Source: a bacterium EF100-94H03 bin56
GTDB taxonomy: Bacteria > Pseudomonadota > Alphaproteobacteria > SP197
Reading direction: 5' to 3'
Length of the DNA stretch: 64,000 nt
NCBI GenBank assembly: GCA_002238685.1
Contig: MPMV01000006.1
Location: 62,001-126,000, forward strand
In this document: positions 1 to 64,000 of the stretch, one piece after another
Position numbering within the stretch: the first letter of the stretch is position 1
Layout: every line of letters starts with the position of its first letter
Made by a program: the position numbers and the translations under genes
Notes under the pieces: model-generated
The model's database searches: none
What the model saw: only the letters and a program-made list of their open reading frames with translations
What the model was told of the DNA's origin: nothing

Positions 1-1245
1 AAGGTCCACGTCATCGCCATCGACGATCCCGATACCGACAATGACCCTTCCTTCGGCGATGTCGCTTACGAGGATTTCGTGGCCCAGGGCCGTGCCGATG
101 ATGAACCGCTGCTTCCCGCAGACGAGTGGAATGCCATCTCCCTCAACTACACCTCCGGTACCACGGGCAATCCCAAGGGTGTGGTCTACCACCACCGCGG
201 CGCCTATCTGAACGCCGTCGCCAACGGCATGGCGCTGGGTTTCTCCGGGAGCACCGTCAACCTGTGGACCCTGCCGCTCTTCCACTGCAACGGCTGGTGC
301 CACGCCTGGGGCGTGACCGCCTGGGCGGGCACCCACGTCCTGCTGCGCCGAATCGACACCAGGGAGATCTTCCGCCTCATCGCCGAACATGGCGTCACCC
401 ACATGTCCGGTGCCCCCATTGTCCTCAACATGATCCTCAATGCACCGGCGGACCACCGGCGCACCTTCCCCTCCAGGGTCACCATCGCCACCGGCGGCGC
501 CGCACCGCCGAGCGCGGTCATCGCCGGCATGGAGGAACTCGGCTTCCATGTCATCCATCTCTACGGTCTCACGGAAACCTACGGACCGGCCCTCGTTTCG
601 CCCTACCAGGACGACTGGATGGCGATGCCGGTGGAAGACCGGGCGGCCGCGATGTCGCGCCAGGGCCTGCGCCACCCCATGCTGGCCGGCTACATGGTCG
701 CCGACCCCCGGACCTGCGCACCTGTGCCCGCCGACGGCGAGACGATCGGTGAGGTCATGGTGCGTGGCAATACTGTGATGAAGGGATATCTCGACAATCC
801 GCAGCAGACCGCCCGTGACCTTGCCGGTGGCTGGTTCCACAGCGGTGACCTCGGTGTCATGCATGGCGACGGGTACATCGAGGTCAAGGACCGCTCCAAG
901 GACATCATCATCTCGGGCGGCGAGAACATCAGTTCCATCGAGGTGGAGAACGCCCTCTACCGTCACCCTGGTGTGCTGGAAGCGGCGGTTGTGGCGAGGA
1001 AGGACGAGACCTGGGGCGAAACACCGTGTGCCTTCGTCACCCTCAAGGACGATTCCGCACAGTCCGTGACGGAGGCCGACATCATCGCCTTTTGCCGTGA
1101 CAACCTCGCCCACTTCAAGGTGCCGCGAACCGTGATCTTCGGGCCCTTGCCCAAGACGGCGACCGGCAAGATCCAGAAATTCGCCCTGCGCGAGAAAGCA
1201 GACGCCATCGCCGGCAGCAGCGGCAAGGCAGCCGTCACGTCATGA
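1..1245 (+). CDS. AMP-forming acyl-CoA synthetase, 5' end outside window
   Basis: The frame is open from base 1, so the true start lies upstream; about 414 residues are visible. The enzyme would activate a carboxylic acid to acyl-AMP and then acyl-CoA. Visible family motifs are the phosphate-binding loop YTSGTTGNPKGV (visible residues about 50-61), YGLTETYG, the hinge region SGDLG...DRSKDIIISGGENI, and the C-terminal lysine motif PKTATGKIQKF. The run YHHRGAYLNAV and FHCNGWCHAWG resemble the methylmercaptopropionate/medium-chain ligase branch (DmdB-like), but the substrate cannot be read from sequence. The stop overlaps the next start as ATGA, so the two are probably translationally coupled. 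Family is certain, substrate is not. Confidence 0.93.
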   Translation, partial: KVHVIAIDDPDTDNDPSFGDVAYEDFVAQGRADDEPLLPADEWNAISLNYTSGTTGNPKGVVYHHRGAYLNAVANGMALGFSGSTVNLWTLPLFHCNGWCHAWGVTAWAGTHVLLRRIDTREIFRLIAEHGVTHMSGAPIVLNMILNAPADHRRTFPSRVTIATGGAAPPSAVIAGMEELGFHVIHLYGLTETYGPALVSPYQDDWMAMPVEDRAAAMSRQGLRHPMLAGYMVADPRTCAPVPADGETIGEVMVRGNTVMKGYLDNPQQTARDLAGGWFHSGDLGVMHGDGYIEVKDRSKDIIISGGENISSIEVENALYRHPGVLEAAVVARKDETWGETPCAFVTLKDDSAQSVTEADIIAFCRDNLAHFKVPRTVIFGPLPKTATGKIQKFALREKADAIAGSSGKAAVTS

Positions 1246-2201
1246 GTTTCAAGCGCCCTGATCCCGGGGACGTCAGGTGCGTCGCCTGTATAGGCGGGGG
1301 CCTCATCGGCTCCGGCTGGGCCACGTGTTTCCTGGCTGCCGGCTATGACGTCATTGTCCACGATCCCGATCCCGGGGCCAGGGAGACACTGCACCGCACC
1401 ATCGAGACGGCCTGGCCCAGTGTCGTGGCCATGGGCGCCAGTGCCGCACCAGCCGGGGAGCCGCGCTTCACCACGAATCTCGAAGAGGCGGTTGCGGACG
1501 CTGACTTTGTCCAGGAAAGCGCGCCCGAACGGCTCGACATCAAGCAGGATCTCTATGCCCGCCTCGACTCGGCGATGGCGAATGACGTGGTCATTGCATC
1601 CTCCACATCCGGTCTGCTCATGAGCGATATCCAGGCCGGCGCTGGCAATGCCGCGCGCATGGTGCTCGGACATCCCTTCAATCCGCCCTACCTCATGCCA
1701 CTGGTCGAAGTGGTGGCCGGCCGGCAGACCGCCCCTGAAGCCGTCGACTGGGCCTGCGCATTCTACCAGGCAGCGGGCAAGCACCCGCTCAAGTTGGATC
1801 GCGAGGTGCCGGGCCATGTCGCTGACAGGCTGCAGCAGGCTATCTGGAACGAAATTCTCCACATGATTGCCGCCGGCGAGGCAACGCCCGAACAGATCGA
1901 CGCCTCGATCGTTCACGGATTCGGCCCGCGCCTCGCCATCATGGGCTATTGCCTGCTCTTCCACATGGCGGGCGGCGAAGGCGGCATGCGGCATTTTCTG
2001 GAGCACTTCGATCCGGCCGTGGCCGATGCCTGGACACGCCTGCCCTCGCCGCCCATTACACCGGAACTTACCGAGACGATGGTTGCCGGATGCGCAAGGC
2101 TGCAGGGCGAGCGTACCATGGAGGACCTCGCGACACTGCGCGACGAGGCTCTCGTGGGCTTCCTCAGGCACTACCGCGCGGTCACCGGAACCATCTCCTG
2201 A
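1242..2201 (+). CDS. lcdH: L-carnitine dehydrogenase-like (3-hydroxyacyl-CoA dehydrogenase family)
   Basis: 319 residues with an N-terminal Rossmann fold (IGGGLIGSGWA, residues about 17-27) and a C-terminal helical domain. The strings QESAPERL, SSTSGLL, LGHPFNPPYLMPLVEVV and EVPGHVADRLQQAIWNEILH match, from memory, the carnitine 3-dehydrogenase branch better than 3-hydroxybutyryl-CoA dehydrogenases. That enzyme oxidises L-carnitine to 3-dehydrocarnitine with NAD+. Lies in a tight + strand run after the acyl-CoA ligase (4-base overlap). The usual dehydrocarnitine-cleavage enzyme is not in the window but could lie upstream of base 1. A 3-hydroxyacyl-CoA dehydrogenase with another substrate remains possible. 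Confidence 0.75.
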   Translation: MSFKRPDPGDVRCVACIGGGLIGSGWATCFLAAGYDVIVHDPDPGARETLHRTIETAWPSVVAMGASAAPAGEPRFTTNLEEAVADADFVQESAPERLDIKQDLYARLDSAMANDVVIASSTSGLLMSDIQAGAGNAARMVLGHPFNPPYLMPLVEVVAGRQTAPEAVDWACAFYQAAGKHPLKLDREVPGHVADRLQQAIWNEILHMIAAGEATPEQIDASIVHGFGPRLAIMGYCLLFHMAGGEGGMRHFLEHFDPAVADAWTRLPSPPITPELTETMVAGCARLQGERTMEDLATLRDEALVGFLRHYRAVTGTIS

Positions 2202-2234
2202 TCACCGGCCAGACAAACGCGAGGCATCACGACC

Positions 2235-3257
2235 ATGACGTCAATCAACCGCGCCCTAGTTCTTGAGGACTACCCGTCGGGCGCTCCCGAAGCCCGTCAT
2301 TTCAGGCTCATCGAAACTCCATTGCCGGAGCCCGCCCAGGGCGAGGTGCTGGTACGCTCCATCTATCTTTCGGTGGACCCCTACATGCGCGGCCGGTTGC
2401 GCCCCGGTCCCTCATACGCCGAACCCCAGAAGATCGGCGAGGTCATGGTCGGGGAGGCCGTGGGCGAGATCATCGCATCACGCAGCTCGAGATACGCCGC
2501 CGGCGACCTTGTCACTGCCGACATCGGCTGGCAGACCCATGGCGTGGTCCGGGGCGACGGACTGCGCAAACTCGATCCAGGGGCCGCCCCCATCTCGACA
2601 GCGCTCGGTGTCCTCGGCATGCCGGGTCTGACGGCCTATTTCGGAACGCTGGAAGTGCTTCAGCCCAGGCCGGGCGACACGCTCGTCGTCAATGCCGCTT
2701 CCGGAGCCGTCGGCGCCGTAGTGGGGCAGATCGCCAGAATCGGCGGCTGCCGGGTGGTCGGCATCGCCGGGTCCGATGACAAGTGCGCCTTCATCACGGC
2801 CAAGCTTGGATTCCACCATGCGATCAACCATCGCACGACCAACGACATGAGCGGCGCGCTGGCCGATGCCTGCCCCCATGGCATCGACTGCTACTTCGAC
2901 AATGTCGGCGGACCCATCACCGATGCCGCCATCGAGAACCTTGCTCTGGGCGCGCGCATCGCGATCTGCGGCCAGATCGCGCAGTACAACGACACGGAGG
3001 TGGCCACCGGCCCGCGCAACCTGCGCCACTTTCTCGTCAAGCGCGCGTCCCTGAAGGGCCTTCTCGTCTTCGACTGGCGGGATCGCTACCAGGAGGGACT
3101 GGCTCGCCTGCAGCGCTGGGTGCAATCGGGAGAGATCAGGTACCGCGAGGACATCGTCGACGGCCTGGAGAAGGCGCCCGATGCTTTTGCCGGTCTCATG
3201 GAGGGACGCAACTTCGGCAAACAGCTCGTCAGGGTCTCTGACGACCCGACACGCTGA
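2235..3257 (+). CDS. NADPH-dependent MDR-family reductase (CurA/leukotriene B4 reductase type)
   Basis: 340 residues. The N-terminus has the zinc-free MDR signature SVDPYMRGRL; the cofactor region has NAASGAVGAVVGQIAR (about residues 153-168), followed by the cofactor-specifying GIAGSDDKC. This family reduces alpha,beta-unsaturated ketones with NADPH (curcumin reductase, prostaglandin reductase). No zinc-ligand cysteine set is present, as expected. It sits 33 bases after the carnitine dehydrogenase-like gene and 14 bases before the enolase-superfamily gene, suggesting one operon. The physiological substrate is unknown. Confidence 0.9.
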   Translation: MTSINRALVLEDYPSGAPEARHFRLIETPLPEPAQGEVLVRSIYLSVDPYMRGRLRPGPSYAEPQKIGEVMVGEAVGEIIASRSSRYAAGDLVTADIGWQTHGVVRGDGLRKLDPGAAPISTALGVLGMPGLTAYFGTLEVLQPRPGDTLVVNAASGAVGAVVGQIARIGGCRVVGIAGSDDKCAFITAKLGFHHAINHRTTNDMSGALADACPHGIDCYFDNVGGPITDAAIENLALGARIAICGQIAQYNDTEVATGPRNLRHFLVKRASLKGLLVFDWRDRYQEGLARLQRWVQSGEIRYREDIVDGLEKAPDAFAGLMEGRNFGKQLVRVSDDPTR

Positions 3258-3271
3258 CCCGGCTGAATCTC

Positions 3272-4447
3272 ATGAAAATCACCGGAGTGCGGGCGACACC
3301 GGTCAACATCCCCTTCACCGCGCCTTACGTCTTCAGTCACGGTTCGGTGAGGTCGCTCACCAAGACCATCGTCGAGGTGGCGACGGACACAGGGATCACC
3401 GGCCTGGGCGAGGTTGCCGATGGCGACAGGGCTCGCGATGTCGAGGCCATGGGCGAGGCTCTCACCGGTCTCGATGTCCGCGAGACCGGAACCGCCGAAC
3501 GCCGCTGCCTGCCCGGATTTCGCTATTCGCCCTGGGGCGATGTCCAGGGGCAGACCCGCGCCTTCGGCGGAATCGAGATGGCGATGTGGGATGCCCGGGC
3601 GCGTGGCGAGAACGTGCCGCTTCATCGACTCCTCGGCGGTGCGTCGCGATCGCGGATCGAACTCTCCGAGTATTTCGGCTTTCGTCTTCCCGGCATCACC
3701 GAACAGGGCGAACAGACACCCGAAGAGGTCGCCGCCTACTGCGCACGCATGATTGACGACCATGGCGCCACGAACTTCGAAGGCAAGGTGGCGACTGTAG
3801 GGCTCGATGAGGAGGTGAGAATGGTCCGCCTCATACGCGAGGCCATCGGCGACCGTCCGCTCAAGCTCGATGCCAACGGCGGCTGGACAGTCCAGACGGC
3901 CCGTGAGGCGATGCGGCGGTTCGATGACCATGTGATCCACTACTACGAGGATCCGGTCGAGACCTACCGCGAAATGGCGCAACTGCGTCCCTGCACCCGG
4001 GCCAGCTTCTCGACCCATGTTCTCGACCTGCCGCTGGCTGTCGAACTGGGCGCACCGGACACGCTTGTCACCAATCTCGTCGAGCTCGGCGGTATCGCCC
4101 GCACGATCGGGTTCATCCGCGCCTGCGAGCAGTTCGACATCGGTTTCCGTTTCCACAGCGGCGAGACCGGTGTGGCCAGCGCTGCCTACCTGCAGGTCTC
4201 GGCAGCCATGGAACATGTCCGGGAACCCAGTCAGACCCTGTTTCGCTGGTATGCCGACGATGTCACACAAGAGGGCACGCCGGTGCCCAGGGACGGCTTC
4301 GTGCCGGTGCCCGAAGGTCCCGGTCTCGGGGTCACGCTCGACCGCAAGGCCCTGCAACGTTGCCATGAACGCTACCTCGAGGAAGGTTCCTTCCCGAAAA
4401 GCGGCAGCGGTTCCCGCGCCTACCGCACCCGTTTTCATCGCGTCTGA
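3272..4447 (+). CDS. Mandelate racemase/muconate lactonizing (enolase superfamily) enzyme, glucarate-dehydratase-like
   Basis: 391 residues with the capping domain first and a TIM barrel after it. Barrel motifs are KLDANGGW and YYEDPV (metal-ligand strands) and a late FHSGETG with a candidate catalytic His, as in the glucarate dehydratase branch. Enzymes of this group abstract a proton alpha to a carboxylate and usually dehydrate or epimerise sugar acids. Odd feature: the strand that normally holds Lys-x-Lys reads FEGKVA, so the first position is Glu170 and only Lys172 is kept. Followed by an aldolase gene, which would suit sugar-acid breakdown. Substrate and exact reaction are unknown. Confidence 0.88.
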   Translation: MKITGVRATPVNIPFTAPYVFSHGSVRSLTKTIVEVATDTGITGLGEVADGDRARDVEAMGEALTGLDVRETGTAERRCLPGFRYSPWGDVQGQTRAFGGIEMAMWDARARGENVPLHRLLGGASRSRIELSEYFGFRLPGITEQGEQTPEEVAAYCARMIDDHGATNFEGKVATVGLDEEVRMVRLIREAIGDRPLKLDANGGWTVQTAREAMRRFDDHVIHYYEDPVETYREMAQLRPCTRASFSTHVLDLPLAVELGAPDTLVTNLVELGGIARTIGFIRACEQFDIGFRFHSGETGVASAAYLQVSAAMEHVREPSQTLFRWYADDVTQEGTPVPRDGFVPVPEGPGLGVTLDRKALQRCHERYLEEGSFPKSGSGSRAYRTRFHRV

Positions 4448-4527
4448 AGAGCCCATCCACAGGACTGCCATTTCCGCCCGGCGTCCCTGTTGGTATTCAT
4501 GGACAGGGACCAACCCGGACATCGGAG

Positions 4528-5415
4528 ATGACGACGGAGCAGTTCGCAAGAATGGAACGTGGGCCGGGTTTCCTGGCGGCACTCGACCAGAGTGGCGGCA
4601 GTACGCCCAAGGCCCTGCGGCTCTATGGCATCGAGGACGATGCCTGGGAAACCGACGAGGACATGTTCTCGATCGTCCACGGCATGCGCGAGAGAATCAT
4701 CACCAGTCCGTCCTTCGACGGCTTGCGCGTCCTCGGCGCCATTCTCTTCGAGAACACCATGGACCGGGCGATCGGGGGACGGCCCTCGGCCCGCTATCTC
4801 TGGGAGGTCAAGGGCATCGTGCCCTTCCTCAAGGTCGACAAGGGTCTCGAGGCCGAATCCGGAGGCGTCCAGGTCATGAAGCCGATTCCCGGCCTCGACC
4901 CGCTCCTCGCCAGGGCCCGGGCCAACGGAGTCTTCGGCACCAAGATGCGCTCCGTTGTCAGGCTTGCCAATGATGAAGGCGTGGCCTCGGTGGTCTCCCA
5001 GCAGTTCACAATCGCCGAAGAGATCCTTGCCAGCGGACTCGTGCCGATCATCGAACCGGAAGTCGCCATCGACAGCCCCGAGAAGGCGGACGCCGAATCC
5101 CTCCTGAAGGACGCTCTCCTCGCCGGCCTCGAGCGCCTCGGCGACAGTGGCAAGGTGATGTTCAAGCTCACGCTTCCCGAGGAGCACGGCTTCTACCGCA
5201 TTCTTGTCGATCATCCGGGAGTCCTGAAGGTGGTGGCGCTCTCGGGCGGTTATACCCGCGAGGAAGCCAACCGGCGCCTTGCACTCAATCCCGGTGTGGT
5301 CGCGAGCTTCTCCCGCGCCCTCACCGAAGGTCTCAATGCCTCCCAGAACGCTGAAGAATTCGATGCCATGCTCGACTCATCGATCGCCAGCATCTTCCAG
5401 GCCTCCATGACCTGA
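4528..5415 (+). CDS. fda: Class I fructose-bisphosphate aldolase
   Basis: 295 residues, the normal length of the bacterial class I (Schiff-base) aldolases. The N-terminal LAALDQSGGSTPKAL and the barrel motif IIEPEVAI are typical. Lys213 in KVMFKLTLPE is the expected Schiff-base lysine. It cleaves fructose 1,6-bisphosphate to two trioses, or acts in reverse, in the cytosol. The ATG at 4528 lies within ATCGGAGATG; the GGAG is too close to be an ideal ribosome site, so a slightly different start is possible. It ends the + strand run of metabolic genes; 80 bases separate it from the enolase-superfamily gene. Confidence 0.95.
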   Translation: MTTEQFARMERGPGFLAALDQSGGSTPKALRLYGIEDDAWETDEDMFSIVHGMRERIITSPSFDGLRVLGAILFENTMDRAIGGRPSARYLWEVKGIVPFLKVDKGLEAESGGVQVMKPIPGLDPLLARARANGVFGTKMRSVVRLANDEGVASVVSQQFTIAEEILASGLVPIIEPEVAIDSPEKADAESLLKDALLAGLERLGDSGKVMFKLTLPEEHGFYRILVDHPGVLKVVALSGGYTREEANRRLALNPGVVASFSRALTEGLNASQNAEEFDAMLDSSIASIFQASMT

Positions 5416-5614
5416 CTGCGTGCACCCAGGATCAGGTTGCGCCCGCGAAGGCGAGGTCGGTCGCGAACTCGAGCATGCGCCCGACCGCGAGGGTGACGAC
5501 GATCGCGTCGGGACGTTGCGGCAGCGGCGCATGCGGGACCCCCGCACCTCCGGCACGGCGTATGCGTCGAGGGCCGGAAGTTCAAGGCCTGTGCGGACCT
5601 CGAACTTCAGCGTG
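5416..5614. other. Degraded stretch without an intact gene
   Basis: No intact gene is visible. On the minus strand a frame open from 5581 to a stop at 5432-5434 reads LPQRPDAIVVTLAVGRMLEF, which looks protein-like but is not recognised. It is out of frame with the restriction-enzyme remnant upstream and could be the tail of another decayed gene. Confidence 0.35.
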
Positions 5615-6039
5615 TTCCGGCAGATGGTCATGTATGCCCCGAAGGAGTGACGAAGGTCTTGTTTGAAGGTGTCGCAGGGCAACGACCCTTCTTCCCATTC
5701 CACGGACCGAGAGTGCTTGTAGTCCTTCGCCACATCGAATTGGCAGTTGCCTTGGACCACTCCGACGGTCACACCGTTCGTGAGCTTTCGTGGCATCACC
5801 ACGTAGTCGTCGATCTCTATCCGGTTCACGAACTGGTTGAGCTGTGCCGCAAAGTTTCGCAACGTGTTCGTGCCTACGCCGGGAAGAACCTATCGGAGAT
5901 GGGCCAGGATCGCCTCACGGCTATCCATTGCGGTTAGATCGGCTAGTTCCAGGAATTCCGGTTATAGCTTGCTCTGCTCGACGGCTACCAGCTTCCGTTC
6001 CCCACGTGCGCCCGCTCTGACTATCCACAGCGTGGTCAT
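5615..6039 (-). pseudogene. Remnant of Mrr-type restriction endonuclease, N-terminal region
   Basis: Read from ATG at 6039, one frame gives MTTLWIVRAG, later NTLRNFAAQL, IEIDDYVVMPRKL, VGVVQGNCQFD, SVEWEEG and SFGAYMTICR. This order of short motifs is that of the N-terminal specificity domain of Mrr-like restriction proteins (LW.VRAG, TLRNWAAQL, GDLVVLPLK, GRVTG.Y, V.W, LGAFMTVC). The frame is broken by TAA at 5962-5964 and TAG at 5890-5892, and similarity stops near 5615, so the catalytic domain is missing. It cannot make a full enzyme. An ATG at 5862 after the second stop leaves a 161-codon frame, but nothing suggests it is functional. Confidence 0.8.
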
Positions 6040-6248
6040 GTCTGCATTGTCTCCTCGAACTCAAAGGGAGGTGGTCGCTCATGCTGTCGGGCCATGGCCG
6101 TGATTCCCGACGCGACATTCCCGCCCGTGCGTTTCACCACTCGACCATAAAGCAGACCGCTTTGGCACTCACCAGAAGGTCGGTGCCTTCCAAGCTCGCA
6201 GGTGGCCCGGATCACCAACCGGTTCAACGTAACCGGACATCTTGGGGC
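6040..6248. other. No gene recognised between two gene remnants
   Basis: Part of the decayed stretch between the restriction-enzyme and catalase-peroxidase remnants. A minus-strand frame from 6227 ends in a TGA that overlaps the remnant's ATG at 6039, but its translation is basic and unlike any family I know, so it is not called. Confidence 0.4.
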
Positions 6249-6425
6249 GTAGCACGGTTGCGGTGGACCGGCACCCGTGTCGACTCATATTCGGGTCGAA
6301 CTCGCAGTTCCGGGCGATCGCAGAGGTCTACTGATGCGAAGACTCTCGGCAGCGGTTGGCGGACGATTTCGTGGTGGCCTGGGACAAGGTAATGACTCTC
6401 AATCGCGTGATCGCAGGCAGAGGTT
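6249..6425 (+). pseudogene. katG: Remnant of the C-terminal end of catalase-peroxidase KatG
   Basis: Translation gives WTGTRVD from 6264, then, after a one-base deletion near 6284, FGSNSQFRAIAEVY (6290-6331), an in-frame TGA at 6332-6334, and RLADDFVVAWDKVMTLNR. KatG proteins end with WT.TRVDL.FGSNS.LRA.AEVYA and FV.AW.KVM.LDRF, so this is clearly the last part of that gene. The rest of the roughly 720-residue protein is absent, and both a frameshift and a nonsense codon are present. It marks a lost peroxide-defence gene. Confidence 0.85.
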
Positions 6426-6618
6426 CACGACGCGGCGCGCCGAGGACCTCTTCCAACCGCCGCGCATCGGATCCAGTTCGGCGTCGCCGCATCGAAAAGC
6501 AGCCCACGGACTGCGCAACCACGCAGATCTGGAAACGTCGGACTGAACGCATCAGGGCGGATTCATCCATCGCTCGCAACACGGAAACAAGCAGGGTTGA
6601 CGTGGTTTCGTGATTATT
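6426..6618. other. Non-coding stretch before the ABC operon
   Basis: No recognised gene. The sequence becomes AT-richer toward 6600-6640, which suits a promoter for the operon that starts just downstream; no convincing -35/-10 pair could be fixed. Confidence 0.4.
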
Positions 6619-6636
6619 GTACTAGTGCACTACTAC
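6619..6636. promoter_or_regulatory. Probable operator of the YtrA/GntR-type regulator
   Basis: Two 9-base halves, GTACTAGTG and CACTACTAC, form an 18-base palindrome with one mismatched pair. It lies just upstream of the ABC operon that encodes its own GntR regulator at 8267-8650. YtrA-subfamily regulators are known to bind palindromes of the TAGT..ACTA kind and repress their own operons. Autoregulation is inferred. Confidence 0.6.
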
Positions 6637-6658
6637 AGTGTTGGCGCAATAACCAGCG

Positions 6659-7516
6659 GTGTTGGAGCGAACTTTGGTGGACATGAACGGAGTCAGTTTC
6701 AGCTATGGCAAGCGAACTGTGTTCGAGGGTGCGGACCTTGTCCTTGAGCCGGGCAACATTTACGGCCTGCTGGGACTGAACGGAGCCGGAAAATCGACTC
6801 TGTTGCGAATTCTCTCCGGTCTCCTGTTTCCGGATTCGGGACGAGTGCGGATTCTGGGTCAGGAGCCGGCTCGGCGGGCCCCCGGCTTCCTGTCAAGGAT
6901 GTTCATGCTCTCCGAGGCGCTTCACCTCCCGGCGATCCGGGACCGGGAGTACATATCCCGTCTGGCTCCCTTCTACCCAAACTTTGATCGGACTCTTCTG
7001 GAACGACTCCTCCGGGAACTAGAAGTCCCGCGGAGACAGAAACTCTCCACGCTGTCGCTCGGGGAAAGAAAGAAGTTCCATCTCGCGTTCGGACTGGCCT
7101 GCCAGACGCCCCTCCTCTTCCTGGACGAACCGTCCAACGGTCTCGACATCCCTTCCAAAGGCATGTTCCGACGCCTTCTCGTCGAGGCCCTGACGGAGGA
7201 GCAGATTATCATCATCGCCACCCACCAAGCCAAGGATGTGGAGACGCTGATCGACCGGATCCTGATCCTGCACGAAGGACATTTCGTCTTGCACCGTAGC
7301 GTGCCCGAAGTGTCTGCCAGCCTCCAGTTCACCCTGGAGACGACCCCTTCCGAGCGTACATTCCCCGGCCCCCTGCACATGGAACCAGTTCCCGGCGGTT
7401 TCGCATGCGTACGGGCACAAGAGAACGCCGGAGACGGCCATCTTGATCTGGAACTCCTCTTCAAGGCAGTGATCGAGAATCCCGGCACGTTCGCCCGGCT
7501 CTTCCCAATGGAATAG
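6659..7516 (+). CDS. ABC transporter ATP-binding protein (YtrB-like)
   Basis: Up to 285 residues. Walker A is GLNGAGKST, the signature is LSLGERKKF, Walker B is LLFLDEPSNGLD, and the H-loop is ATHQ. The frame opens at GTG 6659, but GGAG at 6664-6667 fits a start at GTG 6677 or ATG 6683 better, giving MDMNGVSF or MNGVSF. It is the energising subunit for the membrane protein encoded 5 bases downstream. YtrA-controlled transporters of this layout usually respond to envelope stress or antimicrobial peptides; that role is inferred from the GntR partner, not from this protein. Confidence 0.92.
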   Translation: MLERTLVDMNGVSFSYGKRTVFEGADLVLEPGNIYGLLGLNGAGKSTLLRILSGLLFPDSGRVRILGQEPARRAPGFLSRMFMLSEALHLPAIRDREYISRLAPFYPNFDRTLLERLLRELEVPRRQKLSTLSLGERKKFHLAFGLACQTPLLFLDEPSNGLDIPSKGMFRRLLVEALTEEQIIIIATHQAKDVETLIDRILILHEGHFVLHRSVPEVSASLQFTLETTPSERTFPGPLHMEPVPGGFACVRAQENAGDGHLDLELLFKAVIENPGTFARLFPME

Positions 7517-7521
7517 CGAAC

Positions 7522-8277
7522 ATGAATCAGACACTCTCCGCGCGCCGGCTGTGGCTCCTGGTTCGAAGCGACTTCTTTTCGGGATACCGCGTGACGGCCT
7601 TGTTTGCCGGAACAACGGCCGGCATCGTACTCTTGATCTCCCTTTCGCAAATATCCAGTGTTTCGCAAGACCCATGGTTTCACCGTGAGCTTTTTGGTTA
7701 CATACTCTTCATTTGGGGGATCTGGACGACCAGCCGAGCATTCGGACCGCTCCACAACAAGACGCTTCGAGATGCGTACCTGCTCTTGCCGGCATCCAGC
7801 CTGGAAAAACTGCTTGCACGCCTACTTGCGGTGACCGTGGGGCTCCTGCTGTTCCTCCTGATTTTCAGTACAATCCTTTCCTTCGCAATTGAGTGTTTCA
7901 ACCTCCTGCACTTTGGCAACCGACGACCGTTCTTTGACGTACTGGATCCGGAAGTCTGGAACCTGATCGCGGTGTACATGGTCGTCCAGTCACCTTACTT
8001 CCTCGGCGCCGTCTGGTTCCGCCGCGCTTCATTTCTTGCGACATCTCTTACGCTCGTCGTTCTGTGTGCCCTTTTCGCGGTCGTTTGGCTGATTGCTGGT
8101 CGCCTAGCGTTCGGTGGAATTGGCTGGGATGTCTGGAACATGATCGACGCACTCAAATACTGGCATTTCGCCAACAGCGGCATCCTGCAAACCATCCTTC
8201 TGACGCTCCTGCCATTGGCGCTCTGGTGCATTGCATGGCTCCGGTTGAAGGAGGCCCAGTCGGACCATGGAGTTTAG
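7522..8277 (+). CDS. ABC transporter membrane protein of the YtrA-type operon
   Basis: 251 residues with about six hydrophobic segments, for example residues near 28-45, 52-70, 108-130, 150-170, 175-195 and 225-245. No family domain is recognised with confidence. Its position between the ATPase and the GntR regulator, and its size, make it the permease partner. The last 11 bases overlap the regulator gene, which implies coupled translation. Confidence 0.8.
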   Translation: MNQTLSARRLWLLVRSDFFSGYRVTALFAGTTAGIVLLISLSQISSVSQDPWFHRELFGYILFIWGIWTTSRAFGPLHNKTLRDAYLLLPASSLEKLLARLLAVTVGLLLFLLIFSTILSFAIECFNLLHFGNRRPFFDVLDPEVWNLIAVYMVVQSPYFLGAVWFRRASFLATSLTLVVLCALFAVVWLIAGRLAFGGIGWDVWNMIDALKYWHFANSGILQTILLTLLPLALWCIAWLRLKEAQSDHGV

Positions 8278-8650
8278 AGAGACCAAGGGCATCTACTTGC
8301 AGATCGTTGATCAGGTTCGTGAGCGGATCGTCCAAGGCGACTGGAGCGCGGGTGAACGTATTCCGTCCATCCGTGAAATGGCAGTGGAAGTCGGAGTCAA
8401 CCCCAACACGGTGGCACGCAGTTATCAGGCGCTCGTCGACCGCCAACTCATCGCCAATCAGAGAGGCCGAGGCTACTTCGTAAGTGAGGACGCGGTTGCA
8501 CGGGCAGTGACGGAAATGAAAGAGGAGTTTCTGCGCGAGGAAGTGCCGAAGATTGTCCGCACCATGTGGTTACTAGGCATCGGGCCGGAGGAAATTGCAG
8601 CCCGACTCTCTTGCGACAAGCAGAACAATCCAGAAGGGAGCTCTCCATGA
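8267..8650 (+). CDS. GntR-family transcriptional regulator, YtrA subfamily
   Basis: 127 residues. The winged-helix domain covers about residues 5-75 (YLQIVDQVRERIVQGDW, RIPSIREMAVEVGVNPNTV, YFVSEDA). A short C-terminal helical tail replaces the effector domain of larger GntR proteins, the hallmark of the YtrA subfamily. The gene overlaps the permease upstream and its TGA overlaps the next ATG (ATGA at 8647), so the four genes form one transcription unit. The likely binding site is the palindrome at 6619-6636. Confidence 0.92.
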   Translation: MEFRETKGIYLQIVDQVRERIVQGDWSAGERIPSIREMAVEVGVNPNTVARSYQALVDRQLIANQRGRGYFVSEDAVARAVTEMKEEFLREEVPKIVRTMWLLGIGPEEIAARLSCDKQNNPEGSSP

Positions 8651-9360
8651 CTCGCAGACCAAGACCGAGCGAGACCGCGCTGCTAGCGATGCTCGGCGTG
8701 GTTGTGGCCGTTGTCCTGACATGGGCCGTAATCGTTCGGATCCAGTCGTCCACTGCATCCGTCCCTCACATGCAGACCTATGACGGGCAGGTCGTCGCAA
8801 GCCTGGATGTCAGGGATTTCCGGAAAGTCGAAGCCACTGGCACATGGCGAATCGAATTGAACCAGGGTGATTCTTGGGAGGTGGAACTCACCTTTCCCGA
8901 CAATCTCAAACGCTTCTTGCAGTTTGAAGTGCGAGAGGACGAACTCCGACTGGACTTCGATCCACCTCACGACAGTCCTGCACATGCCGCGACTGCTCGA
9001 ATTGTCATGCCGGAACTCGATCGGCTCAAGATAAGAGGATACAGCGAAGTCGGAATGCGAAACTTCGAGGGTCAACGCCTTGATGTCGATATCCGGGGCA
9101 ACGTTACGCTTGATGGGCATGCCGGTCGCTACGACGAACTTGACCTCGCAACGACTGGCAAAATGCGAGTCGACTTTCGTGGAGTAGTCGTCCGCAATGC
9201 AGCTGTGGACATCGTGGGCTACTCGCGCATTGTTCTCTACATGAGCGGCGGAACGCTTTCAGGCCTCCTTAGAGGCGCAGGAACGCTTGACTACCACGGT
9301 CAGGCAGCCGAGGAATCTGTGCGCATCGCTGGCATCGCACGCGTGAGACACCTCGACTAA
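8647..9360 (+). CDS. Membrane-anchored DUF2807 (head GIN domain) protein
   Basis: 237 residues from the ATG overlapping the GntR stop. One hydrophobic segment at about residues 13-32 (LLAMLGVVVAVVLTWAVIV) is followed by a beta-rich region with repeated short strands (DVRDFRKVEATGTWRIELNQ, LRLDFDPP, DRLKIRGYSEV). This is the pattern of DUF2807, a right-handed beta-solenoid of putative adhesins or envelope-associated proteins. The protein is probably exported and membrane-tethered. Its place in a regulator-ABC operon suggests a part in the same envelope response. Confidence 0.8.
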   Translation: MTRRPRPSETALLAMLGVVVAVVLTWAVIVRIQSSTASVPHMQTYDGQVVASLDVRDFRKVEATGTWRIELNQGDSWEVELTFPDNLKRFLQFEVREDELRLDFDPPHDSPAHAATARIVMPELDRLKIRGYSEVGMRNFEGQRLDVDIRGNVTLDGHAGRYDELDLATTGKMRVDFRGVVVRNAAVDIVGYSRIVLYMSGGTLSGLLRGAGTLDYHGQAAEESVRIAGIARVRHLD

Positions 9361-9689
9361 GACAAAGTGTAGATCATCAACGAGTCGAATATTCTGCTTG
9401 GGCGACTTCGGCGAGGCGTACGAACAGTTGGTGGACATGGCCTTCCTCGATCAACTTCGACCACAAACGGCGCAAGTTCGTTCGCCTCGCTCAACGTAGA
9501 TCAGCATCCTCTGAACATCCACAATCGTGGTGGAATTGACCGCCGTAGGGCCCATGAGGCGCTTGTGGGCTTCTTCGAGGCAAACCGACATTTTGCGACA
9601 TCCTTGACGTTGGTTGTTCCGCACGCCTGACCAGCTTGTGATTGTCAGGCTGCCTGTGGCGCCTCCGCAGGCAGCGCTGCTGACGTCGG
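9361..9689. other. No intact gene; possible fragments
   Basis: Nothing recognised with confidence. A minus-strand frame ending near 9383 reads LIEEGHVHQLFVRLAEVAQA, which is protein-like, and another reads LIYVERGERTCAVCGR. Both are short and broken, consistent with decayed mobile or accessory DNA next to the IS66 scrap. Confidence 0.35.
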
Positions 9690-9845
9690 ATGTCATCGCC
9701 GTGTCGGCGAAGTGGCCTTCCACGGGCGTGGCGTCAGTTGCGTCACATCCCGGGCGGGATGGGTCGAGACTCGCTGCAGGGCATCGACCAGCCACGTGTA
9801 GGGATCCACATCGTGCGTGCTCAGGTGCTCAACACCGTCCTGGAA
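9690..9845 (-). mobile_element. IS66-family transposase remnant (C-terminal end)
   Basis: On the minus strand one frame gives HDVDPYTWLVDALQRVS, then HPARDVTQLTPRPWKA; a one-base shift later the frame continues HFADTAMTSDV. IS66 transposases end with HDVDPY.YLVDVLQRV..HPA....LTPR.WK..FA...L.SD, so this is the C-terminal tail. There is a frameshift and no catalytic DDE region, so it is inactive. No inverted repeats were found around it. The flank 9846-10026 holds nothing recognised. Confidence 0.8.
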
Positions 9846-10026
9846 TGATCTCAACAGGCTTTGATTGACGTCGACTTCATCCAGCCCCGGAAGGTCACCA
9901 CGGCGCCGACTGCAACCCGTGTACTGCGATCTTCCCGCCGGAATGCACTCAATCTGGCGGATCAGGCGTTACAGGATTGAAGTTGGAGCATGGCTACCTG
10001 CAGGCCGACATGTTCCTGACCGGGCT

Positions 10027-11796
10027 TCATCGGCTTCCTCGCCGGGCGTCGAAGTATTCGACAAGAGCTGACCGGCCGACAATATCGATGATCCGCACTC
10101 GCAGTTCCGTCCCTTCCGCATCGCTCAAATGCAGAGTCTCGCCGGCAATGAAGTGAACCGGCTGTTGTTTGCCCCCATTGATCGCGAGGTTCGACGCGTA
10201 GAGATAGGTCCGATCATGGGCATCGCGTATGGGATTGAGCCTGCCCTTCAACCCTGGAACATGGCCGGTTGCCTCCGGGAAAATGACGCTTCCGCCTGCC
10301 GGCAACGCCTCCAGATCAATGGCGAGCGCTCGTTCGCTCGGTGTCCAATCCCGCTCCAGATACGCGGCATGTCCGGGTGCGGACGCGAACACGGTCATGG
10401 GTAGCCGGGTCGTATGCAGATCGATCTCTGCTTCGCCCCGCGCGTCCGTGGTGGCCTGTTTCCAGGTCTTGTTCGGAAACAGGAGAAGCAGGTCGGTGGC
10501 CGGCAAGGATCTGCCACCAGACCGCACCGAAATGACGGCACGAGCGGGACTGCGTTCCTGCGACGCCGCGGGTATGACGAGAAGGACCTCCGAATCGTCG
10601 ATGACCGTGTACTCGGGATACTTCGCACACAGATTCCATGTCTCACGTCGGATGATAGGGACACCATCGCCGCGGCGCTCCATATAATAGAGCCTCTCTT
10701 CACCACCACGGGTCCCTCCGACAGGCATCCGCGCCAGGACGGATGTCAAGGCCTCGTTACGGGTGGACTGCCGCGAAGCCATACTCTCTACCGTCAGGTT
10801 GTTCGGCAAGGCACCGGGCGACTGAATCTCCACGCGGTCGTCGAACATGGACAGGCGAATTCTGCTTCCCCTCATGGAGTAGTCGCGATGGGCCACCGCG
10901 TTGACCAGGGCTTCGAACAGAGCCTTTTCGCTGTACTGGGGCAGATCCGAGCGTGCCGGCTCCTTCCATGCCGCGACCTGCATGTTTCTGACAGCAAAGG
11001 CAACAGCGCCGGCAATCTGTTCGTTCAGCGGTCCGGTAATCTCCTGGGCATCGATCTGGCCCGATGCACGGTCTTTGCCGCGGTATCTGGTCGCCGTGAT
11101 GCAGGCGTTCGGGAGCCACTGTTCCGGGTTTGGCGTGCACAACAGAACGCCCGCGACGGTGGCGCGAAGGATCCCTGATTCGTCGTCTTCGAGAAGCGCC
11201 AGTTTCCCGAGCGCTGCTTCGGGCTCGGCCGCACCCTCGGCACTGAGCAACGGTTTCCAGTGCGCTTCGATCAATGTCCTGAATCCGGTCTCCGGCACCG
11301 GTTGCTTGTCGAACCACAGGAACCGGGCCTGCGACCGCCGTTGTGCCAGTCTCGGCCGCTCGTCGCCGGCCATGAGCCTCTTTGATGCGCCTACGCGAAC
11401 GTAGCACCCGCCAGGACTCTCATGCACGGAATCGCTCTCCGGCACTTCGGCCAGCAGCACCAGCTTGCCGCCGGACAATTCCCTGTGATGTGTGCGGATG
11501 CGAACAGGCGGCTTGATCGTGTCGGTGCTCACCTCCACGAGAAGAGAGTCCAAGCTGGCAATGTGCGTGCGCGATAGGCCAATGACGTTGCCGTCGTCGG
11601 CAACGCCGGCGAGCACCACCCCCCCGGCAGCATTGGCGAAGGCCGCGATTTCGTCAGCCCAGTCGCCGCGAGTCGGCCGTCTCGGGCGATCCCCGGCAAA
11701 CTCGACCTGCTTGAATTCCCAACCGCTGTCCTCACCCGACCGCAAACGGCTTTCGATGTCCTCGATGCTGTAGTTCATACTCCTGTGGCCCCTCAA
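10027..11796 (-). CDS. AlbA_2 (Schlafen-type) domain ATP-binding protein with unusual C-terminal extension
   Basis: 589 residues. The N-terminus carries the AlbA_2 domain (about residues 8-140; WEFKQVEF, DEIAAFANAAGGVVLAGV, YVRVG). The central part resembles the GHKL-like ATPase region of COG2865 proteins (KALFEALVNAVAHRDYS, FDDRVEIQSPGALPNNL, RNEALTSVLARM). The last 180 residues look like an Ig-like module (SGGRSLPATDLLLLF, ATTDARGEAEIDL) and a final beta-rich part. Proteins of this kind are often annotated as regulators or defence-related. Met7 (11778) is an alternative start. Function is unknown; it neighbours an HNH nuclease but is separated from it by about 230 bases. Confidence 0.8.
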   Translation of the reverse strand: MRGHRSMNYSIEDIESRLRSGEDSGWEFKQVEFAGDRPRRPTRGDWADEIAAFANAAGGVVLAGVADDGNVIGLSRTHIASLDSLLVEVSTDTIKPPVRIRTHHRELSGGKLVLLAEVPESDSVHESPGGCYVRVGASKRLMAGDERPRLAQRRSQARFLWFDKQPVPETGFRTLIEAHWKPLLSAEGAAEPEAALGKLALLEDDESGILRATVAGVLLCTPNPEQWLPNACITATRYRGKDRASGQIDAQEITGPLNEQIAGAVAFAVRNMQVAAWKEPARSDLPQYSEKALFEALVNAVAHRDYSMRGSRIRLSMFDDRVEIQSPGALPNNLTVESMASRQSTRNEALTSVLARMPVGGTRGGEERLYYMERRGDGVPIIRRETWNLCAKYPEYTVIDDSEVLLVIPAASQERSPARAVISVRSGGRSLPATDLLLLFPNKTWKQATTDARGEAEIDLHTTRLPMTVFASAPGHAAYLERDWTPSERALAIDLEALPAGGSVIFPEATGHVPGLKGRLNPIRDAHDRTYLYASNLAINGGKQQPVHFIAGETLHLSDAEGTELRVRIIDIVGRSALVEYFDARRGSR

Positions 11797-11839
11797 CCGC
11801 TCCCTCGGTCTTCCGGAGCGGCTCCGAGGCTCCCGGCGG

Positions 11840-11983
11840 TCACAACTTGAACTTTCTCATGCCTCGGCGCAGTCCCCGGTGCGCAGCGCGGCGTGCGCCA
11901 TAGCGGGCGATGCCGGCGGGTCCCTTGCCCGCAGCGCTGACGAGGGCGAGCAGGCGCATCATGGCCGCCATCATTCTGAACAT
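11840..11983 (-). CDS. 47-residue cationic small protein
   Basis: The ATG at 11983 is preceded by GGAGGTGATCCC, a strong ribosome site. The 47 residues begin MFRMMAAMMRLLALVSAAGK and end RRGMRKFKL: a hydrophobic N-terminal helix and then an Arg/Lys-rich, Ala-rich helix. Similar short cationic proteins occur in alphaproteobacteria, from memory, with no known function. The strong ribosome site and clean stop are the main support. It lies between the HNH nuclease and the AlbA_2 protein, all on the minus strand. Confidence 0.65.
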   Translation of the reverse strand: MFRMMAAMMRLLALVSAAGKGPAGIARYGARRAAHRGLRRGMRKFKL

Positions 11984-12023
11984 GGGATCACCTCCAGGGC
12001 ATTGACTGGCCATTCAGTCATGA

Positions 12024-12938
12024 TCATCCGAGATACCGGTTGTCATTGTGCCAGGCAAGGGCGTTGCGGTCCGGCTGCTGACGGGTGTCGCCGGGAACGC
12101 GAATCTCCTTGCCGGCCAGCGCATAGTAGTCGCGGCCATTCTCGTAATCCTCCCTGATGCGGCCGCTTACCTCGAAACGCAGATTCGGCGCCACGGTCAC
12201 GTAGCCGTCGTCAAACAGCTTGTGAAGATCGCGTCTCAGCAGCAGCCCGTTGCTGACCCTGTGCACGCCGCCTTCGCTGTAGGGATGGATATGGGCCGCA
12301 TCGAGCACCGGCAGCGTACGCTCTCCCGTCACCGCACAGCGGCGCTGATAGGCATCGGTGACGACAACGCGGAAGGCTCCCTGGCCGAGGCGCGGCTGGA
12401 TGATCTGCGGCTTGCCGAAACGCGCGTCTCCGTCCGGCCGGGCGGATCCGGCAAACCAGCCCATGCGCCGGCTCACCTGGTCCCACAGACGACGCCCCTC
12501 CGCATCATCGGTGTCGAAGGACTTGAACGTGACGATTTGGGGAGCAAAGCTCTCGGGCGGCGGCATCCATTCCTCGAAGAAGAAGGGCCGGGTGAGGATG
12601 CGGCAGCCAATGCGGATATCACCCTTCGTTTCCGGATCGACCTTGCGATTCTTGAGGATGATGGCCCGCAACTCTCCGAGCGAGCCGGCACCGTTCGCTT
12701 CCCCGAATGCGTCCCAGGCAAGGGATAGCGGCATGGAGCTGGCGTGGGTGTAGATGCCTCCTCCGGCAATCATGTTGGCCGGCGCCTTCAGCTTGAAGAG
12801 AAAGAGCTCGCCGGGCTGAAGCGCCTTGAAACCCGCTGCTGAGGGACTCCAAAAGTTGACCTCGCCGAGGTCGGGGCGCCGGCGCAGGAAGTCGAACCAG
12901 TGGCCATCCGTGACAGCAACGACGATCCTGATGCCCAT
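12024..12938 (-). CDS. HNH endonuclease (putative restriction endonuclease, COG3440-like)
   Basis: 304 residues from MGIRIVVAVTD; a longer start at 12971 is possible, but AAGGGAGCG sits 7-13 bases before 12938. The N-terminal half has the motif WFDFLRRRPDL and an EVE/PUA-like pattern (FLFKLKAPANMIAGGG). The C-terminal half is the HNH domain with CAVTGE, DAAHIHPYSEGG, SNGLLLRRDLHKLFD. Such proteins cleave DNA, often modified DNA, as stand-alone restriction factors. No methyltransferase is adjacent, which fits a modification-dependent enzyme; that is an inference. Confidence 0.88.
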   Translation of the reverse strand: MGIRIVVAVTDGHWFDFLRRRPDLGEVNFWSPSAAGFKALQPGELFLFKLKAPANMIAGGGIYTHASSMPLSLAWDAFGEANGAGSLGELRAIILKNRKVDPETKGDIRIGCRILTRPFFFEEWMPPPESFAPQIVTFKSFDTDDAEGRRLWDQVSRRMGWFAGSARPDGDARFGKPQIIQPRLGQGAFRVVVTDAYQRRCAVTGERTLPVLDAAHIHPYSEGGVHRVSNGLLLRRDLHKLFDDGYVTVAPNLRFEVSGRIREDYENGRDYYALAGKEIRVPGDTRQQPDRNALAWHNDNRYLG

Positions 12939-13063
12939 GCCTTTCACGCTCCCTTCGCGGGGCCGTGCCATTGAAGTCTATGGATGAGGGCCGGACCCTG
13001 CAATGCGGAGCCCTTGACCGGACAGACCGCCGAGGGGTTAATGCTCCACGAACGACGAGACGG

Positions 13064-13570
13064 ATGGCGATGGCACGCTGCGAGATCAGGGCGGAGGAGT
13101 TGACGTTGGAGGGCTTTGCTGCCTTCGGTGACGTGATCAAACGCGATTCCGGCGCTGCGGTGGCCATCAACGGTGGTGAAGTGCTGCGCCACCACGACCT
13201 CGCCAGGGTGGACGTGACAGCGGATGGCGGCAGACCCGTCATCAGCATCTTTCAGGTGATGAAGCCGGCCACACTCCCTTTCCGGCTGCGCCTCATGGAG
13301 CGCCATCTCCTGTCGAGCCAGGCCTTCATGCCGCTTGTCGGATCAACCTATCTCGTCGCCGTGGCGCCACCGGGTCCGGAGCCCGGAACCGACACCATAC
13401 GCTGTTTCGCGGCGCGCGATGGCGCGGGAATCAATCTCCATCCAGGAGTCTGGCACCACCCTCTCATCGCCCTCGATGCCAGCGATTTCCTGGTGATCGA
13501 CAGGGGCACAACCTTCGACGAGGACTGCGAGACCATGTCGCTTTCCGACAACGACATTCTGGTGACCTGA
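13064..13570 (+). CDS. allA: Ureidoglycolate lyase
   Basis: 168 residues, the usual AllA length. Motifs are LTLEGFAAFGDVI at the N-terminus, LPFRLRLMERHLLSSQAFMPL and the metal/active-site region NLHPGVWHHPLIAL. It splits ureidoglycolate to glyoxylate and urea. Start chosen at ATG 13064 (MAMARCEIRAEEL) because the family begins near there; ATG 13070 is an alternative. It lies 3 bases before allantoicase, which makes its substrate. Genes for earlier purine steps are not in the window. Confidence 0.92.
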   Translation: MAMARCEIRAEELTLEGFAAFGDVIKRDSGAAVAINGGEVLRHHDLARVDVTADGGRPVISIFQVMKPATLPFRLRLMERHLLSSQAFMPLVGSTYLVAVAPPGPEPGTDTIRCFAARDGAGINLHPGVWHHPLIALDASDFLVIDRGTTFDEDCETMSLSDNDILVT

Positions 13571-13573
13571 GCG

Positions 13574-14548
13574 ATGAAGGACGACCTGGCATCTCGCTGG
13601 CCGAATCTGGCGGACAGCCGCCTTGGCGCCAAGGCTCTTCATGCCAGCGACGCATGGTTCGCCCCCGCCGAACGCATGCTGCAGCCCGCCCCCGCCGAAT
13701 TCCACGCCGGGCGATACGATGATCACGGCAAGTGGATGGATGGCTGGGAAACACGGCGCAAGAGGACGACGGGTCACGACCACTGCATCGTCCGGCTCGC
13801 CGGATGCGGGCGCATCAGGGGTGTCGATATCGACACCAGCCACTTTACCGGGAATTATCCGCCGTCGGCCTCCATCGATGCCTGCCGGACTGATGGCGAT
13901 CCGGGTAAGGCGACCGAGTGGAGTGAAATCCTACCTCCGGTGCCGCTCACGGGGGATTCCCACCATCTCCACGGCGTCACGAGTGATGGTCCGTGGACCC
14001 ATATCCGTCTCAACATCTACCCCGACGGCGGCATCGCCCGGTTGCGGGTCTATGGTCCCTTCGCGCGTGACTGGCAGGGCGTTGCCGAGGCTGACCTCGC
14101 CGCCATCGAGAATGGTGGCTGGCTGGTGGCCTGCAGCGACCGGCACTACGGCTCACCGGCCAACATTCTCTACCCCGGAACCGGCGCCACCATGGCGGAA
14201 GGCTGGGAGACCAGCCGGCGACGGGTGCCCGGCAACGAATGGGCGCTTTTCCGTCTCGCCTGTCCCGGCGTCATCTCGCGGGTCGTGGTCGACACCACCC
14301 ATTTCAAGGGCAACTACCCAGACCGCTGCTCCATCCAGGCAGCCCAGCACGAAGCCGACGATTCCTCCGCCGTCGCCTCGTCCCTCTACTGGAGCGACCT
14401 TCTCGGGGAACAGAGACTTGCCATGGACCAGGTTCACGTCTTCGAAAGCGAGGTGGTGGACCTCGGGGCCGTCAGTCACGTGCGCTTCAACATGATCCCC
14501 GACGGCGGCGTCAACAGGCTCCGCCTCTTCGGGCGTCCCCGGACATGA
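13574..14548 (+). CDS. alc: Allantoicase
   Basis: 324 residues made of two tandem repeats of the allantoicase beta-jelly-roll domain. Each has [11 protein letters not shown] / [11 protein letters not shown], a [12 protein letters not shown] / [12 protein letters not shown] loop and a [14 protein letters not shown] ending ([10 protein letters not shown] in repeat 1). It hydrolyses allantoate to ureidoglycolate and urea. The neighbour allA uses the product, so the pair gives two steps of purine breakdown. Length and both repeats are intact. Confidence 0.95.
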
Positions 14549-14572
14549 GTGCGGCGGGGACGCCTGCGGACC

Positions 14573-15850
14573 ATGAAACCCCTCTCCTACTGGCTCGACT
14601 CGGCGCCAGCGTTCCGTTGCGCTGAGACCGGAGGCTTGCCGGCACGCTGCGAAACCGCGGTGATCGGCGGAGGCTTTACCGGACTGTCAGCCGCACTCGC
14701 CATGGCCCGCGAGGGGATCGATGTCGTGGTTCTCGAAGCCGGACGGGTGGCCGGCGCCGCTTCCGGGCGCAATGGCGGACACTGCAACAACGGCCTGGTC
14801 AGACAGGTCGCCGCCGTTGCCGACACGTTCGGCCTGGAGCGGGCGCGGGCCTTCTACCACACCTTCGATCAAGCGGTGGAGACTGTCGAGCGGGTGATCG
14901 CGCGCGAAGGCATTGCCTGCGACTTCCGGCGCAGCGGCAAGATCCAGCTGGCGGCAAAGCCATCCCACTTCGGTTCGCTCTCGCGGACCCACGCACTCCT
15001 TGCATCGGGGATCGATACGCAGACCAGCCTGGTCTGCCCCGGGGACCTTTCCCGGGAAATCGGTTCAACACGCTTTCATGGTGGCCTGGTCTACCACCGC
15101 AGCGCCATGCTCCACCCTGGACGCCTTGGCAGCGGCCTCGCCCAGGCCGCGCACCGCCATGGCGCCCGCATCTGGGAGGATACAGAGGTCACCCGCTGGC
15201 GGCGTTCCGGCAGGGGTGGCCACGAACTCGAAACGGCCATGGGCATGCTTGAGGCCGAAAAGGTCCTCGTTGCCACCGGAGCCGGAACCGGCCCCGCCTT
15301 TCCCCATCTACATCGCAGGATCCTCGCCGTCGGCAGCTTCATCATCGCCACCGAGCCACTGGCACAGCACCTGGTCGATGCGATCATGCCGACACGCCGC
15401 ACGGCGGTCACCACGAAGCACATCGGACACTACTTTCGCATGGCTCCGGACAACCGGCTGATCTTCGGTGGCCGGGCCCGCTTCGCCCGTTCAGATCCGG
15501 GCTCGGACATGAAGAGCGGGCGCCTCCTTGCCCGATCCCTGAAACAGATCTTCCCCATCCTCGGCGATGTCCGTATCGATTACTGCTGGGGCGGCATGCT
15601 CGACATGACCATGGATCGCCTGCCCCGGGCCGGCGTCGTTGACGGTTGCCACCACGCCATGGGCTACAGTGGCCACGGAGTCCAGATGTCCGTCCACATG
15701 GGCGAGGTCATGGCAAAGGTGATGGCGGGAGATGTCGAGGCCAATCCCTGGCGCGATCTCCCGTGGCCGGCATTGCCTGGACACGCCACCCGGGCCGCCC
15801 TGCTTCCTCTTGCCGGCGCATGGTTCCGCCTGCGCGACCTCGTGAGCTGA
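14573..15850 (+). CDS. FAD-dependent amine oxidoreductase (DAO family, PuuB/OrdL-like)
   Basis: 425 residues from MKPLSYWLDS (14573). The FAD-binding motif is AVIGGGFTGLSAALAMARE (about residues 30-48), followed by GRNGGHCNNGL, a pattern of gamma-glutamylputrescine oxidase-like flavoproteins. The C-terminal GYSGHGVQMS is the second flavin contact. It probably oxidises a C-N bond in an amine or N-substituted amino acid. Its place behind the allantoate genes could mean a ureide-linked substrate, but co-location is the only evidence. Confidence 0.88.
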   Translation: MKPLSYWLDSAPAFRCAETGGLPARCETAVIGGGFTGLSAALAMAREGIDVVVLEAGRVAGAASGRNGGHCNNGLVRQVAAVADTFGLERARAFYHTFDQAVETVERVIAREGIACDFRRSGKIQLAAKPSHFGSLSRTHALLASGIDTQTSLVCPGDLSREIGSTRFHGGLVYHRSAMLHPGRLGSGLAQAAHRHGARIWEDTEVTRWRRSGRGGHELETAMGMLEAEKVLVATGAGTGPAFPHLHRRILAVGSFIIATEPLAQHLVDAIMPTRRTAVTTKHIGHYFRMAPDNRLIFGGRARFARSDPGSDMKSGRLLARSLKQIFPILGDVRIDYCWGGMLDMTMDRLPRAGVVDGCHHAMGYSGHGVQMSVHMGEVMAKVMAGDVEANPWRDLPWPALPGHATRAALLPLAGAWFRLRDLVS

Positions 15851-15937
15851 CGGGCATGTCTCGCCCGAACACACGCCGTCGGCGACCGTGTCGAAGGCCC
15901 ATTGCCGCAAGCGTGGCGGGCGCAACCGATGCAGATC

Positions 15938-17131
15938 TCACCAACCCGCCCCTAGCGGCAGAACCTGGTTGACGTCGGGCCGTCCTAGCTTCATGCCCAA
16001 GATCCGCAACCTGCTGTGAAATCCGTCGCGATGCATCATGGTGTTGCGCAAATGTCGACGAACCCCTGCACCGTCATAGGCTGTTCGGCCATGAAGCACG
16101 CGCTGGTTGTCGAAAACCAGCGTGTCGCCGGGCCCAAGACGGAACTTGAACACGAGATCGTCGCGCTGAACCATTCCGGCCAGAATGCGAAGCGCATCGT
16201 AGTACGGTTCGATCAGGTGCTCGGATAGATCGAGGGGCGCTTGGGTGCACTCGCAGTAGCGAACGCCAACAATCTGATCATCGTGCAGAGTGAACACCTT
16301 GCCACGGGACCGCAGCTCGGTGTCCTGGTCGAGGGCAAACTGAGGGCAGGCGAACTGACTCACCAGGTGAAAGGCTTCTGGTTCCTCCTCGCGCATGGAT
16401 ATGCCCAGCTGAAAGCCGTCGACCAGAAGCGATAGACCACCCTCGTTCTGGGTTGCTTCCAGGCAATGGAAGAGTTCGATGCCTTGTGAGGCATAGCGGA
16501 ACGAATCGTCGGTGTGCGGAGCGATTGGCTGGCCCGTGTTGGCAATGTTGATCGCTTCCGGTTCGGCCCGAATATCGAAGACGATGCCCCAGTTGGTTTC
16601 GGTCGGATAGCCGAACAGGCGTCCGATCTTCTCCGTCTCCGCCGGTTCGACCGAGACGTTGCGCAGTAGAACAAAGCCGTAGTCGCGAACCGTCTCAAGC
16701 ATGCGTAACTCGCCTTCCTCGGTCGCGGTGGCCTCGCAATAGTCCATCTCCGCGCTGCCTTCGATGGTGGCAGCCGTCCACAGGGTCGGGCGGAAACGAC
16801 GTTCGGCTCGGCCACGCTCGCTATAGCAGTTGGCGCGCAACCAGCCGGCCCGGTAACGTGATGGATGACGGTCCTGGTTCCAAATGATTGTCAATTCTTC
16901 GGAATCGAAGCCAATATCCACCGGCGCGATGTCGCGCGGAATGGCGCTCAACCAGACCATTTTCTGGTGGCTGAATTCGTCGTGACAGGTTCTGCATTGG
17001 CAATTGTCACGCAGCCAGACATGATGAAATCGGCTCGTTTCGCTGTCGTCCCAGACGATCTCGACATGGCGGTCATATCGGAGCGCGTTCACGATGGAGA
17101 CAGGCCTGTGGTATGAATTGTTCACCATCAT
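15938..17131 (-). CDS. Gamma-butyrobetaine dioxygenase-like Fe(II)/2-oxoglutarate oxygenase
   Basis: 397 residues from ATGATG at 17131, preceded by GGGGAGGG. N-terminal DUF971-like zinc module with WLRDNCQCRTCHDEFSHQK (about residues 38-56), then the TauD-type oxygenase domain with the iron triad: HTDD (proximal His and Asp) and LHGRTAYDGAG (distal His). This architecture is that of gamma-butyrobetaine hydroxylase, which makes L-carnitine, and of trimethyllysine dioxygenase. A carnitine-dehydrogenase-like gene lies at 1242, 14 kb away. A betaine-like substrate is therefore likely, but unproven. Confidence 0.88.
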   Translation of the reverse strand: MMVNNSYHRPVSIVNALRYDRHVEIVWDDSETSRFHHVWLRDNCQCRTCHDEFSHQKMVWLSAIPRDIAPVDIGFDSEELTIIWNQDRHPSRYRAGWLRANCYSERGRAERRFRPTLWTAATIEGSAEMDYCEATATEEGELRMLETVRDYGFVLLRNVSVEPAETEKIGRLFGYPTETNWGIVFDIRAEPEAINIANTGQPIAPHTDDSFRYASQGIELFHCLEATQNEGGLSLLVDGFQLGISMREEEPEAFHLVSQFACPQFALDQDTELRSRGKVFTLHDDQIVGVRYCECTQAPLDLSEHLIEPYYDALRILAGMVQRDDLVFKFRLGPGDTLVFDNQRVLHGRTAYDGAGVRRHLRNTMMHRDGFHSRLRILGMKLGRPDVNQVLPLGAGW

Positions 17132-17999
17132 CGCCGGACCCTCCCCTGCCTTCGGTTCGAGACTACAACACCTGCTCGCAGACAATCCAGACGAGTGGCG
17201 GCTCAACTCGGTTCTGAGAGGGATTGCGGGGCCCACAACCGTTGCTGGCAGAAACGACCTGCTCAACGCGCCCTCCCTACCTGCCGGCCCCTGATTTGCT
17301 TGAATTTTGTGCCAGGCACGGCCGTTCAGTAAAGTGACAATGTCAGTGGCCTGGATTGATAGCCAGCGCGCGTGGGTATCAATACCTCTGGTAGCGCCTC
17401 GAGTTCTCCTCGGCGACAGTCCCGAACATGACGGGGGAGACCGGGAATATCCATTCTCCTCTGCATCGCGATGCCAGCAGAGTCCTGGCACGTGAAAGGG
17501 ACTGGATCGCTCCGGCAATCACCAATGGCACGTCAGACCCGATGTGCCTTGATCTGGCTACAGAGAAAACAGCGTTCGCCGCCTGACGGATAGATCTGAG
17601 CACCGAAACGGCTGATGTCGGTGTCGTGAACGCCAAAGGATTTTCTGTACGACTTGAGCGCGTCGGCCCGGCCTTGGGTGAGATGGGCCAAAGGAGTGTT
17701 TCTCTCATCTTACTTGTCACTTCGAGGACATGGAAACGATGTGTTTCACAGTCCAGATGTGCATCTTGGAGAGAAAACAGCGTTGTCACGGCTGGTTTGG
17801 AAACCAAGTGCGTGGCGTACACTTCCCCGGGAACACTCATAACCTTTGTCGGCAAGCGGTGCCGACGATCGCCTCCAGAGATTTCGCCGGCTCAAGGACT
17901 GCCGTATTCTCGACCAGGCGGGAACCGGTCCTCCGGCAAACGGGATACACGAAGACCGGCACATGAACACGATTCCGGAAAGTGTACCGTGGTCAACTG
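17132..17999. other. Long gene-free stretch
   Basis: About 870 bases without a gene I can support. Frames of 60-160 codons exist on both strands but none resembles a family or has a good ribosome site. The oxygenase promoter must lie in its first part. The rest may be decayed sequence; no repeat or insertion-sequence end was recognised. Confidence 0.45.
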
Positions 18000-18035
18000 C
18001 TGGTCTCCCCTCGCCCGAATGCGGGGGGAGACCAG
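18000..18035 (-). terminator. Stem-loop after the ABC importer operon
   Basis: CTGGTCTCCCC (18000-18010) and GGGGAGACCAG (18025-18035) are perfect 11-base complements with a 14-base loop. It lies 17 bases beyond the stop of the minus-strand binding-protein gene. No clear T-run follows on the minus strand, so it may act as a terminator or as an mRNA-stabilising hairpin. Confidence 0.6.
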
Positions 18036-18051
18036 CCGGTCAACCAATCGT

Positions 18052-19212
18052 CTACATCCCCTTCAGCGGGGCATTGATGATGTCGATAAGATCCTGCCGT
18101 TCGGCAAGCAGCTTGAAGTACTTGTCACCCACCTGGATCTGATCCCACGTAATCTCCTTGGGGAACTGTCCCTGATTGGCAGCCTCCGTGAACAGTTCTT
18201 CGTTCGCGGTCCCGAAGTAGGTGGTGGAATCCGGATCGAAGTAGGTACTCCACGCGTCCTCGAACAACGCGAAGTGGTTGAACTTGGCAAGCGCCGTCAT
18301 CGTGGCTTCCGGCGTCAACAGACCGCCTGTTGCAGCCTTGAGACTTTCACCAACGATTGCAAGGAGCCGATCCGGATCCTCATAGAGGTACCTGGTCGTC
18401 CGGAACCAAACCGCATAGAGCCTGATTGCCGTCTCCTCGTTCTCATCGAGCCACTCCTGCAGGGCGGCAAAGGTGCCGAACGCAGTCGGGAACAGATCAG
18501 AAGAGCCGGCGATCACAAACTGTCCCTCGAGTTCCGGCGCACTTACCAATCGAACCGACTGCGGCAGGGAACCGAAGTAATAGTCACCCTCTCCATGAAT
18601 GAACCCCAGTGCCGATTTCGTCTCGTCCGGGAACGGGATGATCGTGATATCGTCAAGTGTCAAACCGCCCTTCGCGAGCATGAGCTGCATGTTCGCTTTC
18701 TGAATCTCGGGCGTCACGGACCAGGACGAACCCTTGAGAGACTGCGCAAAAGAGGTCAGCGCTGCCCGGACATCGCCACCATTTTCTTCAAGAAACTGAT
18801 TGTAGGTTGGACGCTCGGGCTCGCCGTCCTTCAGGCGACCGATAGGAACGAAGCCCTTGAAGACCTGGTTGATCATGAAATCGCGCAGGTTCGGAAGTTC
18901 GCCGATTGCCGGCAGAACGCAGGTCGGGCATGACGCCGCTATGTCTACGTCCCCGCGGGCAAGCTTGCGCCAGGAGAACTGCTCGGGAGTGGTGATGATG
19001 GAAATGTCCAGTCCGAACTCCCTGTCAACACCGAGTTCCTTTGCCACGTCAAAAAACTTGAAGTCGTAATATGGCTGGGTCTCGATATTGACTTTCGTCA
19101 GCCCTTCCGAATCATCCGCAAACAATGGCGATCCAAAAGCGGCAACTCCGAGCACCGCGGCAAGGCACGCGGCTGTGAACCCGCGTCTCGCACTACAAAA
19201 CCAGCTGTTCAT
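18052..19212 (-). CDS. ABC importer substrate-binding protein (NitT/TauT, NMT1-like)
   Basis: 386 residues from ATG 19212, preceded by AAGGAGGAGGATATC. A signal peptide (MNSWFCSARRGFTAACLAAV, cleavage near SPLFA-DD) is followed by the NMT1-like solute-binding fold. This family feeds NitT/TauT importers for sulfonates, pyrimidines, taurine and similar compounds. It is the last gene of a three-gene minus-strand operon that is divergent from the dimethylformamidase-type operon at 21440. Import of that operon's substrate is the natural inference. Confidence 0.85.
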   Translation of the reverse strand: MNSWFCSARRGFTAACLAAVLGVAAFGSPLFADDSEGLTKVNIETQPYYDFKFFDVAKELGVDREFGLDISIITTPEQFSWRKLARGDVDIAASCPTCVLPAIGELPNLRDFMINQVFKGFVPIGRLKDGEPERPTYNQFLEENGGDVRAALTSFAQSLKGSSWSVTPEIQKANMQLMLAKGGLTLDDITIIPFPDETKSALGFIHGEGDYYFGSLPQSVRLVSAPELEGQFVIAGSSDLFPTAFGTFAALQEWLDENEETAIRLYAVWFRTTRYLYEDPDRLLAIVGESLKAATGGLLTPEATMTALAKFNHFALFEDAWSTYFDPDSTTYFGTANEELFTEAANQGQFPKEITWDQIQVGDKYFKLLAERQDLIDIINAPLKGM

Positions 19213-19258
19213 GACTGATATCCTCCTCCTTGATTGTGATTGATACTCAACAACCAAC

Positions 19259-20143
19259 CTATCCTCGTCCTCCAAGCAGCTCAGTGATAAAATCCTGTTG
19301 GGTGACCCGAGGATTCCATGGCATGCATTTGCGACCGATATATCGCAACGCGCGATCAACGATGATGGCGCAGCCGCAAAAGAGCAGGACCGACAGGACG
19401 ATACCTGCTGTATCAAGGTACTGGCCCCGGACGATCATGAAGTACCCGAGCCCCTCGCTTGAACTTGAAAACTCTGCCGCGACATCCAGGCCCCAGGCAG
19501 CGATCAGACCGAAACGGACACCCAGAAGTATTTCCGGAACTATCGAAGGAAGAACGACCGTGCGGTAAACGTCTATCCGGCTGGCACCGCAGGTCAATGC
19601 CGCCCGCACGAAGATCCGCGGAACATTTCGTACTGCCTCGATCGTCGTGAAGCTCAGGATGAGGAACACACCCAGAGCCACCAGAGCGACCTGTGGCATG
19701 AGGCCGATCCCGAACCATAGTACGAAGAGGGGAATCAAGGCAAAGATGGGTACTGGCCTGATCGTGTCCAGGGTAAGTTCGAACAGTTCTCTCGCCAACC
19801 TGCTGAAGCCGAACAGCAATCCGATAAAAATTCCGGCAACCGATCCAATGAACGCGCCCATCGCCACCATTTGAATGGAAACCCAAACCGCGACCAGAAG
19901 TTCCCGCCAGAGTAATGTCACCCGTTCCAATATGGTTTCCGGATGCGGAATGAAAATCCTCCCGACAATCCCGGCCTCGGCAACCGCATACCAGAGGGCA
20001 AAGAACGCCAGCGGCACGGACAAGACCAAAATCCAACGACGAATTCTTGCGGCCACACCGTCTGCGTTGGCACGGACAATCTGATGCCGCACAGGCCTGG
20101 GGCTTGCGCTGCTCTTGCCGGTCCGATTGTCCATTGCGGTCAT
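19259..20143 (-). CDS. ABC importer permease (NitT/TauT type)
   Basis: 294 residues with a hydrophilic N-terminus of about 35 residues and about six membrane segments. The cytoplasmic coupling (EAA) loop is RAALTCGASRIDVYRTVVLP. Family identity rests on this loop and on SIQMVAMGAFIGSVAG and RPVPIFALIPLFVLWFGIG, which are typical of SsuC/TauC-type permeases. The start overlaps the stop of the ATPase gene by 4 bases, so the subunits are coupled. Confidence 0.92.
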   Translation of the reverse strand: MTAMDNRTGKSSASPRPVRHQIVRANADGVAARIRRWILVLSVPLAFFALWYAVAEAGIVGRIFIPHPETILERVTLLWRELLVAVWVSIQMVAMGAFIGSVAGIFIGLLFGFSRLARELFELTLDTIRPVPIFALIPLFVLWFGIGLMPQVALVALGVFLILSFTTIEAVRNVPRIFVRAALTCGASRIDVYRTVVLPSIVPEILLGVRFGLIAAWGLDVAAEFSSSSEGLGYFMIVRGQYLDTAGIVLSVLLFCGCAIIVDRALRYIGRKCMPWNPRVTQQDFITELLGGRG

Positions 20144-20946
20144 GTTCCGGTCTCACCGTCTCGGGTCACACTGCGATTGTACTCGATGACTTCCCGGCGC
20201 ATTCCCTGAAGTTCCGGGCTGGTGCGCACCTCTTCGGTTCGGGGCCGTTCGAACGGAACCTTCGTTTCGCGCACTATGCTGTTTTCGCCCATCAGGATCA
20301 GGCGGTCGCCAAGGAAAAGTGCTTCTTCGATATCATGAGTAACGAACACGACGGTCGTCTCGCGGTTCTCCCACATTCGGAGAAACTCTTCCTGCATGCG
20401 TGCCTTTGTGATGGCATCGAGCGCGGCGAAAGGTTCGTCCATCAAGAGCACTTCGGGCTGGACCGAGAGCGCTCGAGCAACATCAACGCGTTTGCGCATG
20501 CCTCCGGAAAGCTGTGCGGGATAGTAATCTTCGCGACCGCCCAGACCCACAAGTTCGGTGAGTTCGCGCGCCTGTGTTCTGCGTTCGTCCTTCGGTAGCT
20601 TGCGGATCTTGAGGCCATACTCGATGTTCTGCAGGACCGTGTACCAGGGAAAGACCGCGTCGTCCTGGAACACCATTGCCCGGTCCGGGCCGGGGCCATG
20701 CACGACACGTCCCGAGACCTTGATTTCGCCTTCGGTGGGAGGCATGAAGCCGGCGATCAGGTTGAGCAGCGTGGTCTTGCCGCAGCCGCTGGATCCTATC
20801 AGGCAAAGAAACTCCCCAGCTTGCACATCAAGGTCGATCCCCTTGAAGACCGTGTGGTCACCGAAGGCCATCGAAACACCATCAACGCTGAGCTTGGGCA
20901 TTCCTGATTGCTGTGTTCTGTCCACGATACGCTCGCCCGCCAGCAT
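20140..20946 (-). CDS. ABC importer ATP-binding protein (NitT/TauT type)
   Basis: 268 residues. Walker A is GSSGCGKTT, the signature LSGGMRKRVDVARAL, Walker B LLMDEPFAALD and the H-loop VTHD. FQDDAVFPWYTVLQNIEYGL is typical of SsuB/TauB-like ATPases. A later start at the second Met (MPKLSVDGVSMAF) matches the family N-terminus better and may be the real one. First gene of the importer operon; the shared 490-base region upstream separates it from the divergent M24 hydrolase gene. Confidence 0.94.
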   Translation of the reverse strand: MLAGERIVDRTQQSGMPKLSVDGVSMAFGDHTVFKGIDLDVQAGEFLCLIGSSGCGKTTLLNLIAGFMPPTEGEIKVSGRVVHGPGPDRAMVFQDDAVFPWYTVLQNIEYGLKIRKLPKDERRTQARELTELVGLGGREDYYPAQLSGGMRKRVDVARALSVQPEVLLMDEPFAALDAITKARMQEEFLRMWENRETTVVFVTHDIEEALFLGDRLILMGENSIVRETKVPFERPRTEEVRTSPELQGMRREVIEYNRSVTRDGETGT

Positions 20947-21439
20947 CTAGGCGGCGGATGCGTGTGACTGATCGCTCATGGATCAGCGTTCCGCGGTGCC
21001 ATCATGAAACACGCGATCCTCCTGATTCCCTCTGTCGTTGCAGTCTAGCCTAACCGAACCTGCTTTGCTATGCGCCCACGCGCCTATGTTGTTCCGCGTG
21101 CCGGATTCCGGTTTCGGCATACGGTAATCTCATGACAATCGAAGCGCAGCAAAGGCCGCTGCCGGGTTTCGGGAACACGCGTCTCTGGACGTTGCTCTTT
21201 CGTTCACGCAAGATGATGGCGCAGATATCGGACGTTGTGGACCGGAAACCTGGTTCGCGGTGAAATGCGAAGCGGATCGAGGTGCGTTGCCGTCCTGAGG
21301 AGGAAGGCAAGGCCAACGCGAAGTGAAGCCGGCATGACGTTCCGTCGAACAGGCAGACCTGTTCACGATTCGCGGCGTGCATCCTGTCGGCCACGGTGTT
21401 GCACGTCGGAACTGAACCAGGGATCCGGGAGTGCGGTCC
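20947..21439. other. Divergent promoter region between importer and amide-hydrolysis operons
   Basis: No gene is supported. Both operons must start here. The two strands hold short open frames, none with family similarity. GGGAG at about 21428-21432 is the ribosome site for the + strand gene. No clear operator palindrome and no regulator gene was found in the neighbourhood. Confidence 0.5.
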
Positions 21440-22738
21440 ATGCATGCAGACACGCAAGAATCCGCCATTGCGGCCGAAAACACAGACATAGCAGGTCATT
21501 TGTCGAGTGTCGCCGAACGAGACCGCCGCCATGGGGCGCTGCGCGAGCAGATGAACGCATACAATCTCGATGCCCTGCTGATTGCTGCTCGAGGCGACGC
21601 CAGCTCTCGGGGTCGGCTGACCTATCTGGCAAACATCAGGAACTTCGTCGAACCATGTTCGATCATGCTGCTGCCTTTGGAGGGCGCACCCGTTCTGTTC
21701 ATGGATCCGGTGCGGATTTACGCCCTGCCGGACTGGATTCCGGATGTCCGCGCGACCGAGGACCGTGGGAGGGAACTTGCGATCTGCATGTCGGAACTGG
21801 GACTGGCCAAAAGCCGGATCGGCACCATCGGGTTCGAGGACTCGCTCACGCTCAAGGACTGGCGAAGCCTTTCGAAAGGTATGCCCAATGCCGTGTTTCA
21901 TCCTGCTGACAGTATCTACGAGGCTGCGACCTGCAGAAAATCGAAGGAGGAAGTTTCCGCACTGCGCCACTCCGCGGCGATTGTCAGACGTGCCGCCGAC
22001 GCGCTGGAGGGGTTGCTTCGTCCGGGCGTCCTGCCGGTCGAACTGATTGCCGAGGCTCATCGTTCCCTACGCCTGGACGGTTGTGCCGATGCGGCCGTGG
22101 CGTTCTCGCGCCGTCCGTTCCAGGGCCTCGGCTGCAGAGCGGGCGGTTGGTTGATCGGCGGGGCGGGCCCCGACCCTGCCCCCCTGGCTCCCCCCGACCC
22201 CCACTGTGTCGTGGCGGGAGGTTGGTTGATCGGCGGGACGGCCCCTGACCCTGCCCCACTGGCTCGCGACGACCTGATCGTTATCGAGATGGATGTTGCC
22301 GGACCGGAGGGTTACTGGGTGGAGATTCGTCGCCGTTACCGGTTTTCCGCGTTTCCTGATGATGAGCGCCGCTTTTGGGATATGCGGTGCGAGGCATTCG
22401 ATAGGGCCTTCGCGCTGATGAAACCAGGCGTTGACAGTGCCGAGCTTGAGCAGGCAATCAACGAGGTCTATCGCCGCAACGGCTACTCGAACCACGGACA
22501 AGTCAGCCTCCACGCACATGGTACAGGCGTGAACGCGGTGGAAGCTCCGACTTGCCCTGGCGCAGCGCGCGTGCTGGAGGCCGGCATGGCGATCGTGTTG
22601 CATCCGCTGCTGTGGCTCGAACGCGAAGAATCGCGGGCACTGAGCGATCTTTCGCCCGTCGATGCGGTGGTGATCACCGACTCGGGACCGATTCGCCTCG
22701 TGGACGGGCATGACGAGTTGAGCGTCGTGGATGCCTGA
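21440..22738 (+). CDS. M24-fold (Xaa-Pro peptidase/creatinase type) hydrolase with altered metal site
   Basis: 432 residues from ATG 21440 with GGGAG upstream. The N-terminal creatinase/prolidase domain (about residues 15-170) is followed by the pita-bread domain. In true M24 peptidases two Asp, one His and two Glu bind metal. Here the first strand reads IVIEMDV, the second WVEIRR, the His motif HAHGTGVNAVEAP is kept, but the usual Glu-Pro is LHPLLW. The metal site is thus probably lost or changed, as in creatinase-type enzymes. Residues about 234-283 contain a 25-residue imperfect tandem repeat (AGGWLIGGAGPDPAPLA / AGGWLIGGTAPDPAPLA). The stop overlaps the next start by 8 bases. Confidence 0.82.
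   Translation: MHADTQESAIAAENTDIAGHLSSVAERDRRHGALREQMNAYNLDALLIAARGDASSRGRLTYLANIRNFVEPCSIMLLPLEGAPVLFMDPVRIYALPDWIPDVRATEDRGRELAICMSELGLAKSRIGTIGFEDSLTLKDWRSLSKGMPNAVFHPADSIYEAATCRKSKEEVSALRHSAAIVRRAADALEGLLRPGVLPVELIAEAHRSLRLDGCADAAVAFSRRPFQGLGCRAGGWLIGGAGPDPAPLAPPDPHCVVAGGWLIGGTAPDPAPLARDDLIVIEMDVAGPEGYWVEIRRRYRFSAFPDDERRFWDMRCEAFDRAFALMKPGVDSAELEQAINEVYRRNGYSNHGQVSLHAHGTGVNAVEAPTCPGAARVLEAGMAIVLHPLLWLEREESRALSDLSPVDAVVITDSGPIRLVDGHDELSVVDA
22139..22288 (+). repeat. 75-base imperfect tandem duplication inside the M24 gene
   Basis: Copy 1 is 22139-22213, copy 2 is 22214-22288. The first 51 bases of each agree closely; the last 24 agree much less, with copy 1 turned into runs of C. The length is a multiple of three, so the frame is kept. 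The same design appears in livM and ppx in this window. Confidence 0.85.
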
Positions 22739-24980
22739 TGACCGGGAGTGCCGCCGAGTCCCCTGGCGCGGTCCTTTGCGAAAGGACGTGATTGGCTATT
22801 GCCAGGAGATATCGGTTGCCTCGGGGGATGAGTTACAGGTGAAAGTCAGCTGCGCGTTGTCACACTTTGACGCAGATGTGGTCCGTCTCCGTCATGGCGT
22901 TGAGGTCGGGCCAGGAGTCAGGGAATCGATCCATCCCTCATCGGCGAGTGGCCGGTACCCCGGTCGCCAGCAGCCGATCAATCCAGGTTCGTTCATGGAA
23001 GTTTGCCTTCCGCGTGCATTGATTCCGGTTGCGTCGCTCAGCTGTAGCACGTGGATACAGCCAACCGCGCCTTGCCATCATGGCTGGCAGGGCATCGTCT
23101 CGAGATGGTGTGAAGCCACAGGTTCGGGATTCGCGGTGCTCCTCGCAGATGCTGGTGATCTTGAACTTTGGGTGGGCGACGGAAACACCGAGCCCGACCG
23201 GGTACGTTCGGGTATCCCCGTCCTGGCGAACCAGTGGACGTTTGTCGCTGTCAGCGTGGATTGTGACAGCGGGCATGCTGTGTTGTTGCAGAGGCCGGCA
23301 CGAATATGGCCCGGCGCCGACTCGTCGGTGACACTTCACGCTTCACTGGCCAGCCGCGCGATCGGAGGCGAGTCTGTGCCGCTCCTCGTTGCCGCCATCG
23401 GGGGTGGCGCGGCGCCTTGTTATCATTTTGACGGCAAGATCGAAGCGCCGAGGCTTGCAGGAAAAGCCCTGACGGTTGCGGAACACGAAACCCAGATGGA
23501 AGTGGCCACAGGGAAGATGCCTCGGGACTGCCTGGCTGCCGCCTGGGATTTTGCCTCGGGAATGTCCAGCCGACTGGTGACGGATCTCTCCCCCAACGGA
23601 CTTCACGGAGTCCTCGTGAACCGGCCGGCTCGCGCCGTAACCGGCCATCGCTGGACCGGTCACCAGACGGATTGGAACCAGGCACGCGAACACTACGCCG
23701 CCATTCACTTCCACTCCGACGATCTGGAGGACGCCGGCTGGGATACGGATCTGGTCGTGCCGATCGACGACACCTATCCGTCCGGGGTGTATGCCGTACG
23801 CATCAGGGCAGGTGAATGCGAGGACAGAATTCCATTTGCTGTACGGCCCAGCGATAGCGCTCCCCGGGTTCGGCTGGCTGTGCTTCTGCCGACCCTGACG
23901 TACCAAGCGTATGCCAATTCCCAAGTATTTGGCGGCCCGACGGCGAAAATCAGGCAAGCAGAGGACGACTTCGTATCCCGGCACGGCCTCCTCAGTCTTT
24001 ACGACAAGCACCGCGACGGCAGTCCGGTCTACTACGCGTCCCGCCTTGTGCCGAACACGATACGACCTGCGTACTGTGCGCAGAACATAGGGGCGCCCGC
24101 CCGACTCAGCGCGGATCTCTGTCTGATCGACTGGCTCATGGAGCAGGACATCGCACATGATGTGATTACCGACGAGGACATCCACCGCGAAGGAGCCGCA
24201 CTGCTGCGCCCCTACCGAGCAGTCGTGACCGGATCCCACCCTGAATACGCAACCGATGCCATGTGGACGGCATGGCAGGAGTACCTCGACCAAGGCGGCA
24301 GTGCCATCTACCTCGGAGGAAACGGATACTATTGGGTTACGAGTAGAGACCCGGATCATCACGGCATCATCGAGGTGCGCCGGGGGGAGAGCGGGAGCCG
24401 CACTCAGAGCGCGCTTCCAGGCGAATACCACCATAGTTCCTCAGGCGAGCTCGGTGGCCTCTGGCGCTTCCGCGGCCGCACGACGCAGTCTCTCTTCGGT
24501 GTGGGCATGACAGCCTGGGGCAGCGGAAAGGGGTGCGGGTACCGTCGCCTGCCGGCCAGCCGCGATCCTCGGGCATCGTTCATCTTCGATGGCATCGACA
24601 ACAATGAGATCATCGGAGACTTCGGTCTGATTCTCGGCGCCGCCGCGGGCTACGAAATGGATCGACTGGACCATGAACTGGGCACACCGCCGCACACACT
24701 CCTGTTGGCGACGTCGGCCGGTCTGCATTCGCCGACCTACCTGCCAACGGTCGAGGAGATCATGGACATGGACGCCCCGAAGATCGACGACGCGATTTCC
24801 CGGTGTGTGCGCGCAGACATGGTGTTCTTCGAGACGGGCCGTGGAGGCGCGGTCTTTTCGACCGGGTCCGTCGCGTGGGTCGGCAGCCTGTCGCACAACG
24901 ACTACGACAACAACGTTTCGACCATCACGCGAAATGTCGTGGAGAGGTTCGCCTCGGGAGTGCCGTTTGCTGCGGTGTAG
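22731..24980 (+). CDS. N,N-dimethylformamidase-type large subunit, paralogue 1
   Basis: 749 residues. N-terminal region IGYCQEISVASGDELQVKVS is the family's opening motif; a LamG-like beta-sandwich follows (about residues 100-300) and the catalytic domain covers about 320-740. Dimethylformamidase hydrolyses N,N-dimethylformamide to dimethylamine and formate using a mononuclear iron held by two Tyr and one Glu. Candidates here are Tyr394 (TYQAYANS), Tyr424 (LYDKHRDG) and Glu505 (GSHPEY). The spacing Tyr-Tyr is 30 residues, 11 shorter than in paralogue 2, while Tyr-Glu is 81 in both. The substrate probably differs from paralogue 2. Confidence 0.88.
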   Translation: MPDDRECRRVPWRGPLRKDVIGYCQEISVASGDELQVKVSCALSHFDADVVRLRHGVEVGPGVRESIHPSSASGRYPGRQQPINPGSFMEVCLPRALIPVASLSCSTWIQPTAPCHHGWQGIVSRWCEATGSGFAVLLADAGDLELWVGDGNTEPDRVRSGIPVLANQWTFVAVSVDCDSGHAVLLQRPARIWPGADSSVTLHASLASRAIGGESVPLLVAAIGGGAAPCYHFDGKIEAPRLAGKALTVAEHETQMEVATGKMPRDCLAAAWDFASGMSSRLVTDLSPNGLHGVLVNRPARAVTGHRWTGHQTDWNQAREHYAAIHFHSDDLEDAGWDTDLVVPIDDTYPSGVYAVRIRAGECEDRIPFAVRPSDSAPRVRLAVLLPTLTYQAYANSQVFGGPTAKIRQAEDDFVSRHGLLSLYDKHRDGSPVYYASRLVPNTIRPAYCAQNIGAPARLSADLCLIDWLMEQDIAHDVITDEDIHREGAALLRPYRAVVTGSHPEYATDAMWTAWQEYLDQGGSAIYLGGNGYYWVTSRDPDHHGIIEVRRGESGSRTQSALPGEYHHSSSGELGGLWRFRGRTTQSLFGVGMTAWGSGKGCGYRRLPASRDPRASFIFDGIDNNEIIGDFGLILGAAAGYEMDRLDHELGTPPHTLLLATSAGLHSPTYLPTVEEIMDMDAPKIDDAISRCVRADMVFFETGRGGAVFSTGSVAWVGSLSHNDYDNNVSTITRNVVERFASGVPFAAV

Positions 24981-25184
24981 GCGCGAAAGAGGGCCTGCCC
25001 CGGGCAGCGCCGGAAATGTTCGGCTGGATGCAGCTGTGTCAACTGCATTCTCCCGGCCGGTATCGTCTGCCCGCCGGCACTTTCGGTCGTTCCAACCGAA
25101 CCCGAACGGCGACCACGCGCGACAGGAGGCTTGTGCCATGCGCCGACCGGCCTGGCTGGTCCCGCTTCTCGAAGGATATCCGCC

Positions 25185-27455
25185 ATGACCGCACCGCCTC
25201 TACCTGATTGGGCACGCACGACAATTATCGGTTACAGCGACCGCATTTCCGTGAAAGCCGGCGAGCGGATTGACTTCAAAGTGAGCTGCGAGGACGACGC
25301 GCCGGCCTTTCGTGCCGGGATCCTGCGCGTGATCTGTGGAGACCATCACCCGGACGGTCCCGGGCTCAAGCTCGAGCCGGTAGAGGTATCGATGGCAGGC
25401 GAGTATCCGGCATGCCGTCAGCCGATTCATGCCGGATCCTGTGTCGTGGTGCCCGGTACACCCGATCTGGGCGCCCTGCCCGGCTTCACGGTACTTGCTC
25501 TGATCTGGCCGACGTTGCCGGACCGCGGGCCGCAAGCCATTCTCTCCCAGTGGCTGGACGAAACCGGTTGCGGGTTCATGCTGCACATCGACACCAGGGG
25601 GCACCTTGCAGCGACTCTCGGAGATGGACAAGGTTCATGCGAGACGGTTCGCAGCCGTCATGTACTGGAACCACGCACCTGGTACCTTGTTGCGGCGACC
25701 TACGATTGCACCACGAATGTCATTCAACTCCACAAGGAGCGGCTTTACGCCTGGCCTGGTGCCCTGACGCGCGATTGCGTGACTGCCGTGACGTCGACAC
25801 CCATCGGTTGTCCTCGCGTACCGATGGTGATCGCCGGAAACTGTCTTTCGGCCGAGGTTCCGGGCCAGCTGATTGGCGCCCACTTCAATGGAAAGATCGA
25901 CAGCCCCCGCTTGGCCAAGTGTCCGCTCGACCGGCTGGAAATGAACCTGATGCTGCGCGAACCGCTCGATGCCGAGATCGAGCATTGCGTACTGGCCGCC
26001 TGGGATTTCTCCAGGGGCATCCAATCGGACTCGGTCACCGACATTTCGCCCAACAACCATCATGGCGTGACGGTCAACCTGCCGGCGCGCGCCATGACCG
26101 GACACAACTGGACAGGGGAGATCATGGACTGGCAGGCAGCGCCCGAGCAGTACGGAGCCATACACTTCCACGAGGACGATCTCTACGATGCCGGTTGGGC
26201 GACCAGTTTCACACTTGACGTGCCCGTCGACCTGCGCAGCGGAATCTATGCCGCGCGCGTCGAGACGCAGAGCGGACGCGACCACATCCCCTTTGTCGTG
26301 CGTCCCCGCAGCGGTCGACCTACGGCCGATGTCTGCTTCCTGTTCTCGAGCGCCACCTACATGGCCTATGCGAACTCGCACAAGAACGTGGACGCGCCGA
26401 CAGGCCGCGAGTTCGAATGCGGCAGTATGCTCGAGTTGAGGACGCACGACCTTTTCCTGAACGCTCATCGGGAATACGGCTACTCAACCTATGACACGCA
26501 CAGGGACGGCAGCGGCGTCTGCTACACCTCGCGCCTCCGGCCAATTCTCGACATGCGCCCTGACAGCCATGTTGGTCAGGATGCACGCTGGAACTTCACG
26601 GCCGACACCCACATCACGGACTGGCTCGAGGTCGGGGATTACACGTATGACGTGATCACCGACGAGGATCTGCATGACGAGGGGCTGGCGTTGATCTCGC
26701 CCTACCGCGTGCTTATCTCCGGCACGCATCCGGAGTACACCTCGCTTGCCATGTGGCGGGCCCTCAGCACCTACAGGGACCTTGGCGGACGGCTCATGTA
26801 CCTGGGCGGCAACGGATTCTACTGGCGTGTCGCCTATCACCCCGATCTGCCCGGCGTACTGGAAGTCCGCCGCGCAGAGAACGGGCCGCGCGGCTGGGCT
26901 GCCGAGCCCGGCGAGTACTATCACAGCTTCACCGGCGAATACGGCGGGCTTTGGCGCTACCTGGGCCGTCCTCCACAGGCACTGGTCGGAGTCGGATTCT
27001 CAGCGGCCGGTTTCGACGTGTCATCCTACTACCGGCGACAGCCGGGAAGTTTCGATCAGCGCGCACGATTCATTTTCGAAGGGATAGGTGATGAGGAGCT
27101 GATCGGCGATTTCGGAGCGGCGGGCGGCGGAGCGGCCGGCTGGGAGATCGACATTCATGATGACAGGTTGCAGGCGCCCCCCAACACGCTGGTCGTTGCC
27201 TCGTCGGAAAATCATTCCAACGCCTACGTCACCACTCCCGAGGATCCGGAAGGATGTTTCCTCCCGCTTGATGGTGTGCAGGATCCCAAGGCGCGCGCCG
27301 ACATGGTATTCTTCGAATGTCCCAACGGTGGTGCCGTGTTTTCGACCGGCTCGATCGCGTGGGGACCCGCGCTGTCGTACAACGGCTACAACAACAATGT
27401 CTCGCGAATCACACGCAATGTGCTCGACCGGTTCCTCGATCCGTCCTCTTTCTAG
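25185..27455 (+). CDS. N,N-dimethylformamidase-type large subunit, paralogue 2
   Basis: 756 residues from ATG 25185, preceded by GAAGGATA; a longer frame from 25131 is less likely. Same architecture as paralogue 1: IGYSDRISVKAGERIDFKVS, LamG-like sandwich, catalytic domain. Candidate iron ligands are Tyr395 (TYMAYANS), Tyr436 (TYDTHRDG) and Glu517 (GTHPEY). Spacings of 41 and 81 equal those I recall for the Paracoccus enzyme (Tyr399, Tyr440, Glu521). It is therefore the better candidate for a true formamidase/amidase. The 204-base gap from paralogue 1 holds no other gene. Substrate unproven. Confidence 0.9.
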   Translation: MTAPPLPDWARTTIIGYSDRISVKAGERIDFKVSCEDDAPAFRAGILRVICGDHHPDGPGLKLEPVEVSMAGEYPACRQPIHAGSCVVVPGTPDLGALPGFTVLALIWPTLPDRGPQAILSQWLDETGCGFMLHIDTRGHLAATLGDGQGSCETVRSRHVLEPRTWYLVAATYDCTTNVIQLHKERLYAWPGALTRDCVTAVTSTPIGCPRVPMVIAGNCLSAEVPGQLIGAHFNGKIDSPRLAKCPLDRLEMNLMLREPLDAEIEHCVLAAWDFSRGIQSDSVTDISPNNHHGVTVNLPARAMTGHNWTGEIMDWQAAPEQYGAIHFHEDDLYDAGWATSFTLDVPVDLRSGIYAARVETQSGRDHIPFVVRPRSGRPTADVCFLFSSATYMAYANSHKNVDAPTGREFECGSMLELRTHDLFLNAHREYGYSTYDTHRDGSGVCYTSRLRPILDMRPDSHVGQDARWNFTADTHITDWLEVGDYTYDVITDEDLHDEGLALISPYRVLISGTHPEYTSLAMWRALSTYRDLGGRLMYLGGNGFYWRVAYHPDLPGVLEVRRAENGPRGWAAEPGEYYHSFTGEYGGLWRYLGRPPQALVGVGFSAAGFDVSSYYRRQPGSFDQRARFIFEGIGDEELIGDFGAAGGGAAGWEIDIHDDRLQAPPNTLVVASSENHSNAYVTTPEDPEGCFLPLDGVQDPKARADMVFFECPNGGAVFSTGSIAWGPALSYNGYNNNVSRITRNVLDRFLDPSSF

Positions 27456-27497
27456 GCGACATGGTGTTGGCCTGGTTAACCGGCGCGATCCCTAGGG

Positions 27498-27815
27498 GTG
27501 TTTGTGGTGCACAGGAAAGGCCCCGCCTATGACCGGGCCCTGGCGCAAGAGTTCCGTCGTCGTCCCTACGGGCGCCACAGCCCGGCGCTGCAACACCTGC
27601 TCAACACGTTTCGGTTGAATGCCGGAAAACCCTCCTACGTCCTGGTATGCCGGCAGCCGGGGCGAGAATGGTTGCTGGCAACCCTGGGAGAGCACCGTGG
27701 CGATCCGATCACGATTGTGGACAACCAGGTCTTTCACACGCGCGAGGAGGCGGAGTGGATGCGCTTCCGGTTACGCTGGAAAGCGGCGACAGGTGAAGAC
27801 CCCGAAACCTACTGA
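27498..27815 (+). CDS. Dimethylformamidase-type small subunit
   Basis: About 105 residues; the frame opens at GTG 27498, and GTG 27504 or 27507 fit the TAGGGG ribosome-like site as well. The motifs RPYGRHSPALQHLLNTFR, EWLLATL and FHTREEAEWMRFRLRW parallel the small subunit of dimethylformamidase (in outline: FGYRKHSP.LQ...N.FR, a middle strand, and a C-terminal EEA helix). It directly follows large-subunit paralogue 2. Only one small subunit serves two large ones here. Assignment rests on remembered family pattern plus position. Confidence 0.72.
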   Translation: MFVVHRKGPAYDRALAQEFRRRPYGRHSPALQHLLNTFRLNAGKPSYVLVCRQPGREWLLATLGEHRGDPITIVDNQVFHTREEAEWMRFRLRWKAATGEDPETY

Positions 27816-27966
27816 CCTGAACTGCCGCGGCGAATGCCCGATCGCCAATCTGGCGTAACCGGACAGCAATTGGATATACTGGCAAGCAGAGGTGGAATAG
27901 GGTGCTCGTGGGCTTGATCGCAGGTGCCTGCGGCATATCACGACAAGGTACCGGGAGGACGAACTG

Positions 27967-28338
27967 ATGATTACGAAGCACAGGTTCAACGAAAGCGAAC
28001 TCAAGCGTGTGGTTGTGCGCGGTGGCGAGTACGTCGACTGGTTGCAGATGGCAATTCACGAGCCAAGTTGTTCCGCTGCCTTCCAGGAGTTCAGACCGGA
28101 TGAGAATCTTGGCTACTGGGTGTTCTGGTATGACCAGGTCCACTTTGCCCTCAAGGGCAGAGCCAAGTGTATCTATCGAGTGCCGCCGACTTACGACGAG
28201 GAGCACGAACTCGAGGTGGGAGAAGGCGACCTTTACCTCCTGCCCATCGGTTACCAGGCACGCTGGGAAGTAATCGGCGACGAGCCTTACCGTACGCTCT
28301 TCGTCAATATGCCCAACCCCAAATACTTCGAATTCTAG
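27967..28338 (+). CDS. Small cupin-like protein A of the amide operon
   Basis: 123 residues, single cupin-like beta-barrel. FQEFRPDENLGYWVFWYDQV, CIYRVPPTYDEEHELEV, GDLYLLPIGYQARWEVIGDE are shared with the second small cupin at 29278. Classical metal-binding His-x-His is absent, so a metal site is doubtful. It may bind a small ligand or act as an isomerase or regulator; no function can be assigned. A GGGAGG lies 5-10 bases before the ATG. Confidence 0.8.
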   Translation: MITKHRFNESELKRVVVRGGEYVDWLQMAIHEPSCSAAFQEFRPDENLGYWVFWYDQVHFALKGRAKCIYRVPPTYDEEHELEVGEGDLYLLPIGYQARWEVIGDEPYRTLFVNMPNPKYFEF

Positions 28339-28348
28339 GGAGGTACAG

Positions 28349-29125
28349 ATGGGCAAGCTCGACGGCAAGACCGCGCTTGTGACCGGCGGCAGCCGGGGAC
28401 TCGGGGCCGGCATTGCCCTGGCCTTCGCCAATGAAGGGGCCAATGTCGCCGTCAACTACGTCAAGCGCAAGGACAAGGCTGATGAAGTAGTCGCAGCGAT
28501 ACGCGCGATGGGTCGCCGCGCCATTGCCGTTGAGGCCGACTGTACGCGCGAGAACGACGTTGAACGAATGGTCGATGCGGTCCTTGGAGAGTTCGGCGAG
28601 ATTCGGATTCTGATGAACAACGCGGGCATCCTGACCCAGATGCGCTTCATCGACATGCCGCTGGCGGCCTGGGAGGAGATGATGGACTCGCACCTGCGCT
28701 CACATTTCCTGGTCACCAAGGCCTGCCTGCCCTCCATGTTGAAGCTCAGTCCTATGAACGGCGAGCGGCGCGCAGCCAAGATCATCACCATGAGTTCGGG
28801 TATCGGCCAGAAAGGCGGCGCCGGCGGCGCTACCATTGTCCATTACGTGACGGCCAAGGCCGGCATCATCGGCTTCACCAAGGCGCTGGCCGGCGAACTG
28901 GCGCCCCTCATCACGGTGAACGCCATCTCGCCTGGAACCCATCCTACCGATATCCTGGGCGACCTTACCGAGGAGTGGAAGCGCGAGAAGGAAAAGCAGT
29001 TCCTGCTCGGTTTCGGCACGGTCGAGGATGTCGCGCTGACGGCGGCGTTCATCGCCTCGCCGGATTCCGACTACTACACCGGCCAGGTGCTCATGCCCAA
29101 TGGCGGCGACGTGCTGAACGGTTGA
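28349..29125 (+). CDS. Short-chain dehydrogenase/reductase (FabG-like)
   Basis: 258 residues. NAD(P) motif VTGGSRGLGAGIA (about residues 11-23), NNAG, catalytic Ser in MSSGIGQKG and YVTAK (Tyr-x-x-x-Lys). The C-terminus NAISPGTHPTDI and GGDVLNG fit the classical SDR family. It would oxidise or reduce an alcohol/ketone group. It starts 11 bases after cupin A, with GGGAGG in front, and is followed by cupin B, so it belongs to the amide operon. Substrate unknown. Confidence 0.92.
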   Translation: MGKLDGKTALVTGGSRGLGAGIALAFANEGANVAVNYVKRKDKADEVVAAIRAMGRRAIAVEADCTRENDVERMVDAVLGEFGEIRILMNNAGILTQMRFIDMPLAAWEEMMDSHLRSHFLVTKACLPSMLKLSPMNGERRAAKIITMSSGIGQKGGAGGATIVHYVTAKAGIIGFTKALAGELAPLITVNAISPGTHPTDILGDLTEEWKREKEKQFLLGFGTVEDVALTAAFIASPDSDYYTGQVLMPNGGDVLNG

Positions 29126-29277
29126 CGATGGCGCAGGAGGCCATTTCCTGAGGTCCCGCGGCGGCGGACGTCATCTTCGTGCGGCCGTTCGGGCCAACTG
29201 TTCTTCGGCGAACCTCCGTGTGGGGCTGTCCCCGATCATCTCGGCCACCAGTATCTGCGATGAGGCGAGAGCGAACC

Positions 29278-29703
29278 ATGACCGACCATACCAAGATCCA
29301 GGTGCACCGGTACGACAGGGACCGAATGCAGCGTTTCGCTGCCTGGGCCGGCAAGACCGCACCGTGGCTCAGCGGCGACATCGATACCCCGACGTGCTAT
29401 GCTTCCTTTGAAGAATTTCGGCCGGAAGAACCGGCCGGCGACTGGTTCTACTGGTACGACGAGGTGGACTACGGCATCAGCGGGGAATGTGAGTGCATCT
29501 TCCGGTCCCCGCCAAATTTCGACGTCGAGCACCGCATGTATCTCAAGGCCGGCGATCTCTTCTTCATTCGTATCGGTACCATAGCCCGTTTCGAGGTGAT
29601 CGGTGACGAGCCGTTTGTCCACCTCATCGTCCAGATGCCCCGCCCGCCCTATACCGCCGAGGAGGGCAGGCCGTCATTCACCTCCGACAACCCTGCAGGA
29701 TGA
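29278..29703 (+). CDS. Small cupin-like protein B of the amide operon
   Basis: 141 residues from ATG 29278 (MTDHTKIQVHRYD). Clearly a sister of cupin A: FEEFRPEEPAGDWFYWYDEV, CIFRSPPNFDVEHRMYL, GDLFFIRIGTIARFEVIGDE, followed by a longer C-terminal tail. The His-x-His metal motif is again missing. Two related cupins flanking one dehydrogenase suggest a heteromeric protein or two successive steps. Function not known. Confidence 0.8.
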   Translation: MTDHTKIQVHRYDRDRMQRFAAWAGKTAPWLSGDIDTPTCYASFEEFRPEEPAGDWFYWYDEVDYGISGECECIFRSPPNFDVEHRMYLKAGDLFFIRIGTIARFEVIGDEPFVHLIVQMPRPPYTAEEGRPSFTSDNPAG

Positions 29704-30254
29704 TCCGGGTTCCAGACAGGTAGTGTTCATCGTCTTGACGCTGGACATCTGAATCCTGGACAGCCTGAGCATACAGGCGGTGCCCAGTAACGACGCGACT
29801 TGCGAGAAGACAGGCTGATGACACGGATGGTTGAGCCCATAGCGGCCTGCGATTTGTGCATGACTTCCGGTCCGGTGTGGTGGCATGGCAGATGCGGAGA
29901 GCATCAGCCGGTGCCGTGGCGAGCGGCGCGCACATTCCCGGCGCCTCTCGACAATCTCTGTTGAGCGCACCATCCAGCAAGGTCGCAACCGTCCACGCGA
30001 AATGCCGTAGTCGACGAGTTCGTTGCATGGAGACGGAGATTCTCAAGGACGGCGATTGTGTGTGGCAACGACACGGTCTCCCCGCTCTACCGTCATGTCA
30101 CGGCCGACCGGACGAGGGATGGACCAGGTCGAAATCTGCGACCCGGGAACGGAAGATGGCGTCGTGCCCTTTCATCTGTCCCTGCAACATACCGGCGTCT
30201 GTCCGGTTCGGGGTCTGCCAACCGTGTCAGGCGGGCTGGATTCGGTCAAGGGGG
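29704..30254. other. Gene-free stretch
   Basis: About 550 bases between convergent transcription units. No frame resembles a known protein, and no hairpin with a T-run was found at either operon end. Long frames here on + are antisense to the hydrolase gene or have no ribosome site. Confidence 0.45.
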
Positions 30255-31130
30255 TCAGGGTTGCGCGTGATGCAGGGCCAGGAACTCCAGGATCAGGTGC
30301 TGGACATCCGGGTGCCAGGAGAGGTGGTGCTTGGTGGCGAGGAAGTCCGGACGGCGGTAGACGATCGAGGTGCTGGAGGGGCGGCCCTTCATGAAGGCTC
30401 CACAATCACCCTTGAGGTAGATGGACTGGAACCACGGATCCCCGGCACCCAGCAACGCCAGCACGGGTTCGGTCGATGGCGCGTCCAGCCCTCGATACTC
30501 GTTCCAGCCGGCATGGCAGGTCCAGCCCTCGATGATGCGGGCGTTGACCGGTTCTCCCGTCACCGTCGCTGTCGTGGTTCCCCCCTCACTGAATCCCCAC
30601 AGAAAGATATTGTCAGGATCAACCCAGGCGAGACGCCGCGCCTGACTGATGGCCAGATTGGCCTCGGCCTGCCGCCAGCCCAGAACCGCTCGATGGAGTC
30701 CACCGATGTGACGCGCCGCATCACAGCTCCTGGGCTTGTTCTCGCGCGCGAAACTGTCCGGCATGATGACTGCGTAGCCGGCCTCGCCAAGCAATCGCGC
30801 CGCGTCGTGGCTGATGCGACCGAGTCCGGCGCAGCCGTGCAGGTAGATGACGGTGGGATGCGGGGAAAGAGTCCTCTCCAGACGCGAGTCAATGTCCTCG
30901 ATCCAGCCGCGGATCAGGCCTGACTCGTCTGGCACAATGACGAAGGCTCGCTGCCAGGTGCGCTGCAGATCCGCGTCGTCGAGCGTCGCATTGAGCGGTC
31001 CCGGCAGCACGAGGAGGAGAGCGAACACGACAACGGCTGCCATCTCCCGTGCCGCACGCACCGGATTCCAGGGCACGGGTTCCTGCAACGAAACAAGGCT
31101 GGACCTCCTTGCGGGATGGCAGCGGGTCAT
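30255..31130 (-). CDS. Exported alpha/beta hydrolase (dienelactone hydrolase-like)
   Basis: 291 residues from ATG 31130, which overlaps the stop of the ABC ATPase and has GAGGAGG upstream. A basic N-terminus is followed by a hydrophobic signal segment (MAAVVVFALLLVLPGPLNA). Motifs: oxyanion loop YLHGCAGLG, nucleophile elbow GFSEGG, acid GAGDPW and a late His in HLSWHPDVQH. It probably cleaves an ester or amide in the periplasm. As the last gene of a peptide-importer operon it may prepare or process the imported substrate. Confidence 0.82.
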   Translation of the reverse strand: MTRCHPARRSSLVSLQEPVPWNPVRAAREMAAVVVFALLLVLPGPLNATLDDADLQRTWQRAFVIVPDESGLIRGWIEDIDSRLERTLSPHPTVIYLHGCAGLGRISHDAARLLGEAGYAVIMPDSFARENKPRSCDAARHIGGLHRAVLGWRQAEANLAISQARRLAWVDPDNIFLWGFSEGGTTTATVTGEPVNARIIEGWTCHAGWNEYRGLDAPSTEPVLALLGAGDPWFQSIYLKGDCGAFMKGRPSSTSIVYRRPDFLATKHHLSWHPDVQHLILEFLALHHAQP

Positions 31131-32053
31131 GATCGGGCAACCTCCTCGGCACGATGGCAGGCAGCGTACCCATTTCCCACCAGGCGCAACTCCGGTTCCT
31201 CCGCGTGGCAGCGATCGATACTCAGGGGGCAACGCCGGGCCAGGGCGCAGCCTTCAGGCGAGAGATCTCCGGGCACGCCGTCGAGGCGAAAGTCCTCCTC
31301 GTCGCCCAACGCGCGCGAGTAGGGGTGGCAGGGTCGATCGTGAAAGCGTCGCGCCGAATCCACCTCGACAAAGCGGCCGGCATACATGACTGCGATGCGG
31401 TGTGAGACGTAACGCGTTGCCGCCAGGTCGTGGGAAATGAAGAGGGCGGCAAAGCGGTGTTCGGCCTGAAGGTCGATGATGAGATTCAGCACCTGTGTGC
31501 GCATGGAGATATCCAGTGCATTGACTGCCTCATCGAAGACAATGAAACGCGGGCGGGTGATGAGTGCGCGGGCGATGGCAATGCGCTGGCGTTGCCCACC
31601 GGATACCTCGTGCGGGAACCGCCGGGCGAAGCCTGGATCGAGACCCACCAGTTCGAGCATCCGGGCCACCCGGGCGTGGCGCTGCGGGTCCGACTTGCGA
31701 CCCTGGATGACCAGGGGCTCCGCGACCGAGTGGCCGATCTTCAGTCGGGGATTGAGCGCCCACTCCGGGTGTTGCAGCACCACGGCGCGAACGCCGGGCG
31801 GCAGACGGGATCCCGTTCCGAGAACGAGCCCCTCGAAAGTCACTTCGCCGGTGGTCGGGGTGAGGAGGCCAAGGCACAGGCGGCCGAGCGTGGTCTTTCC
31901 GGAACCCGATTCACCGACCAGCCCCACGGTCTCCCCGGAGGCGATGTCGAGATCGACGCCATCCACCGCCCGGTTCGTGTGACGATCCCAGAAGGGCCCG
32001 GTCGCATAGGTCAGGGAGATTCCACGCAAGGTCACGACGGTTTCGGAGGCCAT
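31127..32053 (-). CDS. Peptide-type ABC importer ATP-binding protein (DppF/OppF-like)
   Basis: 308 residues from ATG 32053. Walker A GESGSGKTT, signature SGGQRQRIAIARAL, Walker B FIVFDEAVNALD, H-loop ISHD, and the C-terminal oligopeptide-transporter tail with CxxRCPLSIDRC, a likely iron-sulfur ligand set. It energises the importer with the DppD-like partner. Odd: Walker B ends in Glu-Ala-Val instead of Glu-Pro-Thr/Val. ATGA overlap with the downstream hydrolase. Confidence 0.92.
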   Translation of the reverse strand: MASETVVTLRGISLTYATGPFWDRHTNRAVDGVDLDIASGETVGLVGESGSGKTTLGRLCLGLLTPTTGEVTFEGLVLGTGSRLPPGVRAVVLQHPEWALNPRLKIGHSVAEPLVIQGRKSDPQRHARVARMLELVGLDPGFARRFPHEVSGGQRQRIAIARALITRPRFIVFDEAVNALDISMRTQVLNLIIDLQAEHRFAALFISHDLAATRYVSHRIAVMYAGRFVEVDSARRFHDRPCHPYSRALGDEEDFRLDGVPGDLSPEGCALARRCPLSIDRCHAEEPELRLVGNGYAACHRAEEVARS

Positions 32054-32057
32054 CGGC

Positions 32058-33035
32058 TCACATTCCCGATGACATCCCGGAACCACGCTCCGGGGCGGTG
32101 CCATCCGCATGGTGACAGGCGGCAAGCCGACCGCCAATCGGACGAAGGGGTGGTCGTTCACTCCGGCAGCGTTCATCGGCAAACGCGCAACGCGGCGCAA
32201 AACTGCACCCGGAGGCGGGTCCGGAGAGGACCGGCGGCATCCCCGGTATCGGAGCAAGACGCTCTCCCGGTCGCGCACCATCGTGCGCCGTTGCCAGCAA
32301 CGCCCTGCTGTAGGGGTGCAACGGACGCGAGAAGACCCCGGCACTGTCTCCCAGTTCGACCACACGGCCACCGTACATGACGCCAATGATCTCGCAAACG
32401 CGCGCCACAACGGGCAATTCGTGACTCAGCAGCACCAGTGCAGATCCGGTCTCGTTCTTGAGTGCGACCAGAAGATCGAGGATCTGTGCGCGCAGTGAGG
32501 TATCCAGCGCCGCCGTGGGTTCATCGGCAACGAGAAGGCGCGGGCGCCGGGCGATGGCCATCGCGATGACCGCACGTTGGGCCATGCCGCCCGACAGTTC
32601 GTGCGGCCAGGCGCGCGCGGCCCCTTTCGGCAGGCCAACCTGCTGCAGCAGCTCCGGCACACGACCGACATCAGGCTGCCCCCCACAGGCAAGGGTGATC
32701 TGGCGGCCTATTCGCATCGTGGGATCCAGGGCAGCCATCGGACTCTGGAAGACGAATCCAAGGGACGTGCGGCGCAGGGCGCGGATACCCTCGTCGTCGA
32801 GGGCGAACACGGATCGACCATCCACTTCCAGATCCCCTGCGGCATGACGCACATTGGCGGGCAGGAGACGGCCGATGGCGAGACCCAGGGTCGACTTGCC
32901 CGAGCCGGATTCACCCACCAGGCCGAGAGAGCGGCCGGGCAACAATTCGAAGCTTGCGCCGTCAAGCGCCCGTACCACGCCACCCGGCATGGTGTAGTCG
33001 ACGGCGAGGTCGCGGGCCCTGACAATCGCGTTCAT
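32058..33035 (-). CDS. Peptide-type ABC importer ATP-binding protein (DppD/OppD-like)
   Basis: 325 residues. Walker A GESGSGKST, signature LSGGMAQRAVIAMAIA, Walker B LLVADEPTAALD, H-loop LSHE. The C-terminal tail has the oligopeptide-transporter cysteines (GCSFAPRCAFADERC). Partner of the DppF-like protein. The ATG overlaps the permease stop by 4 bases, so the whole operon is tightly coupled. Confidence 0.93.
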   Translation of the reverse strand: MNAIVRARDLAVDYTMPGGVVRALDGASFELLPGRSLGLVGESGSGKSTLGLAIGRLLPANVRHAAGDLEVDGRSVFALDDEGIRALRRTSLGFVFQSPMAALDPTMRIGRQITLACGGQPDVGRVPELLQQVGLPKGAARAWPHELSGGMAQRAVIAMAIARRPRLLVADEPTAALDTSLRAQILDLLVALKNETGSALVLLSHELPVVARVCEIIGVMYGGRVVELGDSAGVFSRPLHPYSRALLATAHDGARPGERLAPIPGMPPVLSGPASGCSFAPRCAFADERCRSERPPLRPIGGRLAACHHADGTAPERGSGMSSGM

Positions 33036-33895
33036 GTCAGGCGTCGTCCCTCGATCGGGTCCAGAGCATCACGCAGACCGTCGCCCACGAGATTGACCGA
33101 CAAAATGGCGAGTGCCAGGACGATGCCGGCGGGAAACACCAGCCACGGTGCGATGCTCATGTAGGTCGCGCCAAGCTGAAGCAGTGAACCGAGCGAGGGA
33201 TTGGGCGGCTGCGATCCCAGACCCAGGAAACTCAGCCCGCTCTCGATCAGCATGCCGATCGAGAGCGCATAGGTGAGCTGGACAATGGCAGCACCGGCAA
33301 TGTTGGGCAGCAGGTGGACCGCCATGATGCGGACCGGCGAAGCACCAGCGACCTCGGCCACCGTGACGAACTCGCGCGACGCGATGCCAAGCGCCACCGA
33401 ACGCACCGCTCGGATAAACAGCGGCAGGGTAGCGACAGTGATGACGGTGATGACAGCGAGCGTGCCCGGCCCGGCCAGCGATACCACCAGTAGTCCGAGA
33501 ATGATCGGCGGAAAGGCGAACAGGACGTCGGCAAATCGGGCGATGAGGCCATCCGTGACGCCGCGCAGATAGGCCGCCAGGATGCCGATGGAGATGCCGA
33601 TCACTCCTGTGAGGAGCACGGCTGCCCCCGACAGAAGGAAGGTCTCCAGGATTCCGCCAACGAGACGGGGGAGATGTGAACGCCCGAGTTCGTCGGTGCC
33701 CAATGGCAACGCGAGCGAGGGGGGCGAAAGCCTTGGACCGGCACCGATGGCAAGCGGATCGCCGATGGGCAGGAATGGTCCGAAAGCGCCTGCCAGCACA
33801 AGCAGCACCAGCATGATTGCGCCTGCGGCACTGAGCGGGTCGCTGCGGAGCAGTCGCCATGGGGAAGCCGCTGTTCCTTCGTGTTGTCCACTCAC
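33032..33895 (-). CDS. Peptide-type ABC importer permease (DppC/OppC-like)
   Basis: 287 residues from GTG 33895, whose GTGA overlaps the previous stop. About six membrane segments; N-terminal LLRSDPLSAAGAIMLVLLVL and GTDELGRSHLPRLVGG are typical of DppC proteins, and the EAA loop is AEVAGASPVRIMAVHLLPN. It forms the channel with the DppB-like subunit. Confidence 0.92.
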   Translation of the reverse strand: MSGQHEGTAASPWRLLRSDPLSAAGAIMLVLLVLAGAFGPFLPIGDPLAIGAGPRLSPPSLALPLGTDELGRSHLPRLVGGILETFLLSGAAVLLTGVIGISIGILAAYLRGVTDGLIARFADVLFAFPPIILGLLVVSLAGPGTLAVITVITVATLPLFIRAVRSVALGIASREFVTVAEVAGASPVRIMAVHLLPNIAGAAIVQLTYALSIGMLIESGLSFLGLGSQPPNPSLGSLLQLGATYMSIAPWLVFPAGIVLALAILSVNLVGDGLRDALDPIEGRRLT

Positions 33896-34896
33896 TGTTG
33901 TCGACGTCCCCGGATGCGAGGATCGACGAGCGCATAGGCGATGTCGACCAGCATGTTGCAGGTCACAATGACCCCGGAGAAGAGAAGGACGGCGCTCTGG
34001 GTCACTCCGTAGTCCCGGTTGAGAAGCGCATTCCAGGTATAGAGTCCGACTCCGGGAACCGTGAACAGGATCTCGACAATCACCGCGCCCCCCAACAGGA
34101 GGCTCAGATAGATGGTGGCAACCGTCATGACGGGCAGTGATGCGTTGCGCAGAACATGTCTGCGCACGATGGAAGCCGGATCGTCCCCGCGGGCCACCGC
34201 ACCCGTGATGTAACCCTCGGTCATAACAGTGAGGACCGACTCCCGCGTCGTACGCAGGATGAGCGCAATCCCGAAAACGCTCAAGGTGGAGGCGGGAAGG
34301 ATCATGGCTCGAAGGTTCGCCAGGGGATCCTCGAAGAAGGGCACGTAACCACCCACGGTAAGACCCAGTGACCACACCGAGAAGATGTAAACGAGGGCGA
34401 CGCCGAGAACGAAGTCCGGTGTGCTTGCGCCGAGCGCACCCACCAGACGACCGCAGGTTCTCACGCTCGTTGAACTGTCCGCCAGTCCCGCCGCGACCCC
34501 GAGGGGCAGCCCGACGCAAAGAGCGGTGATGACGGCCATCGCCGTGAGCTGCACAGTTGCCCCGAGGCGGCGCAGGATTTCGTCCGCGATCGGAATCCGG
34601 GTGATCATCGAGATGCCGAAGTCTCCATGGAGAACCGCCACGAGCCACGAGAGGAACTGTTCAGGCAGGGACCGGTCGAGGCCGAATTGCTCGGTGATGA
34701 CGGCCCGTGCCTCTTCGGTCTGGATTGGTCCGAGAATGATCATCTCGAAGCCGCCCGGGAGCATGCGCATTGCGACGAAGACGATCAGCGACACGCTCAG
34801 CATTGTCAGCAGGGCCATGCCCATCCGGGCGGCGATGTGGAGCAGCAGGCGCAACTCTCTACTCTCCGATGGCCAGGGCAGGCCCGGCACTCTCAA
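33892..34896 (-). CDS. Peptide-type ABC importer permease (DppB/OppB-like)
   Basis: Up to 334 residues. The first frame codon is TTG at 34896; TTG 34854 with GGAGAG in front is a plausible shorter start, giving a normal DppB N-terminus. Motifs are FVAMRMLPGG, FGLDRSLPEQFLSWL, GDFGIS and the EAA loop GDDPASIVRRHVLRNASLPV. About six membrane segments. Pairs with the DppC-like subunit. Confidence 0.9.
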   Translation of the reverse strand: MRVPGLPWPSESRELRLLLHIAARMGMALLTMLSVSLIVFVAMRMLPGGFEMIILGPIQTEEARAVITEQFGLDRSLPEQFLSWLVAVLHGDFGISMITRIPIADEILRRLGATVQLTAMAVITALCVGLPLGVAAGLADSSTSVRTCGRLVGALGASTPDFVLGVALVYIFSVWSLGLTVGGYVPFFEDPLANLRAMILPASTLSVFGIALILRTTRESVLTVMTEGYITGAVARGDDPASIVRRHVLRNASLPVMTVATIYLSLLLGGAVIVEILFTVPGVGLYTWNALLNRDYGVTQSAVLLFSGVIVTCNMLVDIAYALVDPRIRGRRQQ

Positions 34897-34987
34897 GGGG
34901 ATTCATTGCGCCGGCGTCGCCGATTCGACGTCCGAACCAGGTAGAAAGCGAGAAACCAGGGGCGTCCCGCGCTCAAGGCTGGACCGA

Positions 34988-36550
34988 TCAGTCGAGGCGC
35001 GAGAACTCCTCGGCATACTTGAGATTGTCGAAGGTGCTCTCGTTGCGGCCGATGCGCGCCTCTATCAGATCAGAACGCAAGGCGACGTAATCCGGCTTGT
35101 TGACGAGTGCCAGCACATTGGAGTTCTCGTTGATGACACTGCACACTTCGGCGAGCGCATCGTTTCGCTCTTCTCCCTCGGGCAGCATGCGCGTCCTTGC
35201 CACCAGCGCATCGAGACGATCGTCCGTGATGGTGTAGCCGTGGGCCCAGCCCGCCGCACCGGCTTGGGTCCACCAGAAGAGCACGATGGCAGGATCGGTG
35301 TAACCGGCGAACCAGGACACCGCGAGGTCGAAATCGGTATCCTCGGCGAACACCCGGGCGTACCACTCGGCAGCTGGAATCTGCTCCACAAACGCATCGA
35401 AACCCGCCTCATTGAGGTTCGCCTGCACGACCTGGGCGATCAGCGGATAGATCATCAGGGTCGAGGACCCGATAACGCCGACCCTGGCTCCGGTTGCGCC
35501 TGCTTCCTCGAGAAGAGCCCGCGCCTTCGCGAGACGCTCGTCGCGCGGCATGACGTAGAAGGGGTCATCACGGCAAGCCTCGTAACCGAGTCCCGCCGGA
35601 ACCGGATAGTCAACGATGGCTTGACCGCCGAACACGATGTTGGAGATGGCCTCGCGATCGAGCGCGTAATGGGCAGCCTGACGCACTCGCAGATCGGTGA
35701 AGGGAGAACCCTCTTCGATGGCGCTGACGTCAAGGCGGAAGTAGTTGGTCGTATTCTGCACCACGACCTCGACTCCGGGCACATCGGCAAGCAGCAGGGG
35801 CGTATCGGGGTTGGCGAACGTGGCGATGTCGACACGGCCGTCGCGCAGTGCAGCAATACGGGCGCTGTCGTCAGGCAGGATGCGAATGACAAGTTCGTCA
35901 ATCAGGGGATGACCGGCACGGTGATAGTGCGGATTGCGTGTCAGTGTCCATGACTCGTCCTGCAGGTGTTCGGCCACCATGAAGGGCCCGGAACCCAGGA
36001 TATCGACGGCAGGATCGAAGGTGCCGGCCTCGAACTCCGTCATCGGCAGGATGGAATAGGGAGTGAGCGGCAGGACCTTGAGAAACACCGGGTTCGGTAG
36101 GGCAAGATCAAAGCGAACAGTGTGGTCGTCTTCCGCTTCGATCGCCTCGAATTCACCGAGCTGCTTGCCCCAAACACCGCCCGACTCGGGATTGGTCAGG
36201 CGCTGGAAATTGGCGACCACGTCGTGCGAGGTGACAGCACGACCGTTGGAGAAGGTGGCGTCTGGATTCAGGTGAAAGCGATAGGAGGTAGCAGAGACCT
36301 CTTCCCAGGACAGGGCGAGGCCGGGGGCGAGGCCGAAATCGTCGTCGGTGCTCAGAAGCTGATCGTAGACGAGGTGAAAGAAGCTCCAGGACGCACCGTC
36401 TCCGGACACATGGGGATCGAAGGAGATGACCTCGGTCGGTTTTCCCCAGGCGATGCTGCCGCCGGAACCGGCCTGAGCAGCACCCACGAGAACAAGGCTG
36501 CCGGTGACAAGGGTCGCCGCAATCAGGTTCACAAAGCGCCAGATAGCCAT
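34988..36550 (-). CDS. Peptide-type ABC importer solute-binding protein (SBP family 5)
   Basis: 520 residues from ATG 36550 with a clear signal peptide (MAIWRFVNLIAATLVTGSLV...AAQA). The family-5 fold is shown by SFDPHVSGDGASWSFFHLVY, LAPGLALSWEE, SYRFHLNPDATFSNGRAVTS and the later RQAAHYALDREAI. It binds a peptide or other cationic/amide solute outside the membrane for the DppBCDF-like machinery. The upstream amidase suggests an amide-type substrate, but the pocket cannot be read. Confidence 0.93.
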   Translation of the reverse strand: MAIWRFVNLIAATLVTGSLVLVGAAQAGSGGSIAWGKPTEVISFDPHVSGDGASWSFFHLVYDQLLSTDDDFGLAPGLALSWEEVSATSYRFHLNPDATFSNGRAVTSHDVVANFQRLTNPESGGVWGKQLGEFEAIEAEDDHTVRFDLALPNPVFLKVLPLTPYSILPMTEFEAGTFDPAVDILGSGPFMVAEHLQDESWTLTRNPHYHRAGHPLIDELVIRILPDDSARIAALRDGRVDIATFANPDTPLLLADVPGVEVVVQNTTNYFRLDVSAIEEGSPFTDLRVRQAAHYALDREAISNIVFGGQAIVDYPVPAGLGYEACRDDPFYVMPRDERLAKARALLEEAGATGARVGVIGSSTLMIYPLIAQVVQANLNEAGFDAFVEQIPAAEWYARVFAEDTDFDLAVSWFAGYTDPAIVLFWWTQAGAAGWAHGYTITDDRLDALVARTRMLPEGEERNDALAEVCSVINENSNVLALVNKPDYVALRSDLIEARIGRNESTFDNLKYAEEFSRLD

Positions 36551-36615
36551 GACAGTGACACCTCGACGGTCGCTGAATTCAAGCGTGACACGCTCCACCA
36601 AGTGCGTCAACGCGT

Positions 36616-38067
36616 TCAACATCGCAGGTTCGGATCACGAAAATCAGGCATTGGCGTCTTCCCTGGACGCAGCCAGGGGAAGGCCGCCTCGTAGGCGAGA
36701 GCAGCCCGGAACACGGATACGTCGTCAAAGGGTCGCCCGACCAGCTGGACTCCGGTTGGAACACCGTTGGCGGCAACGCCCGAAGGCACGCTCGCCACCG
36801 GGAGCTGACCCAGTGAGTTGAAGGGATAGGTGAGGCACCAGCCCACGTAGGGCTCAACCCTTTGTCCCTCGATCACTACCTCGTCGTCGAATATCGAATG
36901 ATCGGCTGGCACCGAAGGCAGGGCCAGCGTCGGGCACAGGAGCAGGTTGTGGCGCGACAGTATCGGTGAGAGCTTCATCCACATCGCTGCACGGATCGGC
37001 CGCCCATCGAGCAGGTCGTCGATCGTGAACGTCCGGCCCTCTTCCACATCCCGAACACTGTCCTTCAGCAACTCGTGGCGCCAGCGCGGCAGGTAGGGCC
37101 CCAACATGTGAGCAACCAGGGTCTTGCTGCGCACCTCCCACGCCCGGAAGGTCTCGGCAGTCCAGCCGAGATCGACGTCTTCTACCGTGCAGCCCAGATC
37201 GCGGAACACCTGTGCTGCATGACGGGTGGCTCGCCGCACGTCAGGGTCGACTCGCTTGTAGCCGAGATCCATCGACACGGCGATCTTCCATCCCTTGATG
37301 GAACCAGCCTGGTGCGGCACCACCACGCGCTCGCGCAGGGTGGTGAGATCGTGGGGATGCAGGCCCGACATGACATTCTGCATCAGGGCGCTGTCGGCGA
37401 CGCTGCGCGACATCGGTCCGTAGTGAAGATAGCTCTCGAACACCCCTCCCCGGTCCTGTGGATTGCGTCCGAAGGGGGGCTTGTAACCGAAGACCCCACA
37501 AGCAGAGGCCGGAATGCGAAGCGAGCCTCCGAAGTCGGAACCATCCGCAATCGGCGTCAATCCAGCGGCGAGCGCGGCGCCTGAACCGCCCGAGGAACCG
37601 CCGGAACTCATCGCGAGATTCCAGGGATTGCGTGTGACCCCCCACAGGGCACCGGTGCACACCGTGGGGATGCCAAGTTCGGAGCTGGTGGAGCGCGCGA
37701 GGGGGATGGCCCCGGCACGCAGCAGGCGCTCGACTGTAGGCAGGGTATCGGTGGCAACGTCCTGGGCGAAGATTCGACAGCTCTGCGGATTGAGTTCGCC
37801 CTTGATCGGATGCAGGTCCTTGATCATGACCGGCACGCCTTCCAGTCGGCGCAGCCTTGCGCCCGGCCTCGCGTATCGTTCTTCAGCCTTGCGAGCCAGC
37901 TTCAGCGCGCGTTCATGGTAGAGGATGGTGGTGGCGTTGATGCGTGCTCCAACCTCCTCATGTCGGACGATCAACGCCTCGACAAGTTCGACCGGAGAGA
38001 GTGTGCGTGCCCTGAAACGCTCGAGCGCCTCATGAGCCGACAGATAGCACAGTTCCGATGTGGTCAT
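36616..38067 (-). CDS. Amidase signature family enzyme
   Basis: 483 residues. The catalytic Ser-cisSer-Lys triad is visible: Lys83 (VMIKDLHP), the Gly/Ser-rich motif SSGGSSGGSGAALAAG (about 154-169) and Ser182 in DGSDFGGSLRIP. It hydrolyses a carboxamide in the cytosol; this family covers aliphatic and aryl amides, and Glu/Asp-tRNA amidation only when with GatB, which is absent. First gene of the peptide-importer operon (65 bases before the binding-protein gene), so it probably acts on the imported compound. Confidence 0.92.
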   Translation of the reverse strand: MTTSELCYLSAHEALERFRARTLSPVELVEALIVRHEEVGARINATTILYHERALKLARKAEERYARPGARLRRLEGVPVMIKDLHPIKGELNPQSCRIFAQDVATDTLPTVERLLRAGAIPLARSTSSELGIPTVCTGALWGVTRNPWNLAMSSGGSSGGSGAALAAGLTPIADGSDFGGSLRIPASACGVFGYKPPFGRNPQDRGGVFESYLHYGPMSRSVADSALMQNVMSGLHPHDLTTLRERVVVPHQAGSIKGWKIAVSMDLGYKRVDPDVRRATRHAAQVFRDLGCTVEDVDLGWTAETFRAWEVRSKTLVAHMLGPYLPRWRHELLKDSVRDVEEGRTFTIDDLLDGRPIRAAMWMKLSPILSRHNLLLCPTLALPSVPADHSIFDDEVVIEGQRVEPYVGWCLTYPFNSLGQLPVASVPSGVAANGVPTGVQLVGRPFDDVSVFRAALAYEAAFPWLRPGKTPMPDFRDPNLRC

Positions 38068-38257
38068 ACCCTCCCCCGCGGCGGTCTGACAGCATTGTGG
38101 TCCCGGCTCGAGCGGAAGAACAAGCGACGTCTCCAGTTGCGACGAGGATCGTCACGATGGTGGAAGCAACAGATCGCCGTGTACCTGGAAGAAGACTGAT
38201 GGAACGCGCAAGCCAGCCTTGGCTGTCGCTCCGTCTCCTCCATACGTGAGCCCCGTT

Positions 38258-39184
38258 TCAGCGTTTTTCCATGCCGACCAGAGCTGTCTTCGCCTCTTCG
38301 AGCAGCCATTCCCTGAATGCCTGGATCGCTGTTTCGTCCGACCTCTTGCGGTGATGGACGACATGGGTCTGCGTCCCTGTGGGCAGGCGAAGATCGAAGG
38401 GTTCCACGAGCAGCCCGGACCGCAGATCGGCATCCACCAGCAACGGTGTCGTCAAGACCACCCCCTGGGCCTCCACGGCGGCCCTCAGGGCGTGACTGTG
38501 GACCGTGAAGCGCAGGCCCCGTGTCGTGTCGACACTCTTGACACCGGCCGCGTCGAGCCACTCCTCCCAGGTCGGCCAGTACCCCTTGCGGGTGGGCCAA
38601 TCGAGGTGAATCAGCGTGTGATGAGCGAGGTCCCGGGGTTCGGCGATGGGATGCTCGCCGTGAATCAGGGAGTGATGGCAGACCGCAAAGACCTCTTCAT
38701 CGAAGAGTCTTTCGGCGGCCAGCCCGGGATAGTCGCCGCCGCCCCACCTGATGCCGATGTCAAAGTCCTCGCGGTCGAAGTCGACGAGGCGGTCCGAAGC
38801 ATCGATGAGAACATCGAGATGCGGACAGCGTTTGCGGAAACGGGCCAGTCGCGGCACCAGCCAGTTGCCGGCAAAGGTGGTCTCGGACGTGACCCGCAGG
38901 AGAGGCCCGGTCCCGGTATCGCGCATGCGGCGGACCGCTTCCGCCACGTGGTCGAATCCCCGGCGCAACTCCGCCATGCCGGCCAGCGCAGCCGGTGTCG
39001 GCATGACACCGCGCCCCTTGCGCTCGAGAAGTGTGACACCGAGATCCCGTTCGAGAAGGCGGATCTGGTGACTGACCGCAGCCGGTGTCACATTGAGTTC
39101 AATGGCGGCCCGGGTGAGACTCAGATGCCTGCCAGCGGCGTCGAGCGCACGCAGGGCATTGAGAGAGGGCAGACGCTCATTCAT
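38258..39184 (-). CDS. LysR-family transcriptional regulator (GcvA-like)
   Basis: 308 residues. The N-terminal helix-turn-helix (LNALRALDAAGRHLSLTRAA, NVTPAAVSHQIRLLERDLGV) is followed by the effector-binding domain from about residue 90 (LLRVTSETTFAGNWLVPRL, GIRWGGGDYPGL). These features place it in the GcvA/AmpR-like group. It is downstream of nothing and read toward the amidase operon (190-base gap), or may act on the divergent + strand genes. Effector unknown. Confidence 0.93.
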   Translation of the reverse strand: MNERLPSLNALRALDAAGRHLSLTRAAIELNVTPAAVSHQIRLLERDLGVTLLERKGRGVMPTPAALAGMAELRRGFDHVAEAVRRMRDTGTGPLLRVTSETTFAGNWLVPRLARFRKRCPHLDVLIDASDRLVDFDREDFDIGIRWGGGDYPGLAAERLFDEEVFAVCHHSLIHGEHPIAEPRDLAHHTLIHLDWPTRKGYWPTWEEWLDAAGVKSVDTTRGLRFTVHSHALRAAVEAQGVVLTTPLLVDADLRSGLLVEPFDLRLPTGTQTHVVHHRKRSDETAIQAFREWLLEEAKTALVGMEKR

Positions 39185-39193
39185 TGAGATTTT

Positions 39194-39252
39194 CTTGATA
39201 GACGGCGCAACACATCTCGATTGAATTTGCCCTATTAAGACACAATATCAAG
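39194..39252. promoter_or_regulatory. Possible operator between LysR and DUF1127 genes
   Basis: CTTGAT (39194-39199) and ATCAAG (39247-39252) are complementary arms 47 bases apart in an AT-rich divergent intergenic region. LysR proteins often bind dyads in such positions. Short arms make this tentative. Confidence 0.25.
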
Positions 39253-39279
39253 GTCACACCCCAGACCGGAGATCAAGAA

Positions 39280-39444
39280 ATGTTTGATCGCATCCGCAAA
39301 TCCCTCATGCGTCGCCGAACCATCGATGAGATCAGGCGTCTCGACCACCACCTGCTTCGGGATATCGGCCTCGACGGCCACGCCGACACACCCGACCGGG
39401 TCCTCCTGATGACACGCGGGCCTTTCGATCGCTACACTCGGTGA
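39280..39444 (+). CDS. DUF1127 (YjiS-like) mini-protein
   Basis: 54 residues, MFDRIRKSL ... TIDEIRRLDHHLLRDIGLD. The RxLxxLDxxxLRDIGL core is the DUF1127 motif, common in alphaproteobacteria; such proteins have been linked to phosphate and C1 metabolism regulation and RNA binding. Followed after one base by the ATG of the permease gene, so likely co-transcribed with it. Divergent from the LysR gene. Confidence 0.88.
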   Translation: MFDRIRKSLMRRRTIDEIRRLDHHLLRDIGLDGHADTPDRVLLMTRGPFDRYTR

Positions 39445-39445
39445 C

Positions 39446-40495
39446 ATGACTGTCGCCACTGGCCAGGCATCGGCGCATCTTCGACGCATCGACAGGGTGT
39501 GGGCAGCAACCGCCCTCATCCTGCTGGCTGTCCTTGCGCTTGACAGGGACCTGTTCCTTGCCTCGCTGGAGTTCCTCGCCACCAGCTGGCTCTGGACCCT
39601 GCCCTTCGTCCTGGCCTCCGCCATGCTCGCGGCATCGATCGCCGCCACGGCTCTCGACCGCCCCCTTGGCGAGAGCCTGCGGCGGCGCGCCGGGGAAGCT
39701 GTGGTCATCGCCGGTGTCCTGGGCGCCCTGTCACCGTTTTGCTCTGTCAGCGTGGTGCCGCTGGTGGCCGGGCTGCTCGCCGCGGGCGTGCCACTGGCGC
39801 CCGTCATGGCGTTCTGGGTTGGCTCACCGCTGATCGACCCGGAGATGTTTGTTCTCACCGCGGGAATCATCGACCTTCCCTTCGCGCTCGTGCGCACGGG
39901 GACAGCGATCGTCGCCGGACTCCTCGCCGGCTTCGCGACACTTGCGCTCGCCCGCCTCGCCTGGGTCCGGTCCCCCCTCAAACCCCACGTGCCATTCGCG
40001 GAACTGGGCACGGTCTATGGCACAGGATGCAGTCTCGACACCGAGAGACCGGTCATGCTGGCTTTCTGGCGCGACCCGCAACGGTGGAACCGTTTCGTCG
40101 GTCAGGCCCGCGCCATCGGTCTATTCATGTTGAAGTGGCTGACCCTTGCATTCGTCATAGAGAGTCTGCTTCTCGCCTGGGTGCCGCCTGAAACCGCCGC
40201 CGGCGTTCTCGGTTCAGGCGCCTGGTGGACGGTGCCGGCGGCAGCATTCATCGGCATGCCCACCTATCTCAACGGTTATGCTGCCGTGCCGGTCATAGAC
40301 GGGTTGTTGCAGCTGGGCATGGAACCCGGCGCCGCGATTGCGTTTCTCATCGGCGGCGAGATCACCAGCATACCCACAGCCATGGCCGTCTACGTCATCG
40401 TCCGCCACAAGGTGTTCGCACTCTACCTCGGGCTGGGTCTTGGCGCGGCCGTCCTCATGGGCTGGGGCGTTCAGGCCCTGACCGGCCTCGTCTGA
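39446..40495 (+). CDS. ArsP/DUF318-type permease
   Basis: 349 residues with about eight to ten membrane segments. LGALSPFCSVSVVPLVAGLL holds the conserved Cys region of the DUF318/ArsP permeases, and a second cluster is AAFIGMPTYLNGYAAVPVI and FLIGGEITSIPTAMAVY. Family members export methylarsenite (ArsP) or metal/organic compounds (SO_0444 type). The typical double-cysteine CSC reads CSV here, so an arsenical function is doubtful. Convergent with DoxX, 3 bases apart. Confidence 0.85.
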   Translation: MTVATGQASAHLRRIDRVWAATALILLAVLALDRDLFLASLEFLATSWLWTLPFVLASAMLAASIAATALDRPLGESLRRRAGEAVVIAGVLGALSPFCSVSVVPLVAGLLAAGVPLAPVMAFWVGSPLIDPEMFVLTAGIIDLPFALVRTGTAIVAGLLAGFATLALARLAWVRSPLKPHVPFAELGTVYGTGCSLDTERPVMLAFWRDPQRWNRFVGQARAIGLFMLKWLTLAFVIESLLLAWVPPETAAGVLGSGAWWTVPAAAFIGMPTYLNGYAAVPVIDGLLQLGMEPGAAIAFLIGGEITSIPTAMAVYVIVRHKVFALYLGLGLGAAVLMGWGVQALTGLV

Positions 40496-40498
40496 CCC

Positions 40499-41050
40499 TC
40501 AGAAACGACGGCGCAGGAAGAAGGCATCGACCGACAGCGGTCCCGCGCCTTTGGTCAGGGGAATGAGAAGCAGCAGAATCCACAGGGCGCGTTGATCGAG
40601 AATCTTCGCATCGGGAACATTGTCGAACCAGGCTCCGATGGTCGTCGCCCCGGCACCGTGACCGGCCACGTCAACGATGCTCATGACGACAATGAACCCG
40701 ATCATCGCGAGAGCGGCGGAACGCGTGAAGAGTCCGATGACGATGAGCAGGGGCAGCAGGAATTCCGCCCACATTCCCGCCACCACAACCAGCCAGGAGA
40801 TCGCTCCGAGTTGCGAGGCATCGTAGCCCACGGCCTCGATCTGCACCGGCAGGATCTGGGCATAGGCGCCGGTCGATGGCGAAACAATGCCCATGACACC
40901 CTCGCCGAGCTTGGTGGCGGCGGAAGTCCAGAAGAAGGTGGCCAGCGTGGCCAGGAAGACCAGACGCGCCAGTGTGGTGAGAACGGCGCCGCCGAGCAGG
41001 TCACCCAGCGGCCCGATGATCCGGTTTTCAAGGGAGTGCAGAGGGTTCAT
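40499..41050 (-). CDS. DoxX-family membrane protein
   Basis: 183 residues with four membrane segments. RLVFLATLATFFWTSAATKL and VVVAGMWAEFLLPLLIVIGL are typical of the DoxX family. In many bacteria a DoxX gene follows bufC in the bufferin operon; here the buf genes lie on the same strand 2.5 kb upstream, with hipBA between. It may thus be the displaced fourth gene of that operon. Its exact role is unknown, possibly quinone-linked redox or envelope. Confidence 0.88.
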   Translation of the reverse strand: MNPLHSLENRIIGPLGDLLGGAVLTTLARLVFLATLATFFWTSAATKLGEGVMGIVSPSTGAYAQILPVQIEAVGYDASQLGAISWLVVVAGMWAEFLLPLLIVIGLFTRSAALAMIGFIVVMSIVDVAGHGAGATTIGAWFDNVPDAKILDQRALWILLLLIPLTKGAGPLSVDAFFLRRRF

Positions 41051-41180
41051 GGCGTTGTCCCCGTTGCCTTGGCGTGGTCATTTCCGTGGCGACGATGATA
41101 CGTGATTCCCCGGGCAGTGCGCCACCGCATGCCCCTGACAGGCCCAGCGCCATTCAACCGCACGTGCTGACGGCGCCTGA

Positions 41181-41534
41181 TCGAGGCCAAGTTGCCAAGT
41201 CCTGCCAGCACGCCAGTCGCCGACTTCCACGACTGGAATCCGGGCGGGCAAAGCGGGACCAGGCTCCGGGTCAGCCGACGGGGAAGTTCCTGCGCTGTCT
41301 CCGTCGGGTACATTCGAACGCCTACAGAGCCACTTCCGGCACTTTCCGTTCCAGCCGGTGGACATCACGTGCCTGTCCGGGAGCATCGTCAAGAAAGTCC
41401 GGACCCGCTGCCAGCGGGACGAGGCGCGGGTCGACTTCAATCCGGAAGGTGGCCTTCTGGCGAAATTCGGCGATGCTACCGCATGCAACCGGGACAATCT
41501 CAGGCAGTTTCTGTCAAGCGCGGAAATCTGTTGA
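41181..41534 (+). other. Open frame without start codon, possible gene remnant
   Basis: Between stops at 41178 and 41532 the frame encodes a protein-like end: FRHFPFQPVDITCLSG, then KKVRTRCQRDEARVDF and LAKFGDATACNRDNLRQFL. No ATG, GTG or TTG with a ribosome site opens it. It could be the 3' part of a gene cut off when the hipBA segment arrived. Not recognised. The rest of 41051-41600 holds the DoxX and hipBA promoters. Confidence 0.3.
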
Positions 41535-41546
41535 CCAACTTCATAC

Positions 41547-41596
41547 TGTCTTATAGAATGCACAATACACTTCTTTAATGTTTATCACATAAGACA
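41547..41596. promoter_or_regulatory. Inverted repeat in the hipBA promoter region
   Basis: TGTCTTAT (41547-41554) and ATAAGACA (41589-41596) are perfect complements spaced by 34 bases in an AT-rich stretch ending 4 bases before hipB. HipB-like antitoxins bind operators in their own promoter, so this is the best candidate. Confidence 0.5.
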
Positions 41597-41600
41597 ATAG

Positions 41601-41936
41601 ATGAAAACGCTGGCGACACATGCGCTTCCCAGAGCAGCCAGACAGGCCCTCGTCAAGTTGGGCGCGGACATCGCCGTCGCCCGCAAGAAGCGTCGCATCT
41701 CGACGGTCTCGATGGCGGAGCGCGCTTTCATCAGCCGCGGCACTCTCTACAGGCTCGAACGAGGCGATCCGTCGGTCTCGATCGGCATCTATGCAACCGT
41801 GTTGGCCATCCTGGGTATCGCCGACCGTCTCTCCCAGGTGGCCGACCGTCGAGACGATTCCCTCGGACTGGACATCGACGAGGATCGACTGCCCAGGAAG
41901 GTGCAACCACGCCGCCGCGCCCGGACCCCGTCATGA
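41601..41936 (+). CDS. hipB: HipB-like antitoxin, XRE helix-turn-helix
   Basis: 111 residues. A Cro/C1-type helix-turn-helix covers about residues 20-75 (ALVKLGADIAVARKKRRIST, RAFISRGTLYRLERGDPSV). It would neutralise HipA and repress the operon. The stop overlaps the HipA start by 4 bases (ATGA), typical of antitoxin-toxin pairs. Confidence 0.88.
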   Translation: MKTLATHALPRAARQALVKLGADIAVARKKRRISTVSMAERAFISRGTLYRLERGDPSVSIGIYATVLAILGIADRLSQVADRRDDSLGLDIDEDRLPRKVQPRRRARTPS

Positions 41937-43156
41937 CCGACACTGTCGAGGTCCATATCGACCACAATGCCGAGACACGTCTCGTCGGCCGATGCCACTA
42001 TATCGCCAGACGACACGGCCAAAGCTCGGTCTTCGAGTACGCCGACACGTGGCGCAGATCCTCCGGCGCGTTCGCCCTGGATCCGGCGAACCTGCCTCTG
42101 GAAAGTCAACAGATCTACACCTCCTCCGGCAGGTCCGCATTGCCTGGCGCGTTGCGCGACGCCGCCCCGGACCGCTGGGGCCGACAGCTGATACGACGTG
42201 CCGTTCGCAAGGCCGGAGAGCAGCGCACCCTCTCCGAGATCGACTATCTCCTCGCCATCAACGACCGGACGAGAATAGGCGCGCTCCGATGCCGCCGGGA
42301 AGGCACTGAGACCTTCAACCAGAACATTGGCCGCTACCGCATTCCTCCTCTGGTCCGGCTACCGGCGTTCCTCAACGCCGCCGATGCGATCCTGTCCAAC
42401 ACCGAAACCGCCGAAGACCTGAGACTTCTGCTGAACGAAGGTTCGCCTCTTGGTGGCGCCCGCCCCAAGTCCGCCGTCATCGACAATGACGGCCATCTGG
42501 CGATCGCAAAGTTTCCGAAGAACGATGACGATCGCAGCATCCCGCATGGCGAAGTGCTGGCGATGACACTCGCCGCCGCCGCAGGCATCAACGTTGCTCG
42601 GGCAACGCTGCTGGACGTGGCCGGTCGGCCGGTGTCCCTGATCACACGGTTCGACCGCGATGGAGACCGAAGAATCCCGTTCGTTTCCGCCATGACCCTG
42701 CTCGGGCTCAACGACGGCGACGATGCGACCTACACGGATATCGCAGAGATCATCCGGATGTATTCGAGCGCGCCAACCGAAGACCTGCATGAGTTGTGGA
42801 GGCGAATTGTCTTCAACGTGATGGTTGGCAACCTCGACGATCACCTGCGCAACCATGGCTTCCTCTATGATCGCGACAACACATGGCGCCTCTCTCCAGC
42901 CTATGACCTGAACCCGGTGCCACTGACCGAAAAGGCGCGGGAACTGACCACCTGGATATCGGAAGAAGGGCCGGACGCCGATCTGGATCTGGCCCGTGCC
43001 GCTGCACCGTACTTTGCGCTGGACGCGGCCCGCTCCAATGCCATCATCGAAGAAGTCGCAACCGCATTGGACGGATGGCGACACATGGCGCGACAGCTTC
43101 GAATGAGCACATCGGACCTCGCTGCCTATGCGACAGCGATTGAAGGTGCGGCATAG
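41933..43156 (+). CDS. hipA: HipA-like serine/threonine kinase toxin
   Basis: 407 residues. The N-terminal HipA domain and the C-terminal kinase lobe are visible: GGARPKSAV (nucleotide-binding loop region), LAIAKFPK (Lys), the catalytic loop NVMVGNLDDHLRNHGF and the metal motif LSPAYDLNP. HipA kinases phosphorylate a tRNA synthetase (GltX in E. coli) and stop growth. All kinase motifs look intact, so the toxin is probably active. Placed between DoxX and bufC. Confidence 0.92.
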   Translation: MTDTVEVHIDHNAETRLVGRCHYIARRHGQSSVFEYADTWRRSSGAFALDPANLPLESQQIYTSSGRSALPGALRDAAPDRWGRQLIRRAVRKAGEQRTLSEIDYLLAINDRTRIGALRCRREGTETFNQNIGRYRIPPLVRLPAFLNAADAILSNTETAEDLRLLLNEGSPLGGARPKSAVIDNDGHLAIAKFPKNDDDRSIPHGEVLAMTLAAAAGINVARATLLDVAGRPVSLITRFDRDGDRRIPFVSAMTLLGLNDGDDATYTDIAEIIRMYSSAPTEDLHELWRRIVFNVMVGNLDDHLRNHGFLYDRDNTWRLSPAYDLNPVPLTEKARELTTWISEEGPDADLDLARAAAPYFALDAARSNAIIEEVATALDGWRHMARQLRMSTSDLAAYATAIEGAA

Positions 43157-43299
43157 GGCAGGCGACACAATGCACATCGCCGCATGCGCAAGGGTCGAAT
43201 CTGACGTCCGACGATGCAGTCGCGCACGGTTGCGCGGCCTGTTGCCGTTGAGGGGGCGAGTAGCGGACTGGCGGCAAGACGGTGACGCCTTTTCCGGTC
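43157..43299. other. Intergenic DNA after hipA
   Basis: No gene recognised; a short spacer leading to the excisionase-like remnant. Confidence 0.4.
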
Positions 43300-43424
43300 A
43301 GCGCCATGCTCACGACACGGCAGGCCACGAACATCCTGAACGTCTCGCGACCACATCGTGCCGGCTGCTCCAGAACGGCAGAATCCCGTTCGTTCCGATC
43401 GGCCTGCAGCGCGGACATGGATGA
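43300..43424 (+). pseudogene. Excisionase/MerR-like DNA-binding protein remnant
   Basis: The frame reads MLTTRQATNILNVSRPH, then after a one-base shift CRLLQNGRIPFVPIGLQRG. Helix-turn-helix proteins of the excisionase family read LTT.EAA..LNVSR......LL..G.IPF..VG.HRR, so this is a frameshifted copy without its C-terminus. Such proteins are often antitoxins. DNA from 43425 to 43610 may hold more scraps (DDRLAAAINARWPGVSEAEL), not identified. Confidence 0.65.
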
Positions 43425-43610
43425 CCGACTGGCCGCAGCGATCAACGCGAGATGGCCGGGCGTGAGCGAAGCTGAACTGAAATCCCGCTTCCGCAAGTTC
43501 ATTTCAAGGGGATCGACACGCGGCGCGCCACGGAGGGGGAGATTGCTGAGCAAGGAATTCCTGCCTCACGACACGCCGCCGGCTACCGTTACTGGAAGGG
43601 GCGGGATCGT

Positions 43611-44351
43611 TCACACTGGAACGATCTCACGGACGGCGCAGGCATCGAGGACGACGGTGAGAGTGGCGGCGAGGTCGACTCCATGACACCTCCGGGCGGC
43701 GTCTCCCAGGGAATCGCCTCTCGAGAGGCCCTCCAGGAAGCCGGCGCTCCCCGGCGGCAGGCTGTGAAGGAGAACGCTGTCGGCGGGACGAGACACCAGG
43801 ACATCCTCGGCCCGCGCCGCGACCGGAGACGAATCATCCATCGTGTTGTGGCGCCAGATCGACCACAGGGGGTGGGGCGAGCGCACGATGAACGTGGACG
43901 CCCTGAAGCTCATGCGGGTTCCAAGCAGTGTTTCCCCGTCGAGTCCGGCGAGACAGCCGGGATCGGCGATGCCGTCATCCGCTGCGTGAAAGGATCTCCG
44001 GCGCGCCGCCTCGAGACGCGCCACGTCGCCCAGGTAGGGCAGACCGCCGGCTGGTTCAAAGCCGTCAATGAAATCCGGGAAACGATCCCCGTAGTCGACC
44101 ACACAGGGCGTGCGTGGAGGATGGGCGCGGACAAACTCTCCCGCCATGGCGCGAAAGAACGCCTGGCCGACAATGGCACGGGTGACGCCGAAGGACTCGG
44201 CCAGCGCATCGATGAGGGAAGCGACGACATTGTTGCGGTAGATATCGAAGCGCCGCGTGGCTGGCGCGCCATCGGGACGAAGCAGGCCTCCCGGGACCCG
44301 CGCCGAGGGATCGAGAAGCGCCCTTGCGAACAGGCCCTGGCTGTCAGGCAT
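43611..44351 (-). CDS. bufC: BufC, DUF2063-type partner of the bufferin-modifying enzyme
   Basis: 246 residues from ATG 44351, overlapping bufB by 8 bases. The N-terminal DUF2063 part includes LLDPSARVPGGL, YRNNVVASLIDALAESF and FFRAMAGEFVRAHPP. Together with DUF692 (BufB) it forms the maturation enzyme of bufferins, which converts cysteines in the precursor so that it can bind copper. Gene order A1-B-C on the minus strand is canonical. Confidence 0.88.
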   Translation of the reverse strand: MPDSQGLFARALLDPSARVPGGLLRPDGAPATRRFDIYRNNVVASLIDALAESFGVTRAIVGQAFFRAMAGEFVRAHPPRTPCVVDYGDRFPDFIDGFEPAGGLPYLGDVARLEAARRRSFHAADDGIADPGCLAGLDGETLLGTRMSFRASTFIVRSPHPLWSIWRHNTMDDSSPVAARAEDVLVSRPADSVLLHSLPPGSAGFLEGLSRGDSLGDAARRCHGVDLAATLTVVLDACAVREIVPV

Positions 44352-45186
44352 GGCGACGCGCCGCCTCGAGGACGGCGCTGGCACGGCTGGCTTCGGCGAC
44401 CAGCGTGGACCATGGCGGAACGTCGCTGTCCCATTCGATGAGCGTCGGCAAGGGGCCTGCACGCGCGCAGACATCGCCGTAGAGTGCAAGAACGTCGTCC
44501 GTCACCGCAGCACCATGTGAATCGATGAGCAACCGGGAACCATCGTCATCCCTGTCTTCATGGTGGCCGGCGAGGTGGATCTCGGCGGTGGCCCAAAGCG
44601 GAAACGACTCGAGCCAGTCACGCGCATCGAAACGCAGATTGACGGCCGAGACATGGACGTTGTTGAGATCGAGGAGCAGGCCGCACCCGGTGCGCCTGGC
44701 CAGATCCCCCAGGAACGCGGTCTCCTCCAGGGTGCTGCAGGCCCAGGTGAGGTAATTCGCCGGGTTCTCGATGAGAATCCGCCGGCCAAGACACTCCTGC
44801 ACCTCGTCGACGTGGTCACACACCCGGTTCAGGGTGGCCTCGTCGTAGGCCACGGGAAGAAGATCGTTGAAACAGTGAACACCGTGCCGCGACCAGGCCA
44901 GGTGCTCCGACACCATGGACGGCAGGAACCCCTGCACGAGACAGGCGAGGCGATCGAGATGCTCGCGGTCAAGCGGTCCGTCGGAGCCGATGGAAAGGCC
45001 TACCCCGTGGCAGGAAATGGCGAACCGTTCCGCCACACGTCGCAACGCGGCCATCCTCGGGCCACCGTCGACCATGTAGTTTTCCGCGTGGATCTCCAGC
45101 CACGTCACCGGTCCGGGCGCCGCCAGAACGTCCTCCAGGTGCCGCAGCTTGAAGCCGACGCCGACGTCCGGCGGAAGAGCCGGCAT
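44344..45186 (-). CDS. bufB: BufB, DUF692 (MNIO-type) multinuclear iron oxidative enzyme
   Basis: 280 residues, a TIM barrel. GVGFKLRHLEDVL, LEIHAENYM, CHGVGLSIGS, SEHLAWSRHG, LLDLNNVHVSAVNL and HLAGHHE are the metal-binding strands of the DUF692 family, to which MbnB belongs. MNIO enzymes use two or three irons to oxidise cysteines in peptide precursors. The substrate should be BufA1, encoded 58 bases upstream. Confidence 0.93.
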   Translation of the reverse strand: MPALPPDVGVGFKLRHLEDVLAAPGPVTWLEIHAENYMVDGGPRMAALRRVAERFAISCHGVGLSIGSDGPLDREHLDRLACLVQGFLPSMVSEHLAWSRHGVHCFNDLLPVAYDEATLNRVCDHVDEVQECLGRRILIENPANYLTWACSTLEETAFLGDLARRTGCGLLLDLNNVHVSAVNLRFDARDWLESFPLWATAEIHLAGHHEDRDDDGSRLLIDSHGAAVTDDVLALYGDVCARAGPLPTLIEWDSDVPPWSTLVAEASRASAVLEAARRHA

Positions 45187-45209
45187 GTCCGCGGGTATTC
45201 TTAAGAAAC

Positions 45210-45233
45210 GACCCCGGCCACGTGGCCGGGGTC
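45210..45233 (-). terminator. Perfect 24-base palindrome between bufA1 and bufB
   Basis: The sequence GACCCCGGCCAC is followed by its exact complement, so a 12-pair stem can form; on the minus strand GTTTCTT follows. It probably acts as a partial terminator or stabiliser that leaves more bufA1 than bufB/bufC transcript, as is often needed when a peptide outnumbers its enzyme. Confidence 0.6.
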
Positions 45234-45243
45234 GCCGCCGGAC

Positions 45244-45534
45244 TTATCCGGGCAGGTCGCGATCGAGCGGCTCCATGGATCCGTTGCGACCGTCGGGGAG
45301 ATCCATGGTCAGGCAGGTTCCCTCGGGAACCAGTGACCAGGCATTACCCTGGTAATCGACCGTGGATGTGCCTGCACAGGTCGTGCCTTCACCCGCCGCA
45401 CAGTCGTTCTCGCCGGCCAGGGCCACGCCGTAGCACTTCTCCTCCGCAGCCTGCACGGTTCCTGATGTGTAGGCCGAGAGCGCGGCGGCAACGGCGCCCG
45501 CCACGGCAAGGTTCTTGATCATGCTTTGTGCCAT
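45244..45534 (-). CDS. bufA1: BufA1, bufferin precursor (DUF2282)
   Basis: 96 residues from ATG 45534 with GAGG upstream. A signal peptide ([24 protein letters not shown]) is followed by a mature part with four Cys at 34, 45, 53 and 74 ([24 protein letters not shown]). This cysteine layout is that of bufferin 1 peptides, which are modified on cysteine and exported to bind copper. The gene heads the buf operon; only 75 bases separate it from the bicupin gene. Confidence 0.92.
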
Positions 45535-45609
45535 ATCTGAATCCTCAGGTGTGTAGTGCGGCAAGAATAGACAATGGCCAGGCGCCTGTCAGCCCGGTCT
45601 TCCGGCCGC

Positions 45610-46392
45610 CTACTCTGCCGCCTGTTCGACAGCAACCGCCTCTCTGGCCTGGAAGATGCAGAAGATCTTGCGGACTGTTCCGGTGCTGTCCCACTGGTAG
45701 ATGGCGCCCTTGGGAACCATGAACGTGTCGCCCGCACAATAGGTCTCGGCATGGCCGGAACCGTCGGTGATCGTCACCTCCCCTTCCAGGATGTGCATGA
45801 GTTCGTTTCTTGGGAACGGCGCCGGCTTCGTGTGCATCTCGCTGGTCTGCCAGACGCCGCAGATCATCTGGCGGGTGGCGTCCTCGAACAGAATCCGGAT
45901 TCCCTGTTCCGGCACGCCGCCGACATAGCGTGACGTGTCCTGCTCTCCGACCGCCTCGAGGGCCGTGCCGGGGTCGACACGCCGCGCCACCCTGGCGGCG
46001 GCCTCGAGTTCCTCGCCCGAATTGTCCTCGAAGATGACCCAGTACTTGAGGACATCCCCGGTCTGCTTCCATGAGAGCGGCGTCCCCTTGGGGATGACAA
46101 AGCACTCCCCGGCACTGAATGTCTCTGCATTCCCGTTCGCGTACTCGAGGGTGATGGCGCCATCGAGCACCATCATGAACTCGTTGACGTCGTAGGGCCC
46201 CGGCTTCGCCACCATGGGCGTGCAATGCCAGACTCCGGAGGTCAGCTGGCCCGTGTCGTCGCTGTGGTAGACATGGCCGGACTGCACGGGATCTCCGGAA
46301 ATGAGAGACTCCTTGGAAATCGGGTCCCACGGCTGGAGTCCGGAGTCCTCAGGGCCCTGGTTGCTGTAACGGATGGATCTCAGATCGCTCAT
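45610..46392 (-). CDS. Bicupin (DUF861/cupin_3 type), two domains
   Basis: 260 residues with two similar halves. Half one: SGVWHCTPMVAKPGPYDVNEFMMVLDG, FVIPKGTPLSWK. Half two: CGVWQTSEMHTKPAPFPRNELMHILEG, FMVPKGAIYQWD. The His and Glu positions of cupin_3 metal sites are partly kept. Function not known; related bicupins include ureidoglycine aminohydrolase. It lies 2 bases after the rhodanese stop with AAGGAG in front, third in an operon with cysteine-dioxygenase-like and rhodanese proteins, so a sulfur-compound role is inferred. Confidence 0.88.
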   Translation of the reverse strand: MSDLRSIRYSNQGPEDSGLQPWDPISKESLISGDPVQSGHVYHSDDTGQLTSGVWHCTPMVAKPGPYDVNEFMMVLDGAITLEYANGNAETFSAGECFVIPKGTPLSWKQTGDVLKYWVIFEDNSGEELEAAARVARRVDPGTALEAVGEQDTSRYVGGVPEQGIRILFEDATRQMICGVWQTSEMHTKPAPFPRNELMHILEGEVTITDGSGHAETYCAGDTFMVPKGAIYQWDSTGTVRKIFCIFQAREAVAVEQAAE

Positions 46393-46394
46393 GG

Positions 46395-47951
46395 TCAGTG
46401 TTCTCCTTGTGGTTCAGTGACGGGACGAAACGACAACAGCCCGTCCCTTTCAATCTGGGCCGGAAGGCCCTTTTCCCAGGCGATGTACCGGCGTTTCGCA
46501 CCATCGGGATCATCGAGAATTCCGAACGGCGCCTCGCCCCGGTCATCCATCGCGCACAACGCTCCCTCGTGGCCGGCCGCCACCGGCAGTCCGGCCGCGA
46601 TCCAGGCCTCGAGACCGCCTTCCAAGACACGCGCCCCGATGCCGAGAACGGCAAGATCCGTCACGGCGAGGGCCGCAAGGCGACCGCCCTCGTCGTCGAG
46701 TACGGCAAGGCCGCGATCCGCTGCCGGCGCACATCCTGCCAGCCTGGAACGCAAGGCCCAAAATGCTCCCGCCGGATGGCATGAAATGTACTGCAGCGAT
46801 GACGAAAGGTCGAGGATCGTCCATCCGTCAGCCGCCGCTTCGCCGGGAGGCACCATCGGTGCGTCCGGCGGGGTCGACGGCACCGGCAACACATGGTCGG
46901 TGTCCAGCACATGAACGTCGCAATAGCCCATCTGTTTCAGCCAGTGACCGGCAAACCTCGAACGCGTGCCACAGTCATCGCCAAGGACGATGCGGGCATC
47001 GCGTACCGCAATCCAGGAGTCGGTCTCCTGGACCAGCTGCGTTCCCTCGATGGCGGTCATGCCGGCAAGAACGCCCCGCGCGTGTTCCTCCGGAGAGCGG
47101 ACGTCGAACCGGTAGAGGGTTCTCGACTCATCCTTGAGCCAGTCGTCGAGCGTCGCTTCGTCGATCTCGCCCAGTCCGGTCGCCGATGCCATGCGCCGGC
47201 ATGCTTCAATCCCCCAGGCGTGCGATGACGCCGACGTGCCGCCTGGACGCCGGCCGGCACCGTATTCAAGGGAGTGGCCGGCCCACTCCCAGCCGATGGT
47301 GCCGTTTTCAAGGGCATGGACGGGATTGGCAAGGCCCGTGTTCCTCAGTGTCTGCGCCCCGATGATCGAGCGGGTCCTTCCCGCACAGTTGACGACAACC
47401 GTGGTCGATGGCGAGGGGACGAGATCGGTGATGTGACGGGCCAGTTCGCTGTTGGGACAGCTGAGCGCACCCGGGATGGCGAAGTCGCCGTATTCGCTGA
47501 AGGGCCGGCCATCGAGAACGATGATGTCGTCGCCAGCGGCGATCCGGCGGTGGACCTCATCCGCGTCCAGCGCCGGAGTGGCGCAGGCGCTTTCGATGCA
47601 TTCGCCGAACGCCTTGGATGGAACGTTGATGCCTTCGAAGACCTCGCCGCCGGCCGCCTGCCAGGCCTCGATCCCGCCCTCGTGAACAGCGATGTCACCG
47701 TAACCCATGGTCTGCAGTACACCCGTAGCACGTCGTGACAGGCCATCGCCGCCGTCCGTGAGGACAACGAAGGTGGCCTTGCGCGGGAGAAGGGCGGCGA
47801 TGCCGAGTTCGAGGCGCGACAATGGAAGATTGCAGGCGCTGAGAACATGGCCATGGGCAAACGGACCGGATTCGCGCACATCGACCAGCGCAAACTCGCC
47901 TCCGGCGATGATCCGTTCGCGAAGCTCGCCGCTGTCGATGGACGCCGTCAC
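46395..47951 (-). CDS. Four-domain rhodanese-like sulfurtransferase
   Basis: 518 residues from GTG 47951 (8 bases after the cysteine-dioxygenase stop). Four rhodanese repeats: domain 1 has LVDVRESGPFAHGHV but LTDGGDG in place of the active-site Cys; domain 2 has VNCAGRTRS with the catalytic Cys; domain 3 has GDDCGTRSR, also with Cys; domain 4 has LDDEGGR and no Cys. So domains 2 and probably 3 carry persulfide, and 1 and 4 are structural. It handles sulfane sulfur, likely from the cysteine-derived product of its neighbour. Confidence 0.9.
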   Translation of the reverse strand: MTASIDSGELRERIIAGGEFALVDVRESGPFAHGHVLSACNLPLSRLELGIAALLPRKATFVVLTDGGDGLSRRATGVLQTMGYGDIAVHEGGIEAWQAAGGEVFEGINVPSKAFGECIESACATPALDADEVHRRIAAGDDIIVLDGRPFSEYGDFAIPGALSCPNSELARHITDLVPSPSTTVVVNCAGRTRSIIGAQTLRNTGLANPVHALENGTIGWEWAGHSLEYGAGRRPGGTSASSHAWGIEACRRMASATGLGEIDEATLDDWLKDESRTLYRFDVRSPEEHARGVLAGMTAIEGTQLVQETDSWIAVRDARIVLGDDCGTRSRFAGHWLKQMGYCDVHVLDTDHVLPVPSTPPDAPMVPPGEAAADGWTILDLSSSLQYISCHPAGAFWALRSRLAGCAPAADRGLAVLDDEGGRLAALAVTDLAVLGIGARVLEGGLEAWIAAGLPVAAGHEGALCAMDDRGEAPFGILDDPDGAKRRYIAWEKGLPAQIERDGLLSFRPVTEPQGEH

Positions 47952-47958
47952 GGTCGTT

Positions 47959-48510
47959 TCAGTCGAAACTGCGATACGAGCCGGTTTCCTGATCGAACAT
48001 GAGCCTCCCCTTGAGATGGGCAAATCCCAGTCCGTAGAGATGAAGGTGCATGTTGTGCACCCCCTCTTCCATGTGGATCGAGTGGAAGTCGTTCGGCATG
48101 AGGCAGACACCGGCGCCATTGCGGACCTCGATCTCGCGGGCAAGCCTGAGCGGCGCCTCGCCCGCCGGCCCGCCGTCGCCCTCCCAGATCCGGTTGAGTT
48201 CCACTCCCTGGATGCCGACCACAACGGCCCATGTCGTGTGGTTGTGGGGAGGTGTCCAGACATGTTTGTTGGCGACCTCGATGTAGAGTTCATGGCGACC
48301 GTCATCGTCGCGTGACAGGACGTCGAAGGTCTCGCCGGTGCCATCCGCCGGAATCGGGAAATCCTCTTCGGTAAAGAGATCGCGACGCTGCGCCAGGGCA
48401 ATCATGTGATCACGGATTTCCTCGAGCGACTGGCGCGTGACGCCTTCCACTGCGCGCACCTTGTCGAGTGTTTCTGCAATCGCGCGATCTCGTTCTTCCT
48501 TCCGGGACAT
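47959..48510 (-). CDS. Cysteine dioxygenase-type cupin
   Basis: 183 residues from ATG 48510. Iron-ligand His residues are in TPPHNHTTWAVVVG (two) and HSIHMEEGVHNMHLH (third). The fold matches the bacterial cysteine/3-mercaptopropionate dioxygenases. It oxidises a thiol to a sulfinic acid. First gene of the CDO-rhodanese-bicupin operon. A 3-mercaptopropionate or other thiol substrate is equally possible. Confidence 0.9.
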   Translation of the reverse strand: MSRKEERDRAIAETLDKVRAVEGVTRQSLEEIRDHMIALAQRRDLFTEEDFPIPADGTGETFDVLSRDDDGRHELYIEVANKHVWTPPHNHTTWAVVVGIQGVELNRIWEGDGGPAGEAPLRLAREIEVRNGAGVCLMPNDFHSIHMEEGVHNMHLHLYGLGFAHLKGRLMFDQETGSYRSFD

Positions 48511-48866
48511 GGGACCTTCCGCTGTTCGAGTGATGGAGACAGTATTCCCCTTCAACCTCCCGCTTGGCAACGTCCCGGACCCTGAATCCCTTGCCCTGTG
48601 GTGCTGCGCAAGGCCTGGAGGGTCGATGCCTGGGACCGTGGGCTGGTTTGAACAACCAGGTCGCGCCTGCTGCGCTACCCTCGCAATTCCCGAGTTTCGC
48701 GCGACCGCCTCTTCTGGCGCCGTGCGGGCTTTCTCAAACTGCGAGGGGATCGGGAAGGACCCCGCCGCCATTTCACGGACTGCGGAACTGTGTTTGCAGC
48801 CGCGCTTGAGATGAGAGCTACCCATTCGCCACTATCCGGGAACGTTACCGGATTGGATACGCTGCC
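48511..48866. other. Divergent intergenic region
   Basis: Holds the promoters of the cysteine-dioxygenase operon (minus) and of the toxin-antitoxin pair (plus). No gene or clear operator was recognised. Confidence 0.5.
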
Positions 48867-49187
48867 GTGACTCCCGCAAGTCTGGACGCTCAACAGGCCT
48901 CCCGCGTCTCCCGTCACCGCAGGAAGATCGCTACTGGCGGCGCCAGGCGCGTCGAAGGCACGGTACCCATTCAAGACGCACCCCTCGTCAAGGCCATCGC
49001 TGCCGCCTTGCGTTCGGGCGGCGAGGACGCCGAACTGATTCGGCGAACCCTGCGACCCGGGCTGGCGGCTCCAGGGGCGAGGACGGGCGCGGAGTTGGTC
49101 GCTTTCCTCCGAGCTTCGCCCTTGACCGACGCTGAGCTCGCGATGGAGCGCGACCACTCGACGGGACGATCTGCCAATCTCGTGTGA
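48867..49187 (+). CDS. Antitoxin of a VapBC-type pair
   Basis: 106 residues from GTG 48867; a shorter start is possible. The C-terminal part (RTGAELVAFLRASPLTDAEL...DHSTGRSANLV) is the usual toxin-binding tail of Phd/VapB-type antitoxins that precede PIN toxins. The N-terminal part is basic and not recognisable. Its TGA overlaps the toxin ATG by one base. Confidence 0.72.
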   Translation: MTPASLDAQQASRVSRHRRKIATGGARRVEGTVPIQDAPLVKAIAAALRSGGEDAELIRRTLRPGLAAPGARTGAELVAFLRASPLTDAELAMERDHSTGRSANLV

Positions 49188-49684
49188 TGGCCTTTCTCCT
49201 GGACGCCAATGTGATCAGCGAGACCGTCAGGCCACGACCTGACAAGACTGTGCTCTACTGGATTGAATCACGGATTCCGAGTGACCTCTTCCTTGCGGCA
49301 CAAACCATCGGGGAACTTGTCAGAGGCGCGTGGAAGGTCAGGGAACAAGCCCGTCGCGAACGATTTGAGAGATGGATCGGACACGATCTCGCCCGGCAAT
49401 TCGAAGGGCGCATCTTGCCGTTTGACACGTCTACTGCGGCAGTCCGGGGACGACTCATGGGTGACGGGGACCGTACCGGCCGTCGCCCCTCCACAGCCGA
49501 TGCGCAGATCGCGGCGGTTGCCATTCAGCATGACCTGACCCTTGCCACCGGCAACGTGAAGGATTTTCGAAACTTCGGTATTCGGGTGCTGGATCCGTGG
49601 CAGAATCCCGAAGACGGGCAATGGGTCTTCAATCACTGCACGAGGGTGTCCCCGACCACCACGCACAGAGGCAATCGTGCATGA
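49187..49684 (+). CDS. vapC: PIN-domain ribonuclease toxin (VapC/FitB-like)
   Basis: 165 residues. The acidic catalytic residues are in FLLDANVISE (Asp), TIGELVRG (Glu) and STADAQIAAVA (Asp), with the terminal ATGNVKDF. PIN toxins cut RNA, often tRNA or rRNA, and are neutralised by the antitoxin gene in front. All active-site residues are present. 148 bases of spacer follow without a gene. Confidence 0.93.
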   Translation: MAFLLDANVISETVRPRPDKTVLYWIESRIPSDLFLAAQTIGELVRGAWKVREQARRERFERWIGHDLARQFEGRILPFDTSTAAVRGRLMGDGDRTGRRPSTADAQIAAVAIQHDLTLATGNVKDFRNFGIRVLDPWQNPEDGQWVFNHCTRVSPTTTHRGNRA

Positions 49685-49832
49685 TCGCCGCACGGCTGGC
49701 GGGATTGCTGTCATCCGTGTGCGGCGTCAACCGATGGATACGGAAAGCCGGGAGAGGCCGTCCCGTGGCAACTTTGCGTGATTCGGGACATTCGCACACC
49801 GGATTTTCTGGACCGAAGAGATGGGACCCGTG

Positions 49833-50615
49833 TCAGGGCCAGACGTGGTGTTCCTGGCGCAGGTTGGCATCGGCCACGAGATCGGCGGCGAGGTCATGAA
49901 CGAGGTCGGCCCAGTATGCAGCGTCGTCCGGTCTTGAGACGAGATCCTGGCGCACCTCGAACTGAAGGTGGGCGAGCCCCCGGCGCATCGCGTGCTCGGG
50001 CACCGTGTAGTCCTCTCCGATATCGAGACCGTAGGGCTGGTTGTTCCCGACAACGATGTCGCCACGGGCGCGCAGGCGTTGCAGGAGCGGAACTGCCAGA
50101 CGTCCGTCCCGGTTCCAGCACACGGTGAACGCCTCCCGGCGCGGCTCGCGACCGCGCATGCACCGTGTCATCGTGTGGACGGAGATGAAGGCGGGAGGCG
50201 CACCGCGGCTTGCGAGAGCCGTCTTGATGGCGTCGTGATAGGGATGCCAGACCGCCTCGAGGCGATTCCGGCGATCAATCTCCCCAAGGTTACGGTTGCC
50301 ATCGACCGGAATGGTATCGCTCACCTCGATGAAGGCTGCCGGATCACCGGGATAGCGGTTGCAATCGGCCACCAGACGGGAATAGCCGGCCAGCAGCAGC
50401 GGCGCATCGAAGCGCCGGGCGAGTCTGCGTGCAATCCACGCGGCACCAATGTCCCAGGCGATGTGTTGTCGGAGGTGATCCGGGTCGAGGCCAAGGTTCT
50501 TCAGGGAACGGGGGATGGCGCGAGACGCGTGATCACAGACGATGAGACAGGGGCTCCGGCCCTCGCGGTTGAACCATGTGAACGGGGGCGGATCAGGCGC
50601 CCGAAGCATGCTCAC
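49833..50615 (-). CDS. N-formylglutamate amidohydrolase family enzyme
   Basis: 260 residues. VCDHASRAIP, the metal-binding region ADCNRYP and ISVHTMTRCM are the family's motifs. The enzyme releases formate from N-formylglutamate or a similar N-formyl amino acid. Last gene of the operon with the aminotransferase and Liv-type importer; the start overlaps the aminotransferase stop (ATGA). The histidine pathway genes are absent, so the substrate may be an N-formyl or amide product of the amine imported. Confidence 0.88.
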   Translation of the reverse strand: MSMLRAPDPPPFTWFNREGRSPCLIVCDHASRAIPRSLKNLGLDPDHLRQHIAWDIGAAWIARRLARRFDAPLLLAGYSRLVADCNRYPGDPAAFIEVSDTIPVDGNRNLGEIDRRNRLEAVWHPYHDAIKTALASRGAPPAFISVHTMTRCMRGREPRREAFTVCWNRDGRLAVPLLQRLRARGDIVVGNNQPYGLDIGEDYTVPEHAMRRGLAHLQFEVRQDLVSRPDDAAYWADLVHDLAADLVADANLRQEHHVWP

Positions 50616-51931
50616 CAGCCGGCGAACGCCGCGATCTCGTCGTCGCTGACACGCCCGGCCGCGACGTCGCCGATAGCCTGGTCGAGCACGGCGAGGGCCT
50701 CGCTGGCCTCGTCGGCGGTCAGGGTCAGCGGCGGGGTCAGTTCCGGGACGTTGGACGCCATGCCGACATAGGTGATGAAGACACCGAGCTGGTAGCAGCG
50801 CAAAACGACCTTGGCCGCCTCGGTGGTCGCCGGTTCCTTCGTCTCCCGGTCCTTCACCAGTTCGATGCCGATGGCAAGCCCCCTCCCCCGGACATCACCG
50901 ATCAGTTCGTGACGTCCCTGCATGGCAACGAGGCCGTCCATGAGCTGGCGTCCGCGCACGGCCGCATTGTCGACGAGACCGTCGTCGCGGATGTGCCGGA
51001 GAACGGCGCGCCCGACGCTTGTCGACACGGAGTTTCCGGTGGTGGTGATGAGGGCGAAGGCCTCACTCACATCCATCACGCTCTGCGGCGCGACGATGGC
51101 CGAGACGGGAATGCCGCTCCCCAGGCCCTTGCCGAAGGTCACGATGTCGGGCCGGAAGCCTTCCGCCTGGTAGCAGTGCCAGCACCCCGGTCGGCCAAGG
51201 CCGACCTTGACCTCGTCGCTGACGACGAGAATGCCTTCGGCCCGGCATCGGTCGGCGAGGGCGGACAAGAAGCCCCGAGGTGGCACGAGCATGCCGCCGT
51301 CGGATTGCAATGGTTCGATGAAGAGCGCCGCGACATCCTCCGGGCGGATGGCGGTGGAAAACAGGAAATCGACATGATCGAGCACATGGCGCGCCGCGTC
51401 GGGACCACCCAGGGGCCGGTATGGGTTGGGAAAGGGGATCTGCACCAGGCCGCCACGAGGCAGCGCATGCTGCTGTGACGGGTGGCCGGACACCGACATG
51501 GAGCCCGAAAGGCCGCCATGATAGGCGCCATGGAAACTCATGAACCGGCGCCGTCCCGTCGCTGCCGTCACGGCCCGCATGACCGTGTCATTGGCATCCG
51601 ATCCACTGTGACCGAACCAGACCTTGTGATCATCGGCCTCCGGCACGAGGGCGAGAAGGTCCTCGGCCAGGGCCACGGCCGATTCACAGGCGCCGAACAT
51701 GGCCGACGCGCTGGCACACTCCTCGAGGCCACGGCGGGTTGCCTCGACGATTCCGGGGTGTCCGTACCCCAGCAGCGCCGCGCCGGCGGTGGCGGACATG
51801 TCGAGCACCTCGCGGCCGTCCTCTTCGATCAGCCGGTTGCCACGGGCATGGCGGATGGTGAGCGGCGAGGTTCTCAGCTTGCCGATTCCGGCGAGAGCCC
51901 GCCTGTCCCTCTCAAGCAGCGAATTGCTCAT
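50612..51931 (-). CDS. Class III aminotransferase (GABA aminotransferase-like)
   Basis: 439 residues. GHSGSDANDT and AYHGGLSGSM are PLP-binding surroundings; VVSDEVKVGLGRPG contains the Asp, and FGKGLGSGIPVSA the Schiff-base Lys. This family transfers amino groups from omega-amines to 2-oxo acids. It lies 10 bases after livH, so it belongs with the importer. In the typical pathway, the divergent glutamine-synthetase-like enzyme would glutamylate an amine first; whether that happens is unknown. Confidence 0.92.
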   Translation of the reverse strand: MSNSLLERDRRALAGIGKLRTSPLTIRHARGNRLIEEDGREVLDMSATAGAALLGYGHPGIVEATRRGLEECASASAMFGACESAVALAEDLLALVPEADDHKVWFGHSGSDANDTVMRAVTAATGRRRFMSFHGAYHGGLSGSMSVSGHPSQQHALPRGGLVQIPFPNPYRPLGGPDAARHVLDHVDFLFSTAIRPEDVAALFIEPLQSDGGMLVPPRGFLSALADRCRAEGILVVSDEVKVGLGRPGCWHCYQAEGFRPDIVTFGKGLGSGIPVSAIVAPQSVMDVSEAFALITTTGNSVSTSVGRAVLRHIRDDGLVDNAAVRGRQLMDGLVAMQGRHELIGDVRGRGLAIGIELVKDRETKEPATTEAAKVVLRCYQLGVFITYVGMASNVPELTPPLTLTADEASEALAVLDQAIGDVAAGRVSDDEIAAFAGW

Positions 51932-51941
51932 CGAGCGCCCT

Positions 51942-52826
51942 CTATCTCACGTTCTCGCGCTGTCCGATCAGACCCTCCGGCCTGACCAGAAGCAGGACGA
52001 TGACGAGGGTCAGTGTGATCGATTCGCGGAACGGCAACCAGCCGTCGGGAAGAAAAGCGCGCAGGAACACCTCGATGAACGCCAGGACGAACCCGCCCAC
52101 CACCGCGCCTGCCAGGCTGCCAAGACCGCCCAGCACCACCGCGATGAACGCCTTGAGCACGGGCAGGAAACCCATCAGCGGGTCGACCGAGCCACGCTGC
52201 GCCAGCCACAGGACTCCGGCAACTCCGGCCAGCAGCCCGGAGAGGCCGAAAGCCGTGGCGACAACGGCATTGGCATTGATTCCCATGAGCCGGGTGACCG
52301 GAAAGTCGAGAGCCGCTGCCCGCATGGCGATGCCGAGGGTGGAACGGCGCAGGAAGATCGACAGGGCGATGAGCAGCAGCGCTGTAGCGGTGATCGACAT
52401 CAGCTGAATCACGCCGATCGCCAGGCCACCCACATCGACGGCGCCGATCATCCAGGAGGGCACCGGAATGGCCCGCGGGCGCGCCGAAATCAGGTTCTGG
52501 AACAGCATGTGGAGGATGGTGCTGACCGCCAGGCTGGTCAGCAGCATGGTCGCCGTGTTGGCGTCACGTACCGGACGGAAGGCCACCCGTTCCATCGCCA
52601 CCGCCGCCAGGGTGGCGCAGGCGATGCCGAGAACGACCGCCAGCGGCATGCCAAGACCGGCGCCGATGGCAAAGAACATGGCGTAGCCCGTCAGCGTCAT
52701 GAGATCGCCGTGGGCAAAGTTGATCAGGCCCAGAACGCTGAACACCATGGCCAGGCCAAGGGCCAGCAGGGCATAGGTGCCGCCCAGGGAGAGGGCATTG
52801 ACGAACTGCTGGATGAGAATCTCCAT
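51942..52826 (-). CDS. livH: Branched-chain-type ABC importer permease LivH
   Basis: 294 residues from ATG 52826. About seven or eight membrane segments; FVNALSLGGTYALLALGLAM and FSVLGLINFAHGDLMTLTGY are the canonical LivH start, and GGLGSLAGAVVGG the conserved C-terminal loop. Forms the channel with LivM. Substrate class is amino acids or amines/amides. Confidence 0.94.
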   Translation of the reverse strand: MEILIQQFVNALSLGGTYALLALGLAMVFSVLGLINFAHGDLMTLTGYAMFFAIGAGLGMPLAVVLGIACATLAAVAMERVAFRPVRDANTATMLLTSLAVSTILHMLFQNLISARPRAIPVPSWMIGAVDVGGLAIGVIQLMSITATALLLIALSIFLRRSTLGIAMRAAALDFPVTRLMGINANAVVATAFGLSGLLAGVAGVLWLAQRGSVDPLMGFLPVLKAFIAVVLGGLGSLAGAVVGGFVLAFIEVFLRAFLPDGWLPFRESITLTLVIVLLLVRPEGLIGQRENVR

Positions 52827-52890
52827 CAGCCGCCATCCCGCATCTCTAGAGGGGCGCGGCACCCGGTCGACTGGTGCCCCGCGCCACCCA

Positions 52891-53619
52891 TCAGTCGCGT
52901 CCCATGTAGGCGCGTTCGACATCTCCGGAAGCCAGCAGCTCGGATGCCGGTCCGGCGAGCGCCACACGGCCGGACGCAAGAACATAGCCCCTGTCGGCGA
53001 TGTCCAGGGCAAGATCGACATTCTGCTCCACCAGCAGAATGGTGGCCCCGTGATGCTGAAGGGCAGCAATCATCTCGAAGATGGTGTCGACGATACGCGG
53101 CGCCAGACCCAGCGACGGTTCATCGAGCAGCACGATCCGGGGAGCGGACATCATGGCCCGGGCAATCGCCAGCATCTGCTGTTCGCCGCCTGAGAGCGTG
53201 CCGGCCATCTGGTCATGGCGTTCTGCAAGCACCGGAAAGCGATCCAGCATGCCGGTGAGAATGGTCGCGGCATCACCGGCACGGCGGCGCGTTGCACCGC
53301 CGATGGCGAGGTTCTCGCGTACGGTGAGATTGGCAAAGACGCGCCGTCCTTCCGGACACAGGGTCATGCCACGGCGGACGATTGCTTCCGGCGCCTCGCC
53401 GGCGATGTCCTCGCCGTCAAGCAAAACCCGCCCGGAGGTCAGCGGCACCAATCCCATGATGGCATTGAGAAAGGAACTCTTCCCGGCGCCGTTGGCGCCG
53501 AGAAGAGCCACGATTTCACCCTTGCAGACCTCGAGGCCTGCGCCCCTGATAGCCTCTATGGCGCCATAACGGACCTCAAGCCCTGCGACGTCGAGGAGGT
53601 GTTCGGGGCCATTGTTCAC
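52891..53619 (-). CDS. livF: Branched-chain-type ABC importer ATPase LivF
   Basis: 242 residues; the GTG start overlaps the livK stop. Walker A GANGAGKSS, signature LSGGEQQMLAIARAM, Walker B IVLLDEPSLGL, H-loop VEQN in place of the usual His. Partner of LivG. Confidence 0.94.
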   Translation of the reverse strand: MNNGPEHLLDVAGLEVRYGAIEAIRGAGLEVCKGEIVALLGANGAGKSSFLNAIMGLVPLTSGRVLLDGEDIAGEAPEAIVRRGMTLCPEGRRVFANLTVRENLAIGGATRRRAGDAATILTGMLDRFPVLAERHDQMAGTLSGGEQQMLAIARAMMSAPRIVLLDEPSLGLAPRIVDTIFEMIAALQHHGATILLVEQNVDLALDIADRGYVLASGRVALAGPASELLASGDVERAYMGRD

Positions 53620-54779
53620 GGAGCCGGGATCATCGAGGGGTCAGGCGAGAAATCGCCGACATGAACCCTTTCGCCGCCCGAAACCTGGTTGAGTGCGACG
53701 ACACGCACCGGCACCCGGTTCTGATCCTTGTAGGTGATCGACCCCGTGGCGACCTGAACGTTCTCCAGATTGTCCCAGGCATCCCGGATCGCCGGACCGT
53801 CGGTGGAGCCTGCCGCCTCGATCGCCGCGGCGATGACCATCATCAGGTCATAGCCTGTCGCCGTGAAGACGGTGTCGTTCGGCGTGCCGTACTTCTCCTC
53901 AAAAGCCATCTCGAAGGCCTCGAGGGCGCTTCCCGGAGAGGCAAATCCGGCGTTGGAGAAGACCACGCCCTCGGCCACGTCGCCGAGGGAGAAGGTCGTG
54001 GGAGAATCGATGCCGTCACTGCCGAGCACCGGCGTGTCGATACCTGCTGCCCGCAGCTGCTTGATGAAGGCCGGGAAATCGGGCTCATAGGCCGAAGTCT
54101 GGATGACGTCCGGGCTGGGATCGAGGCCGCCGATATTTGTGACCTCGGCCGAAAAATCCTGCTGACCCATGGTGTATTCACCGACAGCAACCACCGTGCC
54201 GCCCATGGCCTCGAAGGCTTCGCCGAAGTACTCCGGCAACTTTTCGGTGTAGGGCGTGTCGCGGGACAGCAGAATGTAGGCATTCTCGTAGCCTTGGCCA
54301 CGGGCATACTCGGCAAGGACGGCACCCTGCAGGTTGTCTGCGGTATAGTTCGAGAACATGTAGGGTCCGACCGCCGCCGGCAGGGTGGGGGTCGAGGCGC
54401 ACGAACTCGCCGAGGGGATCTCGGCCACCTGGGCCATGACGCCGGACGCCACGGCGGGATCGACGTCACACGACACGATCATCGCCACCACACCGTCATC
54501 GACGAGTTCCTGGGCCACGACGGAAGCCTGTGCGGTGTCCGAGCGCGTGTCCTTGACGATGAGTTCGACTGTCATGCCCATGATGCCACCGGCCGCATTG
54601 ATCTGGTCGAGAGCCAGCTGCACCCCATTGAGGGATGGCTGGTCATAGGGCGCGAGATAGCCGGTAAATCCGCCGGCATAGCCGATCGTGATCCCGTGAG
54701 AATCCCCCTGGGCAGTACCGCCGGCAACCATGAGTCCGGCGGCCACGGCGGCAATGCGGGTTGTTGAAACTTGGTTCAC
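53616..54779 (-). CDS. livK: Branched-chain-type solute-binding protein LivK
   Basis: 387 residues with a signal peptide (MNQVSTTRIAAVAAGLMVAG...AQG). The family-6 periplasmic binding fold is shown by IGYAGGFTGYLAPYDQPSLN, AASGVMAQVAEIPSASSCAS and YTEKLPEYFGEAFEAMGGTV. It captures an amino-acid- or amide-like solute for LivHMGF. The pocket residues do not reveal the ligand. Confidence 0.93.
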   Translation of the reverse strand: MNQVSTTRIAAVAAGLMVAGGTAQGDSHGITIGYAGGFTGYLAPYDQPSLNGVQLALDQINAAGGIMGMTVELIVKDTRSDTAQASVVAQELVDDGVVAMIVSCDVDPAVASGVMAQVAEIPSASSCASTPTLPAAVGPYMFSNYTADNLQGAVLAEYARGQGYENAYILLSRDTPYTEKLPEYFGEAFEAMGGTVVAVGEYTMGQQDFSAEVTNIGGLDPSPDVIQTSAYEPDFPAFIKQLRAAGIDTPVLGSDGIDSPTTFSLGDVAEGVVFSNAGFASPGSALEAFEMAFEEKYGTPNDTVFTATGYDLMMVIAAAIEAAGSTDGPAIRDAWDNLENVQVATGSITYKDQNRVPVRVVALNQVSGGERVHVGDFSPDPSMIPAP

Positions 54780-54785
54780 GGTGTC

Positions 54786-56661
54786 CTACTCCCTTCTTGT
54801 TGACAACATGGCGGCCCGCTCGGCCGTGCGCCGGCGACCCAGGTAGGCCTCGATTACGGCCGTGTCGGACTGGACCTCCTCCGGCGTTCCCTCGGCAATG
54901 ACCTGACCCTTGTTTAGCACGATCACACGGTCGCACAATCTCATGATGAGGCTGAGGTCGTGGTCCACAACGAGCATGCCCGGGCCCCGGGCCTGTCTCA
55001 GACGGGCCAGAATGGCCAACAGTTCGTCGGATTCGCTCTTGTTCATCCCCGCCGCCGGTTCGTCGAGCAGAAGGTAACGGGGCTCCAGGGCCAGCGCCCG
55101 GGCGATTTCCAGACGCCGCTGCAGCCCGTAGGCGAGGGTTCCGGCACGGCGCGAGGCATAGCCGGCGATGCCGAGTTCCCGGAGCAGGGCAAGGCATCGC
55201 TGAGTCATGCCGGCCGCCCCCGGGCCCGCAGATCCTGCCGCGACGGCGGTCTTGACGTTCTCCAGGGATGACAGGTTGGAAAACAGCCTGATGTTCTGGA
55301 AGGTGCGTCCGACGCCACGCCGGGCAATCAGGTGGCTGGGCATGGCGGTGATGTCGGCGCCATCAAGCACGATCGTGCCTCCGTCGCACTCGAGGGCACC
55401 GGAGATACAGCCAAGCAGGGTGGTCTTTCCCGAACCGTTGGGGCCGATGAGGCCGACGATCTCGCCGGGTGCGAGCGAAAGACTGGCGCCGTCCACGGCG
55501 CGCAGGCCGCCGAACGCCCTTGTGACATCACGAATCTCGAGTGCACCCTCCGGTTCAACCCGGACGGGCGCGACAACGGCAGGTTCGCCGGAATCCTGAC
55601 GGCGGCGCAGGACGATGTCCTCGATCTCGCGGTAGTCGAACAGCCCGTTGCGGCGCCAGAACAGCACGCCGAGGATGGCCAGCGAGAGGCCGATATCCGT
55701 GAGACCGAAGACCGTCGGCTCATCGAACCAGGCGGCATTGATGAACTCCTCCACCGATCGCAGGACCTCGATGAGGATAGTGACGACAACCGCGCCCGCC
55801 ACGGCCCCTGACACGCTTGTCATGCCACCCACGATCAGCATGACGAGGACTGCAAAGGTGATCTGAAAATAGAACTCCCTGGGTGAATAGACCCCGAGTT
55901 CATGGGCGAGGAGCACGCCGGCGATTGCCGCAATACCGGCACTGATCGTCCAGGCAAGGAGGCGGCGACGGTGGACGTCGACGCCTACGGCCCTGGCCGC
56001 CGGTTCGTCTTCGCGCGCCGCCCGCAACTCGAGTCCTGGCAGGGAATCGCGGAAGATACGGCACACCACGAGAGCCACGACGACAAACAGCAGGGCCAGC
56101 GGTATGTCAACGGTTCGCGGTACGCCGATCAGCGCCTGGCTGCCGCGGGTGAAGTCCCGTGCGCCCACGAGGATGCCATAGGCGATGATGAGCAGTCCCA
56201 GGGTGGCGATCGCAGCCGAGGCGCCCCCGACACGGCCCAGGGGTGGCGAGCGCAGCGGAGGCGCCACGGAGACGGCAGATCGGGATACCGACGAGAAAGC
56301 CGACGATCGTCACGAGGACAACGGCGATCGCGCCGGCCAGGAGAAAGTGGAGTTCGAGACCGGCAAGCCACAGCGGCAGGTCGGGAAGAAAGATGGCCTT
56401 CTGAGCCACAGGTATGGTGAGGACACCGGTGACATGCGCCGCCAGGCCCATGAAGGCCGCGTGACCGAAGCTCAGGATCCCGGAATTGCCCGTGAAGGCG
56501 CTGAAGGCCAGCACGGCAACGGTCAGCACGAGGTAGTGCGTCACCGTTCCCTGGAGAGCCGCACCCGCCGTCTGCCACACCAGAAGGGACACCGCAGCGA
56601 TGGGAACCAGCATGAGCAGGCTGCCGGCAAGGGGCGGCCACGACGCGAGACGGGACCTCAT
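54786..56661 (-). pseudogene. livM-livG: LivM-LivG fusion, frameshifted inside LivM
   Basis: From ATG 56661 a frame encodes the LivM N-terminus (MRSRLASWPPLAGSLLM, FGHAAFMGLAAH) up to VGIPICRLRGASAA. The rest (GGASAAIATLGLLIIAYG, then the LivG ATPase with GLIGPNGSGKTT, YLLLDEPAAGMNKSE, VVDHD) lies in another frame read on to 54786. At the joint a stretch is duplicated (56197-56265) and one extra C in a CCCC run causes the shift; deleting it would restore a continuous LivM-LivG fusion. LivM and LivG being one protein is itself seen in some families. A sequencing error is possible. Confidence 0.85.
56197..56265 (-). repeat. Imperfect tandem duplication in livM
   Basis: Two blocks, 56236-56265 (first in reading direction) and 56197-56225, repeat the codons for GASAA.AT.G; offset is 39-40 bases. 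They differ by a one-base indel and two substitutions, and diverge beyond that. The indel makes the frameshift described for livM. Confidence 0.82.
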
Positions 56662-56808
56662 GTCAACGTGTTCACCCGTGTCACCATGAACTGCCCGCCC
56701 GCATGGACCGGCGACATTGTAAGACCCCGGCAGGCTCGTCAAGCGGCGTTGACCGGCCTTGTCCGCGTTGCAACAGTGGCCGCCGGCACGTGACCGATGC
56801 GAGGTGTC
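56662..56808. promoter_or_regulatory. Divergent promoter region livM / glutamine-synthetase-like
   Basis: A 147-base region without a gene from which both operons start. GCGAGGTGTC just before ATG 56809 is the + strand ribosome site. No operator was identified. Confidence 0.4.
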
Positions 56809-58110
56809 ATGACGAAAGGAGAACTTGTTCTGCTGGTCTGGAACGACCTGGTGGGACTGTCGCGGACCAGGGGCGTTCCCGTGGAGCAGTACGAGGGCCG
56901 CCGCCGCCACGGGCTGGGTTGGGCGCTGGCGGGCCAGTCCCTGACACCCTTCGAGGACATCGCACCCAATCCACGGGGGCCCATGGGCGAGGTGCGCCAG
57001 GTGCCGGACGATGCAACCCGGAGGCGCATTGTCCTCAAGCAGGACTACCCGGCGTTCCATGTCGCCCTGTGCAACAGCCTCCTTGCCGACGGCACCCCCT
57101 GGGAGTGCTGCACCCGGAGCTTCCTCGCACAGGCCCTCGACGACCTCGAGGACCAGACCGGGCTCGAGGTCGCCATCGCCTACGAAAACGAGTTCCTGCT
57201 CATCGATCAGGACCTGGAGTGGGCGGCACCGTTTTCCGTGGATTCCATTCGCCGTGCCGCACCCTTTGCCGATCTCTGCACCCGGGCACTGATTGATGCC
57301 GGCGTCGATCTCGAGACCTTCGAGCCCGAGTACGGAGTCGGGCAGTACGAGGTGAGTTGCGGACCGGCAACGGGGCTCGCCGGCGCCGATCGTGTCGTCA
57401 TCACCAGGGAGACGGTGCGCGAGGCTGCACGCCAATGCTCGATTGCTGCGAGTTTTTCGCCGAAACCGGCGCCGGATGCCGTCGGCAACGGCTGCCATCT
57501 TCACTTGAGCCTGTGGGACAGTGCCGGCAATCCGGTGACGGCCGACCCCGCCGGTCCGGGTGGTCTGAGCGACACCGCCGGACGCTTTGTCGCCGGGGTC
57601 CACCGTCACCTGCGGGCTCTCGTCGCCATCACGGCGCCGAGTCCGGTCTCCTACATGCGTCTCGGGCCGCACCACTGGAGCTGCGGCTTCGACGCTGTCG
57701 GGGTGCAGAACCGCGAGGCGGCGATCCGGATCTGCCCTGCGCCCGACGGCGACGCTGCGGCCTTCAACATCGAAGTCCGCTCCACCGATGCGACAGCCAG
57801 CCCCTACCTTGCCATCGGCGCCATCGTCCGCGCCGGGCTCGAGGGAATCCGCGCCGGAATGACGCCACCTGCCATGGTCAACCAGGATCCGGCCTCAATG
57901 AGCGACACCGAACGTCGCGATCACGGTATCAACACCCTGCCAGCCACCCTCGACGAGGCCCTGGACGCCTTCCTGGATGAAGACAGTGTCCGGCACTGGT
58001 TCACACCGGTGATGATCGAGGCCTACGGCGCCCTCAAGCGTCTCGAGGCCGCGAATGCGAGAGCCATGAGCGAGGCGGAACTCTGCCGGAAGTACCGCGG
58101 TGCCTACTGA
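56809..58110 (+). CDS. Glutamine synthetase-like ligase (gamma-glutamyl-amine type)
   Basis: 433 residues from ATG 56809 (GCGAGG in front); ATG 56797 is less likely. Catalytic motifs: YENEFLLI, EYGVGQYEVSC (metal Glu), NGCHLHLSLWD (His), SPVSYMRLGPHHWSC, and IEVRSTDATASPYLAIG. Such proteins join glutamate to ammonia or to amines. Because a Liv importer, aminotransferase and amidohydrolase are adjacent, glutamylation of an amine is more likely than general nitrogen assimilation. Type and substrate not determined. Confidence 0.9.
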   Translation: MTKGELVLLVWNDLVGLSRTRGVPVEQYEGRRRHGLGWALAGQSLTPFEDIAPNPRGPMGEVRQVPDDATRRRIVLKQDYPAFHVALCNSLLADGTPWECCTRSFLAQALDDLEDQTGLEVAIAYENEFLLIDQDLEWAAPFSVDSIRRAAPFADLCTRALIDAGVDLETFEPEYGVGQYEVSCGPATGLAGADRVVITRETVREAARQCSIAASFSPKPAPDAVGNGCHLHLSLWDSAGNPVTADPAGPGGLSDTAGRFVAGVHRHLRALVAITAPSPVSYMRLGPHHWSCGFDAVGVQNREAAIRICPAPDGDAAAFNIEVRSTDATASPYLAIGAIVRAGLEGIRAGMTPPAMVNQDPASMSDTERRDHGINTLPATLDEALDAFLDEDSVRHWFTPVMIEAYGALKRLEAANARAMSEAELCRKYRGAY

Positions 58111-59266
58111 AATGACGCCCGCCGCCTCGACCGCAGGCGTGGCGTGCGATCTGCCCCTGATCGACCATCACTGTCACGGCGTGATGCCGGGAGACCTCGA
58201 TCTGCAGACGTTCGAGGCGCTGATGAGCGAGAGCTACCGGCCGCCACCCATCGGAACCTCTCAGTTCGACAAGCCGCTCGGCCTCATGGTCCGCAGCCAG
58301 TGTGCGCCCCTGCTCGACCTCGACCCCTTCACGCAAGGCAGGGACTACGTCGAACGCCGCCGCCAGATCGGCGCCGCCGAGGTCAACCGGCGCCTGCTCG
58401 GCGCCTGCGGTCTGGAACGGCTGATCGTCGACACCGGCCACCGGAGCGAATCGATTGCCGACGTGCCGGCGATGGCGGCGATCTCGGGGCGGCCGGCCCA
58501 CGAGGTTGTCCGCATCGAGGCCGTGGCCGAGGAGGTGGCGCGGTCCGGCGTCGACGCGGCGCATTTCCCTGAAGCATTCGGCGATACCCTGGCGGCGCGG
58601 ACACGCGGCGCGGTGGGCCTGAAGACCATTGTCGCCTACCGCACGACCTTCGCCATCGACCAGAGCCCGCCTTCGGCCGCCGAGGTGAGAACGGCAACGG
58701 ATGCCTGGTTCCGCTCCATCGAGACCTCAGGAACGGTGCGCCTCGAGGCGGTCGACATCGTGCGCTCTGGCCTGTGGTCAGGTGCCGAACTCGCCCGTCA
58801 GCACGGGCTTCCCCTGCAGATTCACGTCGGTTTCGGCGACCCCGACATCACCATGCACGCCTGCGACCCGACGCACTTCACGGAGTTCCTGCGCGCCATG
58901 GAATCCTGGGAGGTCACCTGCACGCTGCTCCACAACTATCCCTTCCATCGCGAGGCCGCCTGGCTCGCCGAGATCTTCCGCAACGTCTATTACGACGTCG
59001 GCGTGGTCCTCAATTTCACTGGCCCCCAGGCCGCCACGATCATGGGGGAAGCCCTGGAAATGGGCCCCTTCTTCAAGCAGCTCTACAGTTCGGATGCCTT
59101 CGGGCTGGCCGAGCTCCACTTTCTGGGCCAGCTCCAGTTCCGGCGCACACTGCGCAATCATCTCGACCGCTGGATCCTGGAGGGCATGCTCAACCTGGCG
59201 GAGGCCGACCGCATCGTCGCCATGATTGCCACGGGCAACGCCTCGAGGATCTACCGGCGCCTGTAG
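58100..59266 (+). CDS. Amidohydrolase_2-type metal hydrolase
   Basis: 388 residues from GTG 58100 (ATG 58112 is possible). Metal ligands: His-x-His in DHHCHG, Lys in GLKTIVAYR, His in QIHVGFGD and LLHNYPFHREA, Asp in YSSDAFG. The N-terminal domain of the eukaryotic FluG/NodGS proteins is an amidohydrolase fused to a glutamine-synthetase domain; here the two are adjacent genes with overlapping ends, in the order ligase then hydrolase. It may cleave the gamma-glutamyl amide or a related C-N bond. Confidence 0.88.
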   Translation: MPTEMTPAASTAGVACDLPLIDHHCHGVMPGDLDLQTFEALMSESYRPPPIGTSQFDKPLGLMVRSQCAPLLDLDPFTQGRDYVERRRQIGAAEVNRRLLGACGLERLIVDTGHRSESIADVPAMAAISGRPAHEVVRIEAVAEEVARSGVDAAHFPEAFGDTLAARTRGAVGLKTIVAYRTTFAIDQSPPSAAEVRTATDAWFRSIETSGTVRLEAVDIVRSGLWSGAELARQHGLPLQIHVGFGDPDITMHACDPTHFTEFLRAMESWEVTCTLLHNYPFHREAAWLAEIFRNVYYDVGVVLNFTGPQAATIMGEALEMGPFFKQLYSSDAFGLAELHFLGQLQFRRTLRNHLDRWILEGMLNLAEADRIVAMIATGNASRIYRRL

Positions 59267-59270
59267 GCCG

Positions 59271-59795
59271 TCAGGCCGTGGGATCCTTCGGTACGTAGGG
59301 AACTGCGCGGCGAATCGCGAATCCTGCGAGGATGGCGGACAGTCCGGCAGCAAGGACGACGAGGGCGACGCGCTGCCAGGAACGTTCGGTCTGGGTCACC
59401 TCCGCGCGGATCTCGTCAAACGAAACGGAGATGCCCTCGTCGTAGGGATCGTGTTCGATCACGCCCCACATCCTGACGGTTTCGGCACCGGGGGTCTCGG
59501 CGGTCTCATCGACCAGGACCTCGACATCGCGGTAAATGCCGATACGGTCGCGCACCGAGACATAACTGGGGTAGATGGAGTGGTAGGTGTAGAGGGTCTC
59601 TTCGCCCCGCAACCGCATGTTGACGATGTGCAACCCGTCGTAGTCGTAGTCCAGCAGGATACCGATCAGATAGCCGCGCTTCCAGACGAGGTCGTCCTCG
59701 TCGGGGATGTCCGGGATGTTGGATACCCAGACGATGACCCCGCCAAGTGTGGCCACGAGTCCCAGGGCATAGAGCCAGCCTGCAAACAGTCTCAT
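59271..59795 (-). CDS. Two-segment membrane protein, DUF3592-like
   Basis: 174 residues with membrane segments near residues 4-24 and 142-166; the middle is soluble and beta-rich (YLIGILLDYDYDGLHIVN, VLVDETAETPGAETVRMWG). Similar to DUF3592 proteins, function unknown. Last gene on the minus strand before the convergent amidohydrolase; the stop codons are 4 bases apart. No terminator seen. Confidence 0.72.
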   Translation of the reverse strand: MRLFAGWLYALGLVATLGGVIVWVSNIPDIPDEDDLVWKRGYLIGILLDYDYDGLHIVNMRLRGEETLYTYHSIYPSYVSVRDRIGIYRDVEVLVDETAETPGAETVRMWGVIEHDPYDEGISVSFDEIRAEVTQTERSWQRVALVVLAAGLSAILAGFAIRRAVPYVPKDPTA

Positions 59796-59802
59796 CGCGA
59801 TC

Positions 59803-60312
59803 TCAATCGGGTGGAATGAAGAAGAACTCGAGGTGCCCCATGTGCTGGCGCAGCGCCGTCCATCCCGCCGAACCAAAGGTCAGCATGGCCAGTGCGGACG
59901 TCGGAAACTTGCGGTCGAGCCGGTCCATGGCATCGCCTGTCGCCGTCGCCGCCAGGTACTGCGCCGTCATCTGCAGGACGGGATCGTGTCCCACCACCAT
60001 GACCCGTTCCATGGAGGAGGGCGTACGCCGCAGCAGGGAGACGAGATGGCGTGCGTCTCCGTGGTAGAGGCCCTCTTCGTAGCGGATTTCCGTGTTGCCG
60101 AGTACTGGAAGCAGAATGTCCAGAGTCTCGCGGGTGCGAAGTGCGGTCGAACACAACACGAGATCGCACCCCAGCGAACGTTCCTCCAGCCAGCTGGCGA
60201 GGCCGGCGGCGCGGCGCCTCCCGCGGTTGCGCAAGGGACGATCATGGTCGTCAACCGTGATGTCCGCCCAACTGGATTTGGCATGGCGAACGAGATAAAG
60301 TGCGGCGGTCAT
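59803..60312 (-). CDS. sixA: Phosphohistidine phosphatase SixA-like
   Basis: 169 residues from MTAALYLVRHAKSSW (ATG 60312). LVRHAKSSW is the RHG motif of the histidine phosphatase superfamily, and VMVVGHDPVL has the second catalytic His. SixA removes phosphate from phosphohistidine in signalling proteins. Divergent from ppk1 (70 bases). Confidence 0.9.
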   Translation of the reverse strand: MTAALYLVRHAKSSWADITVDDHDRPLRNRGRRRAAGLASWLEERSLGCDLVLCSTALRTRETLDILLPVLGNTEIRYEEGLYHGDARHLVSLLRRTPSSMERVMVVGHDPVLQMTAQYLAATATGDAMDRLDRKFPTSALAMLTFGSAGWTALRQHMGHLEFFFIPPD

Positions 60313-60382
60313 CACACATCGTCTCCTGCAACGGTCGCGGACATCCCGCACAACCCGCTTCACGACCCGAGGCTAGCACAGA

Positions 60383-62545
60383 ATGGTCAGTCAGGAACTC
60401 GATACCGTCCTTGCCGTCACGCCGGCACTCACCGAGGCGCCGGCCGATCGCTACATCAACCGTGAACTGAGCTGGCTGGCGTTCAACGAACGGGTTCTCG
60501 AGGAAGCGCGCAACACCCGTCATCCGCTCCTTGAACGACTGAGATTCCTGTCGATCTCCGCCAGCAATCTCGACGAATTCCAGATGGTGAGAGTGGCCGG
60601 CCTCAAGGCCCAGGTCGATGCCGGTGTCACCACTCCGGGCATCGATGGCCTGTCTCCGGCGCGTCAGCTGACAGCAATCAAGGACCGTTCGAAAACACTG
60701 ATCGACGGCCAGTATGTCGTCTGGCGCACCCTGCGGGGGCTGCTGTCACGGGAGGGAATATCGGTGGTCGGCGAGGGCCAGCTCGACGACGACGAACGCA
60801 CCTGGCTCGCCGGTCACTTCGAACGCGAAATCCTGCCCTTGTTGACGCCAATGGCGATTGACCCTGCTCATCCCTTCCCCTTCATTCCCAATTTCGGATT
60901 CGGCATTGCCCTGAAACTCATCGGCGAAGGTGGGGATGAACCGGTCCATGCCATCATCAGGCTGCCACAACAGACCGATCGCTTCATTCGCCTGCCCGCT
61001 GACAAGGGATCGCGCTTCCTGCCCCTCGAACAGGCCGTGCGCATGCATCTCAAGAACCTGTTTCCGGGATTCAGATTGCTCGAAACCGGCTTTTTCCGCG
61101 TGGTGCGCGACAGTGAAATCGAGATCGACGAGGAATCGCAGGACCTGGTGCGCCATTTCGAGAGCGCTCTCAAGCGGCGGCGGCGCGGCAGTGTGATCGA
61201 TCTCGTGGTCGATGCGGCCATGCCTGGCGAACTTCTCAATCTTCTGACCGACCGCCTCGATGTCATTCCCGGCGATGTCACCGTGGTCGCGGGCGAACTC
61301 GGTCTGAGTGATCTTGCCCGGCTGATCGTCGACCATCGCCCCGATCTGCTGTTCGATCCCTATTCGGCGCGCTTTCCAGAGCGCATACGCGACTTCGGCG
61401 GCAACTGCTTCGATGCCATCCGAGCCAAGGACATCATCGTCCATCACCCCTATGAGAGTTTCGATGTCGTGGTCCAGTTCCTGCAGCAGGCGGCGCGCGA
61501 CCCCGCGGTCGTGGCGATCAAGCAGACTCTCTACCGGACAAGCGAGGGATCGCCGATCGTCAAGGCTCTCATCGAGGCAGCGGAGGCGGGCAAGTCGGTG
61601 ACTGCGGTCGTTGAACTCAAGGCGCGGTTCGACGAGGAGGCGAACATCCGCTGGGCCCGCGGTCTCGAACATGCCGGCGCCCAGATCGTCTACGGCATTC
61701 CGGACTTCAAGACCCACACGAAGATCTCACTCATCGTGCGCCGCGAACACGGCGCCCTGGTGACCTACGTTCACTTCGGAACCGGCAACTACCACCCCGT
61801 CACTGCGAAGATCTACACCGATCTTTCCCTCTTCACCGCCGCGCCGGCGCTCACCCGGGACGCCAACCGGATTTTCAACTTCCTGACCGGATACATCAGG
61901 CCACACACCCTCGAGGCGGTCGCCATGTCGCCGGGCATCCTGCGCCAGCGCCTTCATGAGCTGATCGGCCGTGAAATCGACAATGCCCGGGCCGGCAGGC
62001 CGGCCGCCATCTGGGCCAAGATGAACTCCCTCGTCGATTCGGAGATCATCGACCTGCTCTACCAGGCGTCCGGTTCCGGCGTGGAGATCGATCTCGTGGT
62101 GCGCGGCATCTGCTGCCTGCGTCCCGGTGTGGAGGGCCTGTCGGAGAGGATCCGGGTGAAGAGCCTCATCGGCCGGTTTCTCGAGCACAGCCGCATTTTC
62201 TGCTTTGCCAACGGCGGCGAGATGCCATCGTCCGATACCCTTGTCTTCCTGTCATCGGCGGACTGGATGACCCGGAATTTCGACTATCGGGTGGAGACCA
62301 TGGTCCCGATCCTCAACCCGACGGTTCACCGGCAGATTCTCGATCAGATCATGGTGGCCAACCTGCGCGATACGGAGCAGTCCTGGACCCTGACCAGCGA
62401 TGGCGCCTACACGAGGCTCGCCAACACAAACAACGCCTTTTCCGCCCACCGCTTCTTCATGATCAATCCCAGCCTGTCGGGCCGGGGCAGTGCACTGCAA
62501 CGGCAGATCCAGCGGGGCAATGCGACACCCACGCCGGCGGAATGA
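60383..62545 (+). CDS. ppk1: Polyphosphate kinase 1
   Basis: 720 residues, usual length. Domains in order: N-terminal ([20 protein letters not shown]), head, and two catalytic PLD-like halves. The first catalytic half has [12 protein letters not shown] and [10 protein letters not shown], with [12 protein letters not shown], where the His is the likely autophosphorylated residue; the second half carries [13 protein letters not shown] and [15 protein letters not shown]. It makes polyphosphate from ATP reversibly. The stop overlaps the next start by 4 bases. Confidence 0.97.
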
Positions 62546-64000
62546 ACGGAGCCGTTGAGGCGGTCCCCGCCGCCAGGGCGGGGGTGATCGATATCGGCTC
62601 GAATTCGATTCGCCTCGTCATATTCGACGGTCTCGGTCGGGCGCCCCTGCCGGTCATCAACCACAAGGCGGTCATCGGACTCGGTGTGGACGTCGAACGT
62701 CACGGCTGGTTCGGCGAAGAAGCCTTTCGCAGAGGCATCGAGGCCGTCGATATCCTGGTGCGCCTTGCCGACAGTGTTCCCTGCGCAGACCTCGCCCTCT
62801 ATGCCACGGCCGCCGTCCGCCAGGCGGCCAACGGCAGCCACTTCTGCCGCGCCGTCGAGGCAAGGACGGGCCGTGCCGTGACGGTGCTGACCGGTACCGG
62901 GGAGGCGCGACTGTCGGCAGCCGGCGTCATCTCGGCACTGCCCGGTCTGTCCGGCGTCATCGGAGACCTCGGCGGCGGCAGCCTGGAGCTCATCGCCGTC
63001 GAAGACGGCACCGTCATGGAGCAGGCGACACGCGACATCGGACCCTTGCGCCTGAAGGAACGATGGGGGGAGGATCCGGCACATGCATCGGCAGCAATTC
63101 GCGAGGCCGTTTGCACCGTGACCTGGCTTGAAGCCTGGAAACACCGGGATTTTCACGCGGTGGGTGGTTCGTGGCGGGCCATCGCCCGCCTCCACATGAC
63201 GCAGCATCACTATCCGCTGACCATCGTGCATGGCTACACCATGGCGCCGGCAGAGGCACGGACCTTCACCGGCATGCTGGAGAAACTGAGCGACGAGACA
63301 ACGTCGCGGATCCGCGGCATCTCCAGACGGCGGGCCGCCATCCTGCCCTGGGGCGCCATGGTGCTCGACCACCTGATGGATGTCCTTGAGCCACGGAACG
63401 TCGTGTTTTCGGCCCAGGGCCTCAGGGAAGGGCATCACTTCCGCATGCTCGATGCCACCACCCGCAAGAGCGACCCGCTGATCGCCGCATGCCATCAGCT
63501 TGCACTCTGGCACCGCCGGTTCGCCGACTGTTCGGCGGCTCTCGAACGCTGGGTCGCCCCCGTGATCCGGCATCGTGGTCATGCCGACCCGCGCCTCGTG
63601 CGCGCCGCCTGCATTCTCGCCGACACCGGCTGGAGGGAACACCCCGAGGAACGTGCCAGGGGGGTCCTCTCCCTGGGTCTCCCCACGCCCCTGTCGGGGC
63701 GCGGGCTCCAAGGACAGGGCAGGGCGCCGCCCCCGGCTGGAGGGAACACCCCGAGTACCGTGCCAGGCGTTCCCTCTCCAGGGTTCTCCACATGCCCTGG
63801 TCGGTGCTCGATCACCAGGAAAGGGCATGGCTCGCCCTTGCCCTCTTCGTGCGCTACGGCGGCGCGGAAACGGCAGAAGAAGCGGCGCCGTGCCGCCGCC
63901 TGCTGAAACCGGACACGGTTGACGGGGCGGTGCTGCTCGGCAGGCTGCTGCGTCTTGCACTTGTCTTGAGTGCCGGACGCGGGCCCATCCTTGATTCGTC
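62542..64000 (+). pseudogene. ppx: Exopolyphosphatase Ppx/GppA, frameshifted near the C-terminus, 3' end outside window
   Basis: The N-terminal actin-like ATPase domain is intact (AGVIDIGSNSIRLVIFDG, VIGDLGGGSLELI) and the HD-like C-terminal region starts normally (VRAACILADTGWREHPE). Then 63628-63734 and 63735-63841 are imperfect copies of one 107-base segment; because 107 is not a multiple of three, the frame shifts and the first frame ends at 63904-63906. Without the first copy the protein would continue GWREHPEYRARRSLSRVLH ... ALFVRYGGAETAEEAA to beyond the window. The gene is thus either inactivated or the extra copy is an artefact. Confidence 0.85.
63628..63841 (+). repeat. About 107-base imperfect tandem duplication in ppx
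   Basis: Copy 1 63628-63734, copy 2 63735-63841. The first 21 bases are identical; identity falls along the copy, with copy 1 showing mostly T or A replaced by G or C. Copy 2 carries the codons expected for the normal protein. Confidence 0.85.

What the first reader, a model, noticed from the sequence alone, without database searches (positions are those of the whole stretch)
18052..29703. Possible undescribed amide-degradation system: importer plus two dimethylformamidase-type enzymes
A three-gene NitT/TauT importer is divergent from an operon with an M24-fold hydrolase, two dimethylformamidase large subunits, one small subunit, an SDR and two sister cupins. Dimethylformamidases are known as isolated two-subunit enzymes; I do not know of one in such an operon with two paralogues and two cupins. 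Observed: gene content, overlaps and order. Known: large/small subunit family and the importer family. Inferred: one pathway that imports an N-substituted amide or formamide, hydrolyses it, and oxidises/reduces the product with the SDR.
Basis: partly seen in the sequence, partly recalled or inferred. Interest (0 to 1): 0.78.

Follow-up and report, generated by a model that had tools for sequence, protein, structure and literature searches.

The report
Acquired operon with mixed amide-splitting enzyme
This bacterium carries, in a stretch of DNA that is absent at the same site in three of its close relatives, a set of genes that is predicted to import an unknown amide compound and likely splits it with two different, predicted iron-binding enzyme subunits that would share one small partner; it matters because its relatives hold many enzymes of this kind, which likely act on still unknown substrates.

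Summary
The 105-aa gene is a dimethylformamidase (DMFase) small-subunit relative (profile hit to 6lvb_B at 9.5e-7; fold match). Both large subunits keep the Fe ligands, catalytic His and N547 of DMFase but lack F693, which narrows the DMF pocket, and score nearly as well against an N-acyl-beta-amino-acid acylase, so DMF is an unlikely substrate. DMFase-type genes do not stand alone: ABC importer genes lie beside the large subunit in 6 of 12 plasmid loci opened. The exact block is not conserved: in 90 other regions no binding-protein, permease or cupin relative and one weak M24 were found by tblastn, though ATPase and SDR relatives occur. It lies in a ~20.7-kb segment absent at that site in three congeners, and the operon's composition is odd. 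New: large subunits of two deep lineages with one small subunit, order-wide expansion of the family, and conserved arrays of one small and two or three different large genes in relatives. Both cupins lack cupin metal ligands; the M24 protein lacks most M24 ligands. New variant of a known kind; substrate unknown.

The parts
18052..19212 (-). substrate-binding protein of a NitT/TauT-type importer (NMT1/THI5-like), divergent
   Evidence: Pfam PF09084 22.1 bits vs cut-off 20.5; no PDB hit at E<=0.1; no match at 1e-12 in the other 375 of 376 class genomes, up to 5 candidates scored per genome. Start codon (19212 or 19215, or the longer ORF to 19416) unproven.
19259..20143 (-). importer permease
   Evidence: PF00528 E 2.9e-24; best NCBIfam kin SaoP/TauC/SsuC, all below cut-off
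20140..20946 (-). importer ATPase
   Evidence: PF00005 E 1.9e-32; ntrCD 247.8 bits vs cut-off 291.8
21431..22738 (+). M24/creatinase-fold hydrolase without most M24 metal ligands
   Evidence: PF00557 E 1.9e-16, PF01321 E 8.9e-6; ligand positions read off the alignment
22731..24980 (+). LG1, dimethylformamidase-type large subunit
   Evidence: PF20254 E 1.1e-84; 6lvb_A E 2.1e-133; Fe ligands kept
25185..27455 (+). LG2, dimethylformamidase-type large subunit of another lineage
   Evidence: PF20254 E 3.5e-99; 6lvb_A E 2.6e-162; tree
27498..27815 (+). SM, dimethylformamidase-type small subunit
   Evidence: profile vs 6lvb_B E 9.5e-7; hhalign to DmfA1 probability 95.7; Foldseek ranks 1-3 are DMFase small chains, TM 0.66-0.69 by query length
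27967..28338 (+). CUP1, small cupin without the cupin metal ligands
   Evidence: model m6e7ddd4fff34 matches cupins; alignment; 4 relatives at E<=1e-3 in about 5.8 billion proteins, one of them a 72-aa piece
28349..29125 (+). short-chain dehydrogenase/reductase
   Evidence: PF13561 E 1.7e-48
29278..29703 (+). CUP2, sister cupin, also without metal ligands
   Evidence: 43% identical to CUP1; weak EutQ similarity E 0.0017, below cut-off
17581..38243 (.). segment absent at this site in congener G010; operon plus a peptide-type importer with amidase
   Evidence: blastn junction 17580|38244 in L155; gene order in L154, L155, L156; tetranucleotide outlier over the operon

Best explanation
The block is a likely acquired catabolic operon that is predicted to take up a small nitrogen compound through a NitT/TauT-type importer and to split an N-substituted amide, likely bulkier than dimethylformamide, with a predicted iron-dependent dimethylformamidase-type hydrolase whose two different large subunits would share the single small subunit. 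Shown here: gene content and order, intact Fe-ligand and catalytic positions in both large subunits, small-subunit family membership, absence of the segment at this site in three congeners, odd composition of the operon. Inferred: that the genes are co-transcribed, that the metal is Fe(III), that SM activates both LG1 and LG2, that the M24 protein makes or pre-cleaves the amide substrate (the logic of ectoine breakdown, where an M24-family hydrolase yields an N-acetyl amine that a deacetylase then cleaves; recalled), that the SDR oxidises or reduces the released product, and that the two metal-less cupins bind rather than oxidise a ligand. The substrate is unknown; an N-acyl amine or amino acid is preferred over DMF.
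For: Fe ligands Y399, Y440 and E521 present in 111 of 111 large subunits aligned, H519 in 109 of 111, N547 in 108 of 111; F693 not kept in LG1 (M) or LG2 (G). In Paracoccus DMFase, Y440A, E521A and H519A are inactive, F693 of the neighbouring large subunit constricts the pocket, and the large subunit alone is inactive (PMC7686228). LG2 scores 545 bits against DMFase and 517 against N-acetyl-(R)-beta-phenylalanine acylase; LG1 449 and 443. SM membership. SM fused to a large subunit in L014 and on one ORF with it in L055, L085, L124, L128. Importers beside large subunits elsewhere and an NMT1-type protein near the large subunit in 6 loci of one family cluster (one representative tested). Acquisition; composition further from the own-genome profile than 43 of 43 own 10-kb pieces for 18052-28051.
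Against: No activity, expression or metal data. The block is not seen in relatives. Gaps of 204, 151 and about 150 nt within the plus-strand run leave room for separate promoters. SM lies downstream of the large gene only in the window: 54 of 55 tblastn SM hits in the 91 regions lie upstream on the same strand, so it may serve LG2 only. The contig-length fields of the nearest LG1 and LG2 relatives do not match; LG2 copies at 99-100% are listed with contigs of 4.7 and 4.1 Mb, for which the LG1 list shows no counterpart. This gives no support for a travelling LG1-LG2 pair, though the field names only the longest contig of a cluster. The absent segment could be loss in the three congeners. The composition test used one genome and 43 overlapping pieces; the piece 19704-29703 ranked above 42 of 43. 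F693 lies in a loosely aligned loop.
Confidence: 0.55

Rival explanations
1. LG1 and LG2 are two separate homo-oligomeric enzymes with different substrates; SM belongs to LG2, and LG1 needs no small subunit or borrows one of the others encoded in the genome.
For: LG1 and LG2 sit in two deep, well supported lineages; SM is 42 nt behind LG2; many large-subunit regions have no SM: 34 of 91 had no SM profile hit, some of them cut by contig ends.
Against: In relatives, 11 of 14 arrays of two or more large genes go with one SM gene; the other 3 run into a contig end on the SM side. No SM next to LG1.
Confidence: 0.5
2. A bona fide dimethylformamide or formamide degradation operon.
For: Large and small subunits are both relatives of DMFase; LG1 falls on the DmfA2 side of the tree.
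Against: F693 constriction lost; the solved relatives include an N-acyl-beta-amino-acid acylase; a related dmfA1-dmfA2 pair on pAMI5 has not been found linked to DMF use (PMC4543880, passages).
Confidence: 0.12
3. A ureide or purine salvage island: the imported compound is an allantoin-type ureide or hydantoin, and the operon feeds the allantoicase/ureidoglycolate lyase pathway next door.
For: Ureidoglycolate lyase (12965-13570), allantoicase (13574-14548) and a DAO-family oxidase (14549-15850) stand just left; hydantoinase A/B genes stand near some other large subunits of the order.
Against: The ureide genes are shared with congeners G011 and G009, which lack the operon at this site, so they are not part of the same acquisition.
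Confidence: 0.15
4. A chance gathering: separately acquired genes that landed together and are not one pathway.
For: Apart from ATPase and SDR relatives, the partners do not recur beside large subunits, bar one weak M24 and, by blastp at 1e-3, one weak permease; M24 and the binding protein have no match in the other 375 of 376 class genomes at the thresholds used, with only up to 4 or 5 candidates scored per genome.
Against: Seven genes in one direction, one overlap and several short gaps, divergent from a complete importer; the sister-cupin pair flanks the SDR.
Confidence: 0.15

Closest known systems
N,N-dimethylformamidase DmfA1/DmfA2 (Paracoccus; PDB 6lvb)
   Same: Same large-subunit family, Fe ligands, catalytic His, small-subunit family and fold
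   Different: Two non-identical large genes for one small gene; small gene downstream; F693 missing; importer, M24, SDR and cupins in the block
N-acetyl-(R)-beta-phenylalanine acylase (PDB 8huy)
   Same: Same large-subunit family, E 8.1e-154 to LG2, with the Tyr, Tyr, His and Glu positions aligned
   Different: Activity of LG1/LG2 unknown; the window has a small-subunit gene, while the acylase entry's molecule name lists only acylase chains A and B
Plasmid importer + small + large + SDR gene sets: Variovorax CP063167, Agrobacterium larrymoorei NZ_CP124735
   Same: ABC importer genes, small gene and large gene, with an SDR directly after
   Different: Other importer classes; one large gene; no M24 gene or cupin pair listed in the stretch
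Ectoine degradation DoeA/DoeB (pathway recalled; NCBIfam DoeA)
   Same: M24-family hydrolase paired with an amidohydrolase
   Different: M24 scores 26.6 bits against a DoeA cut-off of 613, so not a member; different amidohydrolase

Membership tests
Dimethylformamidase-type enzyme | large subunit with DMFA2_C domain | tested here: met
   PF20254 E 1.1e-84 and 3.5e-99
Dimethylformamidase-type enzyme | Tyr-Tyr-Glu iron ligands and catalytic His | tested here: met
   Y399, Y440, E521, H519 kept in LG1 and LG2
Dimethylformamidase-type enzyme | small subunit of the DmfA1 family | tested here: met
Dimethylformamidase sensu stricto | F693 pocket constriction | tested here: not met
   M in LG1, G in LG2 at the aligned column; the loop aligns loosely, and only 36 of 111 rows have F
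Dimethylformamidase sensu stricto | dmfA1-dmfA2 order, one large gene | tested here: not met
Dimethylformamidase sensu stricto | hydrolyses DMF | not testable with these tools
   needs assay
N-acetyl-(R)-beta-phenylalanine acylase | same large-subunit family and catalytic positions | tested here: met
   activity itself not testable here
NitT/TauT-type ABC importer | binding protein, permease and ATPase of the class | tested here: met
   the binding protein passes its Pfam cut-off only narrowly
M24 metallopeptidase | five metal ligands D, D, H, E, E | tested here: not met
   aligned residues E, E, H, H, V against the 1pv9 prolidase (identity of the ligands recalled)
Metal-binding cupin | His-His-Glu...His motif | tested here: not met
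   no His at the motif-1 ligand positions, A at the motif-2 His in both cupins (motif recalled)
Ectoine hydrolase DoeA | NCBIfam cut-off | tested here: not met
   26.6 vs 613 bits

The most novel reading that the evidence does not exclude
LG1 and LG2 form one mixed enzyme, an LG1-LG2 dimer with SM, whose two pockets are each completed by a loop of the other, non-identical large subunit; this hetero-large-subunit design arose several times in one bacterial order, as the conserved one-small, two-or-three-large arrays suggest, and is how that order diversified its amide diet.
Probability: 0.25. Interest if true: 0.72.

Novelty: new variant of a known kind. Interest (0 to 1): 0.48.

Why it matters
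Of this large enzyme family only DMFase and one N-acyl-beta-amino-acid acylase turned up among solved structures, yet the window's genome has 11 matches to the family and 15 of 16 genomes of its order, its own included, have 3 to 10 strong matches each. The operon gives a testable entry point: a binding protein that can reveal the substrate, and large subunits whose pairing with one small subunit can be tested directly. If large subunits mix, the neighbour-contributed pocket of this family would be a way to build new specificities.

Tried and rejected
Rejected: SM as chance ORF (profile, fold and fusion evidence). Rejected: LG1/LG2 as a recent duplication (43% identical, and in separate supported lineages; that tree is a quick LG+G4 one with warnings on long branches). 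Rejected: large subunits as dead paralogues (active-site positions kept). Not settled: whether SM serves LG1.

Led nowhere: LG1 and cupin in viral contigs (none confirmed); CUP1 on plasmids (none); binding protein on plasmids (two weak partial matches); M24 on plasmids (11 weak records; the one opened, Rhodococcus erythropolis, lists no large subunit nearby); tRNA genes in the window (none). Paper searches: searches list no paper whose title or abstract start is about multi-large-subunit arrays; of the listed papers I opened three (PMC7686228, parts 1 and 2 of 3; PMC4543880 and PMC10308929, passages only); one search was badly aimed and proves nothing; one search found no paper, one search listed ectoine papers that I did not open. 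Rfam was not searched. Direct repeats at the junctions: only 7-9 nt matches, no target-site duplication shown.

Mended on re-check: a count of SM position made on whole ORFs had flagged fused or over-long ORFs as downstream; a recount on tblastn bodies gives 54 of 55 upstream.
Full report
OBSERVATION. The ATPase-permease and M24-LG1 pairs overlap by 4 and 8 nt. LG1 and LG2 carry DMFA2_C (E 1.1e-84 and 3.5e-99).

SMALL SUBUNIT. SM has no Pfam or NCBIfam hit. A profile of SM and ten relatives from named genome contigs (A2) hits the DMFase small subunit 6lvb_B at 9.5e-7, with the next hit at 0.28. A wider HMM built from 56 hits finds DmfA1 of pAMI2 at 2.6e-11 in the ORF set, and hhalign gives probability 95.7. 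The AlphaFold model (pLDDT 85.5) ranks DMFase small chains 1-3, TM 0.66-0.69 by query length. SM and a large subunit are fused in L014 and lie on one ORF in L055, L085, L124 and L128.

ACTIVE SITES. Aligned to DmfA2 of pAMI2, Y399, Y440 and E521 are present in 111 of 111 rows and H519 in 109 of 111; N547 in 108 of 111. LG1 and LG2 keep all five. The Paracoccus enzyme paper (PMC7686228; parts 1 and 2 of 3 of the text seen) reports the 2-Tyr-1-Glu iron, inactivity of Y440A, E521A and H519A, inactivity of the large subunit without the small one, and F693 of the neighbouring large subunit as a constriction of the pocket. At that column LG1 has M and LG2 has G, and only 36 of 111 rows have F; the loop aligns loosely. 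LG1 and LG2 score nearly as well against N-acetyl-(R)-beta-phenylalanine acylase as against DMFase. I infer a bulkier amide than DMF.

OTHER GENES. The M24 protein matches PF00557, but the prolidase ligands D, D, H, E, E align with E, E, H, H, V (ligand identities recalled). CUP1 models as a cupin (best of five models at pLDDT 81.3, the others 41-64; Foldseek), but both cupins lack the His ligands of the cupin motifs (motif recalled). CUP1 has 4 relatives among about 5.8 billion proteins, one of them a 72-aa piece. Of 385 class genomes, the window's and three others match CUP1 at 1e-8; the three weak relatives lie beside a TRAP transporter (two genomes of one genus) or overlap a carbon-nitrogen hydrolase gene (one genome) (Pfam was run on one of the two TRAP loci).

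IS THE BLOCK CONSERVED? Whole-order search with LG2: 15 of 16 genomes match at 1e-100, with 108 matches including the window's two. The tree has 112 rows (recounted): the window pair, 98 rows from these genomes, 2 distant own-genome relatives and 10 named loci; so 8 of the 108 matches were not fetched or fell under the length limit. tblastn at 1e-4 over the 90 other regions found no relative of the binding protein, the permease or the cupins, one of M24 (L071), ATPase relatives in 24 regions and SDR relatives in 32; one search gave the same on 97 loci, some of which are the same contig under two names. blastp at 1e-3 added one weak permease in L014. SM was found by HMM in 57 of 91 regions. LG1 has no match at 1e-190 in the other 384 of 385 class genomes, M24 none at 1e-25 and the binding protein none at 1e-12 in the other 375 of 376; these searches scored only up to 2, 4 and 5 candidates per genome, and the genomes were drawn from a larger class. 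In the protein collection LG1 has relatives at 87, 84, 74, 69 and 59%, then two from Nocardioides agariphilus at 52 and 48%; LG2, own-like copies aside, at 93, 82, 77, 76 and 63%. The contig-length fields of the two lists do not match, also for LG2 copies of 99-100% on contigs of 4.7 and 4.1 Mb, so co-location is unproven.

ISLAND. In congener G010, window 17580 and 38244 are adjacent, with 9 nt of overlap in the alignments (L155). In G011 and G009 the DAO gene (window end 15850) is followed directly by the LysR gene of window 38258-39184. So about 20.7 kb is absent at this site in three of nine congeners; the other six gave no near-identical flank match among the listed rows (a capped list) and say nothing. 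The piece 18052-28051 is further from the own-genome tetranucleotide profile than 43 of 43 own 10-kb pieces, 19704-29703 than 42 of 43, and the right half 28201-38200 than 32 of 43. I read the operon as acquired; loss in the three others is not excluded.

SETTING OF THE FAMILY. I opened 12 annotated plasmid loci with a large subunit, of 84 records found with LG2 and 83 with LG1. ABC importer genes lie in the opened stretch in 6 of 12 and an SDR directly after the large gene in 2 of 12; a small gene lies directly upstream in 10 of 12, of which 5 were tested with the SM HMM and all 5 matched. Importer-linked DMFase-type sets thus recur; the three papers I opened do not describe them in the parts I saw, apart from the dmfA1-dmfA2 pairs themselves. 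In one family cluster an NMT1/THI5-like protein recurs near the large gene in 6 loci (one representative by Pfam).

ARRAYS. Beside the window, 14 regions hold two or more large genes in a row. One SM gene stands with 11 of them; the other 3 reach a contig end on the SM side. SM lies upstream of the large gene in 54 of 55 tblastn hits, the window being the exception. In the tree, first-position genes form one clade (10 rows), middle ones another (6 rows) and last ones a third (12 rows), each at full FastTree support. A second array type is shared by G005 and G015. These are old, co-inherited, non-identical large genes with one small gene. The window's pair is a third, independent case: LG1 falls on the DmfA2 side, LG2 among the order's other members. 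This is why I keep the mixed-enzyme reading open, at 0.25.

VERDICT. Observation confirmed; interpretation partly supported; new variant of a known kind. Mechanism beyond amide hydrolysis is inference, amide hydrolysis itself is predicted from conserved positions, and the substrate is unknown.

Noticed in passing
window 22139-22274: The M24 gene holds a 61-nt direct repeat 75 nt apart, 87% identical, so the protein repeats a Gly/Pro-rich stretch; whether relatives have it was not checked.
   Followed up: partly
window 30255-38067: The right half of the absent segment codes for a peptide/nickel-type ABC importer, a protein with a weak dienelactone-hydrolase match and an amidase-signature amidase: a second importer-plus-amidase set.
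   Followed up: partly
window 12965-17086: Ureidoglycolate lyase, allantoicase, a DAO-family oxidase and a gamma-butyrobetaine-dioxygenase-like gene; the first three are syntenic in G011 and G009, the last is beside LysR in G010.
   Followed up: yes
L053, L059, L060, L090, L094, L097, L098, L100, L101, L102, L103: Arrays of one small-subunit gene and two or three different dimethylformamidase-type large genes, orthologous by position across genera.
   Followed up: partly
L075:9272-11581 and L109:9526-11166: Large subunits with Gln in place of the catalytic His519 but all three iron ligands kept.
   Followed up: no
L120, L127 (and L113, L121, L122, L129): Large subunit near a conserved protein of about 120 aa (no Pfam hit for the representative; in five of the six) and an NMT1/THI5-like protein; an independent large-subunit/NMT1 pairing.
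   Followed up: partly
L153:9258-10572: A relative of CUP1 overlaps a carbon-nitrogen hydrolase gene in a distant genome of the same class.
   Followed up: no
L131 and L161: AmiS/UreI-family transporter genes stand downstream of the large subunit on Paracoccus pAMI5 and a Rhodococcus plasmid.
   Followed up: no
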